Source: Branchiostoma floridae | Lineage: Eukaryota; Chordata; Leptocardii; Amphioxiformes; Branchiostomatidae | Direction of reading: 5' to 3' | DNA length: 64,000 nt | NCBI RefSeq assembly: GCF_000003815.2 | Contig: NC_049993.1 | Location: 5,547,686-5,611,685, forward strand | Shown here: positions 1 to 64,000 of the stretch, in pieces | Position numbering within the stretch: position 1 is the first letter of the stretch | How the letters are laid out: every line of letters starts with the position of its first letter | Position numbers and translations under genes: made by a program | Notes under the pieces: generated by a model | Told to the model about the DNA's origin: nothing | The model's database searches: none | What the model saw: the letters and a program-made list of their open reading frames with translations, nothing else

Positions 1-2564
1 AAACCCAGAAACTGAATTCATGTTTTTTTAATACTTCATTCCTTTGGTGCACAATAAACCTTTTTCTTTGAGATGAAAAGAGAGAAAGTTGATTCAGTAT
101 AGTATATCACTAGTATGATCCACAATGTGTTAATATGGAAGTACCTAAAATAACAAGCTGTCATGTAAGAATGTTACCTAAGGTACATTTGTCTTGTCTC
201 TCTGTATGCAAACCACATTCCTGACTTTGTCTGAGACCAGGCTTTATGACAGAGAGAACTTCTGCCACTCAACAGTAAAGGAAGTCCAAAAGCGCCACCT
301 TACTTGTAATACCAGTTGTAACTTTAAAATATGCTTGAGCAAAACCAAGTGCTACATTGCAGCTGTTTATAGTACGCAATACATGAAGAATTGCTTAATC
401 ACTTCACATCAAATTCTTTCTTTGTATTCATCAGAAGATGTATGGATCTAATATCATCTAGAAGAAGGGTTAGGTGTGGGCTATGGTGGTAATTCTCAGG
501 TTTGTAAAATGATGTGGATCTGGCTATCTCTTTAAACTGACGATTCTTACTACAGTAGATAACAAACCATTCGTTAAGCATTGCACTTTTCAGGTACAGT
601 CTACTTAACAATGTACGTACAACGATGGTGGAAACGTTCTCCGTAGTTACCACATTGATTGGCGACCATGTCAGACGTGAATTTTTATGAGCCATACCAT
701 CTACACCTGTTCATCTTTCAGTAAAGATAGCAGCACATTCAGCAGCGCTGGTGGTCCATTGGTGGGATTCTTAACAATAAAACGAATCATGTAAGGGCTC
801 ATAACCTTGGAGCACTGTCTAATTTTACATCTTCTGGAATTTTCACTGTGCTTGTGTTAGGACAATATCAAAGGGTGAACATCTATAAACTTGGAAACTT
901 GATTTTGGTTGAACATCTCTCTGTCTGTCTGTTGTTACTTTGTCAATCATATATCATTGCAAATCCATTTTCCTTCACAATGACATCCCATTTACTATGC
1001 TATAGCATTATAAATTCATAGTCGAGCATGGTGGCTACTTACAATTTGTATTTGCGTGGTTTGCAAAAAGTTTGGATTTTTGGAGGGTGTAATACCAGGA
1101 CATAAAAGAATATGCAACTAGTAACGACTATACTCCCAGTTGACATAAAATGATATTACCAACTCCATTTATAGACAAGTTACATAGCAAAATGTAATGT
1201 TATTTCCATTCGCCATAAAACTGCATCACAACATTTTCTAAAAGGATTTGTCACGTCAGCCTTTTTACGTCCATCTTTTACAAATCACCAACAAAAAAAT
1301 ATCCTGTTATTAGCTTCTATTTTGTGGAGAAAGTGATGGGCTTGTTTCCGCTCCATTGGGAGAATCTCCAGCGTTTGTGAAATGACATGGTGGCACATGA
1401 AAAGACCCTATTTGCACCAGTCACTGCTGCGACAAAGAACACACAGTTATTAATGGCCAACCTTTCCTCTCAACGGTGGCTCTCTGTCCAAGCTGGGAAT
1501 GACCATCTTTTTCTTTCAGCAAAGGTCTGATTGCTTCTGCCCTCTCGGCTTTGGCCATATTCTTTCGCCAAATTGAACAAAATATGGGGCGCACCCGGAC
1601 AATGACAGCATGACTGTCCTAAATGTCCTGGTCTGTGATGGAGCATCTTGTCCTGGACAAATCGTATGGGTTGCAAATTTCGCTCGGACATAAAATCAAG
1701 ATGGACGATACGGTGACTGGGTTTTCATGATGAGGACTGCAGAAAATGGGTGTAATTTATCGTTTTGGAATCCCAAACTTCATAGAAACGACAAAGGAGT
1801 AATGCATTACAATTTCATCAGAGGAAAAGATGGGGCTGAAACTTTATAGGAAACTAATATTAGAATAATGATTATGGAAAGTCATAAAACATGCAGGCTT
1901 TTGTAGTCTATGTATAGTAGTTGTACTAGTACATACACATGTACTACATGTGTGTATAGTACTGCCTTATACATGTATTGTGGTCTTGTATTTTGATTTG
2001 TAAACTAATCTATCTCTAAGTTCCACAAAATGCTGGTCACTTTCAAGTTAAAATGATCCTCCAAATTTTGTGAAAAGCATCTGATTCATTTTTAATACAC
2101 AAGAAAGTGAGGAATCATGCCCATTCCAAATGACATGTAAAAAGTACTGTACTGTGTAAAGTACCAAGCCGCTATGTAGGACACAATGCCCTTGGAATTG
2201 GAAAAACATGGTGTCCTTGAAATTTTAGAGAACCACTTCCCAAATTTAAAGTGATGGGCATTAAATCAACCATAAACTGACACTCCTTGTAACAACAGCT
2301 GATCGTCTGACAAATGCAAACAAATTACCAGCACATACACAGCTGCTTCTACCAGACCTTATGGAGAAATCTCTACAGACTTTTTAGGACACTACACCAT
2401 CTATGGACCAAACAGACAGGAAAGAAATTGTCACGGGCCTAACCGATTATTTAGATCTGACAAGAAGAGCTTTGGAGTTACATGTAGTTATCCACAGATT
2501 AGGCCTTTACCTTTCTCGGAAAGTTCAAACCTACAAACATCTGCTTGTCTTGTCAGTGCTAGGT
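1..2564. other. intergenic or intronic, no gene recognised
   Basis: No exon with family resemblance was found on either strand. Open frames here are short and have no domain character. If the ZNG1 gene at 8.8 kb is intact, this could be part of its first intron. A short imperfect hairpin rich in TAC/GTA words lies near 1925-1975. Confidence 0.5.
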
Positions 2565-3200
2565 TAAAAATCATCTTTATTACACACAAGATGAATACAT
2601 ACATGTATATATTACAAGCTAAAAACCTAGGACAGCCCTTTGTCTAGATCTGTTCTCCAGGAGGGCGCAAGGTATTAAAAAGAAGTACAGTGACAAATTA
2701 AAATCGTTTAAAAAACATTAACGTCACATTTCATAACATTTTTGGCCCAGATACATCATAAAATTTAGACCCAGATACAAACTAGTTTCTGTAGATAAAC
2801 AGTCCTGAAGTACAGTCCCAAGTAGGTGTGTTTCGGGCACAGTAGATAGCATAGGATGCACAGAGTGTGCACTTTCCCAGTCTACTTTTAAGATGTCTCA
2901 CTTCACGGTCTTTGTAGCTGACCGGACAGAGTGACTTCAGCTTTGCAGTGTTCTCGCCGTTAATCCAACCTCTACTCCCTACTTCAACTGTAACAAGGCT
3001 AGCCCTGTAACTACTGTGCGAGTTTATTTCATTGATCAGACATTCGTATTTGGCCATTTTTCTGTCCTCGGCGTGCTGTGCATTCTGATCAAATGGGACG
3101 GTAAGTTCAACCAAGTTCAGTGTTTGTTGTACAGGATCCTGAATGGTGATGTCTGGTACCAGTGAAGTCGGCAGGATGTCTGGAGGGACTGTTGTGTGCG
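2565..3200 (-). mobile_element. retroelement 3' fragment with nuclease-like ORF remnant
   Basis: On the minus strand an open frame (about 3114 to 2782, continuing open upstream of 3114) reads ...LVELTVPFDQN... then RKMAKYECL and VTVEVGSRGW. This pattern (LVELTVPF, an RK.xKY helix, a V.VE.G.RG strand) is familiar from the C-terminal region of non-LTR and related retroelement polyproteins, where it resembles a restriction-like endonuclease core. Downstream on the minus strand an AATAAA-type signal (GTAATAAAGATG, near 2575) fits a 3' end. Most of the element is missing, so it is a truncated copy. The family assignment rests on motif memory, not a search. Confidence 0.45.
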
Positions 3201-3269
3201 TTCCATATCAGATTAAGATTCAATTTTTGTTACCGTAATCTTTTTTCTTTCGTTTCTTTTCTGTCATGT

Positions 3270-5269
3270 ATTCTTCAGAATACATGTATTCATCTTACAT
3301 ATATACTCTGTGAGGTCATATATGATCTACCATCTTTTAAAATGTTAGCATGAAAGTTCATTTGTGTTGGTAAATGACATTATAGGATAAACTGAACTTT
3401 ACTAACCAACACTACAAATAAGTTGGGACTTACCCCAAATCTAAACGACAATCTTTTATCGTAGTTTGGGTGCAATATGTTTCTAGATCATCCTGTCAGT
3501 ACGATATTGAAACACATAAAGATGGAAAGGAATAATCCAGTGGGCACAAAAATAGAAGAAGGAAAAGGAAAAAAAATGGAAAAGTTTCATGCTCCTTCGC
3601 TTTATTTGCTGTTTCCCCACTTCATTTCTTGAAAAGATCAGAAAAGAAAAGAAAGAGAAGAAGTGAAAAAAGAGGCAGGATGGAAGTATGGAGGAAAGAA
3701 GAGGAGGAAGGAATGAAGGAATGAGAAGAAAGAATCCACCAAAGGTGACATGCAGTATGTTAATGATGGATGATGTTTACTGGTGTTACACAAACCATTT
3801 ACAATATCTGCCCGACACCAGGATAGATATGGTTCTCACAGCGGGAGTGCACTGCGATGGCCAAAAAGACGCCTTCCCATTGCCAAATCTAGGGCGGGAA
3901 AACAGCTGGAAAAATTGGTTTAGTGCTGCGATATGCAGAGGTTCCAACGGCGGGGTTGAATGACCCGTTATTACGGCGCAGATATGACACCCGAGATTTA
4001 CAAGAGCCTTGTGTCAACATTTGACCAAGGTCTGGTGGGCAGATATTTCTACTATTTCTGACATACTTCGATTGAAATAACAGAAGCGCATTCCCGAAAT
4101 ATGGCGTGAGTGTGCGACTGGTGCTCTCTGCGCTCTCCCCGCGTATCGGATTAAGACGAAAGAGAAGCTGGGATGAAAATTGATACAGGGAAAGCAATAC
4201 AATAAGAAAATATTGACGATAAACGATACGGCATCAAAGGCCTCCCCCCATGAGAACAATCCCAGTTATGGGAGTGGAAAGACGACGGGCTAATTTCTCC
4301 CGCAGGCATCTCAGATATTCGTTTGATGTGTCACGTATAACTTCTCCCACTTATGAGTGATTTACAGGGGTTGGGGAGGGGCTATGGAGTGGGAAGGGCA
4401 CGACTGTAACTTGCCCGATGCACCTGTAGCAACGGTCACTTCACAAATGGGCTGTGTACTCAGTCACAAGTGTCCTTTCACCCTCCTAGCCTCTGACTAC
4501 AGCTAGCGGTGTGGCTACAGACATTGTACTACAATGTACGTGCCCTGTCAATGGAGAGGCCACTTGTCCTTATGTACATATTCTTGGCCATGGCCAGGGT
4601 GGCCGAGGCATGTGGACTGGCAGGCGGCAGGTTATTTTAGAAAAAGACAACTGTACAAACGCGGCATAGTGAAGGAATCTGTGTCACGTTGCTCGTTTCC
4701 TTTACAGTTGTCGCAACGTTTCGTCCCTACCTGCGTTAATCTGCAACAAAGTTCTATATAACGGGAATACTCTATTTCTACCAACACACAAGAAGGAGCA
4801 TACTTTGTGTTTTTGAGGTGACTTTCACCGCAAATATTTCGAATTGTTTGGGTGTTCCAGAAGAAACATTTATAGAGGAGGACGCAACACCAGCAGACCC
4901 CCTGCAGAGCCAGACGGGCGTGGGGTGTGGGTTGCCGTGGTGACAAAGTACACATGTCAGCTGTGGATTACCCTTTGCACGCAGGGAGCGCGCTGCGGGG
5001 GGGTGGGAGGCCGTGTGTGTGCGGGAGGGCAGCGATGTACGGACATGTGAACCCTGCACACACCGGGGGTGCTGGTGCCCTTCTAGCCATGGGGGGGGGG
5101 GGGGGGATTATATCATCGGTATGGAGTCACTGACATTAACAAATGGGGCAATGCAATATTTGACTCTTGGAAAGGGCAGAGTTCCTGATGGTCAACCCCA
5201 TCTACGTCATAGTTGGCAATTACAAGTATCACATATGATGTTATATGGGGGGTGGGGGCACAAAATATG
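3270..5269. other. intergenic, purine-rich tract and G run
   Basis: No gene recognised. About 3545-3735 is a strongly purine-biased (A/G) stretch on the plus strand. A run of 16 G lies at 5091-5106. ORFs across these stretches are composition artefacts. Confidence 0.5.
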
Positions 5270-5387
5270 TAGCCTGGTATCCAACAGTATTATAGCTCCC
5301 GAGTCTCTTCTGTCCTCTCCACAAATACGTATTTGCAGAGAGGACAGAACAGACTTGGGAGCTATATTACGGCTGGATACCAGGCTA
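5270..5387. repeat. near-perfect 118-bp hairpin MITE
   Basis: The left arm begins TAGCCTGGTATCCA and the right arm ends TGGATACCAGGCTA. The arms are about 58 bp each and pair nearly end to end around a central AAATACGTATTT with essentially no loop. A diverged copy of the left half lies at about 30069-30165. This is a foldback element or a head-to-head inverted duplication. If transcribed it would form a long stem. Confidence 0.75.
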
Positions 5388-8300
5388 CAAAGTATGTCCC
5401 TGCCACTGGACTACCAAAAATGTTGCCTATTCCAAGAATCACTGATTCTGTCATATTACTATTAGGTAGAAAACATGTGCAGTTTGCCCTTCTACTTATG
5501 GATGTGGGATTAGCTGTATACTATTGACGCCTGCATGAACCAATGAAACAGGTGGGGGACAGGAAATATTGAATTTGGTATTGGAATGGCCAAAATTTCA
5601 CACGGTCAAGAAGTAGGAACATTCGAAATCCTTCTGTCGGAAGTTGGTGATTCACTTCAAATCACCCGGATGGAGGCCTGGCGACCTCTGTCTCATATCA
5701 GCCACATGGTGATCTACATCATTCACCCGGACGGGTGTGTCACCCTGTAAGGGGCGGTATAACCCGTCGTTGTGCGAACATGTGCGAACATATATATAGG
5801 GCTCCCTTGGAAATCAGTTACTACGTTAACTGAAGGGACTACCCTGAAGATCAATAAATAAAAAATAAAAAATTGTATCTTTTACCTATAGTCTGGGGAA
5901 CGTAATGTATCACTTGGAATCTACATGAACTAACATAACAGAAGAAGCAAATAAAATATCGATTTACGGCATGTCTAGATGGTCAAGAGGGGAACCTCTG
6001 TCTTTCCTGTGTGACCTTCCTCCTATGCATGGATAGAGGAATGTATCATTGCCATCTACATGAGCCCATTCTAGGAAGTGTGCATGCTTTCTTGTGTGCG
6101 TGAGCGCGTGTGTGTTTGTGTGTAACAGGATAGGTCACTGAAGACACAGAAGTGTAAGAAAGGAGTAGAAACAGACAAGAATTAATATCTTGGCTCCCAG
6201 GATTCATACATGCGCCGTTCCCGGGCTGCCAGACTTCAAACCCAGACAATAAACCGTTATGCCAAAAGGCTCAGCACAGTTTGGCATGGTCGGTTTGGCG
6301 GTCCTACTGTTACAGAAGCATTTAACCTTAGAAGCATTAAACTCTGAATATTCAAAGATTTATAGTATTTGAAGCCCTGGTTATGAACAGTCAAAGTGGT
6401 CTGCCTATTTTGAGTGAACAAGTCTTTCCCAGACAGACTGATCGATGTGTTAGTTACATGTGGTTCTGCTCATTGTGCCTTGCGACAATGTTAGTCATGG
6501 TAATAAATACAGGTTATGATTAGATACGACAGCTCACATTAGTCCCAACAATAGCGGCCACCAGTCAAGCAAACATCCAGCACCAACCATGGCCGAAAGG
6601 TCGCCCGTGCCTGAACTACGCGACCTTGGTTGACACCGTACTTTGTCAGGGGCTCGCTGAAAATGGGAGACGACGTATGATATAGCCTTATGGTGAATGG
6701 ACACATCATTAGGCAACGTGAAATGGGAAGGGGTGTACGATGGTGCGACTTCATTACGCTAACTGTGGTGGCAGTTGTTTCCTTTAGTGTCACTTTGTAT
6801 TGATGTCAAGATCCAGCTTCGCATATGAACTGACAAACCCAACAAGATACAGTCAGGTGATTCAAAATGTATCAGAGCTGTCACTGTGTAGGTTCTGTAT
6901 AGGGCCACTGTCTATAACAGGCTGTCTTTTCAGTAAACCAATAAATCTTGTATTTAACTATTGATAAAACAATTCTACGGAAAAATGAATCTCTGCATTC
7001 TTGTTGCACTACCCACAGGTTGAAGGCTTTTCCATCTTTAATAATTCTTTACAAAAATAAATATTACACCCTTACCCATACAGTAACAAGTAACAAAAAA
7101 CAAGAAAATGACTTGCTGACATGTTCTATGCTCTAACTCCTTGTTAAGTTCAAGAGCCTTCTTCATTAGAAGTGTCCAGACTTGTTTTATGCTGTGAATG
7201 TTGCCTGTGGATGTAACCATCTCTGTGACATTGTTAATTCCCCATTACCTCATGTCAAATGTTTTACCAAACAGGCTTGGATGCCTGATACAGAGGACAC
7301 AACAATACAACAATGGCAGGCTGACGACAACAAATCATTCCTGTCCCAGGTCACTTCCTGGTGCCAAGAGTCCGACGTTCGGGTCACCGGCGCTAAAATA
7401 ACGGTCGTGGGTTTTACCGACGGGCTTTGTGACGGTAACGAGATGCAACGTTCTACGGTACGTTAGTGACGAACATGCGTCGCCGCACGACAACGGTCCC
7501 CCATTGTTATGAAAATATTGATTCAGCGGGAACAATATTTCCCGAGCAAAAGTCGACAAACACAAAGGGAGATTTGGTAGTGATGGATGTTGCTGTCATG
7601 TCAGTTTTATCTAAGAGGAACATGCTTTTATAATCCAGGATAAATCTTCATCAGCACGGGAGGGAACGGGACACCGGTGGTCCTGATGGGAGGGTGGAAA
7701 TGACTGTGTTATTGTTTGACGTTAACTATGACGTATTAGTGAGCTGTGTTCTTCCTTGGTCCAGTGGAGTTTGAAGCACGTGAGAAGGTTTAGTGACAAT
7801 GTAGGAATATCTGCCTGTACCACAGCAAGCTTTAAACCACACGCAGACAATAGGAAACAGTAGGACAGAGATTAACGGAACTCCGACTTACAAACTCTGT
7901 TATAAGAAGCAAGATTATGGAATAATTACATGCCTCTGAAAGAAACTTTTTCTTTGTCTTCAGTTGTTTTTTGCTCTCCAACTTGAAATTTATGACGGTA
8001 TAATCTTTTTGACAAAAGATTTGTGAAATTGCTCTGGAAGAAACAAAATTGCTTCCATTCTTTGGTGGATTAGTGGAAGATTTCATTCATGTCTGAATTA
8101 TTTATCATGTCTGTATATCTTTCAAAACTTCTATGATCTGAACTGCTAGAAATGTAGATCTGGATAAGGACACTGACATTGACATCACTTGACTACATTT
8201 TCTGATGTCCAACTCAAATATTAGGAGGGTACCATCATTTCACAAAGCAGTCTTCTGAAATACTGTAATTCACTTTGTCTTCTCGGTACCAAACTTTCAC

Positions 8301-8472
8301 GGTCTGAGAAAATTTAACTTGTTCTCGGAACTAAATGTTCACTGTGAACGGATTATTTGTTATCATCACCAACATGAATTATCTGTTATTGGTAATGATA
8401 AGTTCATGTTACAGTCGTCATCGTGAAAACTGTGAACATAAAAGTACATTGAAAAAATCAGGAATTACAGTA
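5388..8472. other. intergenic, repeat-derived fragments, no gene
   Basis: No coding gene recognised. On the minus strand at about 6275-6180 a tRNA-like head is visible: an A-box-like TGGCATAACGG, then a degenerate B-box region ending GAATCCTGGGAGCC. It could be a tRNA-derived SINE (low confidence). The segment about 5590-5880 ends in GATCAATAAATAAA plus an A-rich tail and looks like a retroelement 3' end, also low confidence. Confidence 0.35.
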
Positions 8473-8646
8473 GCTACCCTGGAAACCAGACTACCAGGAC
8501 ATGGCAGAGAGTCTGTTCGGCAGCCAAGGCAGGTCTTCCCAGGGATCACAGATAAGCACTCCAGAGAGGAGTCATGCGGGGCGAGTTTGCTGGCCTAGCT
8601 AAGATTCTCAGCCAGTCCTAGCTAAAAGTCTGGTTTCCATGGTAGC
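8473..8646. repeat. foldback MITE with ~20-bp terminal inverted repeats
   Basis: The left end GCTACCCTGGAAACCAGACT is matched in inverted orientation by AGTCTGGTTTCCATGGTAGC at the right end. The interior does not pair strongly. The end sequence (CCTGG..ACCAG) resembles the ends of the elements at 5270 and 10380, so the three may share a transposase or origin. Confidence 0.65.
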
Positions 8647-8791
8647 AATAGCAGGACTGCTGCAATTCCTTAGTGGATTAGAGAATTTTCAGGACCTTTC
8701 AAGGATGGGACAAATAACAACCTCAACTCCAGACTTACGAACAATAGTACTGATCACATCACAACATGTCAAACCAGTAGACCCAACATAC

Positions 8792-8942
8792 CGAGGTATC
8801 CAGTGATGATGGTCACGGGGATTTTGGTGGAATTTGTCGGTGCCTCTGCCAGGATGGGGCAATCTGTTTCTGGTCCAGCCTCCACATCATCACACACACT
8901 GGGCACCAGGTCTGGGCACTCCTCATCTGAGCTGTCGGACAT
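8792..8942 (-). CDS. ZNG1: ZNG1/CBWD zinc-chaperone GTPase, first coding exon (partial gene)
   Basis: ZNG1 proteins are COG0523 GTPases that hand zinc to methionine aminopeptidase 1. The exon starts at the ATG at 8942 and encodes 50 residues plus one base: an acidic leader with CPDLVP (residues 9-14), then CPIL, then KIPVTIITGYL, which is the beta-strand leading into the Walker A loop. The vertebrate protein has the same order: acidic N-terminus, CPELVPI motif (the METAP1 docking element), then KIPVTIITGYLGAGKTT. The donor is CTCG|GTATGT (phase 1), splitting the glycine codon as expected just before AGKTT. I could not find the Walker A exon in 1-8790, so the rest of the gene should lie beyond the left edge. 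This is the leftmost of five tandem copies of the 5' part of the exon, and the only one joined to the GTPase sequence and a donor. Confidence 0.82.
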
Positions 8943-9480
8943 GGTAGTTAACAGCTACACAAACAAACAAATAAACAACAAACAATCAGGATGGGGCAAT
9001 CTGTCTCAGGTTCAGCCTCATCATCATCACACACACTGGGTACCAGGTCTGGGCACTCCTCATCTGAGCTGTCTGACATGGTAGTTAACAGCTACACAAA
9101 CAAACAAATAAACAACAAACAATCAGGATGGGGCCATCTGTCTCTGGTTCAGCCTCAACATCATCACACACACTGGGCACCAGGTCTGGGCACTCCTCAT
9201 CTGAGCTGTCGGACATGGTAGTAAAATGCTACACAAATAAACAACAAACAATCAGGATGGGGCAATCTGTCTCCGGTTCAGCCTCATCATCATCACACAC
9301 ACTGGGCACCAGGCCTGGGCACTCCTCATCTGAGCTGTCCGACATGGTAGTAAACAACTAAACAAACAACTTAACAACAAACAATCAGGATGGGGCAATC
9401 TGTCTCCGGTTCAGCCTCATCATCATCACACACACTGGGCACCAGGTCTGGGCACTCCTCATCTGAGCTGTCTGACATGG
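8850..9480 (-). repeat. five-copy tandem array of the ZNG1 start exon
   Basis: Units of 137, 137, 129 and 133 bp carry, on the minus strand, start codons at 8942, 9079, 9216, 9345 and 9478. Each encodes about 31 residues of the form MSDSSDEEC-P-(D/G)-LVPSVCDD..., followed by an AT-rich spacer built of TTTGT/AAACA words. The coding parts have no indels between copies, while the spacers do. Copy 4 has CPGLVP instead of CPDLVP, and copy 3 has DGPIL instead of DCPIL. In copies 2-5 the frame runs from CPIL into spacer and reaches a stop before the next ATG, so they cannot be read as one fused protein. None has a donor site after CPIL, so they are probably leader uORFs or alternative start regions. 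Decayed copies continue to about 9655. Confidence 0.85.
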
Positions 9481-10379
9481 TAGGAAATGGCTACAGAAAT
9501 AATAAAAAAAATAAATAGATAAACAACATAGTAGCCAGGGTGAGGTGATCTCTCCCTGGATCCTCCTTTATATCATTACAACAAATAAATACTAGTAAAC
9601 AACAAACAATGAGGGTGAGAGACTATTTCTGATTCACCCTTAGTGGTACACACCCCAGTTCTTCTACGACTGGTTTATGGTAGTGCACGCAAAAAAAGTG
9701 AGGAAAAAGTTCTACACTAGGTCTGTGTTTACTTTCTCATATAGTAATTTGCTGCAAAATGATATTGAATACCAACATGGCTGAAAAGCATAGGTAGTCT
9801 GTTTTTTTTTTTGTGAGTTTGTGTTTAGGCTCGAGTGCTATTCCTCCATGTTAAATGTGATCTGCCCCAGTCTTTTAGCAAAGATTGCTGGACAGTAAAA
9901 TGGCACATATTGTCAATGCAGTAAACTTTTTTCTAAGTTCTAACATTAAACCATTGGTCCATAATGATTCACACAATCATACAACAAAATTTGATTTCAT
10001 TATAAAATATGTGAAGGTTTTTAAGAAAATTAATTTCCGTTTAATCAAAAACCCTAATGAAGCATTGTCAATGGCGTCACAAGAATTATGTTAATCACAG
10101 AAGCAACATCTAGCAGGATACAGAGGGAGTCAAGGATATCCTAAGAACATTCAGCTCTGATATGAAGGGTCATGTGAACAAAATGTACAGAAACATTGTA
10201 GTTTCCTGGTTATAAATCAGCATAATAAGTGACAAAAGTGTGCATTGCTATATATTCGCTAAACATCCATAAAAAAACTTAATCTGCAAGATAGGAATCA
10301 AAGAGGACGAATGTTGGACACTTCGGCCCCCTGTCAATCAGGACATTTCGGCCCCAAGCCGAGGACACATTTCGGCTTT
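9481..10379. other. decayed ZNG1-exon repeats, then no recognised feature
   Basis: At about 9515-9575 and 9598-9655 the spacer words (AACAACAAACAAT) and GGGTGAG...TCTCCCTGGAT-type sequence align with degenerate copies of the array unit. The remainder to 10379 is AT-rich, with no coding or structural signal seen. Confidence 0.45.
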
Positions 10380-10479
10380 GCCTGGATACCATACCCCAAC
10401 CTCAAAAATATCTTTTGTGTTGGGGTAGATAGATACACGATAGATACTTGAGATCAGGCTGGGGTTTGGTAACCAGGCT
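10380..10479. repeat. 100-bp foldback element
   Basis: The left end GCCTGGATACCATACCCCAA is matched in inverted orientation by TTGGTAACCAGGC preceded by GGCTGGGG at the right. The inner part also pairs. Related by its ends to the hairpin at 5270. Confidence 0.55.
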
Positions 10480-11944
10480 AATTTCGGCTGGGGTCCAAGC
10501 CCCGATACTAGTAGTTATCTAAAAGATAGCCTGAGCCCTAAGTCTACTAAATAACGTATAATTTTAGGACGTATAATTTTACTTGTACAGTATCATATAG
10601 TGTTCCCCTGTCTACTTGAGAAAATTGCCATTAGCGATTACGGTTTTTGCGTATCCGATGTATGAAGATCCCTTTGGCAATCTTGTACCGTACCCCCCTC
10701 CCACCCGGACAGTTTGTTATTTTGTTTTCAACAGCGTTTTCTTAATGTTATCCATTCCCCACCCTTATATTTGCGTGACCCAAGACCTCCAAACCATTAG
10801 CGGCGTTGGTTTTCTAGTCACTCCCAACCCGTGTCTTTCTCCAAAGTGACTGAACCGTCATTGTTGAAGTACGGAAGGGGCAGAAGAAGCAAGGAGATCC
10901 CTTTTTGCTCCGGTTTTCAGCACGTCCTTAACTTCCCTGTATGTAAGGAAGCTTAGCATTCTGATTGGTTTGGTAGAAATGATATCTGGAGTGGGGCCGT
11001 AGTTTCGGCTCTCTTGCTCTTCTTCTTTGCCTCTCTTTTTTTATCTCGGATCGAGCCTTCGGGTCTCTCTATATGATCTAATGTTATCCCTTCTGTGCAT
11101 AATTTCTCTCTCTCTCCCTCAATCTCTGTCTTTCCCCTTGTCTCTCCCTCTTTATTTCTGTCCCTTCTCCTTCCCTTCTCCCTCTCCTGCTTGTCTCTGC
11201 TTTCTCTCTCTGCCGCTTCCCCGACCCTCCTCTCTTTCGATGGTTGTTTTTGCAGCGATTCTCTGCCAAGACCCGCGTGGGTTTCTGCAAATCCATGCCG
11301 ACAGGACCGCCCCCCTCCCACCGCCCCGCCAAATCAACCTCAAAATCTCATGATCTTGTTTCACAAATCTCGAAATATCTCAATCTTCTTTAAGCTCTAT
11401 CATTTGTAAAAGACTTGGCAAAGTGCTGATATATAAAGGTTATTAGAATGATAAATTTACGCCCCAAATTACCTTCAAATAGTTTTAAAACTCCCTCTTC
11501 TTCTTGTTGACAAAGCAGGGTCAAAGGTCGGATACAACATCAAAACAACAGCACTTTGACACGAGTTTGAGATGTTTTGTTGACGATGCAAATTTTATAA
11601 AATCTTTTTGTTTTAATATTTTTTGTATCATTGTACAACTAAAAAAAATAAAAATTTCGGAGGAATCAGCAATAACTGATAAAATTGCGGGATCGGTACA
11701 CTTGGATGCTTTGAAAGTGGATCTATATTTTCATGGATCAAAAGCGTCCTCTTGTACTTACAGTCATAACTGCACCTTGGCCTTTGACGACGCCGGTGGG
11801 AAAATGCAAGTTTTATGATCAGACCCTTTGCTTGGTTAGACTGGTAACTTGAGACTTAATCGAATCTAGGAGGTACCTTGCAGGTAAAGTTTGGCCGGGA
11901 TACAACAGTACTGCATTACTTTGTTTGACACACAATACTTCCAT

Positions 11945-11964
11945 CAAGGAGGTTAACCTCCTTG
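11945..11964. repeat. 20-bp perfect palindrome with 7-bp flanking direct repeats
   Basis: CAAGGAGGTTAACCTCCTTG is a perfect palindrome flanked on both sides by CTTCCAT. The identical palindrome occurs at 58059 with a different 7-bp flanking repeat, so it behaves as a minimal insertion made only of two fused terminal repeats. Confidence 0.7.
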
Positions 11965-12018
11965 CTTCCATCCTTTCCTAACAAGCAGTCCTTGGCAATA
12001 GATGGCATCGTTAGTCTA

Positions 12019-12141
12019 CAAATAACCTTTGCAGAGAAAGTTATCTGCCTCGAAAGTTCATCGCGTTTTAGACCGACAGGCAAATAACCTTTGCAGAGAA
12101 AGTTATCTGCCTCGAAAGTTCATCGCGTTTTAGACCGACAG
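12019..12141. repeat. 62-bp tandem duplication, two copies
   Basis: Two adjacent nearly identical units beginning CAAATAACCTTTGCAGAG and ending GACCGACAG (12019-12080 and 12081-12141). The lack of divergence indicates a recent event. Confidence 0.85.
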
Positions 12142-12651
12142 ACAATACAGTAGCATAAACAGGGCATAAACTTGACCTTTTCCATGCGACCCCTGGAACG
12201 TAGGGTCAAAGTTGATATGTATCATCCCTGATTGCATTATTAAGACCACGAAGCACAATATAACGGATTGTCGATCTAAAATACATTAGACTTTCCTGTT
12301 ATCAATAACGCTCTTCTTTCAGCTTACGAAAGGTTTGGTTTGTGTATCATATAACGTCAATTTGAAGCTCTGTAACTTCTGTTATAAATGACGTAACAAA
12401 ACAAACTCCGCTACGTGTTTTGTATGTGGCTGCAGTACTTCATTTAGTCGTATAGCGTCTCTTTTCAACCGTGTAGGTTGCAATACTTTGTATCCGACTA
12501 GAAATGAGCGTAGAAGGGTAAATAGTGTATTATTTCATTGTCTAAGCCCGTTTTTACGTCTTTTCCGGCTCGCAGAACATGTCTATTCTCTGCAGTATTG
12601 TTATTTCTTTGGTCAAGGTGAGAATTTTAAGAACCAAATATTTTAAAGCAC

Positions 12652-12953
12652 ATATTTCTTCTTATTTCCGTTAGACTTTCTTTCAGAAATCTCGTAATTC
12701 TTGGCGAGTCACATTTTCCGAGATTGATGTCCTGATTTTAGCGCAATCATAGGCGTAAGAAACTGAATTTAACATAAAGCGTTGCTCGGATTCCCCCATG
12801 CATAACTTCATGCCAGATCATTTGAAAACTAGATATTAATATTCTCATCACCTAGAGAACTAATCGTGGGCGGTTCTAGTGCGCATTCTTCTGACCAATG
12901 ACACACCAGGATTCAGTTGTTCAATGGACCAATCGAAAACTAGTATTGCTTTT
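12652..12953 (+). repeat. left arm of a long inverted repeat
   Basis: About 300 bp that recurs in inverted orientation at 17452-17767. Shared blocks include TTATTTCCGTTAGACTTTCT, TCTTGGCGAGTCACATTTTC and the CCAAT-containing block at 12890-12950. The arms are separated by 4.5 kb. Identity is high but with small indels. Confidence 0.85.
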
Positions 12954-13045
12954 AGATACAATCAGCAGAGACAGCCAATCATGAAAGGTTCTGGGGGTGT
13001 ATTTTTCAGACCAATGGCAGGCCAGGATTCCCTCAATGGACCAAT
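12895..13045 (+). promoter_or_regulatory. cluster of five CCAAT boxes (histone-promoter-like)
   Basis: CCAAT occurs at 12895, 12929, 12975, 13011 and 13041, all on the plus strand, four of them as GACCAAT. It lies 150-300 bp upstream of the histone H4-like pseudogene. Clustered CCAAT boxes are usual in animal histone promoters. The first two boxes belong to the inverted-repeat arm and are copied at 17452-17520 in the opposite orientation. Confidence 0.5.
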
Positions 13046-13200
13046 GGCAGACCAGCAAGTGACAGGTGACAATATTTGCACCTGCGGCATGAGCACACCT
13101 TTGTTCGACAGGAGTCCATTGCTTTCATTCACGGTCGATTCCCCAACCAGTGAAGACCGTATCTCAGCTTCTCCTCACGGACAGCGCGCCTCAAGCCGAA

Positions 13201-13371
13201 ATGTTTGGCCGCGGGAAGCCAAGAGCTAGAGGCAAGCGCCGAGGAAGAGTGCCAAGAGTTACCGTACCGTCCGCGGCAACATCCACGGCATCGCCATACA
13301 AGCCTTCAGGCCAGCCGGGAACCGTCAACAGAATCTCCCGGCTAATATACTTTGAGATTTGCTTTGTTAAA
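13201..13371 (+). pseudogene. histone H4 pseudogene, N-terminal half, frameshifted
   Basis: The ATG at 13201 starts MFGRGKPRARGKRRGR, matching the H4 start in spacing (M.GRGK...GK.G). In the next frame the sequence continues AK..R.V.RGNIHGIAIQAF, the counterpart of H4 AKRHRKVLRDNIQGITKPA. In a third frame it returns as VNRISRLIYFE, the counterpart of VKRISGLIYEE. The order and the distance from ATG to LIYFE (about 52 codons) agree with H4, but at least two frameshifts and a short deletion break it. The C-terminal half (from about residue 60) is not visible. The upstream CCAAT cluster suggests it arose as a genomic copy with its promoter rather than by retroposition (inference). Confidence 0.75.
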
Positions 13372-13430
13372 GGTTAGACGGACTGTTGGGTTGAGAATTG
13401 AACATAGTTACAGACTTGGCTCTATTTCCC

Positions 13431-13545
13431 TACTCACCAAACTGAAGTTAGGATTCGGCTGTTTTTTAACGTGTTTTCCCCAATTTTGTCAGGCTTTCTA
13501 TTTTTTTTACCATTTTCTCCATGTCCGGACTTACCAGAAGCTTGT
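13431..13545 (+). repeat. diverged half copy of the Mutator-like MITE
   Basis: Starts TACTCACCAAACTGAAG and then follows the left arm of the elements at 16521 and 58621 (TTAGGATTCGGCTGTTTTTT, AGGCTTTCTATTTTTTT). The right arm is not recognisable. Confidence 0.4.
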
Positions 13546-13656
13546 AACCGTCCCGTGCACAGCGTCCAGACTTTGCTATCTTACAGAAGATACAAGTCAT
13601 ATTTTCCCTTGCCATGGAACAAACTTTAACTTGCAATTGATGCATTTATCTCGCAG

Positions 13657-13734
13657 CCATGGGTGAGGGCGATGCGTGTGTACATGAAGCACTGTGAACA
13701 AAGACTCGACTGATGGCTGGGTCAGATCACCACG
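13657..13734 (+). repeat. exon-like module, copy A
   Basis: Segment bounded by a polypyrimidine-CAG acceptor-like site (TTATCTCGCAG) and a GTGAGT donor-like site. It contains GACTCGACTGATGGCTGGGT and is followed by CAACTTGCTCCAACC, both shared with the module at 14047. No open frame is conserved between copies, so the coding role, if any, is lost. It may be part of a non-coding transcript. Confidence 0.4.
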
Positions 13735-13889
13735 GTGAGTCGATCCTATGCAACTTGCTCCAACCTATCGTTACTACTTTGACACTTTGTTATATACATG
13801 TAAGCAGTACAAAGCTTTAAGCAAGACGACATAAGCTCGACTGTCGTTCTTGTAGCCTGTGATTTGACTTGATTGTCCGTCAGCGACAC

Positions 13890-13990
13890 TGTACATGTTC
13901 GGTTGCAACTGAAAGTCATTGTCCGTCGGCGACTGAGAGTCATTTAATTGTCCGTCAGCGACACTTTCAGTTTGCAATCGGACATGTACA
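13890..13990. repeat. hairpin with 27-28-bp arms and repeated GTCCGTC words
   Basis: TGTACATGTTCGGTTGCAAC at 13890 pairs with GTTTGCAATCGGACATGTAC at about 13970-13989. The word TTGTCCGTC(A/G)GCGAC occurs three times between 13872 and 13962. A diverged single copy (GCCGTCAGAGACAC) lies near 16930 ahead of module C. Confidence 0.6.
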
Positions 13991-14046
13991 GTCACATTTC
14001 CGCTCACCATTGAACAACGTTGTGAAATTGTTTCAAATTCTTACAG

Positions 14047-14147
14047 CGGTGGGCCAGGAAGTGCATACTGTCCAGTCCCGTGTTGTATGCAGTCCTGAAG
14101 GACAACAAAAACTCGACTGTTGACTGGGTGCCATCGATATCGCCACT
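14047..14147 (+). repeat. exon-like module, copy B
   Basis: Preceded by ATTCTTACAG and followed by GTGAGTAGATCAT...CTTGCTCCAATC. Shares AACTCGACTGTTGACTGGGT and flanking intron-like sequence with copy A, and the GTGAGTAGATCAT donor block with copy C. A further CAG-preceded stretch with an open frame begins at about 14309. Confidence 0.4.
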
Positions 14148-15414
14148 GTGAGTAGATCATATACAGCTTGCTCCAATCTAACGCTCACTTGTGTAGTAGC
14201 CATCTTTCTCCTTAAGCCAAACACTTAGCTGAAGTTATAACTGCAACAAGGCAAAACGTTAGTCTGGCTGTCTCGTTCTTATTGCCTGTGATTTGACTTT
14301 ATTGCAGTGACAGAACCTGGGAAGGAGACATATCGAGCTCTCGGCAACTTCCACAATCCTGTGATCACCCGACACCAACTACGAGTACGTGATCTTCCTA
14401 CTGTCGTATGTAATCAAGCCCGGATTACGATACCACGGAAAGCCCTGCCATGAGGACGTCTGGACCCAGTGGAAGTCGAGATTATTGTATTTTTTGTGAG
14501 GACACGTATGGCCATTTTCCGTATAGCATATAGTCATATCCTGCTTTGGTTGTACTGCCTTACTTGTACAGAAAGCCGTCTTATTCACGTAATATTCGGA
14601 GCGAGGTGACTACGAGGCGAGGCATAATACGTAAGGTAATACGGAACAACCACCCTCATACAAACCCTATTTTAGTACCCTTTTGTCAGCAACATCTTGA
14701 GTTATTCCAGTACAGAACTCTCGATGGCTGGCACAAAATTGTTGTTTTTGTTTCTATGTCTTTGAACTAAGTCTTTTGTTCTCACCTTAAGCCGTATTTA
14801 ATTCCCATATTTTGCTTCCATTCTTGTACAAGAGTGGGAAACAGTTTAGAATTTAGCAAATGTTGACATTGCTGGTGTATTTGGTATTGAAGTAACTTGG
14901 GGTTTTTTGTACTTGGCGTCCTGTGGAAAGTTCGCTGCTGAAGGCTTAGGCTGACGTTCCGCCACTTCATATCGCGTTCTAACTCACATACACACACACA
15001 TTAACACTAGCAGCACTCACACTAACACTGCACATTAACATCTAACAGTTGCACTTGGCACATTAACGCATACCACCATCACCCAGCACATATTAATACA
15101 CTAACACTAGGAACAAATGTCTCAGCCTTAAAGAAAAAAGCAGCAAAATAACTTTCTACGGGTCTTCAAGCACGGAAGGCTTCAGGTTATCCCCACCAGT
15201 GCACTGACAATGTCAGCATTTACCAACTCTGAACTGTTCGCCACTTTTGTCCGAGAATGAAGGCGAACTACGTGAATACACGAGCTTTGGGAGCAAAGGT
15301 GTTATTTCAAATAGGCTCTTCTATATAGTTGTAATCTTTGCTAAAATGTCATCGACAGTTCTGTACTTTTAGCAATGATGTTGTGCAATATGTTTAAGTT
15401 AATGTGAGGCTATA

Positions 15415-15622
15415 CTGTAAATGTATTTAATTTCGCGGGGATTTAATTTCGCGGTAGCGGGAAAAGGGACTTTTCGCGGTGGATTTAAGTTCGCGGTAAC
15501 ACCATAGACTGCAATCTAATATCATAATAGAAAAATTTTCGCGGTGGTTTTAAATTCGCGGTGAAGTGGTCACCGCGAAAACCGCGAACATAAATCCACC
15601 GCAAACATTTCTGCATTTACAG
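15415..15622. repeat. 208-bp MITE with CTGTAAATG ends and TA target duplication
   Basis: Ends are TA-CTGTAAATG and CATTTACAG-TA. The interior is made of repeated TTTCGCGG/GGATTTAA words in both orientations. A second copy lies at 21827-22032. TA duplication and size fit a Tc1/mariner-mobilised MITE. Confidence 0.85.
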
Positions 15623-16520
15623 TATTGTTTTCCTAGCTGGTACGTGAACTGTCAAGTATCTCTAGCTAATATATATGGACAATGAATTTACCTAAAGATT
15701 TGTTCGTGGCCTTTGTAGAACTTTGTACCACTGTTGTAAGCCCGATCACGTAAATCGTGTTATTTGCATTGGTCTGGTTTACTTTTGTATCTAAACAAAA
15801 AAATTAATGTTGCTTTTATCCCAGATCACCTGGGTCACGTACTTCATGTATCCGATTCAAATGCTGCATACGTAAACATAGTGCAGATAGACGACGGCAG
15901 TCCAATATTGTTCTGATAACATCTAAGATTGTTTGTAGTCGCCAAACTTTGTTGTGTTGTCACACTGGAGTGACTGAAAATAAATAAATGTTCGTTTTGT
16001 GTCCATTCATTTACATCATAAGCAGTGAATAAAATTCTTTTGCTCTCATTTTGCCTTTGTATTTCTTGTGTTTTGCTTCATTCTCGCACAAGATTGGCCA
16101 CGTTGTCCTAGAAAGACAGCAAAACCCTTGAATAAAAGTGCTTTGAGAGCAAAGGTATTTTTCGCTGAGAATTTGCTGCATATCTTTGATTATCATGATC
16201 AAATAAGTAAAATTGATCATAGATATCAACGATGCAGTTGTAATAGATATATCATTTGAGCCCCACTGCTAGCAACCTTGTAGGAAGTAGTGAAAGGTTG
16301 CTGCACTGTCAAGCTTGGTCGATATCATTTTGAATCCCAGAATTATTTGATTCGAAGCTTTAACGTTGTCCAAAATGCAGCCTATTTTCTACCGTGTATA
16401 TTTCATGTACAGAATGTTTGCTGTATATCCTGATCAAAACAGTCATAAGGCTAGTAGTAGTAGGTTAGTCAGAATGGTCAAATACATTTTTGTTCTTACA
16501 GTATCAGTGTCATTGTTTGT

Positions 16521-16712
16521 CACTCTCAAAGCAGAGGTTAGGCTCCGGCTGTTTATTTTTAACGTTTTTTTAGTCGTTTTTTATCGGGCTTTCCATTTTG
16601 TATTTTGTTGTTGTGACACAGCAAGATATAATAAAAAAAAATAGAAAGCCCGATAAAAACGACTAAAAAAGTTAAAAAAAACAACCGGAGCCTAACCTCT
16701 GCTTGGAGAGTA
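16521..16712. repeat. 192-bp foldback MITE with 9-bp target duplication (Mutator-like)
   Basis: The terminal inverted repeats of about 80 bp start (C/T)ACTCTC.AAGCAGAGGTTA and end TAACCTCTGCTTGGAGAGTA. The 9-bp direct repeat ATTGTTTGT flanks both ends (16512-16520 and 16713-16721). A second copy at 58621 also has a 9-bp duplication. A 9-bp TSD with long TIRs is typical of Mutator-like elements. Confidence 0.8.
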
Positions 16713-17019
16713 ATTGTTTGTTGCCTCAGTCTTTATTGTAAAGGTATGCTGTTCCAGTGCAAGTTTGTGCCAGACAATTACAATAAAACTAATTTTCTTT
16801 TGCGTTGTTCCCATAATCGATAACGTTATTCCAGGCTCTATTTCCAACATATGATCCGCATATTTCAGTGCATATTTATGTATCTGCATTGTACATTATT
16901 TTATATTTCATATCATAGCGTAAGATAGTGCCGTCAGAGACACTCTTTGGTCCCAATTGCAAGTCATATTTCCACTTGGCATCAAACACACGTTAACTCT
17001 AAGCTTTTGTTTCTTGCAG

Positions 17020-17100
17020 CGTTGGGTGACGAAGGTGATAGCAGGTGAGTACCAACTGACCCTGTTATGAAGCACAACAAAACGGTGAAATCGTAATAAT
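17020..17100 (+). repeat. exon-like module, copy C
   Basis: Preceded by GTTTCTTGCAG and followed by GTGAGTAGATCATTCGCAACGTGCT, which matches the downstream flank of copy B. An internal GTGAGT lies at 17045. No conserved reading frame. Confidence 0.35.
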
Positions 17101-17451
17101 GTGAGTAGATCATTCGCAACGTGCTAAAGATCGTCATGCGTTTTGGTATGTAGATATTCTAGGTGATGACGTACATGATTTGGTATTAGTTATGCAAATA
17201 AGCAGCTAATTAATTGCATTTCATGATAGCACTGCCAAACTTGTCATACATGCCCTCTTTGCTAATGATACTTCCCTTGAAAAAGCTGATATCATTTTGC
17301 GAAGCTATGAGGTTGTAGAACTCTAGTATTTTTTTATTGGTATACATATCAGTGAACAAGACACAGTGGTTATGTACTCTAGTACAGCTAATATCATCAT
17401 CACTGGGACATTTGAAAATAAAATAGACAAAGGACAAAACAATGTGAGATA

Positions 17452-17767
17452 AAAAGCAATACTAGTTTTCGATTGGTCCATTGAACAACTGAATCCTGGT
17501 GTGTCATTGGTCAGAAGAATGCGCACTAGAACCCGGCCCACGATTAGTTCTCAAGGTGATGAGATTAATATCTGACAGTTTTCATTGGTCAAGGAAAAAG
17601 ATCCGGCATGAGGTTCTGCATGGGGGAATCCGAACAACGCTTTATGTTAAATTCAGTCTATTGCGCCTATGATTGCGCTAAAATCAGGACATCAATCTAG
17701 GAAAATGTGACTCGCCAAGAATTACGAGATTTCTGAAAGAAAGTCTAACGGAAATAAGAAGAAATAT
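17452..17767 (-). repeat. right arm of a long inverted repeat
   Basis: Inverted counterpart of 12652-12953. It ends on its inner side at GCAATACTAG, just where the left arm reaches CTAGTATTGC. It carries inverted CCAAT boxes (CGATTGGTCC, TCATTGGTCAG). Confidence 0.85.
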
Positions 17768-18499
17768 TTCATTGTATGTGCTCATTAATTGCCCCAAGTT
17801 GATTAGGTTGATTACTGGAAAAGAAACGTTGGTTGCAGTTCTTCAGTCAGTTGTATGGTGTCTCTCCTTTTGCATGTGCCGAGTGGTCCCGCTACATCCT
17901 TTTATAAAGAATAATCTATATGTGGATACTAAGTGGGGCATAAACAATACAGCTGCATTATCCTAAGGTTCTCCAGATGATAGTGACTTTAAGTGCACGA
18001 TTGAGATACATTTTCTGTTGTTTGCGAGAGTGACAATTTCACAGCATATATATATGAATGTTCAATGTTCAATGTTGTAAGTACATAAGATATTCCATAC
18101 GTTGTGCCCGATGGAAGTATCTGAATGAAATTGTTTAACCCTTTGTAGTAACGTTTTGGTTTGGTTACCCCTGTATTCAGACGTGTCATTTTCGCCTCAA
18201 TGATAACGTCCTCTATTGAGCGCTACCATCATCTGTAAAGACGGAAGGATGCCTACCAGTGGGCAAGCAATGCAATGCGCCATCGAGAGCTTACTGTTTT
18301 TATCGATGTCATTTCACTGTCGCCTAAATTCATGTTATTAGCAAATAGTCTGTAGCAACATTCTGGATTTGTTTCACATCGATGCATCATACACTATGTT
18401 CCTTCGAACATTGCATAACCTTCATCTATTGTTACTTCCACTACTAGTATATTACTGGTTGCCTTATACATTATAACGTTACCTAAGTTTGCCATACAT

Positions 18500-18546
18500 T
18501 GTACCCGTTTTACAATTGTTGTGCAATAAACTTTGACTTGACTTGA
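18500..18546 (+). mobile_element. LINE-type 3' tail with (TTGAC)n repeat
   Basis: The stretch GTGCAATAAACTTTGACTTGACTTGAC has a polyadenylation signal followed by a short tandem TTGAC repeat, the usual 3' end of L2/CR1-like non-LTR elements in marine deuterostomes. The extent of the upstream truncated body is unclear. Confidence 0.4.
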
Positions 18547-18654
18547 CTACATCTGGGAATACAACAGCATCCATTCAATAAACCGAGCAGCCAAGCAATC
18601 AATAAATCGAGCAGCCAATCAATCAATCAACCATGCTATACCATCCCTACCCCC

Positions 18655-19243
18655 TAGCCTCTACCAGGCTCCACCGAGGTCGTTGGAAAAATAGTAGAAA
18701 TTGGCCAAATAAGACAGAAAACACGCCAGAGGAGTCAGATGGCCGAGGAGGACAGTTTGCGACCTAAGGCCGGCCAACACTTCTAGGCCTAGTCTTCCTG
18801 CTCGGAGCGCATCACAGATTCAGCGTCTGAGACGCTTTCTTCATCCTGTGACGCCGTCGAACCCCCATCTTCGGAACCAACGCACCGTGTCCCGTGTCGT
18901 GTTCAGATGACACGTCGGAGTCGTCAAAAACATTGCGCTCCCGGTAAGAGCCCGTCTCGGCATCAACGACGACTTCTCCCGAGGCAACACCTGACTTGTA
19001 TCGATGTTTTCTTTCCAGATGACGCCCGATGTTGAACGCACGATCAAATTCCCGATCACAAACTTTGCAGACGTGAGGCATGCTTTTTTGTTCGGTGGAC
19101 AGAAGGAGAATGATTAGATGTTGATGTGCACACATATATTTGTCGCGCATTTAAGTTTTAGGGACCGTACGTTTTACATCTTGTATGGTTCGTAACCTGA
19201 CTAAAGTCTCGTACTCGACCATGCCGGAGTCTGGTAGAGACTA
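18655..19243. other. segment bounded by inverted CTCTACCAG..CTCC ends
   Basis: TAGCCTCTACCAGGCTCC at 18655 is matched in inverted orientation by GGAGTCTGGTAGAGACTA at 19226. A third single end, TAGTCTCTACCAGACTCC, lies at about 25656. The segment encloses the zinc-finger ORF at 18812-19081. It may be a transposable element carrying that ORF, or two independent insertions. Confidence 0.35.
18812..19081 (-). CDS. small C2H2 zinc-finger protein
   Basis: An 89-residue frame from the ATG at 19081. It opens MPHVCKVCDREF and continues to GRHLERKH, a single C2H2 finger (C-x2-C, then H-x4-H) with the normal aromatic at the third position after the second cysteine. An acidic/serine stretch (DDSDVSSEHD) follows, then a basic C-terminus (RRRHRMKK). 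Two in-frame upstream codons could extend it, so the start is uncertain. One finger alone rarely gives specific DNA binding, so this may be a terminal exon of a larger gene or an ORF of the element whose ends flank it. I saw no clear acceptor upstream. Confidence 0.5.
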   Translation of the reverse strand: MPHVCKVCDREFDRAFNIGRHLERKHRYKSGVASGEVVVDAETGSYRERNVFDDSDVSSEHDTGHGALVPKMGVRRRHRMKKASQTLNL

Positions 19244-19898
19244 CCTACTCGCCCTGCTGAAGGCACCCTCACATTCGTTCCTCACACAGTAAGCCTGACC
19301 TCCGGGCCAGACATAGTTTGGTACCAGTCACACAGAAATGATTTATGTTCCTTCAACAAAACTACTCGTTAAAACCTTTCAACAGAGCGCTAGCGCCACA
19401 TTCCGGTAGAGTTTGGGACTGGCGAATCGTCGCCACAGGCTACATGTATTCCGGGCTACATGTGCCAAAGTCTCCCCGGTCGTTGCGCTTTGTGTAAAAG
19501 AATGTCCGACAAAAAAACAAAAACTTTAAAACGTTAACAAGATTGATCCGTTTATTTGAGAAATCACAGCCAGACAAGTAAACTGACGTTCAATCGTTTT
19601 AGAAAATGGCCGACACTAATAATTTAACCAGGTTAAGTCTGTTGGGAATCACTAGCTCAGAAACAATGTCTTCACAGGTACTACAAATTAATACATGTAC
19701 TAGGTAGAAGAGGAATGTTTACAATCATTTTAAACCTTGAAGCATACATAGGCGTGATGTTGAGGTAATCTAGTTATTTTTGCCGGTGAGTAGCACCGGC
19801 TATGAGACGGGAGTAGCGGTTGCATGGATGCATGGATGGATGGATGGATCGGTCACTTTAACCAAATAGCCCTTCTATACGTACTATTGAGTAATCGA

Positions 19899-19970
19899 GC
19901 CAGCGTGGCCGAGCGGTCTACAGCACGGTACCTATCTTCCGTAGATCGTAGGTTCGAACCCCACTTGCTA
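19899..19970 (+). tRNA. tRNA-like Pol III unit, probably a tRNA pseudogene
   Basis: It has a perfect A box (TGGCCGAGCGG, 19906) and a perfect B box (GGTTCGAACCC, 19951) at tRNA spacing, and a T9 Pol III terminator starts at 19972. The D-arm sequence GTGGCCGAGCGGTCTA resembles Leu/Ser tRNAs. The 5' acceptor GCCAGCG does not pair with the 3' end TTGCTA, and the anticodon loop is irregular. It is therefore probably not a functional tRNA, but it could still be transcribed, or be the head of a SINE. Confidence 0.5.
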
Positions 19971-19980
19971 ATTTTTTTTT

Positions 19981-21826
19981 CTTTGTTAGACAAATCTCAT
20001 GTAGTGTTTTTTTTAATATAAGAAAGACCAATTCAGTAATTCGATGTTTACAAACTCTTTTTTTCGTGTGATTTTGTTTAACATCCAGGCTTTTTCCAAA
20101 ATACGCACCGGCCAGCTTTTTTTTTAGAAGCTTTCTTGTTTACTGTATTGTTGTAACGTTGTGTTCCAACCACTAGCCTCCATAGAAGGCTCTCTGGCCT
20201 TTTTTTCGTCTTATTTGGGCTCATAATACACTTTTGCTGGCCGCTTCTTTTTGTACTGGGTCACTTGTGCTACCGGCCCGTACCACAGGTTCAATAGAAA
20301 ATGTCACTAGCCAGCTCCCTTCTAACAAATGATTGAATCCTGTTGTCATGGCAACACGCCATGTTTACATCAGCCCTAAGACCAGTATCCAATTCGCCCC
20401 CCCTCCTCAAATCAACTTAGAACAAGTTAGATGTCTTACAAGGAGTGATTGGTAGCTCATTTAAAGCCGTCATCAATCAAGTTATAGCATGTCAATATCT
20501 TTGTCTCCTAACGTGTGTACACAAAGAAAGTACATGTACATGTATGTTAACCTCCTCGGTACAAGACATCAATGCACATGGTTTTGAGTTTAGGAATCAG
20601 TGGTCAAGGACGTATAAATCAAAGATGTTCAAGCATGTTTTAAAACTGTTCTGCAACTAAAAAGCAATGTAAAAACTTGATGCAAAAGCGGTTTTGATCC
20701 GTTTCAAGATGGTATGAAGTTTTTAAAGCAGTCTGCGATCGGAATTTTCAATTTTGTGTTTTATTACCGGTAACGTGTCGAGTCCTGGTTGCTACCGTGT
20801 TGTTGGTGCCTGGTTCAATGGCAAGGGCGTGACAAAGTCGGCGCAGTGCACACAACAACTTGGAAACTTGTAACTAATCACAGAAATTTACATGGAAATA
20901 TGAGGTTTTCGCACGGTCCACAAAATTTACGAAATGATCTAAACATTTCAGTTGATTATGACGTACAAAATCTACATCTTGGTTATCCTAAATTTTACAC
21001 TCCAGGTCAATAGGTAAGCAATACGTAACTTGACTGTATGTTTGTTCGTTTGTTTATTCATTCAACTTGACTGAAATGATAATTTTCATCGAGTCAAATA
21101 TGAATAGAAAAATGACAAAGCAGGCCTTTACCGGTATGTTTTGTAGGCCTCCCAAAACATAAAATATGAAGGCGCGACTATCATGAAATGTACACGTTAG
21201 CGACAATCTCCAAATATCAGCACGACAAATCCCTTGAGTGTACAGTTACTAATCATCTGTTTCCATCTTGTCATTCTTAGCTTGTGACACAACGTCACAA
21301 GGCAGACAAAGACACAACATAATCCTTCATTTTAAACTTCACACTATTCATTTAAACTCTTCAGTATTAGTACAATGTAGTACAATTCGACAACATCCGC
21401 GGTATTGAAGTCTCGTGAAGGAAGCCGGGCTTGAAGGGCTAGCAGTCTAAAAAACATCGTCATCCTATACGTATACCCTACTAAGACTTGTATGAGATTG
21501 GAGCGAAGTATTTTTGCTAACGCTAAACATTTTCTACATGTCGATCTTTGACAACAAAGCCTTTGTTTACAGAGGCCCGGAGCAGTGGTCAAATTAGCCA
21601 TAATTTTTCCTTGGGGGGTCCCACAAATCAGGCTGTCTGAATTGTCCCAGCCGACAGTCGGTCACACCTGTTGGCAGCTCCTGACGGACGTTTAGAAATT
21701 AGAACGCGGTTTGACGGGATGTTTGTTTCTGGGACGGTGTTTACTTACTCTGGGCGTTTAGAAAGCTATTACTCTTCACATAGAACGTGTCTTTTCAATC
21801 CAGCATCCTCGACATTTTCTGAAGTA
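19981..21826. other. intergenic, no gene recognised
   Basis: AT-rich, with scattered short ORFs lacking any domain. A GGATG-type microsatellite (TGGATGGATGGATGGATC) lies just upstream, near 19832. Confidence 0.5.
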
Positions 21827-22032
21827 CTGTAAATGCATTTAAGTTCGCGGGGATTTAATTTCGCGGTAGCAGGAAAAATGACTTTTCGCGGTGGATTTAA
21901 TTTCACGGTAACACCATCTACTGCAGTCTAATACCTTAATAGAAAAATGTTCGCGGTGGATTTAATTTCGCGGTGAAGTGGTCGCCGAAAACCGCGAACA
22001 TTAATCCACCTCGAACATTTCTGCATTTACAG
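21827..22032. repeat. 206-bp MITE, second copy of the CTGTAAATG family
   Basis: Same ends (TA-CTGTAAATG, CATTTACAG-TA) and the same TTTCGCGG interior as 15415-15622, with scattered substitutions. Confidence 0.85.
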
Positions 22033-23489
22033 TATGTCAGTTGGCCAGGGTAGGTTGGTATTGAATAGATATGACGATTTTTATAATTAGAGAAATTGAA
22101 GCCCACAATGACTGTAGGAAGCCAGCAAATACATGGATTCCAAACAAATATTTCATATCATAACAAAAGTGGTTCTAGTCCTAATTTGGATGCCATGTTA
22201 AATCAAGTGTGGTGAAGTGGACATACGAAGTGGTATTTCAGCTTTTTAATGAAAACACATTAACGAAAAGGCACACCACTGTGATTAGAAGTATCTCTCG
22301 GGAGAACTTATAATTAAGAGCCTCCGGGTTTGTACGGGTGCCCTTTCATATTGGGCTATGGCTTAATTACAGAGGTATGTTTCACTTGACTTAACACTAC
22401 TCACTCGCTACTTTTCATTGGCGCTACTTTTCACTGGTTAAAAGGCGTATAACATGACGTATGACGTTATCACAATTCTTCAAGAACATTTGGGAAAGAA
22501 GCAATTCCGTACATCTTCGGATGTAGAAAGGTATTATTCTGTGGACTCTGTTCAAGGTATTCAAAGCCCACTTTTTCCCACCTCCCCAATGCAGGCAGTA
22601 AGATGGAAATCGAACAATGTATTGTGAGTGCATCTCACTGATTTTAATACATGAGGAGAAATCAGTGAAAGGTTATGAAATGCCCACACAAGGAGCTTGT
22701 TTACCGGTTTGCTACCGTCTTTATAAGGACTTGTTTGAACTCCTTCATGAGAGAGTAAGTCCTATAAGGAAAAGTCAAGAGTCTGTGGAGGCCTCTCCAG
22801 GACCTATAAAGAAAGCCGTAATTGGCTGATAAGGGTTTCCATAGAGCCGGGTATTATGCCATAAGCAGTTTTGAATAGGAGCTCTGGCAAATAACACCAT
22901 CTCAAAGGTTCGATTGTTGTCTTCACAAGAAGTTAGTTTGAAACTTAAATTCTTTAAATGTTCTGCAAATGATATTTCGAACTAGAAACGAAATCTTAAA
23001 AGATCGTTGTCTACTAGTCTAAGACTATCTTGCGAAAATGTTTGATATACGGAATTGTTAATTCTTGTGAAAAATGATTATGAAGAAGTGATTTTGTCTG
23101 GCGAGAAACCCCGTAGGGAGCGTCCTTGGTGATACGTAGCAACGGCCGTGCGCGTTGGATTTCCGCCACCACGCCGCACAATGTGTGCAGGTTTGTTTAG
23201 TAAGACGAGGGCGCAAGGCCAAGACAAAGAACAGGTGATTGGATCTCTCTCTCACGGTGGCTACAAAATACCAGCTCTATTGGGTCTCATGGCAGGCCGG
23301 TAATTGAGCTGTTTTCTATGGGCCGGCCCTGACTGGATCAGACTACTGCAGACTCACTACTGCGTGACCCGTGGAGAGACCCGGGCGGACTCGGTTCAAC
23401 TCCCAAACAACGTGCGTTTTGGCGTCAACAGCACAAGTCAAGGGCCGCTGTTTGGAAACACACGGCCGGCCGTGAGGGACACACGGGCC
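22033..23489. other. upstream region of ankyrin gene A
   Basis: No gene recognised. The last ~185 bp are GC-rich and open in the frame of gene A but contain no in-frame ATG before 23490, so this is taken as 5' untranslated or promoter sequence. Confidence 0.45.
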
Positions 23490-24710
23490 ATGGGGATCCT
23501 CCACCGTGCCGTGCTGGACGGGCGGGTGCACCAGGTCAGGCTGCTCGTGTCCATCGGGGTGAGCCTGGAGGAGCGCGACCGGGGCGGGCTCACCCCGCTC
23601 ATGCTCACCTGCTACGTCGACAAGGAGGAATCCGGACTCCGCATTGCCAGAATTCTGGCCCGTTCCGGAGCGTACTTGAACGTGGAAGACTCTGCCGGAA
23701 TGAATGTTCTACACCACGCCTGTAAGGCCGGGAAATACGGCATCGTCGCCTTCCTACTCGACGAGGACGCTATGGTTACCAACAGTCCCGACAAGCTGGG
23801 CAACACCCCGCTGAACTATGCTGCTATCAACGGGAACCCTCAGTTGGTAAAACTATTGGTGAACAGTTTGACTCGGTACAGGGTTGATATTGATCATAGG
23901 AATAAGGAAGGCTTCACGGCGCTACTTCTAGCGACCAAGTACGGACACTACCAGGCCTCGCAGATTCTGTTACGGGAGGGCCGCGCTTCCACGAGAGTCC
24001 GGGACAACGAACACTTCATGAACCCGTCTGAGTGGGCGAAGAAGAGTCACAGCATCCACACCAGGTACATGCGACAAAAGACCGCCGCGACCCGACGCAT
24101 CATGACCGGGAAGTTCGGGCCTCCCTCCGCGAGCGACAGCGACTCTTCCCGAAGCACGACGTCGTCTCTCTCCGCCTCTGATCGGTCCATCTCGCCGACG
24201 ACTATCGCGCGTTCCGAGCGACTTTCGATGGCACCCTCACCGAGAAAAACTACCGCTGTTTCCTTAAGCTTCCCTCAGCTAAGACCCCAGCGATTTACAA
24301 GCCATAGCAACACCAACTCTTGTAGCTTCCAAGAACAGCACCTGCGGCCCTTATTGACGACAATACGACAAAGGAGCGCGAAGGAAGGTCGACCGTTTTC
24401 TTCAAGTACCATCGCCTCAAGTGCCAGCATTCCCTCAAGTTCGTCCTCTTCCGTGACCCTTATAGAAGCACCACCGGAGGAGGTGCGAGACGTGGAAAAC
24501 AACCAATTAAGAACGATATTCCAGCTGTATGAGAAAGACTTGAGATGGAGACCCAAGTCTCTTCCTATTCCAACCATCTCACTAACGCCGCCCCCCTCCC
24601 CACGTCCGTTGCTGAACCCACAGCAGAGAGAGGGGTCGTTTGTGAGTGTCTTCACGGCGGGTACTGCCCTCACTACCGCCGGGTCAGGAGTGGGACTGAC
24701 GGTGGAGTAA
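23490..24710 (+). CDS. ankyrin-repeat protein A (ANKRD34/ANKRD63-like), intronless
   Basis: Encodes 406 residues. The ATG at 23490 sits in GGGCCATGG, a strong initiation context, and is followed at once by the first ankyrin helix (LHRAVLDGRVHQVRLLV). About five ankyrin units span residues 1-175 (for example GLTPLMLTCYVD, GMNVLHHACKAGKYGIVAFL, GNTPLNYAAINGNPQLVKLL, GFTALLLATKYGHYQASQILL). A long serine-rich, probably disordered tail follows. Near residues 336-365 is FQLYEKDLRWRPKSLP, then a TPPPSP motif, a weak counterpart of the tail motif of genes B-D. Domain order and single-exon structure recall vertebrate ANKRD34 and ANKRD63. The function of that group is poorly known (likely protein scaffolding). 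A candidate ATTAAA polyadenylation signal lies at 25530. Confidence 0.88.
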   Translation: MGILHRAVLDGRVHQVRLLVSIGVSLEERDRGGLTPLMLTCYVDKEESGLRIARILARSGAYLNVEDSAGMNVLHHACKAGKYGIVAFLLDEDAMVTNSPDKLGNTPLNYAAINGNPQLVKLLVNSLTRYRVDIDHRNKEGFTALLLATKYGHYQASQILLREGRASTRVRDNEHFMNPSEWAKKSHSIHTRYMRQKTAATRRIMTGKFGPPSASDSDSSRSTTSSLSASDRSISPTTIARSERLSMAPSPRKTTAVSLSFPQLRPQRFTSHSNTNSCSFQEQHLRPLLTTIRQRSAKEGRPFSSSTIASSASIPSSSSSSVTLIEAPPEEVRDVENNQLRTIFQLYEKDLRWRPKSLPIPTISLTPPPSPRPLLNPQQREGSFVSVFTAGTALTTAGSGVGLTVE

Positions 24711-25755
24711 GGGCCAATTTGATGGCACTTAGACTCTCGAGAAACAGGTGCAAGGTTCAGAATCATTTACATAGATATGGTAAACATAGGACGTCTTTTC
24801 GTTCATCTTAATGTTTTTAATCGATTTACACAATCCTTAATTTCCTCAGTTTGTTTCATGATTAAAACATATGCTATAATTGTCTTGCGACGCTTACTCA
24901 TACTAACTTCCTGTCTACATAAAAGAAAACTGCATGTGTTCTTATGTTACATCAAAAACTGTACATGTAAAGAATGGTTTTTCATTGTAATGAAATGACT
25001 CAGTGAACATGAAACGTTTTCTGTACACAGACTATTGTTTGGTGTGACTAGCTCCAGTGACAATGGGAGCTGCCACAAATTTGTTGATGTCAAAGTTAAT
25101 CTCGTGTTATGAACAACTTACATGCTACGATTTACAGGTAAAATCTAAACACATATAAGTACTTGTGGAAATAGTTTCTGTGGATATACGTGGACTTGTA
25201 TCAGCAATTTTTACCTGTTAAAGTGAACTTGATGTGAAATGTGGTACATGGCAAATATGTATGGATATATAGGTCTCAAATATGTGCATTGGATAGGTCT
25301 TATATCATGGACTAGTTGAAAGGTATTGTGGAAATAGATTTTGTATGGATGTTAAACTCATGATCTAAGCTCGAAAGACGTGATGTTCCTCAGGGAGTTG
25401 AAAATACTGAATGAACTGATTACAAATGTGCCAATCCTGAAAATGACATTTCGTAGCTTCGTGAATTATTCACGGGAAGAACCGTCCACTTTTCTGACTG
25501 CTTGCTGGCTTCAAAGCAAATCTGAGAAGATTAAAGAATAGATTTGTCACTGTCTAATGTCTTTGTCATGCTCTGTGTGATTGTACTACGTGTAGAACTC
25601 GTATCGCGTGGTTTTGTTATCTCTTGGGAGTACGTAGCTTAGGCCTAGTCTCTACCAGACTCCGACCTGGCCGTATAGTAATAGGGGACGTAACTCCAGT
25701 AGGAGTTAATTGCAGCGAACTGACCGGCGGGTGGATAGCTGGATAGACTGTAAAA
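24711..25755. other. 3' untranslated and downstream region of ankyrin gene A
   Basis: AT-rich sequence with no ORF of interest. ATTAAA at 25530-25535 is a plausible polyadenylation signal. A single transposon-like end, TAGTCTCTACCAGACTCC, lies at about 25656. Confidence 0.45.
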
Positions 25756-26044
25756 AGTTAGTTAAAGTTAAAGTCCTTCCCGCGCCTGATGGCGCATAGG
25801 GCGGCGCCCATCTCCGTTTCATAAACCCTTGGGCCACACAACGCAATCACTACAGCAGGGGGCTAGTCCACTGGTAGTGGTGTGTGTTCAACTTCCATGC
25901 TCTTTCCCGAATGCCGAGTGCTAATCAGAGAAAGAAGCATGTACCATTTTTAAAGTCTTTGGTATGACTCGGCCGGGGATCGAACTCACGACCTACCGAA
26001 TGCAAGGCGAACACTCTACCCACTTGGCCATTGCACCGGTTCAA
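25756..26044 (-). mobile_element. tRNA-derived SINE with target-site duplication
   Basis: Reading the minus strand from 26044, a tRNA-like head has an A box (ATGGCCAAGTGGG) and B box (GAGTTCGATCCCCGG) at tRNA spacing. A ~200-bp body ends in a short repeat (ACTTTAACTTTAAC). The 9-bp direct repeat ACTGTAAAA flanks both sides (25747-25755 and 26045-26053). A complete tRNA head, an unrelated body and an intact TSD identify a full-length SINE. Confidence 0.85.
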
Positions 26045-26053
26045 ACTGTAAAA

Positions 26054-27192
26054 GACTGACTGAAATCCCATAGCAACTTATTTGTCCCTATTTGGCCAAA
26101 TTCTTCTCTTTTTCATTCAGCTGACACGTCTGCTTGGAATCTAGCTCAGACCGCGGTTACCGTCCTTGTAAGTCGTCGTGCGATTCTGATGTCGTAGGAT
26201 TGTCGTTCGAGCACGCCACGAAACGACAAGGAACTATTACTGCCTTTTCCATTAAATGACAGTTGGATTCTATGCAACACATGCAACAACTATCTCCAAA
26301 TATTGGTCTTAGTTCGATCGTACGTACGGATGTGACCGAGTCCTATAGGGGGCAGGATGTCTGAAAAGGTATTATTCTGTCATCCAAACGTTAACGTTCG
26401 TTTGACAAGTCATCTCATTTGTGTGTACTTATCCCCCACTATAGTATAACATTGCGACAAGGGCAAAGACAAATCGTAACCGTATGACCCACAGAAGGTG
26501 TGAAACTACCCAAAAACAGATTACACGTATCGAACATGTTTTTAGGTATGAAAAATTGGACGGCATTGTGTTCAATGTAGGGCTTAATCTTGGCAGTTTC
26601 CGATATCGGTAAAATAAAGAAGCCATTAAAAGGTAATTCCAGTCTGCAATGTTTTGACGTTGGCTAGGCTTGTCGGTTTGTTACAGTTACAAGTGGTTCT
26701 GCCTATATTCTCTTCTGAAAGGGTCAATGTCATCACCATGGAGACGGAATATGGATCACTTCTTGTCCACAGCACACATTAAAACACCAGAACGTACTCA
26801 GAGAATGAGTAAAAAAAAACTTTTGTTCCTTTCACAATGTCCTTTTCTGTGGTAAGAAAAACGACTTTTTTGTAGCAAGAACAAACGTGTGTCCCGAGTC
26901 GCTAATTGGAGCGGAACAGGTTCTGACGGCGGCCGGTCCGACACGGCTTTTGTACCGAGTGCGCCAGTGTTGTTCTACCAGGTGGATAATAGCGGGTATT
27001 ACGTCTAAGGTGGTTTCTAATCTTTACAGTTTCGTGATATCTATCCCAACACGGTAATGATGGTCGATATGCAACACTTGGCATTAGCTTTACGGTATTG
27101 TGTGAGGAGCTAGCTGCATTTCACTGGATAGGGGGTATCAATGCATAGATTTGATGATACCCGATACAGGAATGAGGATTGGTAACGTTACT
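26054..27192. other. intergenic, no gene recognised
   Basis: Contains no domain-bearing frame. Short ORFs are not supported by composition or context. Confidence 0.5.
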
Positions 27193-27527
27193 TAAGCCAT
27201 ATAAAGTTGCCAATATTGATGACACACGCGTTAAAGTTGCCTTCGTTATGAAATCTAAGTGGTCTGGAAGGTTGAACAAATGACTGAACAACACGAGTGT
27301 GCTATACAGAGCAATATTTTTTTTTTCTTCAAAATTTCTTTTTTGACTTAGGCATTCTATGACATTAGTATATATTTTCCAATATTTTGCTTTCAATTTA
27401 CGACATATATATGCTATTTTTGCAGCTACTTTGTATGATTTATAGAATGGTTGAAAACGTTCTTTTAAGCGGTCGAAAATTGATGCGCGCGCGTATGTCA
27501 CCCACATATTCAAATCAACATGGCCTA
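27193..27527. repeat. non-autonomous DNA transposon, copy 1 (GATGACATCC-end family)
   Basis: The right end GTCACCCACATATTCAAATC...CATGGCCTA matches, inverted, the ends of the elements at 29266 and 61352. The internal block AAGTTGCCTTCGTTATGAAA...GGAAGGTTGAACA is shared with 61449. The left terminal repeat is decayed. Confidence 0.6.
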
Positions 27528-27981
27528 ACTACGGAAGCAAGCGAACAGATTGAACCAGCGGTTACTATGAGGATGGTACACAGGCAATCAAAGTTTTTAT
27601 CCATCAGGAAATGAACCCAGGACCCCCCCCCCCCAAAAAAATACAATGCATATCTTTAAGACAAACTCAGAGGTTTTGGATCGTCTCCAAGAGCAAGAAG
27701 CTATCAAATATGTTCCTGTGATGACATCGTTGCCAGGCAACAAGGGGCGAACACACGTCATGACGTCAGACGCAGCCTCCAGGCCAGTCCCCGGGTGGGC
27801 ATGATATAATTACCACCCACAGTAGCAAAATATGATGGATTAGATTAGAAACAGCAGCGAAGGAACATTTTAAAAGTTGCAGGAAAAAGTTGTGATATAT
27901 TTTTCCACGTCTTAATTATCATTTTCTCGTCGTCGACAATTGTTCTGATCTGTATGAAGTAAGAGTAAAGAGATTCGTAGA

Positions 27982-28272
27982 TATATTGTGGAGAAGGAGA
28001 CCTCAAGCCAACCGTTCACACTTACGCCACATCTTCAGAAAAGACGCTGGAGCCGCATGTTCCCCGTTTAGGAACTTTATTCGAACCGACACACAACAAG
28101 ACGTCGCCACTGTTGCCAAGGCCTGCAGCGCTGAGACGCCAGAGCAAGAAGAGTCAGCAAAGCTGCAAGGGCATCGTCACACTAGAAACAACATTGGACT
28201 CTCCCCAGCGTCTTTTCTGAAGATGTGGCGTAAGTGTGAACGGTTGGCTTGAGGTCTCCTTCTCCACATATA
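27982..28272. repeat. ~290-bp foldback element flanked by 17-bp direct repeats
   Basis: The arms of about 75 bp are almost perfectly complementary (left starts TATATTGTGGAGAAGGAGAC, right ends GTCTCCTTCTCCACATATA). TAAGAG(T/C)AAAGAGATTC occurs at 27960-27976 and again at 28271-28287. The 88-codon ORF across it is a by-product of the arms. Confidence 0.8.
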
Positions 28273-28921
28273 AGAGCAAAGAGATTCAGTTAGACAGATT
28301 TCTCCCGGCGTTTTCCCAATTACGCAGTATATATATTACTTGTACTATGCAGCTAGCTGCTATGGTTATCGATGTTACGAAATCATAAAGCTAGTATCAT
28401 AAGTCAGCCATATTTCTACAAAAAAATCCTGAAGTCACAATCTTGATAATGATTTTTTTTTTGTAGAGTCACCAGGTAACGTTGAAAAATAGAAACGCCC
28501 CAAAAGGCTCTTATGAATATTTTTTTCTGAAATAAACCGTCATCGCCGGAGGCCACAATAAGGACGTGAATATGATACAGAAAATCAGCATTCAACTTGC
28601 AGATACGTTGTTTTTCAACGCCTAATTAGATATCTCGAAAATCATAAAAATAATCTCATAGCTATTTCTTTCTATTGTCTTATTGACCTCAAAATACAAC
28701 GTCCCACCGGAGGTTATGATATTAAGGTAAGGAGACGCGTGTTTCATAACAGAATATAAATATACAATATCGCTCCTGTAGCTACGGTCGCTATTTTGAA
28801 GCAGACGTCATCGGCAGACCAATCAAACCGCCCCAAATCACGCGTTTCTTGGAAATAATTTTTTCAGATCATATTTTACTGAGCCATCAGTCTTGCGTCA
28901 GTACGATTTTTGCTGTCGGAC

Positions 28922-29117
28922 ATGGCGCACGGTGCTGTGGTGTGCGCGCTCTGTGTGGTGATATTTCCCCTGGCCGTGTGGACCGCAGGGGCGACGGTTT
29001 GCCTGCGGGGCTGCCACAGGCGACCTTCCCGGAGCTGCGCAGTGGAAAATGCGGGGTTCTACAAGCTGTGGTGGGAGTTTCACCAACACGTGTTCACAGG
29101 CCCACACGGACTGAAAG
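28922..29117 (+). CDS. leucine-rich-repeat transmembrane receptor, exon 1
   Basis: The ATG at 28922 (GACATGG) begins a signal peptide (MAHGAVVCALCVVIFPLAVW) followed by a cysteine-containing segment. The exon has 65 codons plus one base and ends at AAAG|GTACGC. The acceptor at 30414 (AAACTTAG) restores the frame with an aspartate codon. The whole product is 784 residues and is described under the second exon. Confidence 0.78.
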
Positions 29118-29265
29118 GTACGCATGTAGACAAATATCAACATTTAACATATTCCCTCGAAAACTCTTGGATCTTAGATTTTCAAACAAGTTGTGCAAGT
29201 CTTCTTCAGACCAAGGTTTGTTTATGAGCATCATGAAACTCCGTCTGTCTCTTTAAGGATTAGGC

Positions 29266-30041
29266 CACACTGTCTTAGTTTTATGGATGACATCCTCTGG
29301 AGACCCCAAAACTAATGCCGGCGGGGTGAAAAAAAATGCTGCTGAACCACAGGTTCTTTCCCAGGCCTTAAATTCACCTCGGACTCCAATAAGACTGTAA
29401 GAGACAATCGTCGCTATTTCATTAATACATTTTTATTGATTTTCCTGGAACAAGGGCACTGTGGCTCCATGCCCTGACCGTGAGCCCCCTTACACTGGAG
29501 AGCAGATCTTCTGGGAAGCATAAAATCCTGGTAGACCAGGAAATCTATACACCTTTCTCACGCGGCGGCCATGATAGATTGAAGACGAGGTCAATGAGGC
29601 AAACAGACAAAACTTATTCCTAAAATCGGCTCCAATTTAGTTTTTCCCCTGACCACACAAATTTTCACAATATAAGAACATATAATAAGTATTATAACTA
29701 GTGTTATGCAGTGAAATATGTAGCAATTTAGACTCGCGTACTGATCCCATAGTCCCTTAAGAGATGCAAAATAAAAACATAATAATGCAAATATTTGACG
29801 GACATGAAGCCATTCTCTTATTGGTCAATTTCCTAATTTCCATGCTATCATTCGTTGAGCTGCTAATTATGATGGACAGTCTTTTGTTTGCCTCATTGAA
29901 CTCGTTTTAGATCTACTAGTATCATGGCCGCCGCGCGAGAAAGGTGTATTGGGTGACATGTGACTACATTTTTGTAGAACAGGCGAAAATCAATGCGTGC
30001 GCGGATGTCATCCAGAAAATTAAGTCAGCGTGGTCTTATAT
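29266..30041. repeat. non-autonomous DNA transposon, copy 2, in the LRR gene intron
   Basis: The left end TTAGGCCACACTGTC...TGGATGACATCC is matched in inverted orientation by GGATGTCATCC...GCGTGGTCTTA at the right. It lies wholly within the intron 29118-30414 and contains a second, nested foldback element. Confidence 0.7.
29547..29949. repeat. foldback element nested inside the 29266 transposon
   Basis: ATACACCTTTCTCACGCGGC at the left pairs with GCCGCGCGAGAAAGGTGTAT at the right. Pairing continues inward through GGCCATGATA and TCAATGAGGCAAAC, giving arms of about 70 bp. Confidence 0.75.
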
Positions 30042-30068
30042 TGTACATGGTGGCATGCACGTTTTTGT

Positions 30069-30165
30069 TAGCCTGGTAGCCAAACGTTTATAACGTTAGA
30101 TCCCAAGTCTCTTATGTCCTCTGGAAATAGTATTTGCGGAGAGCACAGCGCTCTGGTACTGTGGT
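30069..30165 (+). repeat. partial copy of the 5270 hairpin element
   Basis: TAGCCTGGTAGCCAAACG, then CCCAAGTCTCTTATGTCCTC and GTATTTGCGGAGAG, follow the left arm and centre of 5270-5387. The right arm is decayed. Confidence 0.55.
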
Positions 30166-30414
30166 CACATGAACTGCCGCATATGACTACTGATGGCGAA
30201 ATATCCAATTTTCTTGAACAACTGGGGCAGACTCATCGGGCGCCCTGTGCTTTGATTCGTTCCAGTCGTGCTTTTTTAAATTTCTTACTTAATGTCGCAT
30301 GGTAATGCCTCATGTGACTTTTGTACATAAACATCAGCTGTGATTTGTATAGTACATGTTGAAATTTTGTCTCATATTTTCAATGTCATTTTTTTTCTTT
30401 ATTTATAAACTTAG

Positions 30415-32573
30415 ATGCGTTGGAAGCCAATCTGATGTGCACTGAGTGTCACAATGCCGGATCTACCAGCATCCCTCTCTGTCTGGAGGAAGAGCGATTC
30501 TTCTTGGTCAAAGGTCACAACTTCCGGTCCCTCTCGGATGACGTTCTTCAGCCCTTCCAACAGGTGAGCAGTCTCTCGTTCTTGGAGGCCAACGTCACGG
30601 ACGTGAGTGCGGGAGCTCTCGCGAGACTTCAGCACCTCGAGTTTCTCGGAATTGTGGGCAGCAATTTACCCGTGCTAGAGCCAGGTAGTTTCTCCCTACC
30701 CGAAGCAAGATGGCTGTCTCTGAGACAGAACAAAATCCACACGATCGAGCCACGCGCTTTCGATGGTTCCCGCCACATAACCTTTCTGGATCTCCATGGC
30801 AACGACCTCCATGTCGTCATGACTGCTTCCTTCCGTGGTCTGACGTCACTGACCTCACTTGACCTTGACTTCAACAGGATCAAGCACGTCATGGCATGCG
30901 CCTTCGAATCCCTGCTGTCTCTTGAATCTCTGAGCCTTGAGAGCAACGAACTGAATGCACTGAAGAAACACTGGTTCTGCGGTCTCTCCCGCCTGGAAGT
31001 TCTCAACCTGGCAAAGAACAAGATCGCGGACATACATCAGGGTAGCTTCCAGGCGCTTCAGGCTCTGCGATCGCTCGACCTCTCCAGCAACAAACTGACC
31101 TACGTTCACGCCCATTGTTTTCACAACATGACGAGCCTCGAGAAGCTCTCCCTGGCGGATAATCGGATTATTGCAGGAGCAGATGGGTCGCTTACTGGAT
31201 GGATGATGATGGTGGATCTGCGTCACAACCCCTTGAGGTGCACCTGCGCAAGCCCATGGCTTCATGGGCTCAGTTTCAACAACAGCAGTCGGCCCACCTG
31301 TGGGTACCCGCCCCTGTGGCGTGGCCAAAAACTCCCGGGCCACAATGTAACCTTGCCGTGTCCACTTGCAGCACTGTCCACCAGTCTGAAGGTGTCCGCC
31401 GTTCCCACATCGCTCTTATCAGCGCCTCCTGTCTCCTTCCACTATACCTACACCGCCACCTGTCGCCTGTACTGGGAACGACAACCCCAACTCGTGTGGA
31501 TGATCGGGAACGACGAGAGCGTGGACCTGCCAAGCGGTCTGCTTCCTGGCCAGAAAACGACTGTCACGGTATCCGTGGCAACGTACAACGTCACAGCAAC
31601 GGTGAAACACACCTTATCGCAGAAAGGTTGGTCCTGTCGACGATGTATCATGCTTAACTCCGGACAGCACATCGATGGCGCTGAGGGTATCAGTTCTATC
31701 AGCTACCTGGGCAAGACGGAAACCACGATACAAGTGCGCACTCATCGTGTCACTAGCTTGCCGGAGTGCGTCGCAATAACTGAAGACAAAAATTTTACCA
31801 TTCCAACCGGCTCAACGTCCCAACAAACGATAACGACGGCCAAACCTTCACCACCTCCACCGACGACTGTCCGCCACCTGACAAACTCGGAGCAGACCTC
31901 ACCAGAGCGCCTCCTGGTGACCACGCAACGACCGACAACTACATTATACGGCACAACAAGTGCACGTGCCAGAAAAGAGACACAAGACACAGACCAATCT
32001 TCAGGGAGTTTGTCGTGCGTCCTGATCGCCTTGTTGGCCTCAGCAGCGATGGGTTTACTGACCGGCATCCCTTCCCTGTGCGTCATGCACAGGCGCAGAC
32101 GGCAGGATCGGCGTCGGAAGAGGATCTGGCAAGAGTCTCTGAGAGGAAGCCTTACCGTCAACAAGAAATACGCGGGGGCCGGGGGTAATGAAGAAACTGT
32201 TAATAACACTGAGAGCAACACAGAAAACGACCCTGACATTCTTACACCCAACCTGTACGAACATGCGCACGAATACGAGACGTGCCCATCACCACGGCCA
32301 CTGCCACCACCTGTGACGTCCACACAACAGCGCCACCTCGCGGGTGGACAGCCAACGTCATACAGCACCCTCCAGGTCACCAACAGTGACTGCGGGATGT
32401 ACAGAACGGAGGAGGATGGCGCCGTGCCCGCCGACCCGAATGCGCCGCCTCTGGAGGTGTACACGCCGAGTGACGTCGCTTTGGAAGACGTGGACGAAGG
32501 CTCTTCGGGAGGAGTCGAAAATGAGTCAACTTCCGGCAATGATAGCGAGGACACGTGTGAGGGAACCGCTTAA
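30415..32573 (+). CDS. leucine-rich-repeat transmembrane receptor, exon 2
   Basis: Carries residues 66-784. At least seven LRRs of the xLxxLxLxxNxI type lie at about 137-314 (for example LTSLDLDFNRIKHV, LEVLNLAKNKIADI, LRSLDLSSNKLTYV). An LRR C-terminal cap with paired cysteines follows (NPLRCTCASPWLHGL...PTCGYPP, about 334-374). Next come a Ser/Thr-rich ectodomain with several N-x-S/T sites, one membrane segment at about 597-619 (SCVLIALLASAAMGLLTGIP) and a stop-transfer RRRRQDRRRKR. The ~160-residue cytoplasmic tail has tyrosines in NLYEHAHEYE, TSYSTLQV and CGMYRTEE, and ends in an acidic stretch. It is a type I surface protein. Amphioxus has many LRR receptors in adhesion and immunity, but there is no TIR domain here and I cannot assign an orthologue. 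Confidence 0.88.
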
Positions 32574-35205
32574 CTGAAAATGCACGTATTTCTGGAGAAA
32601 ACTGAAAAAGAAACCAAGCAATCCTACAGTTGACAAGAGTATCCCGACACGATGTTCTCGCGATCGCTAAGATCAAGGAGCCGTCTTAGAGAAAACTGTG
32701 CAGCACACTTAGGGTTGTGAGACGATTTTTCAATCACACCTCCTGGCAGAACATTTTCAAATGTTACTTTTCAGCACCTGTCTAAGTACAAACACTTACA
32801 AGCTTTTGCGGCCTTCCTTCCTTTCCTCCTCTTGCATTTCTTTCACACACTAAGACATTTAGAACTGTACACGTACTGTATACACCTGTGATGACGTGTT
32901 TCTTTTTTTATACCGTTTCCGGTGACTGAAAGTAAAACTGTTTCAAGAGGGAAACGCTCACTCAGCGTGTTATAGTACTTCACTACGGATGGTCGCTGGG
33001 GCAGCAACCGCCAGAACCTTTCCACGACAAGTTCCCGACAGTGTCGGACATTTCTTTAAGACGTGATCGTTATGGTCTAGATTCACTTACGATAGCAAGA
33101 CAAAGCAATTATTTCCTGTTATGTACTTTCTTTTCCCTTGTAAATTCAGACGACTACTCGTATGAGCGGAATAAAACTTAGAATATATTACTCCTTTCGC
33201 ATTAGAAGAGCGACATAGGTCGTAAAGAAAAACAACAACATTATAAAATAGTGACTTTTTTTATTACATTGATAAAATCATTTGGCATTGCGTCATATGA
33301 AAGATATGATTTGATACAAGAACAGATGCGTAGGAACCAAAAGTGAAAAAAAAATGACGAGTACTATAAATGTAAGAAAAATCCTATCAACACATTTTGT
33401 ATGGCTTATGCAACAAAGCTTGATATTTTATAAAAATCAATCCATTGTCATCAAACATAAATGTAAATCATTTGATATTGATTTTTAAATAATGCTATAT
33501 GAAAATTTGCATTGTCATTATATAATGTACGATGTATGATGTAAACTTGTTAAGACAGTGTGAGCCGCAAAATTACTGATACCATTGCACAAGAACTTAA
33601 TCATCTTCACAAAAACTTTATCATATCTATCTTAACTATCTTAACTATGTCTTGTATACTCACTTACTAGTGTCTAGTATCTGAGGTTTACAAAACAAAA
33701 CTTAATGTATAAATGTACCCATGTGAACTGGCACTTACAATTTGTACGAGTCATTAGTTGAAATAAATCTATGACGACATGTTTTGAATGACTAAGCGAT
33801 GTCTTGTCTTAAGAATTTGAATAAGTGTTTGTTTTCCTTTGTGCCGAGCAAAGAAGTAAACAGCCCGGGTTATTTACCGTGTAAACAAACTGTTACCGAC
33901 CATTAGAAACTTCTCGTCTTCAAAGAGGTGTTGAAAGATTTATGTGACAGAAACATCGAACACCTGGGCGGTGTTTTTTTACCTGTTCAAGGAACAAAAA
34001 CCAGGTGTTCGTACCTGTGATAGATATATGGCAGGACACTTCGGCACAAACAAGGAAGTGTTGACTGTACAAGGCGCTGTGAAAACGTTCAAACAGGTGT
34101 GTTGCCTTTTGTGTGACCTCATGGACGTTGACCCCTCCCTGGATACCAAGTACAGCAAATCCAATAAGCTATATGGGGTGGATTTTATGGTAGATGCGTG
34201 CCGAATTGGGCTTTAACAGCGAGGCGCCATATGTTGGTAATGACAGAAATTTAAAGCCGCTGCAGGATTTTGACATGTATACGACTGTATTCAATACTGT
34301 CTATTGCCGCACACTTAATTAAACATTCTTTTTGAAAGGCTTTCCCGTAATATATTGGTGAAAAGTGTCGAATGAATACGTATGATATAGAAATGTTCCT
34401 ACCCTCAACTGGACGATTTTCCAAATATCCCTATATCTTTTTGATCAAAATTTGCAACGATACAATAGCCGCGGTTTTATCAGAACAAACCAGGTGTGCC
34501 GAGGCGTGTTTTTCCGTAGCGTCGTTAAATGTTTGCCGGGACTGTTTGATCGGTCCCCCGCCTGTCATGCCCCGCTGGTTACCGTACATAAGTCTCACAC
34601 AACACGGTCAGACGCTGCAACAACCCTCCGACTCCTTAACAACACAACAAAAGGGGACCTGGACTACAGAGCCTTGTTTGTATGAGAATGCCTTAAGCTT
34701 GGGGTTGTCGTTATTCCGTGCCGTCTGACTTTGTTAGTACAACACGTGAACTGTGACAAGCGGAATGTTCTAATTATCGGGGATAACACACAGCTTAGTT
34801 TCCCATTCGAACTGAGGAATGTCGGCCGTAAGCGGGTTGTTTAGCTGTAATGTGACGGGGCAACACGATGTTGTGACATAACATGGGATTTCAAATGATC
34901 TGTTGATATTTGTTTAACAAGAAAAGAAATGTAAGCGGGATTTCCGACTGATGAACCGAAAACTGACAGCCATTTCTCTTGAGTTTTCGTCCATGGGATA
35001 ATTTGACATTTTAAGTAGTGTCATGCTAAATTGCACACGCTTCAATACAGCTCCAATAATATACGTATATCAGCAAAGCATAAAAAATAGAAACTATTCT
35101 ATATCAACTATGTGATCTACCTGTAGCATATTTCACATCTGCCAAGACGTGTCATAGTGTTTAAGAAGTTCAGACGGTGTCTTCTCAATTTCTTGGGATG
35201 ACTTC
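32574..35205. other. 3' region of the LRR gene and convergent intergenic space
   Basis: An AATAAA at 33170-33175 is the best polyadenylation signal for the LRR gene. The rest, up to the stop codon of ankyrin gene B on the opposite strand, shows no supported gene. Confidence 0.5.
33170..33175 (+). terminator. polyadenylation signal AATAAA, LRR gene
   Basis: AATAAA about 600 bp after the LRR stop codon, on the same strand. This is the first canonical hexamer seen after the gene. Confidence 0.4.
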
Positions 35206-36975
35206 TTAATCTTCGATCTCTGTGACTGTGGACAGTCTTCTGGGTGTAGAGACGCCGTTATAGTACGACTCCGTGTCTGAGAACACGCTGTCTCCGTGAA
35301 GCAGCGCCTCGTCAGCGAGAGTCTGTAAGTGTTTCAGTGTCGCCTCAGTAAATCCAAACTGTACCGCCGCCTGTTCGTCTATATCTACGTTAGAATTGTT
35401 CCTGAGCAGGGCCGGGGCGGAGATACGCTTGTTTGTGGCGTCGTTCTTTGGAGGGCTCAGTGTCAGCTTGGGTGGGCTTACTGTCAACTTTTCTCTTGGA
35501 ACTGAGTCGTTCCTGTTGTCCGTCTGTACAGAGATGGAACCTCGCTTGGGTTTCGCGAGCTTGGCAGGGTCGAGTCGGAAACTGTCACTTCTGTCACGGT
35601 TCTCCTTCGTCTCGTCATCCGAGTCTTTCGACCCTCTCTTCGACCTGGCGGACCTCGGCCTCCTGTTGTCGTCCGATGAGGACGCGTCAGGGTCGCGAGA
35701 CCCGCGACGACTTGACAACGCTCTAGTATCTGTTCCATCTTTCGTACCCTTCCCTTCCAAGTCTTTCAGTTTAGCTGATAGAATAGTTGTTCTAACGGAC
35801 ATGGAGCCTCTCTTCTTAAACTTCTGTATGGCAGACAGTGGTTCTTCCTTTTCCTCCGGGAGCTCAATCGTTGGCACCACGGGAAGAGACCCTCGTTTCG
35901 TTCTGCTCAGCGTACCTCCCAGCAGAGATGCTCGGCGCTTGAATGAATCTTTCGCCGAGGTCCCGCCGGTCGATATGCCCTTCCTCCTGCCACGGTCTGA
36001 CAGGGCGTCCGACTCGCTGTCACCGCTCTCGCTCGGCGGCGGGGTCGGCACCTTGGGCGGAGGGACCGCGCTTTTCCGGTACGACGGAGAGATTTGGACC
36101 TCAAGTACTCTGTACAGATCCTGCAGCTCAGTTCTCCAACTCGTCCGTGGCCTAATCGACCGCCAGTCAAAGCTACCAGAGGGGGAGGGGGTCGGGAGGT
36201 CGATACGGTTGGGCGCTGTCTTTGGTCGGAGGAGTAACATTGCGCTGGGCGGGCGGCTGCTCCCCGGCCTGATCCCGACGGGTTCTCGTGCCTTACTGGG
36301 TGCACTCTGCGCCCTCGACGGCGGTGTAGGCTTCTCGACAACGTCTCTAAAACAGTTTCTGTGTCTTAAGAATTTTGCCCTGTGCACCTTCACTAAGTTG
36401 TATTCCTCCTTACTCGTCAAAAGGTACGTCTCTTCCTTAGGTGTCGGTTCGACGTTTCCTTCCTTAATCAGGACGTCGATCACCCCTGAATGTCCATTTT
36501 TAGCCGCCTCCAGAAGCGGGGAAACCCCGGCCATGTCCCTGACATTGACCGGCTGGTCGTACCGCAGTAACCTCCCCACCAGTTTCCTCACAATGTCCGT
36601 CCTTCCTTTAGACGCGGCGTGAAACAAGGCCGTCCTTCCCTGCCGGTCTTTCCTGTTCAAGTCAAAGTCAGCAGCGCCAAGCAGAACGTCGACGAGCCCC
36701 TCAGATCCCGATGAACACGCGTAGCTGAGCGCGTTCCTCCCCGCCCTGTCCACAGGCCCGGCTCTAGCACCGTGTTCTAGTAGCATCTTAGCCATGCCAA
36801 TACCAAGGTCTTGCCGGAGGCACAGGGCACAGCAGATGAGCGGCGTGCGGCCCTCCTGGTCCCGCCTGCTCACCGGCATGCCTCCCTCCTCCACCATCTC
36901 TCTCACCTGGCTGAACATCCCCTGAAGTATCGCCTCTTGTAGCGTAAGCTCCTCCACACGAGCCGCGTGCCCCAT
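35206..36975 (-). CDS. ankyrin-repeat protein B with KRGS-rich tail, intronless
   Basis: Encodes 589 residues from the ATG at 36975 (GCCATGGGG context). Ankyrin repeats occupy about residues 8-185 (EGRTPLICCALCL, GRNALSYACSSGSEGLVDVLL, GRTALFHAASKGRTDIVRKLV, GVSPLLEAAKNGHSGVIDVLI). The family tail motif follows the repeats: WRTELQDLYRVL, then SYRKSAVPPP and PTPPPSE. The C-terminal half is basic and serine-rich with recurring K/R-R-x-S sites (KRRAS, KRGS four times, RRGS, RRLS), the consensus of PKA-type kinases, so the tail may be multiply phosphorylated (inference). It lies divergently from the region upstream and in the same orientation as genes C and D. Confidence 0.9.
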   Translation of the reverse strand: MGHAARVEELTLQEAILQGMFSQVREMVEEGGMPVSRRDQEGRTPLICCALCLRQDLGIGMAKMLLEHGARAGPVDRAGRNALSYACSSGSEGLVDVLLGAADFDLNRKDRQGRTALFHAASKGRTDIVRKLVGRLLRYDQPVNVRDMAGVSPLLEAAKNGHSGVIDVLIKEGNVEPTPKEETYLLTSKEEYNLVKVHRAKFLRHRNCFRDVVEKPTPPSRAQSAPSKAREPVGIRPGSSRPPSAMLLLRPKTAPNRIDLPTPSPSGSFDWRSIRPRTSWRTELQDLYRVLEVQISPSYRKSAVPPPKVPTPPPSESGDSESDALSDRGRRKGISTGGTSAKDSFKRRASLLGGTLSRTKRGSLPVVPTIELPEEKEEPLSAIQKFKKRGSMSVRTTILSAKLKDLEGKGTKDGTDTRALSSRRGSRDPDASSSDDNRRPRSARSKRGSKDSDDETKENRDRSDSFRLDPAKLAKPKRGSISVQTDNRNDSVPREKLTVSPPKLTLSPPKNDATNKRISAPALLRNNSNVDIDEQAAVQFGFTEATLKHLQTLADEALLHGDSVFSDTESYYNGVSTPRRLSTVTEIED

Positions 36976-39900
36976 GGCTAGTCTGGTCGTCTGGCTCCCG
37001 GGAGGAAGTTCACGGCGTTTAACACGCTTCCCCGACCGTCAGTTCCTCATCGGTTCCGTCCCGGTTTCGGGTTTTAACCCCACCGTATGTCCGTGACGGC
37101 GTCTTCGGCCAGACGTCCACTACTCTCCCGTACAGAAAGTCATCCCAAGCGGTCCGTGTCACTCCCGTTTAGCCTCCTTCTCTAACACGATTAGCTGACG
37201 AGAAGAAAGGTCTCCGATCCACAAGTGTGCGGGAGTAGATATGTAATACCTGAGTGAATCATGCCCCTCTCAGTGCACATGACTGTTTCTCCAGGCACGG
37301 ATTAGCCGCTTTACTCCGCCTGGCAAAATAACCGCGTTGCCCAGCAGCAGCCCTGCCCACTTGTCCCCACAGTTCTCTGTTTGCCGTCACACGCACTCCC
37401 AAACACCTGTGCCGGGTGAAAGAACTTGAGAGTGTTTGGAATGTACCATTCTGAAAGTGGGTGGGGCAATCATTTATAACAAATTTCTTGATAGTATTCT
37501 TTTCATGTGAAACTGATGAACACCTGTATGTAACACCTGCACACTTAACCTGTGTACAAGTTCTAATCCTAGCGAATTATAACTGTTAAAGGCTAGTTGT
37601 GCAAAGAAATGAAATCACAGTAGAGTAAAACTCAGGGCCCCCCGTGGTCGCAATGAACCAGTCCTCTTTTAGACGGAGGAAGCACGCTACGTGCTATCGG
37701 CGTCAGAAAACGGATGTAGACGTAGTGAAGTATCTGAAGGAATGCCGGCTGTTGATACAGGCACTGTGTCGTCTGATTCATCGTCATAAGTCGTCCGTGA
37801 GGTTCCCTCATGACGTCACAGGGGTAGTGCCGTCACAGCAAGAGTCAACTCCATTGTCTGGTGGTCCTTTCAAAGTTTGCTTTAAGACTTAAGTGATTTC
37901 GCGCCCCCTTAAGTGACCCCAGAAAGTAAGACGTGCCACACATCGTGTTTTGTTGTTATAGTTCATGACAGTTGTCATTCTTTCTCTTGTTCTCTTCTGT
38001 AGACGTATGTTAAAGAATGGATGAATCATATAGCGCCATGTTTCACACGTACACTCATTTCTATATCTAACACATAGCTGCTTCTTAAACGAAATTGTTC
38101 AAAGCAAAGTCATTAATTAGACAACTTCAAGACAATGAAGTTGAATGAACTAAGAAGTTGGGAATGACTGTGCACGGAGATAGCGATGGACATTTGTTTT
38201 GAAGGCTGAAGTTGTAGGGAAACAGTTGTCGTCGAGAGAGTTGCATAATTTGACTGTCCGGGGAAAGAAACTGTTGCAGTAGAAGGACTTGAAAACTGGG
38301 CAATTGAACAGTATAGTGATGTGATTTAAAAGAAAATCTAGTGTTGCGCTGGAAGGCTGTTAGCCATGCTCAGAAAAAAAAGTAATTTTTCTTAATAAAT
38401 CCTCTCCAGCATCTACAGTTCCAATTGGAAGCAAGTGCTTTTAAAAAGTTTCATTTCACACGTGCAAAGAAACTAGCATTCTGTTATTCGGCATCACAAC
38501 ACAGCGAATTGACTTGTATCTGCCCGTATCACCCTGCCAATTAGGCGAGTTTGTATGTGTGCCCGCTATAATGGATTACTATGGGTGAAGAGAATATGTT
38601 ATCGGTATTTACCTATCCCCGCGAACTCGACAAACCAAGATAACAGCCCGGCCTTTCGGCCCGGACACGGCCAAATTGACTCCAAAACAAACTTGTACAA
38701 TCGCTAACCAATCATTAATCATCACCAAATACCGGTAACCGCTAACCGCTGTCTGTGATAGACTTGTTGGTCTGTTTACTGGGGATTTGGTCGCCGAGAA
38801 ATGAGCGCTGAAGCCATTCTAACTGTACCATAAACGTTATCTGTGTTGTTACGTTAGTTGACCTGTTATCATAGCAGCCTCGTCAAGTATTCCTCAGTGT
38901 AAACAGCAATAAGGAAACGTTTAACATTTTTTTCACACTTTTTTAATGTTTAACATGATATATACAAGCTATTTTCCTTCCTGATCAAACTAGCAGTGTT
39001 ATGTGAACCCCACTATTATGCAATAAAGTCTCTCTTTTCCTTCAACAAGAGCTCACACCCCAACCCCTCGTCATGCCATATCGGCGTGTGTCAACTCAGC
39101 CGGGCACTACTGACCCTGGATCAATATTTGGACAGCTTTTATTCCCGTGATTCCGACCAAGCCGGCTAATTAGCGAATAAAGATGGCGGTCTCAAACGAC
39201 ACGACGACAAAGCTTGCGAGGACGCTGTTGCCATGACGACCATGGACGCTAAGGGAAGGCACGTCCAGCTGAAGGGGTTATTGACGTCCAATAAACTATT
39301 GGGTGTCGGATAGTCAACATTTATTGTTAAAGAACATGTCGTATGAGCGTGTGGTTGGGACTTACAAAGAATAGAAGAAGTAAAAGAGAGTTATATCGAC
39401 TTATGACTCATGGCTGATTGGGTCACACACTTGAGATACTCTCGATTCAGGGTTTCTCTTCATAAGACGGTTTACAGCGTCTTTCTTCATAATTATGTCC
39501 TAATCACCTTTAAGTAAGACGTTGACTATCGGTGCGTGGATAAACATAAGAAGTGAAAAGAAGGAGTTCATTCTTCAGTAGTTAAGAGTAATCCAGTCTA
39601 TCCCCCAAGATGCTATGTGTGGGGCCTTATGTTTACGGACGTGATGTAGTGGATTTTCTTTCCCGACACACTCTGATAGCGGGGCACGTTTGATAAGGAA
39701 TATAAAAGATGAAAAGGTAAGGAGGGAAAAAAACGTCGCCAATGCCTATGTACTATTCAAACAAGCAGTGTCATAAAGAGGTTCTGACGATTTTATGTTC
39801 TTTTGCTTCTCGAAACTTTTCTTTATTTCCCCCTTCTTATTTTCCGTCGTATGTGTTTAGCAGTTGTGCACACACATTTTGCTTTTTTACATAAAACTCA

Positions 39901-41656
39901 CAGAGATCTGTTTCAGCTTACTAGTGGCTGGGTATGAATATTGTCGTACTTTTGGTCTTCCGTTTATATATGTAAATAGACAATAGTCATTTAAACTCCA
40001 TGTAAACATACGACGTAGACGTCATCTGTAAAATCCTACTCATGTAGTTTTAGGGGGAGGGGCAGCGATTCTTGAGGCACTTTCTGTTCTACAAGTGCGA
40101 GTAAGAGGAGCGCCATGCAGTGCGTGATTACGTCTCAGCTAAGACGTATTGAAGATTAAACCTACTCTTATCAAGTCTTAAGATGTGTCTGAAGTGACTG
40201 TGCGTGACACTTGAGGTTGGCAACATACAGCTGGGAATAGTGTTTGAAACCTTAGAGTTGCACTTAAGGGTGTAGAAGTACACCTATTTTTTTAACACAA
40301 GCTCATGTTCAAGTTGGCCCATACAACCGGCATCGATGTGTGCAGCTAGCTAGCTGAACGGTAGCGCACGTACAAGAGAAATAATACTCATATCATATGT
40401 TGGTAAGGTAATTCCTGATATATCATGATAAATGTTTCGCACTTTGTACAGAGAACTTTAAGTCTTTTCATTCTGGACCTCTCTTCTCTTGATATGTGCT
40501 TTCCATGTAGTAATGTTATGTGTGGTTTTCTTTTGTGTGTCCTTTTGTAAGGCGGCTACTTTCTAGACTCCCTTGCAGTCTTCGGACGGGGCTGGGTATT
40601 TTTTTTTGGGGGGGGGGGGCGTTGGTTCGCGATTTTCGCGAGACCATGGCCAACGTTGAAAATCGCCAGCCCCGTCCAAAGACTGCAAGGGAGTCTAGCT
40701 ACTTTCGCGCTTTTTAAAGCATTCACCCTTTTCACTGTGGAAAAACATATTTATCACAAAAGGCAGTTATTATGTAACATATATCTGAAATACCGACGAC
40801 GCAAATTACATTCATTCGCCACTTCAAAGCCTTTACGGTCTTTACAAACAAAGTCGCCAGGAGGTGCTAGTGCATGACATTGTGAAGAAACGTACCTATC
40901 ACCAAAACTATCGTTATCTCGACAACTCGCCCACGTACTCATTCATACTCACTCACTAAAACTTTCTCCAGTAAGCTTTGTGGCCAATGACACAAAGAAA
41001 ATTGGACACAATTTAGACTTTGAGTGTGCTTTTTATATGTTTTGGTGCTGTCAACTAGACATTCAGTTCGTGTGGCCACCATGATGAGTCATTAATTGGG
41101 ACATGTTAACAAAGTATGATCTTATCACTAAAGTAGGAAATCACTTAATTGTTATCCATAGTATACTATCTTGGTTACGATGGGACGAGATAAACTGTTG
41201 CTTGGAAACAAATACGGTTGCCATGGAGATTGAACTGCCTGGCTTTTCGTACGTAATTCGATGTAAACACGGTACGGAGTGGAGACAACATACACTAACA
41301 TACATGTGTTAAAGGACTAGATAACGTTACCCCCAGAATGGTAAGTTTGCGTTAGCCGAACCAAGAAGATCAAAATCTGGCATTCCAAATAAAAAAATGA
41401 TCGTATACAAGCATTTCCCTTAGCCATATTGAAGCCTACGTCACATTTCCAAACCGGGGCCTGACCGGGCAGCATTAGGGAACGGAAAGTATAACATAAA
41501 AGACACCAAAGTACACAAGACGTAAAGAGATAGTCGTGGGCATTATTTGTGTATATATTTACGTATACATTTCTATTTTCGCCTTATGTTAGCTTTACAT
41601 GGTAAATTCAGATTCGCTCCCATAACCTTGTTTCTAATAGTTCTCTGCCTAGTGCA
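36976..41656. other. 4.7-kb intergenic region between ankyrin genes B and C
   Basis: No coding gene supported. The GC-rich first ~400 bp should hold the promoter of gene B (minus strand). A CRE palindrome, TGACGTCA, lies at 37811-37818. A foldback element lies at 40563-40698. Near 41430-41510 is a partial copy of the element found in the first intron of gene D (CACATTTCCAAACCGGGGCC, then GGAACGGAAAGTATAACATA). Confidence 0.5.
40563..40698. repeat. foldback element with 33-bp arms
   Basis: CTAGACTCCCTTGCAGTCTT...ACGGGGCTGG is mirrored by CCAGCCCCGT...AAGACTGCAAGGGAGTCTAG. The loop holds a T run and a G run. Confidence 0.8.
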
Positions 41657-42889
41657 TTACGACGCTGTTGGTGCGGTGGATGATACAGCGACCTTCTCGT
41701 TGACGTTAGACGCAGATAGCAAGACGTCTCTGGCCAGTCGCCGGCCGCGGGCGGCGCCTGATGCCGGACTGTCAGAGCCGGATCGCTGTGTGCCTGGCTG
41801 AGGGGACAGTGAGGTATTATTACTGTTACTAACGGTTCTTCGCCGCGACACGAACGCAGACCTCTTCCAGCTTTTCAGCAGGTTTGGTTCACTCTCAGCG
41901 CGAGATGGTGCGGACGCCCTCGACGCCAACAATGAGGCTACTTTAAGGATACCTTGCTCCTTGGAAGGTACGTTGTCGTTTCGGGGAGTTACGAGTGGAC
42001 GGTTCCAGACGTCGCGATCAGGCGGCGGCACGGCAGCTTTCCGGAACGTTGGGAGTTGGTCCAGCGCCTGGATGAGTAACAACTGTCTGACTCGGTCAGC
42101 GGATGTCATTTCACTGTCTTTCTTTCCCGCGCCTGTTCTTACAGGGGCGACATTCCTGGTCTTTTTACCGGTGCTGATCTGTCTGGAGGAGCTCTTCGAT
42201 GATAAAGAGGTTTCTGTTGTCTTCCTCATGTCCCACAAAGTGGATGAGCTATTCATGAACACCACATCCTTACCCTGTAGCAGCTCGAAATCTTGGTCCT
42301 TTCCTTCCCTCGCTGACTGCACCCGACATGGTCTACGGACTGATTCAAGCGAAGATATCCGACCGAGAGACTCTTGGTTAGGCGAACAACCCTGCAAAAC
42401 AGGGGATATGATATCCGCACATTCCTTCAGACCCTTCTTTATCGCCAGACAGTACGGAGTCAGTCCGCTGTTGTTCCGTACGTGAAGTCGGAGGTTGTAC
42501 TTCTTCTGTACTGTAACAACCAGCTGGACAATGTCGGGGTTGCCGAACGCTACGGCGTAGTGTAGGGCAGTGTTTCCAGCCTTGTCCGTGTCGTTGAGAT
42601 CATAGTCTAACCAGACAGGCTGGAGGAACAGCTCGACGTGAGAGCGGCGTCCCGTCACGCAGGCGTGCAGGAGAGCGTTTCTCCCGGCCCGGTCCTTCAT
42701 CCCGACGTCGGCGCCTCGGCGGAGCAGGCAGCAGGCCGCGCGGTACGCGACGTGCTCGTTCGGCAGGTGGCAGCACTGCATGAGCGGCGTGGTGCCGTCC
42801 GGTCCCCGAGAGTTCACGTCAGCCCCCGTGCCGAGGAGGTAGCGGAAGTGCCGGTACCTTCCCGCGGATAGCGCCGTGTTCAGAGACAT
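41657..42889 (-). CDS. ankyrin-repeat protein C, intronless
   Basis: Encodes 410 residues from the ATG at 42889 (GAAATGTCT). This start aligns with the start of paralogue D. Ankyrin repeats cover about residues 1-165 (GTTPLMQCCHLPNEH, GRNALLHACVTGRRSHVELFL, GNTALHYAVAFGNPDIVQLVV, GLTPYCLAIKKGLKECADII). The tail contains the family motif near residues 280-300: a leucine-rich helix, then FRKAAVPPPDRD. The rest is serine-rich and basic with no domain. It is the closest paralogue of gene D and lies 300 bp downstream of D's last exon in the same orientation, a tandem duplicate. Unlike D it has no introns. Confidence 0.9.
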   Translation of the reverse strand: MSLNTALSAGRYRHFRYLLGTGADVNSRGPDGTTPLMQCCHLPNEHVAYRAACCLLRRGADVGMKDRAGRNALLHACVTGRRSHVELFLQPVWLDYDLNDTDKAGNTALHYAVAFGNPDIVQLVVTVQKKYNLRLHVRNNSGLTPYCLAIKKGLKECADIISPVLQGCSPNQESLGRISSLESVRRPCRVQSAREGKDQDFELLQGKDVVFMNSSSTLWDMRKTTETSLSSKSSSRQISTGKKTRNVAPVRTGAGKKDSEMTSADRVRQLLLIQALDQLPTFRKAAVPPPDRDVWNRPLVTPRNDNVPSKEQGILKVASLLASRASAPSRAESEPNLLKSWKRSAFVSRRRTVSNSNNTSLSPQPGTQRSGSDSPASGAARGRRLARDVLLSASNVNEKVAVSSTAPTAS

Positions 42890-43186
42890 TTCAACTCGTG
42901 TCTGACTTCGCTGCAAATTGGTCGTCTTCGTTAAGATAAACGCCCGCTTTTAGACTGAGGAGAAATCCTAAATACCATGGAGCGATGGACCTTATCTTAA
43001 GCTACAGGTGTTTACTACTATGGTGACTCCGCTGATACAGGACGGTACGGCACGGTATCACCAACAAAACAGGTCTTGGGGCACTTCTGTAGGTCAGACG
43101 AGACGTTAGAAGCTTATACACACATTTACATGTCACACAGAATAGGGAAACTAAATACTTGAAAGAGATATCGATGATAATGGTTC

Positions 43187-44034
43187 TCAATGGGTTGGGG
43201 TAGGCTCTGTCATTGTATCGAAGATTGTGGCCACTTTGTCCCCCTTGGAGACAGAAGATGTCCGGATGAGCTCGAATGCTCCACTGCGGGTCACGACAGA
43301 TTTGTCTCCCGCGGGATTTTTGTCCGTTGATCCCGTCTCCGGTGAAACATCTGCTTTTGTAAGCAGCGACTGTTGTGGGCTGGACAGCTTAGGCTGGTTG
43401 GTTTTCCCGGACTCCTCAGTTCGGATCGGTGCTCTGTTCGCCCCTGCCTTGGCTGAAGAATTCCCGCGGGTGGGGGACTGGGATCGGGAGCCGCCGAACG
43501 AATTTTTTGGCGACAGCAGAGGCGACGCGACGGCGGTTCTTGAAGGTGACCGCGATCCTTTCTTACCGCCGCGTGGCGACTCGCGGGCCGTCCTCCAGAA
43601 GGGAGACCCCGAGCCCGACTTGCGCGAGGATTGGGAGGAGGTCGTGCTCCTACGGGAGGGCTTACGCTTGACTCTGCCCCGCTCTGACATCGGGCTCGGC
43701 GGTGGGGGAGGGACAGCCGGCTTCCTGTAGGACTTGGACAGAACGACGGACCTGATGGGGTGGAGCTGTTCCAGCATCTTCCACGACGTCAGCCGCCCGC
43801 GAGTTTTCTGCAGGTCTTCTTCCTCCCGCAAGACGGCGCGGCTAGCAGGCTCACCTGGCGTTGAGAGATGCACACGAGTGGCGACGGACATTGCCGACAG
43901 CGGCTGAAGTGATCGGTGGGACATCTCCGTAGGTATGTGGCGATCCCGGGTGACGACATCGACTTCGTGGGCTGTCGGAGTTGGGAGGCGAAGGTTGTGC
44001 ATGTTCAGATGGGTGGGAGGCGTTGATCGCCGGC
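43187..44034 (-). CDS. ankyrin-repeat protein D, exon 4 (tail)
   Basis: Acceptor TTTTCCAG|GCC at 44035-44037. The first two bases complete the glycine codon opened by exon 3. Encodes 282 residues including the family motif (WKMLEQLHPIRS, then SYRKPAVPPPPPSP) and a serine/arginine-rich tail (RRSTTSSQSSRKSGSGSP), ending TEPTPTH. See exon 1 for the whole gene. Confidence 0.82.
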
Positions 44035-44183
44035 CTGGAAAACAACAATTTGGTACACTTAATTCGTCTGTACTATGGTTATAAGTTCATGCTCATGTTC
44101 AGGTTGCATAGCTGTGGCGTGTGGGTCGAGCAATTGGATAGAAATGTACAGGTACTAATAACTGATAAATTATAATCAGCTTC

Positions 44184-44727
44184 ATGGACATGTCGGTGAA
44201 AGGCATGACGTCATTAGAGTTCAGAGTACAACGTCCGTCGCCTTGGTCCTATACTAAGTATGATTCTGCACTGTCCAGGAGTAATCATATTGAAGGATTT
44301 GTCGACTTTCGTGAACAATGTCCTGTCAGTATGCTGTATTTTAGGACCAATAAATTCGCTTACCCTTACAAGGGACAATACACAAACAAGACGTTGGATA
44401 AGAGTCAAACAAAGCCAAGAAGGTTAATTTTTAAACTTTCCCCTGTTTATTGGGGTGCGACAAATGTAGAGTGGGGCCCAAAGTCCCTGTTTATCACAGT
44501 TTACCCCCACTCTCAGGTACGCTGTAAACAGCTAGCCAAAGTACAAACGTCGCGCAAAAATAGAATGGGTGGGGCACCGCCGACCTATGACTGTCTTTGG
44601 TACAATCATGTGATATAGATATATATCGATGATCAGCCACGTCACCAAAACTACCTTCCGAGAACCAGGTTAGCTATCGAGTGTGATAGAACCACACAGT
44701 CTCAGTGCCAACTTCTACGTCAACAAC
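44184..44727 (+). promoter_or_regulatory. promoter and leader of the first TRIM-like gene (ancestral empty site)
   Basis: Homologous to 47484-47515 joined directly to 51008-51506, that is, to the region upstream of the second TRIM-like gene without its LINE. Shared blocks include TGAAAGGCATGACGTCAT, ACAACGTC(C/T)GTC, GTCAGTAT.CTG, GTGCGACAAATGT.GAGTGG, CCCCCACTCTCAGGTAC and CTATCGAGTG.GATAGAACC. Confidence 0.8.
44206..44213. promoter_or_regulatory. CRE palindrome TGACGTCA
   Basis: A full CREB/ATF site conserved at the equivalent place upstream of the paralogous gene (47494-47501). Confidence 0.55.
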
Positions 44728-46662
44728 ATGATGGACTTCGCGGCGGCCAAGAAAGGGGCGGAGCCAGGTGTGCCGTGTCAGGTGTGCGAGGGATTGCATG
44801 GTGAGGCTAGGTCGTGGTGTGCTGATTGTGTGGTGTTGCTGTGTGAGTCTTGTACGGCCATACACCGCAAGATTTCAGCTACGAGAGACCATGAACTGGT
44901 TCCACAATATGTTATGAAGGCAGAGGGCGTGGATAAATTTCAGCGCAAACGGCATTGCGACAAGCACAAGAAGTGTGAACTGAAATTATACTGTGAGACA
45001 TGTAAGGCTTTGGTTTGTACTGCGTGCACCGTGATCGACCATAGACCGGGCAAAGATCACAATCCTGTAGAAATCGCAGCCGTCGCTCAGAAGAAGAAAG
45101 AAACGCTGCAAGAACTCCTGCATGGGATCGACTCACGTCTGAGGGAAATACAGGTCTTTATGGAGGAAGTTGATGGTGAGATAGCAAAGTTGATCCTCTC
45201 TAAAGAAGCAGCCACAGAACAAGCCAAGGCATATTTCCGTCGACTTTCTGACCTTCTACAAAAGCGCGAACAAGAGATTTTGAACCAGATTGACAAACAA
45301 TGCCGAGCCGATGACAAGGCCCTACAGACAAAGAAGGAAGAGATAAAGTTTGAGTTGGCCGGACTAACAAGGACGCAAACGTTCTGTAAAGAAGTTGCAG
45401 AACACGGAAGTGACGTGCACATTCTGGAGGTGGGAAACCAAGTCCAAACAAGGGTAGAAACTCTGCTGGCAAAGCAAGTAGACATGAACTCCTACTGGAG
45501 CGAGTTCCAGTTCATAGAAAACACAACTGTCGCCGACTTTGCGGAAGAATTTAAAAACCTCGGGGGTTTAAGTTCAGACGTCGACGTTTCCAAGTGCAAA
45601 GTTGCTGTAAAGCCGGCAGTTGAGGGGTTTCGGTGCGTCACCGTACTGACGACAATGAACAAACAGAGCCGTCCGTGCGTTACACACAGTAAAGTCGTCA
45701 CAGCCAACATGAAGGACCCGTCCGGAACAAACCTACCGACGCAAGTAAAGATGAAGCGCGGAGGTATGCAGGAAATCTCGTACGTACCAAAGGTCACGGG
45801 AATTCATAAGTTAGAGGTCAAGGTAAACTCCCAACAGGTGGCAGGAAGTCCATTTGATATATCCGTGCAGAGTAGGGACACTCCTGTGTTAACTATGGGA
45901 CAGAAGGGTAGCGGGGTGGGGGAACTGTACTCGCCGGTAGGTGTCGCTGTTGATAAAGACGGCAACATTGCGGTTGTGGAACAGAGGAACAAGCGGGTTC
46001 AGATATTCGATGCCGACACAGGCCACTCTTTGGGTAGCTTCCCCGTTGAAGGCGAATATCCATGTGGTATTGATGTGGACTCAGATGGAAGATTCCTGGT
46101 GACGTCGTGGGGTGAAGATTGCGGAGTAAGACGTTACTCAAAGGCAGGAAAACTTTTGAACACATTCAAGACTGACTGTATTAAACATCCCCTTGGAATA
46201 ACAGTACTGAAGGACGGCCGTATGGCGGTGGCAGACTTGTCACAAAAGTCCTGTCTCCTCCTGACGCATGATGGGAGCCTCATCCGGGAGATTGGAAAGG
46301 GGCATCTTCGAACCCCATACTTCATAGCAGTAGATGAGTTACGTGATATCATTTTAGTCTCCGATTACTCTGCCAATAAAGTGTTTGCATTTGACTTTGA
46401 GGGAGTGTTCAAGTTCAATCTCGGAGGGCAGGGGCATTGCCTGGAACATCCATTGGGTTTGGCGTTAGACCGGGCAGGTAACATCATTGTAGTGAACAAT
46501 GGTGACGGCCGTGTGCAGGTGTTTGGGCCTGACGGCACGTTCATTCGGGCTGTGGTGACAATGAAGGGCGGAGGACCTTTTGGACTAACACTGACTCCCG
46601 ATGGTTACATAGCAGGGGCATGTTACACGGGGCATTGCGTAGAAGTTTACCGGTACAACTGA
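44728..46662 (+). CDS. TRIM2/3-like B-box/filamin/NHL protein lacking RING
   Basis: Encodes 644 residues from the first ATG in frame (44728). The frame is open a little further upstream but only with GTG. Domains: first B-box (VPCQVCEGLHGEARSWC...LCESC), second B-box (RHCDKHKKCELKLYCETCK...DHNPVEI), coiled coil, filamin-type Ig domain (VKPAVEGFRCV...AGSPFDISV), then about five NHL blades (GVAVDKDGNIAVVEQRNKRVQIFD; GLALDRAGNIIVVNNGDGRVQVFG). It lacks the RING present in the paralogue at 51579, because leader sequence is joined directly to the codons after the RING. It therefore cannot act as a RING E3 ligase on its own, though it could hetero-oligomerise through the coiled coil (inference). 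Intronless, nested in intron 3 of ankyrin gene D on the opposite strand. It may be a pseudogene, but the long intact frame argues for function. Confidence 0.82.
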   Translation: MMDFAAAKKGAEPGVPCQVCEGLHGEARSWCADCVVLLCESCTAIHRKISATRDHELVPQYVMKAEGVDKFQRKRHCDKHKKCELKLYCETCKALVCTACTVIDHRPGKDHNPVEIAAVAQKKKETLQELLHGIDSRLREIQVFMEEVDGEIAKLILSKEAATEQAKAYFRRLSDLLQKREQEILNQIDKQCRADDKALQTKKEEIKFELAGLTRTQTFCKEVAEHGSDVHILEVGNQVQTRVETLLAKQVDMNSYWSEFQFIENTTVADFAEEFKNLGGLSSDVDVSKCKVAVKPAVEGFRCVTVLTTMNKQSRPCVTHSKVVTANMKDPSGTNLPTQVKMKRGGMQEISYVPKVTGIHKLEVKVNSQQVAGSPFDISVQSRDTPVLTMGQKGSGVGELYSPVGVAVDKDGNIAVVEQRNKRVQIFDADTGHSLGSFPVEGEYPCGIDVDSDGRFLVTSWGEDCGVRRYSKAGKLLNTFKTDCIKHPLGITVLKDGRMAVADLSQKSCLLLTHDGSLIREIGKGHLRTPYFIAVDELRDIILVSDYSANKVFAFDFEGVFKFNLGGQGHCLEHPLGLALDRAGNIIVVNNGDGRVQVFGPDGTFIRAVVTMKGGGPFGLTLTPDGYIAGACYTGHCVEVYRYN

Positions 46663-46861
46663 AAAGCTGCTTTACGTCCAATATGTTTTGAAAATTTGAA
46701 AAGACATCACATTGAATAGGTTCTGGTGTTCGTAATTTAGCATGTCAGAGCCTCTATAGAAATGTGTGAAACTTCTCTCTGTTCATAAATTATTTACCCG
46801 TTTTGAATCATTCCATGTATTTGATTTTGTTCACTTGCAATTAGCAAGGGTATGAATTTGC

Positions 46862-46867
46862 AATAAA
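46862..46867 (+). terminator. polyadenylation signal AATAAA, first TRIM-like gene
   Basis: AATAAA 200 bp after the stop codon on the gene's strand. The second copy has one at a similar distance. Confidence 0.5.
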
Positions 46868-47493
46868 ACATTTCATAACCTATCCAGAAGTAAAATTGAT
46901 ATCTATTATGAACTTTTGTGTGTGTACAGAGAAAAGGATACCTAAATAATCTAAATACTGCATTACATCGCTTATCATATTTTCTTGTATTGGACAATCG
47001 TCCTTATGATTTTTACCACGTGTAAGAGGACGAGTGAGTGAGTGAGTTTTATAAACAACACAGTGCAAAGTGCGATTTGCATAATTTCCATAAAACCTGC
47101 ACATATCATTCAAGTCAAGGAGGTTAGTGTGCTCTGCAACCTGCTGCAGAACATTAGTGTCTAAAATAGACATATGATTAATAAACAAAAATTCAAGAAG
47201 TCAATTTTGTGCTTCCTCTATAGTATAGATATTACCCATAGTGCAAGCCAGTGGTTGTCAGACACACTCTCTGTATTAAATACTGATAGTACCCCTGTCT
47301 TCATTCGGCATTGGATATCATCATAAAGAAATACACTACAGCAAAGTACCCCATTGAGCTCACATGTGTTCTGAAAACAATAGCTAAATTCTAAGCTACG
47401 TAGATTAGCTTATACGGTATTATTATACTGCTACTGCTGATGCTATTGCGCAAAGTAACCGCAGCGGTACATGTTTACAGTCTATGAAAGGCA

Positions 47494-47501
47494 TGACGTC
47501 A
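47494..47501. promoter_or_regulatory. displaced CRE TGACGTCA of the second TRIM-like gene
   Basis: In the paralogue this site lies about 20 bp from the next promoter block. Here the LINE separates it from that block by 3.5 kb. Confidence 0.5.
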
Positions 47502-47729
47502 TCGGAGTTCACAGTTTCGCTAGGTGGCGCCGTCTTCAGGCAGCCGCGGTTTTATCGCTTCGTCAGACTTTGAGTTTTTAGCAATATAATGTGCAATATT
47601 TTCGTTGTAGTGCATGGGGAATGTCTTCGTATGTGTTTCAAGCCAGCACTGTCTGTTTTTAAGGAAGTATAAGCACTTCCTAGTGGTGTTCTACTACCAT
47701 TTCTGGGGACGTTGCATGCAGTTACAACA

Positions 47730-49025
47730 ATGGCGTCCTGGACGAGAACTGTGGTCAACTACTCTACGGATTTCCTGCGGGGACTGAAGTGTGCAGCCCT
47801 TCCAATCGGTCCAGACCTCAAGAACCACATGCTCGGGCTGGGGATCTGGAGACTAAGGAGTAGGGTCAGAGGAAGGAGAGCAGGAAAACTCCATGGCCGT
47901 AAGATTTCCACTGTTATCGGAAATAGACCCTTGTTATGCAAATACCGGCAGTATAGCCAGAAGCGGAATCAGTTCCATACAGTTACATGCAAATCAAGAG
48001 GCACATTCCCCTCATGGCACAGACAGTTGTCGAACATTCCGTTGTCTCAACCAAAACAACAACAGCTCGGTACAGATTCCACGACGGATGTGACTAACAT
48101 CCAGTCTCTACCGTCTCTGTTTTTATGTAATGCGAGGTCCCTCTGCAATAAACTGGATGAGTTCGAACATCGACTCTCTGACACACACACCGATGTTGCC
48201 CTTGTTTCCGAGACTTGGTTCAGTACTTCATCACCTGCAGAGATGACAGATATTGCCAACTTCACAACATTCTCTTGTTCTCGTGAGAATCGATCTGGAG
48301 GTGGAGTGGCTGTCTACGTCAGAGACGAACTCCCAGCGTGCAGACTGGATATCCCGGTGCCAGATGAGCTCGAGTGCATCTGGGTTAAGGTACGTCCTCA
48401 CCGTCTCCCACGTAGTGTATCCTGCCTTGCGATCTGTTCAGTCTACTCACCACCCAACTCTTCTCACGACGACTTACTCGTGGACCATCTAGTGGAAGCT
48501 GTTGACACTCTACAAGTGAAGTACCCTCATGTTGGCGTGATCATCGGCGGCGACTTCAACCGCGTCGACGTGAACAGGCTGTGTCGGGCTCACAACTTGC
48601 GACAAGTCGTTAATCAGGCTACTAGAGGGGAAGCGACGTTAGATCTCCTCATTACAAACCTCAGCGCCCAATACTCAGAACCAAGAGTCTTGGATCCGTT
48701 GACTACGAGTGATCACAACATAATCACATCTCAGGCAAAAGTGAGAAAAGTTTCCAACAAGACAGACAAACGAGTGTGCAGGCCCTTTCGTGACTCTTGT
48801 CTTCGCTCCTTTGGCCAATGGATAACTACTCATTCCTGGTCTGAAGTTTTCTCGGCCCCTACCGCAGTCGAGAAAAGCCGCACTATGCACACAACCCTCC
48901 TGTCCCAAATGAACCGGTTCTTCCCTCTCAAGGTCGTTCGGCTACACCAGCATGACAAACCCTGGGTTACACCGGACATTAAAGCTCTGATCCACCAACG
49001 CCACGGGCTTTCTCAAGTGACCTGA
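47730..49025 (+). CDS. LINE polyprotein, N-terminal extension and APE endonuclease part
   Basis: A basic N-terminal region of about 130 residues is followed by an apurinic-endonuclease domain. Visible motifs are CNARSLCNKLDEF, the catalytic SETWF, GGGVAVYVRDELPA, GGDFNRVD and the C-terminal TSDHNII. The endonuclease nicks target DNA to prime reverse transcription. The frame stops at 49025 because one base is missing near 49012. Homologous sequence continues in another frame. Confidence 0.85.
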   Translation: MASWTRTVVNYSTDFLRGLKCAALPIGPDLKNHMLGLGIWRLRSRVRGRRAGKLHGRKISTVIGNRPLLCKYRQYSQKRNQFHTVTCKSRGTFPSWHRQLSNIPLSQPKQQQLGTDSTTDVTNIQSLPSLFLCNARSLCNKLDEFEHRLSDTHTDVALVSETWFSTSSPAEMTDIANFTTFSCSRENRSGGGVAVYVRDELPACRLDIPVPDELECIWVKVRPHRLPRSVSCLAICSVYSPPNSSHDDLLVDHLVEAVDTLQVKYPHVGVIIGGDFNRVDVNRLCRAHNLRQVVNQATRGEATLDLLITNLSAQYSEPRVLDPLTTSDHNIITSQAKVRKVSNKTDKRVCRPFRDSCLRSFGQWITTHSWSEVFSAPTAVEKSRTMHTTLLSQMNRFFPLKVVRLHQHDKPWVTPDIKALIHQRHGLSQVT

Positions 49026-50779
49026 GGGCTTGGAAACAAATTAGAAACAAGACCCAACGTGTGATCAAGGCAGCCAAAGAGGCACACTACAACTCTAAAG
49101 TTAAAAGACTCAAGAAGGAGGACGCTGCTCAATGGCACAAGGAAATAAAACACATGGCCAACATGACCCGTACCGAACCAGTCATCCACATTGATGGCAT
49201 AGACCCCAGCAACAAACGTGGTGTAGCCAATGAGATCAACACATCTCTTGCCTCAGTGATCCAGTCCCTACCACCATTAGACCCATCACTCCTGCCGTCC
49301 TACCTACCGTCACTCCCAGCACCATCGGTAGAACCATGGGAGGTTTACGACAGACTTTTGAATGTGAAGACGAGAAAGGCCGCAGGGCCTGATGGGATCC
49401 CAGGGAAACTTATCAAAGAATTTGCATGTGAGCTGAGCGCGCCTCTGGCAGATATCCTGAACGTCTCCCTCCATCAGGGTACCGTACCTGAAGAGTGGAA
49501 ACGCGCCGTTGTGGTACCAGTGCCTAAGACGAAACCTCCCTCGGTCAAAGAACTGCGACCTATCTCACTGACGTCTTTGTTAGGCAAAGTTGCCGAAAGC
49601 TTCATCAGTCAATGGGTATTGTCGGACATTAAATCTGAAATCGACCCCCAGCAATTCGGCTGCCTGAAGGGTCGATCCACCACCCATTGTCTGTTAGACC
49701 TTACGAACGACTTGTTCAAGGCCTCCGACCGACCTGGTACCCTGAGCTCCCTGGTGTCCACGGATTACAGTAAAGCCTTCGACCGTGTGAGTCACACCTT
49801 AGCTATTCGCCGTCTGATTGAGTTGGGATTAAGGCCATCTCTCGTCAAATGGATTTCAGATTTCCTCACGAACAGACAACAGTTGGTCCGTTACCACGGA
49901 GCCCTTTCTGAATCTGTTTCTGTAACCTGTGGTCTGCCGCAAGGAACAATTCTTGGCCCCATCATATTCATTGTTTATATAAACAGTGCAGCACGCCAAG
50001 CCCTATCCAAGAGATGGAAGTTTGTAGATGACTTGAACTTGCTGGAAATCAGAAACTCGTCATCACAACCTCCGAGTATCCAAAAGGACTTGACTGACCT
50101 GACCACATGGTCCCAGGAAAGCCAGATGGTGCTCCATCCGGGTAAATGTAAAGTTCTTCATGTCCAGTTCAGCATGAACCCACGCCCTGCTCCCCCGCTC
50201 AAGATCAATGACATTGCTCTAGTGGAAGTTGGAATCATGAGAATACTCGGTCTATACTTACAGTCTGACCTTAAATGGAACGCGCACGTCGACTACACAT
50301 ACAGTAAGGCAAGCCAACGTCTGTTCTTTCTGCGCAGACTGAAACATTTCCACATTTCGAAAGAAGACCTTGTTGCTGTGTACACTTCCTACATTCGTCC
50401 AGTTACCGAGTACGCAGCCCCTGTTTGGCACCCAGGGTTAACCACACAGCAGAGTAACAAGATAGAACGTATCCAGCGCAGAGCGGTACGGATCATCATG
50501 GGACGTGACTACACCAGCTACCGAGATGCGTGTACACAGCTTGGCCTTCCATCTCTTCACTCCAGACGTTCAAATCTGACTCTTATGTTTGCACAATCAC
50601 TCTTAGTGTCTGATCAATTCCGCCACTTCCTACCACCCACAAGAAAGAGCGTCAGTTGTCGACAAACCCGCTCTGCCAACAAACTAGACATTCCCAAGTG
50701 CAGAACTGAACGCTATAAGTCTAGTGCCATTCCGTACATGGTTCGTCTACTCAACTGTCGAAATGCACCCATGCCTTAA
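49022..50779 (+). pseudogene. LINE reverse transcriptase part, shifted frame
   Basis: Continues the LINE polyprotein in the frame opened by the missing base. Motifs run in order: KTRKAAGPDGIPGKL, ELRPISLTSLLGKV, STDYSKAFDRVSH (motif A aspartate), CGLPQGTILGPIIFIVYIN (motif B), FVDDLNLL (the catalytic Y/F-x-DD box), then the thumb region and a C-terminal RRAVRIIMGRDY. The RT core is complete. Only the junction with the endonuclease frame is broken. Confidence 0.85.
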
Positions 50780-51012
50780 TCCTGCTAGTATTGTATGCCT
50801 CTAATTTTCGTTTATGATATTCGCTGGTCGATATCATGTAAATATTTATATTCGCACCTAACTGATTTTACAAGTACTTCTATTTTAATGATTTGCCTTG
50901 TTGGGCATTGACCGAATGCGATTATTTCATTGTGATATTGCAACTGCAATTCAGCCGTTGGGCTGCGAGTGTGGCGATATGTCTTTGTTCAATAAACCAT
51001 TACTACTACAGT

Positions 51013-51578
51013 ACAACGTCTGTCACATGTGTCCTGTACTAAGTGACTCTGCAGTCTACAATGTTTACTATCGCGAGTGACATAAGAAATCGATCATATT
51101 GAAGTATCTATCGACAGTGATGTTCAATTTCTGACATGTCCTGTCAGTATACTGCACTTATAGGACCGATAATTCACTTGAATTAACAAAGGAATGTCCA
51201 AACAATACTGTGACTAACGTTGGACGTGGCAAGATTCATACGAAGCAAGACTGCTAAACGTTCACATGTACAATCGGGTGCGACAAATGTGGAGTGGGGT
51301 CCAAAGTCATTGTTTATCACAGTTCGCCCCCACTCTCAGGTACTTTGTACCCACCCTAAGTACAAATATAGATGATGTGGTCACCTGCGACCAATGGCTG
51401 TCTTTGATGCGATCATGTGATATAGCTAATATCAGCGTACGTCACCGAAACCATGTTCCGAGAACTAGACAGACTCGCTATCGAGTGCGATAGAACCGCT
51501 CAGTCCTAGGTAAAAACGTGAAGAAACGTGTACCCGAGTAGGCTTACGTGGTTACTATAGCTTAAGTCTGAAATCAAG
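51013..51578 (+). promoter_or_regulatory. proximal promoter and leader of the second TRIM-like gene
   Basis: Duplicate of 44227-44700. It extends further, because the stretch 51505-51578 and the first ~70 codons are absent from the first gene. Conserved blocks are listed under the first copy. Confidence 0.7.
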
Positions 51579-53759
51579 ATGGCAAGTAAAATGTCAAGCG
51601 ACGATTTTGACGATCAGTTCCTAACGTGTCCAGTCTGCATGCTGCACTTTCGGGATCCCAGAGTCCTGCCATGTTTGCACACATTTTGTAAGGGTTGTCT
51701 GGAAGAATGGGCCACCAAACAACAGCCGCTGGAGTGTCCAACCTGCCGTACACAGGTCAATCTACCGGACCAAGGTGTGGACGGACTCAGGACCAACTTC
51801 TACATCAACAACCTGCTGGACTTCGCGGCGGCCAAGAAAGGTGCGGAGCCAGGTGTGCCGTGTCAGGTGTGTGAGGGAGGGCGGGGTGACGCCAAGTCGT
51901 GGTGTATAGATTGTGCTGTGTTACTGTGTGAGTCTTGTACGGCCATGCACCGCAAGATTCCAGCTACGAGAGATCATGAACTGGTTCCACAAGAGGTTAT
52001 GAAGGAAAAGAAAGGCGTCGAGCGGTTTCAACGCAAACGGCACTGCCAGAAGCACAAGAACCAAGAACTTGTGTTCTACTGTGAAACCTGTAAAGCTTTA
52101 GTTTGTACGGCATGCACCGTGATCGACCATCGACCGGGCAAAGATCACAATCCGGTAGAAATCGCCACCGTCGCTCAGAAGAAGAAAGAAACGCTGCAAG
52201 AACTATTACAAGAGATCGACCCTCGTCTAAAAGAAATACAGGTATCTATAGAGGAAGTTGACAAGAAAATGTCGAAGTTAGTCCCCTCTAAAGACGCAGC
52301 TACAAAACAGACCAAGGCGTATTTCCACCAACTTGCTGAGCTTCTGCAAAAGCGTGAACAAGAGATTTTGAGCCAGATTGACGAACAGTGTCAGGTCGAC
52401 GGCAAGGCCCTACAGACAAAGAAGGAAGAGATAGAGTTTGAGTTGGCCGGACTGACGAGCGCACAGACGTTCTGTCAACAAGCTGTAGAACACGGAAGTG
52501 ACGTGCACATTCTGGAGGTGGGAAACCAAGTCCAAACAAGGGTAGAAACTCTGCTGGCAAAACAAGTGGACCTGGAGTCCAACTGGAGCGAGTTTCAATT
52601 CATAGAGAACACGACTGTCACGTTTTTTGATGAGAAAGCTAAAAACCTTGGTGGTTTGAAAACAGCCGTCGACGTTTCAAAGTGCAAAGTTGTTGTGAAG
52701 CCGGCAGTCCAGGGGCTTCAGTGCGTTTCTGTATTGACGACAATTAACAAAGAAGGGCGTCCGTGTGTTACAAATAGTAAAGCCGTCACCACCAACATGA
52801 AATACCCGTCTGGAACAAGCCTAACGACGCAACTACAGATGAAACATGGGGGCGTGTGGGAAATCTCGTATGTACCCAAGGTCACGGGCAGTCATAAGTT
52901 AGAGGTCAAGGTATACTCCCAACAGGTGGGAGGAAGTCCGTTTGATGTTACTGTGCAGAGTAGGGATATTCCTGTGTTAACTATCGGTAAGGAGGGTAGT
53001 GGGGTGGGGGAACTTAAGGACCCGACAGGTGTAGCCGTTGATAAGGATGGCAACCTAGCAGTAGTGGAGCAGGTGAACAAGCGTGTTCAGATCTTTGATG
53101 CAAACACAGGCCACTCTTTAAAATATTTTCCCATTGAAGGTGAGTATCCATTCGATATTGCTGTGAAGAGAAATGGACAGTTTATTCTGACGTCGTGGGG
53201 CGAAAATTACGGAGCAAGATACTACTCACAGGAAGGTGAACGTTTGAACACATTTAAGCCTGACTGTATGATACACGCTCTTGGGGTTACAGCTATGGAA
53301 GACGGTCGCATGGTCGTGGCGGGAGGCACTCAAAAGTCTTGTCTCCTTCTAAAGCCTGACGGGAGCCTAATTCGGGAGATCGGTATGGGGCTGCTACAGA
53401 ACCCATGCTTCATAGCAGTGAATGAGTCACATGACCTGCTCCTTGTAACCGATAACAGACTCCATAAAGTGTTTGTGTTTGATCTTGATGGGGAGTTCAA
53501 GTTCAGTTTCGGTGAGGAGGGTCAGGGCGAGGGACAGTTCCAAGGACCTTCAGGTATAACCTTAGACCAGGCAGGCAACATCATCGTAGTGAACTATGAT
53601 GACGGCCGTGTGCAGGTGTTTGGGCCTGATGGGATGTACATACGAACTGTGGCGACAGTTAAGGGAGGAAAACCTTATGGAATCTTGCTAACTCATGACG
53701 GTTACATTGCTGTGGCATGCTACGAGGGACATTGCATCAAACTGTATAGGTACAACTAA
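51579..53759 (+). CDS. TRIM2/3-like E3 ligase: RING, B-boxes, coiled coil, filamin, NHL
   Basis: Encodes 726 residues, intronless. The ATG at 51579 is in AAGATGG. The C3HC4 RING has C17, C20, C32, H34, C37, C40, C53 and C56, all present. B-box 1 is at about 91-131, B-box 2 at about 150-191, a coiled coil at about 195-330, a filamin-type domain around 365-465, and NHL repeats to the end (GVAVDKDGNLAVVEQVNKRVQIFD; GITLDQAGNIIVVNYDDGRVQVFG). This is the complete TRIM2/TRIM3 architecture. Vertebrate relatives are ubiquitin ligases that read substrates or RNA with the NHL propeller. Amphioxus-type genomes have many intronless copies. A polyadenylation signal lies at 53947. Nested in intron 3 of gene D, antisense to it. 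Confidence 0.92.
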   Translation: MASKMSSDDFDDQFLTCPVCMLHFRDPRVLPCLHTFCKGCLEEWATKQQPLECPTCRTQVNLPDQGVDGLRTNFYINNLLDFAAAKKGAEPGVPCQVCEGGRGDAKSWCIDCAVLLCESCTAMHRKIPATRDHELVPQEVMKEKKGVERFQRKRHCQKHKNQELVFYCETCKALVCTACTVIDHRPGKDHNPVEIATVAQKKKETLQELLQEIDPRLKEIQVSIEEVDKKMSKLVPSKDAATKQTKAYFHQLAELLQKREQEILSQIDEQCQVDGKALQTKKEEIEFELAGLTSAQTFCQQAVEHGSDVHILEVGNQVQTRVETLLAKQVDLESNWSEFQFIENTTVTFFDEKAKNLGGLKTAVDVSKCKVVVKPAVQGLQCVSVLTTINKEGRPCVTNSKAVTTNMKYPSGTSLTTQLQMKHGGVWEISYVPKVTGSHKLEVKVYSQQVGGSPFDVTVQSRDIPVLTIGKEGSGVGELKDPTGVAVDKDGNLAVVEQVNKRVQIFDANTGHSLKYFPIEGEYPFDIAVKRNGQFILTSWGENYGARYYSQEGERLNTFKPDCMIHALGVTAMEDGRMVVAGGTQKSCLLLKPDGSLIREIGMGLLQNPCFIAVNESHDLLLVTDNRLHKVFVFDLDGEFKFSFGEEGQGEGQFQGPSGITLDQAGNIIVVNYDDGRVQVFGPDGMYIRTVATVKGGKPYGILLTHDGYIAVACYEGHCIKLYRYN

Positions 53760-53946
53760 TAAGTAATATTTTACAAAGCAACACTTTGAGCACGTTTGGC
53801 ACCCATAACTACAAAGTATGTCATAGTCTTTACATAGCTTGCAGAAATGTATGAGAACTTCATGGTCAAAAATCCTTCAAATGAGCCCTGACCGTCTCAA
53901 TGTTTTGAACAATATTCTCTCTGTACAAGACCTATCAAGAACAAAG

Positions 53947-53952
53947 AATAAA
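53947..53952 (+). terminator. polyadenylation signal AATAAA, second TRIM-like gene
   Basis: AATAAA 190 bp after the stop codon. It lies only ~120 bp from exon 3 of ankyrin gene D on the other strand. Confidence 0.5.
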
Positions 53953-54073
53953 TTCCATTAACCTTTTTTTACTTATCAGCAAACAAAAGAATATAATTTC
54001 AATGTAAATATGGCATTCGTGATTTTATAGATCTCTAGATATTGGAGATAATAGAAGATAATGTCGTTCCCAC

Positions 54074-54226
54074 CTTCAGAAAGCACGTGACAGCACTCCT
54101 GGAAGCCAAGCTTGCGGCCCAGGCCGTACGGCGTCAGTCCCAGGGTGTTGGGCTCACTCGTTCCCAGGTGGAACTTGCCGAGGGCACGGGTCATTGACCG
54201 CACGATGTCGGGATTACCTGACAAAA
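54074..54226 (-). CDS. ankyrin-repeat protein D, exon 3
   Basis: Acceptor chosen at TGTACAG|TTTTGTCAG rather than the nearer GTCAG|GTAAT, because it gives HHAVLSGNPDIV, which aligns gap-free with HYAVAFGNPDIV of gene C. The nearer site would remove three residues from an ankyrin repeat. The donor is GAAG|GTGGGA. 153 bp, phase 1 at both ends. Confidence 0.85.
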
Positions 54227-54593
54227 CTGTACATATTGTGCTTTAACATCTTATCAAGTGATAATAGTATGTAAATGTAGTGAGAAGAGCTTTATAAACA
54301 GAAATAATGAATTTTGTTTACTTGTTGTTTGTACCGGTTTGTTCTGAAAATATCATTTTACTACAATGTGCATGTACAAGGATACCAATAAAATACTTGA
54401 TCTCTTTATTTCATTGTTACTTTGTTTTACTGTCATCAAATGCTTGGGATCACATCAAGCAAGATCAGATAAAACATGTTCGTTAAAATGTACTTGTACC
54501 CGCGCCATATCAGTCGTGGCATTGTGTACTGAAAACACACACAGTAAGATAAAGTAATGTCTGTATGTTTTCGCAAAGAAGAATACTCTTTAC

Positions 54594-54783
54594 CTGCATG
54601 GTGTAATGCAGTGTTGCCGTCCTTGTCCTTGGCGTTCAGGTCAAAGTCGACACACTCAGGCTGTATATACAGCTCCACCAGGCGGCGCCTCCCGGTAAGA
54701 CAGGCGTGCATGAGTGCGTTCCGTCCGGACGGGTCGGCTAGCCCCACGTTCGCCCCACGACTCAGGAGCAGGTGTGCGCAGTG
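54594..54783 (-). CDS. ankyrin-repeat protein D, exon 2
   Basis: Acceptor ATGACAG|CACTGC and donor GCAG|GTAAAG. Encodes HCAHLLLSRGANVGLADPSG and on to GNTALHHA, matching gene C residue for residue in length. 190 bp, entering in phase 0 and leaving in phase 1. Confidence 0.87.
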
Positions 54784-54823
54784 CTGTCATGAAAGTGTCG
54801 TCATTTGTATCTTAGGATACGGT

Positions 54824-55012
54824 CACATTGCCAATTAAAATAAAGCCGGGGACCGGCCAGGCAGTTTTCGGGAACAAAAAGTAGTATAACATACAAAACA
54901 ACAAACGCATAGAACACGAGATTTTTAGTCATCAGCATAATTTGTGTCTATTCCTAGATAAATATTTCCACAAGCATCCCGACCGGGCCCTGGCTTGGAA
55001 ATGTGACCATAG
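54824..55012. repeat. MITE-like element in intron 1 of ankyrin gene D
   Basis: GGTCACATTGCCA plus a CCGGGGACCGGCC block at the left is mirrored by GGGCCCTGG and TTGGAAATGTGACC at the right. A partial relative lies near 41430-41510. Confidence 0.5.
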
Positions 55013-55317
55013 CTTTGTGGGGTATAAACACTTATCTCGAAGCTTTCTTTACAAGCTAGATCTAATACAAAGCCACCTGCCCTACAGATAAACAATATGT
55101 GGGTACTTTTCGAAATCATACAAGCAGTTGAATTATTGCAGACTTAGGGTCAAGCGTTGTATTCTTAGAATTCTAAAATTTGGTTGAAAAAATGTTTTCA
55201 GCCATAAGACGACTGCAGATGTACAGCACATCAGCGTCGACTGTTGCAAAATGTCCTCAATTTACGGAAAGAAACCTGTCGTATGGCTTTTTTTAAAGAG
55301 TAGGATAAGTTTGTTAC

Positions 55318-55464
55318 CTGTCCTCTGGACTCGTCCTCGATATAGCAGCAGAGAATGAGCGGGGTCTGTCCGCGCTCTGTGGCGGTGTCCACGTTGAACC
55401 CGGCCCGCACCAGGAGGTCCAGGTGTCGATAGTTCCCTTTCTCTAGAGCTGCTGCTACTGACAT
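55318..55464 (-). CDS. ankyrin-repeat protein D, exon 1 (gene spans 55464-43187)
   Basis: The ATG at 55464 (GAAATGTCA) gives MSVAAALEKGNYRHLDLLV, aligned with MSLNTALSAGRYRHFRYLL of gene C. The donor is GGACAG|GTAACA, phase 0. The four exons (55464-55318, 54783-54594, 54226-54074, 44034-43187) join to 1338 bp, 445 residues, without a stop. About four ankyrin repeats are encoded by exons 1-3 and the disordered tail by exon 4. Each junction is supported by a canonical site and by collinear alignment with the intronless gene C. Intron 3 is 10.0 kb and holds two TRIM-like genes and a LINE on the plus strand. Confidence 0.87.
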
Positions 55465-56757
55465 TTCCAAACACCAACTCAAAATATTTCAACTTCAATC
55501 AACCTTTCGCAGGCATCATAGTTCATAGAAAATTATAGCACACTGCAAACTTCAAAGAAAATTAAATAATCAGATACTAGTAGTACAATATCGACTTTCC
55601 TCGCTCCACCCAGGTGTAGATGGGTACTGGCTTCGGCTGGGGAGGTAAGGTAAAAGACGGTGGTCCTCTTCTAATACTGCGCCTAGACGCAATGGATAAC
55701 AACCGACTGTACCTATGGCCTGAAAAAGGCTATGGACTACCTTTACCTCACTCTTTACCACACGAGAAAGAGTATCCTGTGACACGACATTGTTTGGATA
55801 CACTCGAAGCAAAGCACATAGATACGGGAAGTCATCATAATACTTTGACAGTCTTTATGCATGATTGATTGATAAGTTGACGTCACTTAAGTTAATCATA
55901 TTTCCGTTAATTGCAATAGGAGACATCTTATATGTATGATATGAGGCACGTTGGTTGTGTGTGAAATATAGCAACAAGAAATTGCAATATTTATCATTCT
56001 CAAGTTCTGATAGTTTTTCGGTGCACTTGTCGCAAGAGTGTATTTGATGAGTATACTTATGTTTGTACTCAAACCCGCGTCCGTTTGCATACGTGAGTGT
56101 CCCATTTCTTGCAACACAACAGTGATATTTATACTCCCTAAGTTTTAATTTCCCTAATGGAGTTAGTACTCAATGGATGGAGGTCTTTGGGGATTCCATG
56201 GTCCTAGAATATAGGATGGAAAGGTCATTTTTCAAAACATACCGTGCTCTGTTTATTACAGCACCTGACCAATGGTCCATTGGCAACGGACGTATTCACA
56301 GGTTGTGGCATAGTGAAATCTTTTATTTATGTATTCCATTACTTTTACATTTACTTTGATACTTGATACTGCACATTTAGGTATATGCTGCAAATAAGCA
56401 CATTTCTCAAACATGTATTTTCTCAATCATTAGATTAAGCGTCCTTGCTACGTATTTTAGTAGTTGATTGATTTACACTTGTTTGAAACTATTTTAAACG
56501 ACTTTTTTTAACGTCGGTGGCTATCCAATAAACTTGTCTGTAGATTCAATGTTTATCCAGGTTTAACCTCCTTGATAAATCAAATGTTTATGTCTACTTC
56601 AGTTTGTTGAAAGAGCTGATTAGATATAACGTTACCAAGCTTATTCTGCACGATTGGACTGACTGGATCATTTGAAGATTGGCATGACACAAGCTTCCTC
56701 TGGTTGCCATGGTAGCCACAGTCACCAGGACAACCCGGGATGGGGGGACTCCCTCTG
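55465..56757. other. intergenic between ankyrin gene D and SLC35E1 (divergent)
   Basis: The two genes are transcribed away from each other, so both promoters should lie here. No other gene supported. A half-palindrome TTAACCTCCTTG near 56564 resembles the 20-bp palindrome elements but lacks the flanking duplication. Confidence 0.5.
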
Positions 56758-56852
56758 CCGACGTCATGATGACATCATGTACCATAACAGGTCACTCGGG
56801 GTCAGCCACGTTGTCGGCTATCCTGAAACCGGATACCCACCGCTCAGCCAAT
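56758..56852 (+). promoter_or_regulatory. likely SLC35E1 core promoter: CRE-like site and CCAAT box
   Basis: GACGTCATGATGACATCATG at 56760 contains two CRE/ATF-like half sites, and AGCCAATCAG at 56846-56855 is a CCAAT box, 50-140 bp before the ATG. No TATA box was seen, which is usual for a housekeeping transporter. Confidence 0.4.
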
Positions 56853-56898
56853 CAGCGGGCCGGATTCTGCTCGCACCTGCGCCGTGAGGGCATCCAAG

Positions 56899-57232
56899 AT
56901 GGTTGACCGGGAGAAGACGGAGCTGTACCGGCAGGCTGTCCGCATCGTTTTCTTGTGTTCCGTGTGGTTTACGATCAGCTCCGGTGGTAATGTGATCAAT
57001 AAGCTGCTCCTGAATGAGTTCCCGTACCCGATCACGGTGTCCATGATGCACGTGCTGTCCGTGTGCCTGTATCTCGGACCCATCATGCGGATGTGGCGGG
57101 TCCCCCTACACAAGCCGGTTGCGTCAAGCTACTACATGAAGATGATCGTTCCGCTTGCAGTGGGCAAGTTCTGGGCTTCCGTGTCCGCTCACGTCAGTAT
57201 ATGGAAGGTGCCGGTGTCATACGCGCACACAG
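56899..57232 (+). CDS. SLC35E1: SLC35E1 nucleotide-sugar-transporter-like protein, exon 1
   Basis: SLC35E1 is a multi-pass Golgi-type membrane protein of the TPT/nucleotide-sugar transporter superfamily; its substrate is not firmly known. The ATG at 56899 (AAGATGG) starts a short cytosolic leader, then the first membrane helix (VFLCSVWFTISSGGNVINKL) and FPYPITVSMMHVL. The exon ends with FWASVSAHVSIWKVPVSYAHT, a stretch nearly identical to the vertebrate protein. The donor is ACAG|GTAAGG (phase 1). Four exons are visible (56899-57232, 58211-58281, 58984-59121, 60254-60379), covering about the first 222 residues. The remaining exons, including the NFAQN helix region, lie past the right edge. 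Confidence 0.93.
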
Positions 57233-57698
57233 GTAAGGTTTGCTGAGGTTTGTAATGAATTTACCGCTGTTATGATACCTACAAGTCAGCCACAGACGGT
57301 GCCCATATGTTTTGTTAACCTACTGCCCCAGTTGTAATACTAATAGACAACAGTGACCAGACTACTCAATTAAAAGTTAAAGGGTTAAAAGCTGTTGCCA
57401 ATTATTAAGCAGATGGACAATATCTTGGAAGAAAAGTTGATTGTACTGTATAAAAGAAATATGCACCTAATCTTGAGTTAGTTCTGAATGAAGGAGTTTT
57501 CTATGGGAAAATGCATTGGTTGTTGTTAATAATTACCGAATTGATATGATTAATATCTTAGACTGTCTCTTCGTGAGAAAGTTTGTTTGAACATTTGTTT
57601 ACTCATGAGGTGAAATTGGTAGGCTGGGTGACATCAAGGCCTTGAAACATGAAATGACTTAAGAACCTTTACTGGACTTTGTTGGTACTTTCTCTAAC

Positions 57699-58015
57699 TT
57701 TCTAACTCTCCATGCGTAGAGTCAGTTCAACAGGTCTTTGCCTTTCTCTTCGTTCATTTTCCAACCTTTGGGCTTGATTTTGGACTGAGATGGGTCATGC
57801 TTTCCCAACAGAGAGGCTCAAGATTCAAACAGAGTTACTTAACATCCATTTTTTCTCAAAGTTTCTAGCTCTGCATGCGTAGAGCCAGTTCAACAGGTCT
57901 TTGCCTTTCTCTTCGTTCATCTGCCAACCTTTGGGCTTGATTTTGGACTGAGATGGGTCATGCTTTCCCAATAGAGAGGCTCAAGACTCAAACAGAGTTA
58001 CTTAACATCCATTTT
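57699..58015. repeat. 163-bp tandem duplication in SLC35E1 intron 1
   Basis: Two units starting TTTCTA(A/G)CTCT(C/G)CATGCG and ending ACTTAACATCCATTTT, with only a few substitutions between them. Confidence 0.85.
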
Positions 58016-58058
58016 GTGAAGCTTCACCAGGATCGTTGGAATAAACAAATGTTCAAAC

Positions 58059-58078
58059 CAAGGAGGTTAACCTCCTTG
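58059..58078. repeat. 20-bp perfect palindrome with 7-bp flanking direct repeats, second copy
   Basis: CAAGGAGGTTAACCTCCTTG is identical to 11945-11964, here flanked on both sides by TTCAAAC. Confidence 0.7.
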
Positions 58079-58210
58079 TTCAAACAAAAAAATGTAGACC
58101 TCAAAATGATCAGTGTCTAAATCTGAATAATGTGTATAATGTTAGATATTTATCAAAATAATGTAAATAGTGTGATTTTAGTAATCTTGTGATTTTCTTT
58201 TAAATTCCAG

Positions 58211-58281
58211 TGAAAGCTACCATGCCCATATTTACAGTCATTCTAGCCAGACTAATAACGAAAGAAAAGCAAACAACTAAG
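58211..58281 (+). CDS. SLC35E1: SLC35E1 exon 2
   Basis: Acceptor TAAATTCCAG|TGAAAG and donor CTAAG|GTAAGT. Encodes VKATMPIFTVILARLITKEK plus QTTK, the expected continuation after SYAHT. 71 bp, phase 1 in and phase 0 out. Confidence 0.93.
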
Positions 58282-58620
58282 GTAAGTTCAGGGTCTAGTC
58301 TGATTTAGAATCTGGTCCTTTTGCCACTGATATAAGACATTTTAGATTTTTTAGAACATTTTTTTAAAGTATTGCAGCATGGTAATGTTTGGTTGTTTTG
58401 TATAACTATTAAACTATCTTTAGGCATAATATACCAGTTTTATACATTACGTACAACCTACAGGTGCATTAGACTGTAATAGACTGTAACAAGGTTTGTT
58501 CCACGCACACTAAATTAGATACAAGTTTTTCTTGTCATAAGTGTGGCACACTCTATAATTTGTTCAAGGTGTAACTCACCAAGTGGATGTCCCTAATCTA
58601 GACTAAAGCTTTGCTGTAGC

Positions 58621-58830
58621 TACTCTCCAAGCAGAGGTTAGGCTCCGGCTGTTTTTTTAACGTTTTTTCTAGTCGTTTTTATCGGGCTTTCTATTTTGTC
58701 ATTTTTTTTTTGGTTGTGTCCGGCCTAACGTTTTGACACAGCAAGATATAATAAAAAAATAGAAAGCCCGTTAAAAACGACTAAAAAAACGTTAAAAAAC
58801 AACCGGAGCCTAAGCTCTGCTTGGAGAGTA
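58621..58830. repeat. 210-bp Mutator-like foldback MITE, second copy, with 9-bp TSD
   Basis: Ends TACTCTCCAAGC and GCTTGGAGAGTA with ~80-bp arms matching 16521-16712. The 9-bp duplication TGCTGTAGC flanks it (58612-58620 and 58831-58839). It lies in SLC35E1 intron 2. Confidence 0.85.
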
Positions 58831-58983
58831 TGCTGTAGCTACACTGGTCTGGTAACTTCAAAATATATGTTCTTTTAGTACAGTATCTAAATTTTGTATG
58901 GTATTGCCAACGGAGCACAATCCAGACTATTATTGTTGATCCTGGTACATAGCACAGCTGATTCAACTATACCTTTCCCACAG

Positions 58984-59121
58984 GTCTATTTTTCACTGAT
59001 GCCCATTGTTCTGGGTGTGCTGGTTGCCACGGTAACAGAGCTGTCCTTTGACCTGATTGGTCTACTTAGTGCCCTATCGGCGACAATCACATTTGCTCTA
59101 CAAAACATTTTCTCCAAAAAG
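58984..59121 (+). CDS. SLC35E1: SLC35E1 exon 3
   Basis: Acceptor CCCACAG|GTCTAT and donor AAAAAG|GTAAGT. Encodes [20 protein letters not shown] and LQNIFSKK, nearly the vertebrate sequence. 46 codons in phase 0. Confidence 0.94.
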
Positions 59122-59220
59122 GTAAGTGAACTTATGTTGGGGATTTGGTAATTCTTGGAGGGGAAGGGAAAATAAAGCAGGGCAGGTACACTTCTGACTA
59201 CTAATGACAACACAGGTGTA

Positions 59221-59798
59221 CAAGGGGCGGTCAATAAGTAATGCCCCTGACCCACTTCCAGTCGTCTGATCTAGAGGAAATTTTGTATGTGTAATGATTC
59301 ATATCTTTATAGGTTATGTTGCAAAAAACAGCTCTGAACTAATTGTGGTTTCTGATTTACTGGTGTTTGAACTGAGTCAGGTGCAAAATGGACCAGGTGT
59401 GAAATGGAACCAGTTGAGTGTCGCGCAGTGATCCGGTTTTTGTATTTGAAAGGACGCACACCAAAGAAGACTTTTGATGAAATGAAAGAAACTTGTGGTG
59501 ATGATGCCCCATCATATGACCTTGTAAAACGCTGGCATCCTGCATTCAAACATGGCCGGAAGTCTGTGGAAACAGCTCCCAGACTTGGTCGTCCCTCTTC
59601 TGCCATTGATGAGGCATCTGTTTGAGGACCAACCTGGGGTGTCCTACAAAAACGGTGTCCAGAGCTGCATCAAACGATGGGAGAAATGCATAACTCTGGG
59701 TGGTTCCTATGAAGAGAAAGACTAATAACTGTGCCAAGTTTCATTAATCTCTTGCTATGGAAAATGGGTCAGGGGCATTACTTATTGACCGCACCTCG
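59221..59798 (+). mobile_element. internally deleted mariner element in SLC35E1 intron 3
   Basis: Ends C(A/G)AGG(G/T)GCGGTCAATAAG with ~30-bp terminal inverted repeats (shared core GTCAATAAGTAATGCCCCTG) and TA duplication (59219-59220 and 59799-59800). Inside, an ORF from 59404 (MEPVECRAVIRFLYLKGRTP) is the N-terminal helix-turn-helix of a mariner transposase, ending RLGRPSSAIDEASV. After a stop, CIKRWEKCITLGGSYEEK is the family C-terminus. The catalytic DDD region is missing, so this is a non-autonomous deletion derivative keeping both ends of the gene. Confidence 0.9.
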
Positions 59799-60253
59799 TA
59801 CCTAATTCTGTAAAAAATAATCATCCTCATTATAAGAAACATTATAAGATTCAGTTAGACTCTATACTGTCCCTTTTACAACTATTCAGCTGTTGGGAAA
59901 AATTTGAATTTACTTGACTGTAGATATCAACTTCTAAAACCCCCCCCAAAAAATTTTCCCTGCACCTTGCAAAGGGAAATTAGGTTTATGAATTATAGAT
60001 CAAATTGGAACTGTTTAGAAAGTTAGGTAAAAAAAAATAGAATATAGAAACCATTGGTATTGCACTTATGCTAATAACCAGTGCAAAGGATAAAAATTTA
60101 CTTAGACTTATGCATCTGGTATTAGGCCAGTGAAGGTTAGGTGACATTAGGAAAAAAAGTACCTGAACAATACTTTCACAGTTTTACTCGCACTGTCCTA
60201 CATTTGTTAGTTTGAAAACATATGTATTCTTTTCCATATTTTCCATTCCTTAG

Positions 60254-60379
60254 GCACTAAAGGAGACAGGGATGCACCATTTGAGGCTTCTACATGTGCT
60301 GGGAAAACTGGCTACACTCTTTCTGCTTCCCATCTGGATCCTTATGGATGGCAGCAGGTTCCTCACAGAAGAAAGTTTG
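60254..60379 (+). CDS. SLC35E1: SLC35E1 exon 4
   Basis: Acceptor CCTTAG|GCACTA and donor TTTG|GTAAGT. Encodes ALKETGMHHLRLLHVLGKLA and LFLLPIWILMD, matching the family (HHLRLLNILG...). 42 codons in phase 0. The following exon is not in the window. Confidence 0.92.
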
Positions 60380-61351
60380 GTAAGTTACAGTGACTACAGC
60401 AGCAGCTCCCTCTAGCAGTTTGGCTTGGAACTACAGGTGCTCACAGTCATTCTCGATAATGCTTTGTTGGTTCAGAATTCGAAGAGAGTTTGTTAAGTTG
60501 TAGCATACTGAGGCTGCACTTTGTTTTTATTAGGTTGGTAGGTCATAGAATATTGGAATGGCTCCAGCCATCGTAGCCCTGAGGAAGATATCGGAAGCAT
60601 TACAACAAACTTTCTTCCTTGATTTAAACTAATCATGCGTAAGCTACAGATTAAAGCAGGTATTTCACTGAAGCCATGGCATGTTGGTGTTGCTGCATCC
60701 TAACTTGGATGTGTGTTACCGGTACTCTTAACTTTATAATGGGAATACCATGCAAAACACATAAAACACACAAAGCGTGAAAAGATTCACTTTTTAATCA
60801 ATTAAATTTATTGAGCGCTTTGTTTAACCACTCAGATGCAGCAATGCCACCATTGTGTCGAAGCTTAACCCTATCTAGACCAGGGGGGGACTAAAAGTGC
60901 CCGCGCCGACTTTGACGTCATATAATTAGCGAATGACGTGTGCTAGGACTACGAAACTTGGTGACTTTTCCTAAAATATTGTTGGCAACAATTCTGCGAA
61001 AAAAGTTTTTAGTTTGTAATTTTTCGTGTTGCAACGGGTTTCTGACAGGCATTTTTTCCCAAATTTACTATTTTCAGTTTGAATTATCGGATTTCATGGG
61101 TTTATTGCTAGATCAAACTTGCTTATTTATATCATTAACATCGTGTGTAATTTTAAGTTATATTTTTATTGAAATATTCATAATTTATGCTAATTTGATG
61201 ATGTCATGGGTCAAAATCCAAGATGGCGGACATTGTCATTTTCAACGATAAATACATGTAATTTATACTCAAATACCGTCAAAATATTTTATTTTCTTAC
61301 AAAACACAATCACTTGATCATTTTCAGTCCATTTCTATTGAGATTTGGGGT
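60380..61351. other. SLC35E1 intron 4, no other gene
   Basis: Start of a long intron. AT-rich with a short ORF at 60940-61251 lacking domain character. Confidence 0.55.
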
Positions 61352-62303
61352 TAGGCCATATTGATTTGATTATATGGATGACATCCTCCGGGAACTCCAA
61401 AACTGATGCGAGCGAGCGAATAAAAAAAAAGTTTGGCAAAAAAAAAAAAGTTGCCTTCAGTATGAAATCAAAGTGGCCAGGAAGGTTGAACATAGGACTA
61501 AACACACATAGTATGGTATACCAACAGTTAGGTGTAGGGACCAGTACATCACACGGGTGCAAAACATTTTTTTCTTCTTGGACCAATCCGAAAAAAACAG
61601 ACCTGAAAAAAAAACAGAGGAACCGGTTTCGCCAATTACAAAATGGACACACTATGTCGGCAGCCATTTGAGTAGAGTTTATAGTCAATTGCACCAAGTT
61701 TCTACAGTCAAAGGTACAGAGACAGTTAGCCTTTATTACATGGAGATGGGATTTTAAAATGCAGTGGGAGTCCAATAATCCACCAAACAGATTCCTTTGT
61801 AGCAAAATTGACCAATTACCATTGTTTTGAGTATTGCCAGTTGTCAAGTTTCCACAATCAGGTCCAGGTCCATGTCCGGACCTGGAAATGATCCTCTGGA
61901 CCTGAATTTTCTGTACTGGTACCTCCCCCAACCAACAATAGATTTTTTTCTTTCTGTCCTTTCACATCTTATTCTTTGACTTTAGATTCATTTTGGCATT
62001 CTATATAGCTGAATTTTCTGTACTGGTACCTCCCCCAACCAACAATAGATTTTTTTCTTTCTGTCCTTTCACATCTTATTCTTTGACTTTAGATTCATTT
62101 TGGCATTCTATATAGCTATGGCATTAGTTATCTGTTTTCTGATACTTTTTTTTCAATCTACGGAATATTTGTGCTCATTTTACAGCTGCTTTGCACAATT
62201 TATTGTGTGGTCGAAAACTTTTTTTTTTTTTGGAAATGGCCGAAAATTGGTGCGAGCGCGGATGTCATCCATATAATCAAATCATCGTGGCCTTATATGT
62301 GGA
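61352..62303. repeat. non-autonomous DNA transposon, copy 3 (GATGACATCC-end family)
   Basis: The left end TAGGCCATATTGATTTGATT...GGATGACATCC pairs with GGATGTCATCC...AATCAAATCATCGTGGCCT at the right. Shares the internal block GTTGCCTTCAGTATGAAATC with 27232 and ACAGCTGCTTTGCAC with 27427. It is the longest copy, partly because of an internal tandem duplication. Confidence 0.7.
61904..62117. repeat. perfect 107-bp tandem duplication
   Basis: Two adjacent units beginning GAATTTTCTGTACTGG and ending CTATATAGCT, apparently identical, hence very recent (or an assembly artefact). Confidence 0.85.
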
Positions 62304-64000
62304 AAAAAATCATATTTTAGAAAATTCACGGTTGTCGATCCAAGATGGCGGGCAATGATGTCATTTTCCGACGTCATATAGACGTCAGTGTCGTCGTCAT
62401 TGGCAACATAAGACTTGGCAGACTCAGACAACAATAAGATAAGCTTTATTGTCAACATTTTGCTCAAAACATTTAAGTATAGCGGAAATTTCATATTTTG
62501 ACGATTTTAGCCCAAAATATGACATTATGATGTCATAATTACGTCATATTACGTCATAACGATACCAAAATTACAGAAAAGATAAAACTTTACTAGTACA
62601 TTATCCCCTCCAAATTTGATGATCGTAACCCAAGCCGTTTTGAGAAAACGAAGGGGGGGTCAAAAGAGCCCCCCCCTGGTCCCAGGGATCCCAAAAAAGC
62701 CTGGTCTAGATAGGGTTAAGTGGGATACTGTGCTAAATCACTGTTTCATAGTCACTTGCTCCCCCTGGCAATTCTATGTGAAACAACACCTAGCTTTACA
62801 GTTGTTGCTTGTAAGTGGACTGATTGACAAAGTAAGCTACTCCCCCTGGTGACAGTATTCAAATCTGGCAATACTGGTGACAGCAGTAGTATGAAAACTG
62901 CCCGCAGAATGACAAAATGCGCCTTCTTTGTTTGGCATTGTAACTTTTAAAAGCATTGTAAGGGGTAGACTGAAGCTAAGCATAGGAGAGTAAAGAAAAG
63001 ATGAAGATTGTACTACAGGTATCAGAGAAACATTTGCTCAAAAAGCATAAAAAATGCTTCCACAGAAAACAGAGATAAGATACAAATCACCACTCCTGCA
63101 GATATAACCTGGACGTACGATATGTTCTTTCATATCAATACTAAAACATCTTCCATATATCTCATAACATGTAAGTATAGTATAGCTATGACTATATCTA
63201 GTTCCTTTGAGTGTCTCAGAAGTGACCGTTGTTAGATGAACGTAGACTCTATCCGCTGCCATGCTGTACATAGTACGACGGAAAGACCTCGGAAAGTGAC
63301 GTTTTCCATTTAGCAGGAATGCCTTTCATCACGGTCTTATCTGAACGTGACTACACGGTACTGCAAAGGGGTAGACGCCTTTTACGGGGGGAGCGTGCAC
63401 GGTCTGCGGCCCAACGCCCCTTCAGACGCGCAGAACCAACACGAGCTTTACTTTCCACAGTCCCGTAGCTCGTGGAGTGGCGTATTTACCGGGCAGACAG
63501 AGCCCCAAGCATCCACTCCCTTGCTAAAAGCCATGTAGCACAGGCCATCGTTGAAAATTGATACGTTCCATTAAGGGGGGGCTAAGCCCGACCAAGCCTC
63601 TCAACGGATGCAATATTGTTCCAATGCTTTTAGCCTTGTGCACGGAAAAGAAAATACTGCCAGGTTTTGACGCACGGAGAGAATATTTTCTGCCATCTGT
63701 GCTAAGATAACACGATTCTCTGGTAACCCGCCCCCATGTTCCGAGGCAAGTGTGCTAAGTGCCAAAATGGTGGGACACTAAATGGAGACCCTCAAGATCA
63801 TTTTCTCAAGAGCTAATTGGATGGGCCATTCACTTAGAGGAGGAAAGAGCCTTTGTCTTCCACATTGCAAGTGTGAAGAGTCTGTCTATGGAGAGTACCC
63901 ACAGTTTTTACATAAAGGAAGTAGCAGCTGTGCTTGTAGCTGTAGGTGTGTGGGACTGTGTTTGACATTTGCATTGAAAACATTATTAACCCTCTCCCCT
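62304..64000. other. probable SLC35E1 intron, no exon recognised
   Basis: I looked for the next SLC35E1 exon (expected helix with GFCNFAQN-like sequence) and did not find it. About 63340-63560 is a GC-richer, open block on the plus strand of unknown origin. Confidence 0.45.

Follow-up and report, generated by a model that had tools for sequence, protein, structure and literature searches.

Why should the beginning of a gene be present several times over, and are the extra copies ever translated? These questions are raised by a stretch of 64,000 nucleotides of the Branchiostoma floridae genome (the window), on whose minus strand five start codons follow one another, each with a version of the same motif behind it. 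The docking motif of ZNG1, a zinc chaperone, is of the type CPELVP; the amphioxus start exon has CPDLVP. In an initial annotation the locus had been read as a ZNG1 start exon duplicated in a five-copy tandem array, whose upstream copies might be serial upstream open reading frames (uORFs) or alternative starts served by staggered promoters.

The five-copy array on the minus strand was confirmed. TRF gave a period of 137 bp and 4.8 copies for positions 8850-9487 (91% matches, score 1030), and the five ATGs lie at 9478, 9345, 9216, 9079 and 8942 (copies 1-5). The features of the locus are listed here, with the score of each acceptor-like site.

9536..9617 (approx.), minus strand: decayed sixth unit, made up of a spacer relic (9577-9617) and a 3' exon relic (9536-9583)
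9371..9478, minus strand: copy 1, 35-codon frame with CPDLVP; acceptor-like TAG before 9490, score 11.4
9229..9345, minus strand: copy 2, 38-codon frame with CPGLVP; acceptor-like TAG before 9357, score 1.1
9085..9216, minus strand: copy 3, 43-codon frame with CPDLVP; acceptor-like TAG before 9228, score 5.2
8948..9079, minus strand: copy 4, 43-codon frame with CPDLVP; acceptor-like TAG before 9091, score 3.2
8943..8954, minus strand: the 12 nt from the copy-5 acceptor-like TAG to the ATG, where the coding exon probably begins; acceptor score 3.2
8792..8942, minus strand: copy 5, coding part of the authentic ZNG1 start exon; donor TCG|GTATGT, with its GT at 8791

The coding part of the unit reads MSDSSDEECPDLVPSVCDD[D/V]EA[E/G]PETD[C/G]PIL. 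CPDLVP had been assigned to all five units; it is present in four, and copy 2 has CPGLVP. All four upstream frames do end, as had been claimed, at a stop ahead of the next ATG, with gaps from stop to ATG of 25, 12, 5 and 5 nt for copies 1-4. Copy 5 alone continues into KIPVTIITGYLG: its reading goes on to AEAPTNSTKIPVTIITGYLG, with TCG|GTATGT as donor. The annotation had allowed the continuation and a donor to one copy only, which holds for these sequences but not for donor-like sites in general, as CCA|GTGTGT is identical in all five copies (9435, 9302, 9173, 9036 and 8899, minus strand). TCG|GTATGT scores better than this common site. Counted by eye, CCA|GTGTGT is in phase with the true donor, and splicing there would delete KIPVTIITGYLG.

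The ATG context (ACC-ATG) is the same in every copy, and the copies differ by substitutions and in the length of their spacers (40, 36, 44 and 44 nt). The spacer differences sit in TTTG-rich stretches, which are probably prone to slippage. A search for the start exon in the 513-Mb assembly, where the window is C15:5547686-5611685, scored seven candidates and gave five matches at E<=0.001, all of them the array copies.

Two features were absent from the initial annotation. One is a T-rich tract followed by TAG, 12 nt ahead of the ATG in all five copies, and because of it the repeat unit resembles an intron's 3' end joined to the first 31 codons of an exon. The sites were scored with a matrix built from nine ZNG1 acceptors, on which the true ZNG1 sites, left out in turn, score 0.3-15. 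Ranked among 5685 minus-strand AGs, the site of copy 1 falls within the top 0.44% and that of copy 3 within the top 2.9%; the sites of copies 4 and 5 reach only the top 5.6%, and that of copy 2 the top 10%. The best acceptor-like site is thus that of copy 1, not that of copy 5. The acceptor of ZNG1 exon 8 is likewise TTTG-rich, and a CTGAT upstream in copies 2-5 is branch-point-like by the consensus.

The other feature is the decayed sixth unit, upstream of copy 1, which has neither an ATG nor the docking motif. In none of three scoring schemes did any of 1000 shuffles or any of 1620 other segments score as high as its exon relic; a wider stretch, 9490-9700, part of it low-complexity, was equalled by 1 of 2000 shuffles. 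The loss of both ATG and motif is as predicted for turnover without selection. A further decayed unit at 9612-9700 was considered and rejected, as its exon part did not stand out from chance: in the three schemes its score was reached by 54, 207 and 258 of 1000 shuffles, and by 37, 243 and 286 of 1202 real segments. An origin of the duplication at a shared CCTGGC was also abandoned once the decayed unit had been found, since this unit leaves the ancestral intron edge undefined.

Copy 5 is the start exon of ZNG1, a gene that is apparently intact and has its GTPase exons beyond the window. The annotation spoke of the copy nearest the GTPase sequence, but that sequence is not in the window: exon 2 matches PF02492 with E 5.5e-7, which passes the cut-off, at C15:5546822-5546914 (minus strand), outside the window and about 9.6 kb beyond exon 1. 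The view that the ZNG1 start exon is partly duplicated, with the last copy alone leading to the GTPase, was nevertheless supported. Exon 3 reads NGCLCCSVK, in which the CxCC motif of the cobW GTPase domain is present. With a human ZNG1-type probe, further collinear exons were placed down to about C15 5519.5 kb, and a C-terminal exon-like match was found at C15 5502.4 kb. The only other PF02492 match listed, on C14, was rejected, being by eye a UreG-like P-loop on the reverse strand; ZNG1 therefore looks single-copy as well as intact. The N-terminal extension of ZNG1 contacts the zinc finger of METAP1 (MAP1) (PMC10642216), and the 57-aa start ORF matched no Pfam family.

Inspection by eye of five other tandem arrays around ZNG1 revealed no clear exon boundary. 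A 13-bp repeat of 2.7 copies was seen at C15:5536973-5537007, outside the window, just 5' of the exon 4 acceptor.

Whether the copies could lie within a transcript was approached through CpG depletion. The CpG observed/expected ratio is 0.37 at 9490-10400 and 0.91 at 10500-30000; in the array it is 0.13, a value that reflects a single sequence present five times and is not independent evidence. Of the change points, the eight best fall at 10.2-11.3 kb, with one at 12.0 kb. On the larger scale, 29 of the 39 1-kb bins in C15 5519-5558 kb are below 0.55; upstream of this domain the figure is 4 of 53. Of 184 bins of 1 kb that were sampled, 29% likewise fall below this value. The CpG-poor domain ends near C15 5519 kb, yet the last exon-like match is at about 5502 kb, and the edges of the domain therefore do not mark the gene ends exactly. 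In B. lanceolatum 5mC is found nearly all within gene bodies (PMC6292497). CpG loss upstream of the array, taken with this, suggests that the transcription unit begins upstream of the array. Upstream, from 9.5 to 13.5 kb, a strict donor pattern gave one minus-strand candidate (11764), and no leader exon was identified.

The architecture of the unit has a published counterpart. In the globin gene BflGb6 of B. floridae, a repeat called a mirage comprises the 3' end of an intron and the 5' part of exon 2 in units of 150-160 bp, with six or three units depending on the haplotype, and RT-PCR suggested regular splicing (Ebner et al. 2010, PMC3087553). Mirages are also told of in amphioxus Adh3 and troponin C (TnC) (PMC3087553, PMC3902484), and similar repeats are reported for PGBD5 (PMC3902484). 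As proposed for ZNG1, these are tandem repeats over splice boundaries, reported or proposed to be harmless to splicing; their unit lengths differ from that of the ZNG1 array in Adh3 (10-72 bp) and PGBD5 (60 and 108 bp) (PMC3087553, PMC3902484). The excerpts of PMC3087553 and PMC3902484 used here state no mirage at a start exon, nor the places of those in Adh3 and TnC.

A globin control was drawn from the present assembly, using the ten matches over the cut-off (12 were listed), each with about 1.1 kb of upstream sequence. One of the ten loci, L041, has an array of the globin type, 158 bp by 4.2 copies, with an acceptor and half an exon as its unit; it is probably BflGb6 itself. The exon frame is open in all four of its copies, and 8 of its 10 variable sites are synonymous. 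The BflGb6 and ZNG1 arrays are alike in having several tandem units of about 150 bp made of an intron 3' end (in ZNG1 a probable one) and an exon 5' part, in that the downstream copy alone reaches the full exon, and in the open exon frame of every copy. They are unlike in that the globin unit lies at an internal coding exon, whereas the ZNG1 unit bears the initiator ATG, so that its copies would become uORFs upon retention in the mRNA; the ZNG1 intron would lie in the 5' UTR.

Arrays as such are common: a 200-kb sample (14,745 bases of it N) held 10 of similar period (50-300), 4 of them with at least three copies. One repeat in the random sample, 137 bp by 1.9 copies at L030:3693-3948, has TTCTCCAACAG in each copy and is possibly another mirage.

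Given the match of the unit to the published lancelet architecture and the globin-type array in the same assembly, the ZNG1 array is probably a mirage, a minisatellite-like duplication of an intron-exon boundary, of which copies 1-4 are spliced out with the intron. The intron would be a 5' UTR intron beginning upstream of about 10.2 kb, and the spliceosome would mostly pick the acceptor of copy 5, which together with the good donor would define an exon of ordinary size, so that copies 1-4 would be discarded. The array would turn over by unequal exchange or slippage, its short frames being under no selection.

The initial annotation had taken the open frames, beside the indels in the spacers, as a sign of function. 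This was not supported: under random change copies 1-4 would be free of stops in 76-87% of cases, and the globin array behaves in the same way. In the comparison of synonymous and nonsynonymous change that the annotation had proposed, 9 of 93 exon positions vary among all five copies, 5 of them synonymously (P 0.03-0.09, depending on transition weight), a weak leaning towards constraint; among copies 1-4 it is 3 of the 6 variable positions of 93 (P 0.13-0.24, by transition weight). This bias was not used as evidence of translation, since the bias is stronger in the globin control (8 of 10) and the authentic copy is under constraint in its own right. Open frames and synonymous bias, present also in the globin array, say little about translation in ZNG1, and in mirage copies generally they are by themselves no evidence of it.

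Leaders of eukaryotic mRNAs that are regulated by uORFs carry short frames ahead of the main ATG. The ZNG1 array resembles them in this respect; it differs in that its frames copy the protein's own N-terminus. A literature search for a precedent of uORFs made by a repeat listed one paper, which was unrelated. If a leader kept some or all copies, through an upstream acceptor or by escaping splicing, they would act as serial uORFs that lower ZNG1 translation and perhaps yield docking-motif peptides. Such a leader would be favoured by the acceptor-like site of copy 1, which is the best, by the four upstream frames, each open and stopped before the next ATG, and by the fact that retention would leave the ZNG1 frame unbroken. 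We nevertheless consider it unlikely: open frames are expected by chance and recur in the globin control, copy 2 has replaced CPDLVP by CPGLVP, and the decayed unit has lost ATG and motif altogether. With gaps of 5-25 nt there would be little room for efficient reinitiation, and four uORFs in one leader, all in the same ACC-ATG context, should all but silence ZNG1. Nor was any RNA structure indicated in the 701-nt leader, which folds less stably than 20 of 20 shuffles. It is a still more doubtful idea that the acceptors of copies 1, 2, 3 and 4 compete in the 5' leader, to give ZNG1 mRNAs with 4, 3, 2 or 1 uORFs encoding free CPDLVP or CPGLVP peptides. Were it true, a zinc chaperone would have an evolving dimmer in the changing copy number of a minisatellite.

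The equal ATG context of the copies would also accommodate staggered promoters, with every copy the alternative start codon of its own transcript. This is very unlikely, as copies 1-4 run into a stop and have no good donor, and the cryptic donor CCA|GTGTGT that they share with copy 5 would delete KIPVTIITGYLG; CpG-poor sequence reaching about 10.2 kb or more also argues against starts inside the array. An inflated copy number or a merging of two haplotypes deserves mention because the array is known from one assembly and, in the draft, the haplotype 1 version of the BflGb6 mirage was misassembled (PMC3087553). Such an artefact is hardly to be expected here, where the units differ in substitutions and spacer length and a decayed unit flanks the array. 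Intronic copies 1-4 are thus the most likely state of affairs, and a leader that retains some of them is possible, copy 1 having the best acceptor.

If the array is a mirage, the locus adds to those of lancelets one at a start exon, where retention would spare the protein yet add uORFs. It is suited to asking how one among near-identical acceptors is picked and whether minisatellite copy number affects translation.

Two other features of the window were noted. A 163-bp repeat of two copies (94%) lies at 57689-58015; read on the minus strand, its copies are in different frames, with KDLLNWLYA in one and a stop in place of the W in the other. An open stretch of 468 codons on the plus strand (23304-24710) resembles, by eye, ankyrin repeats.
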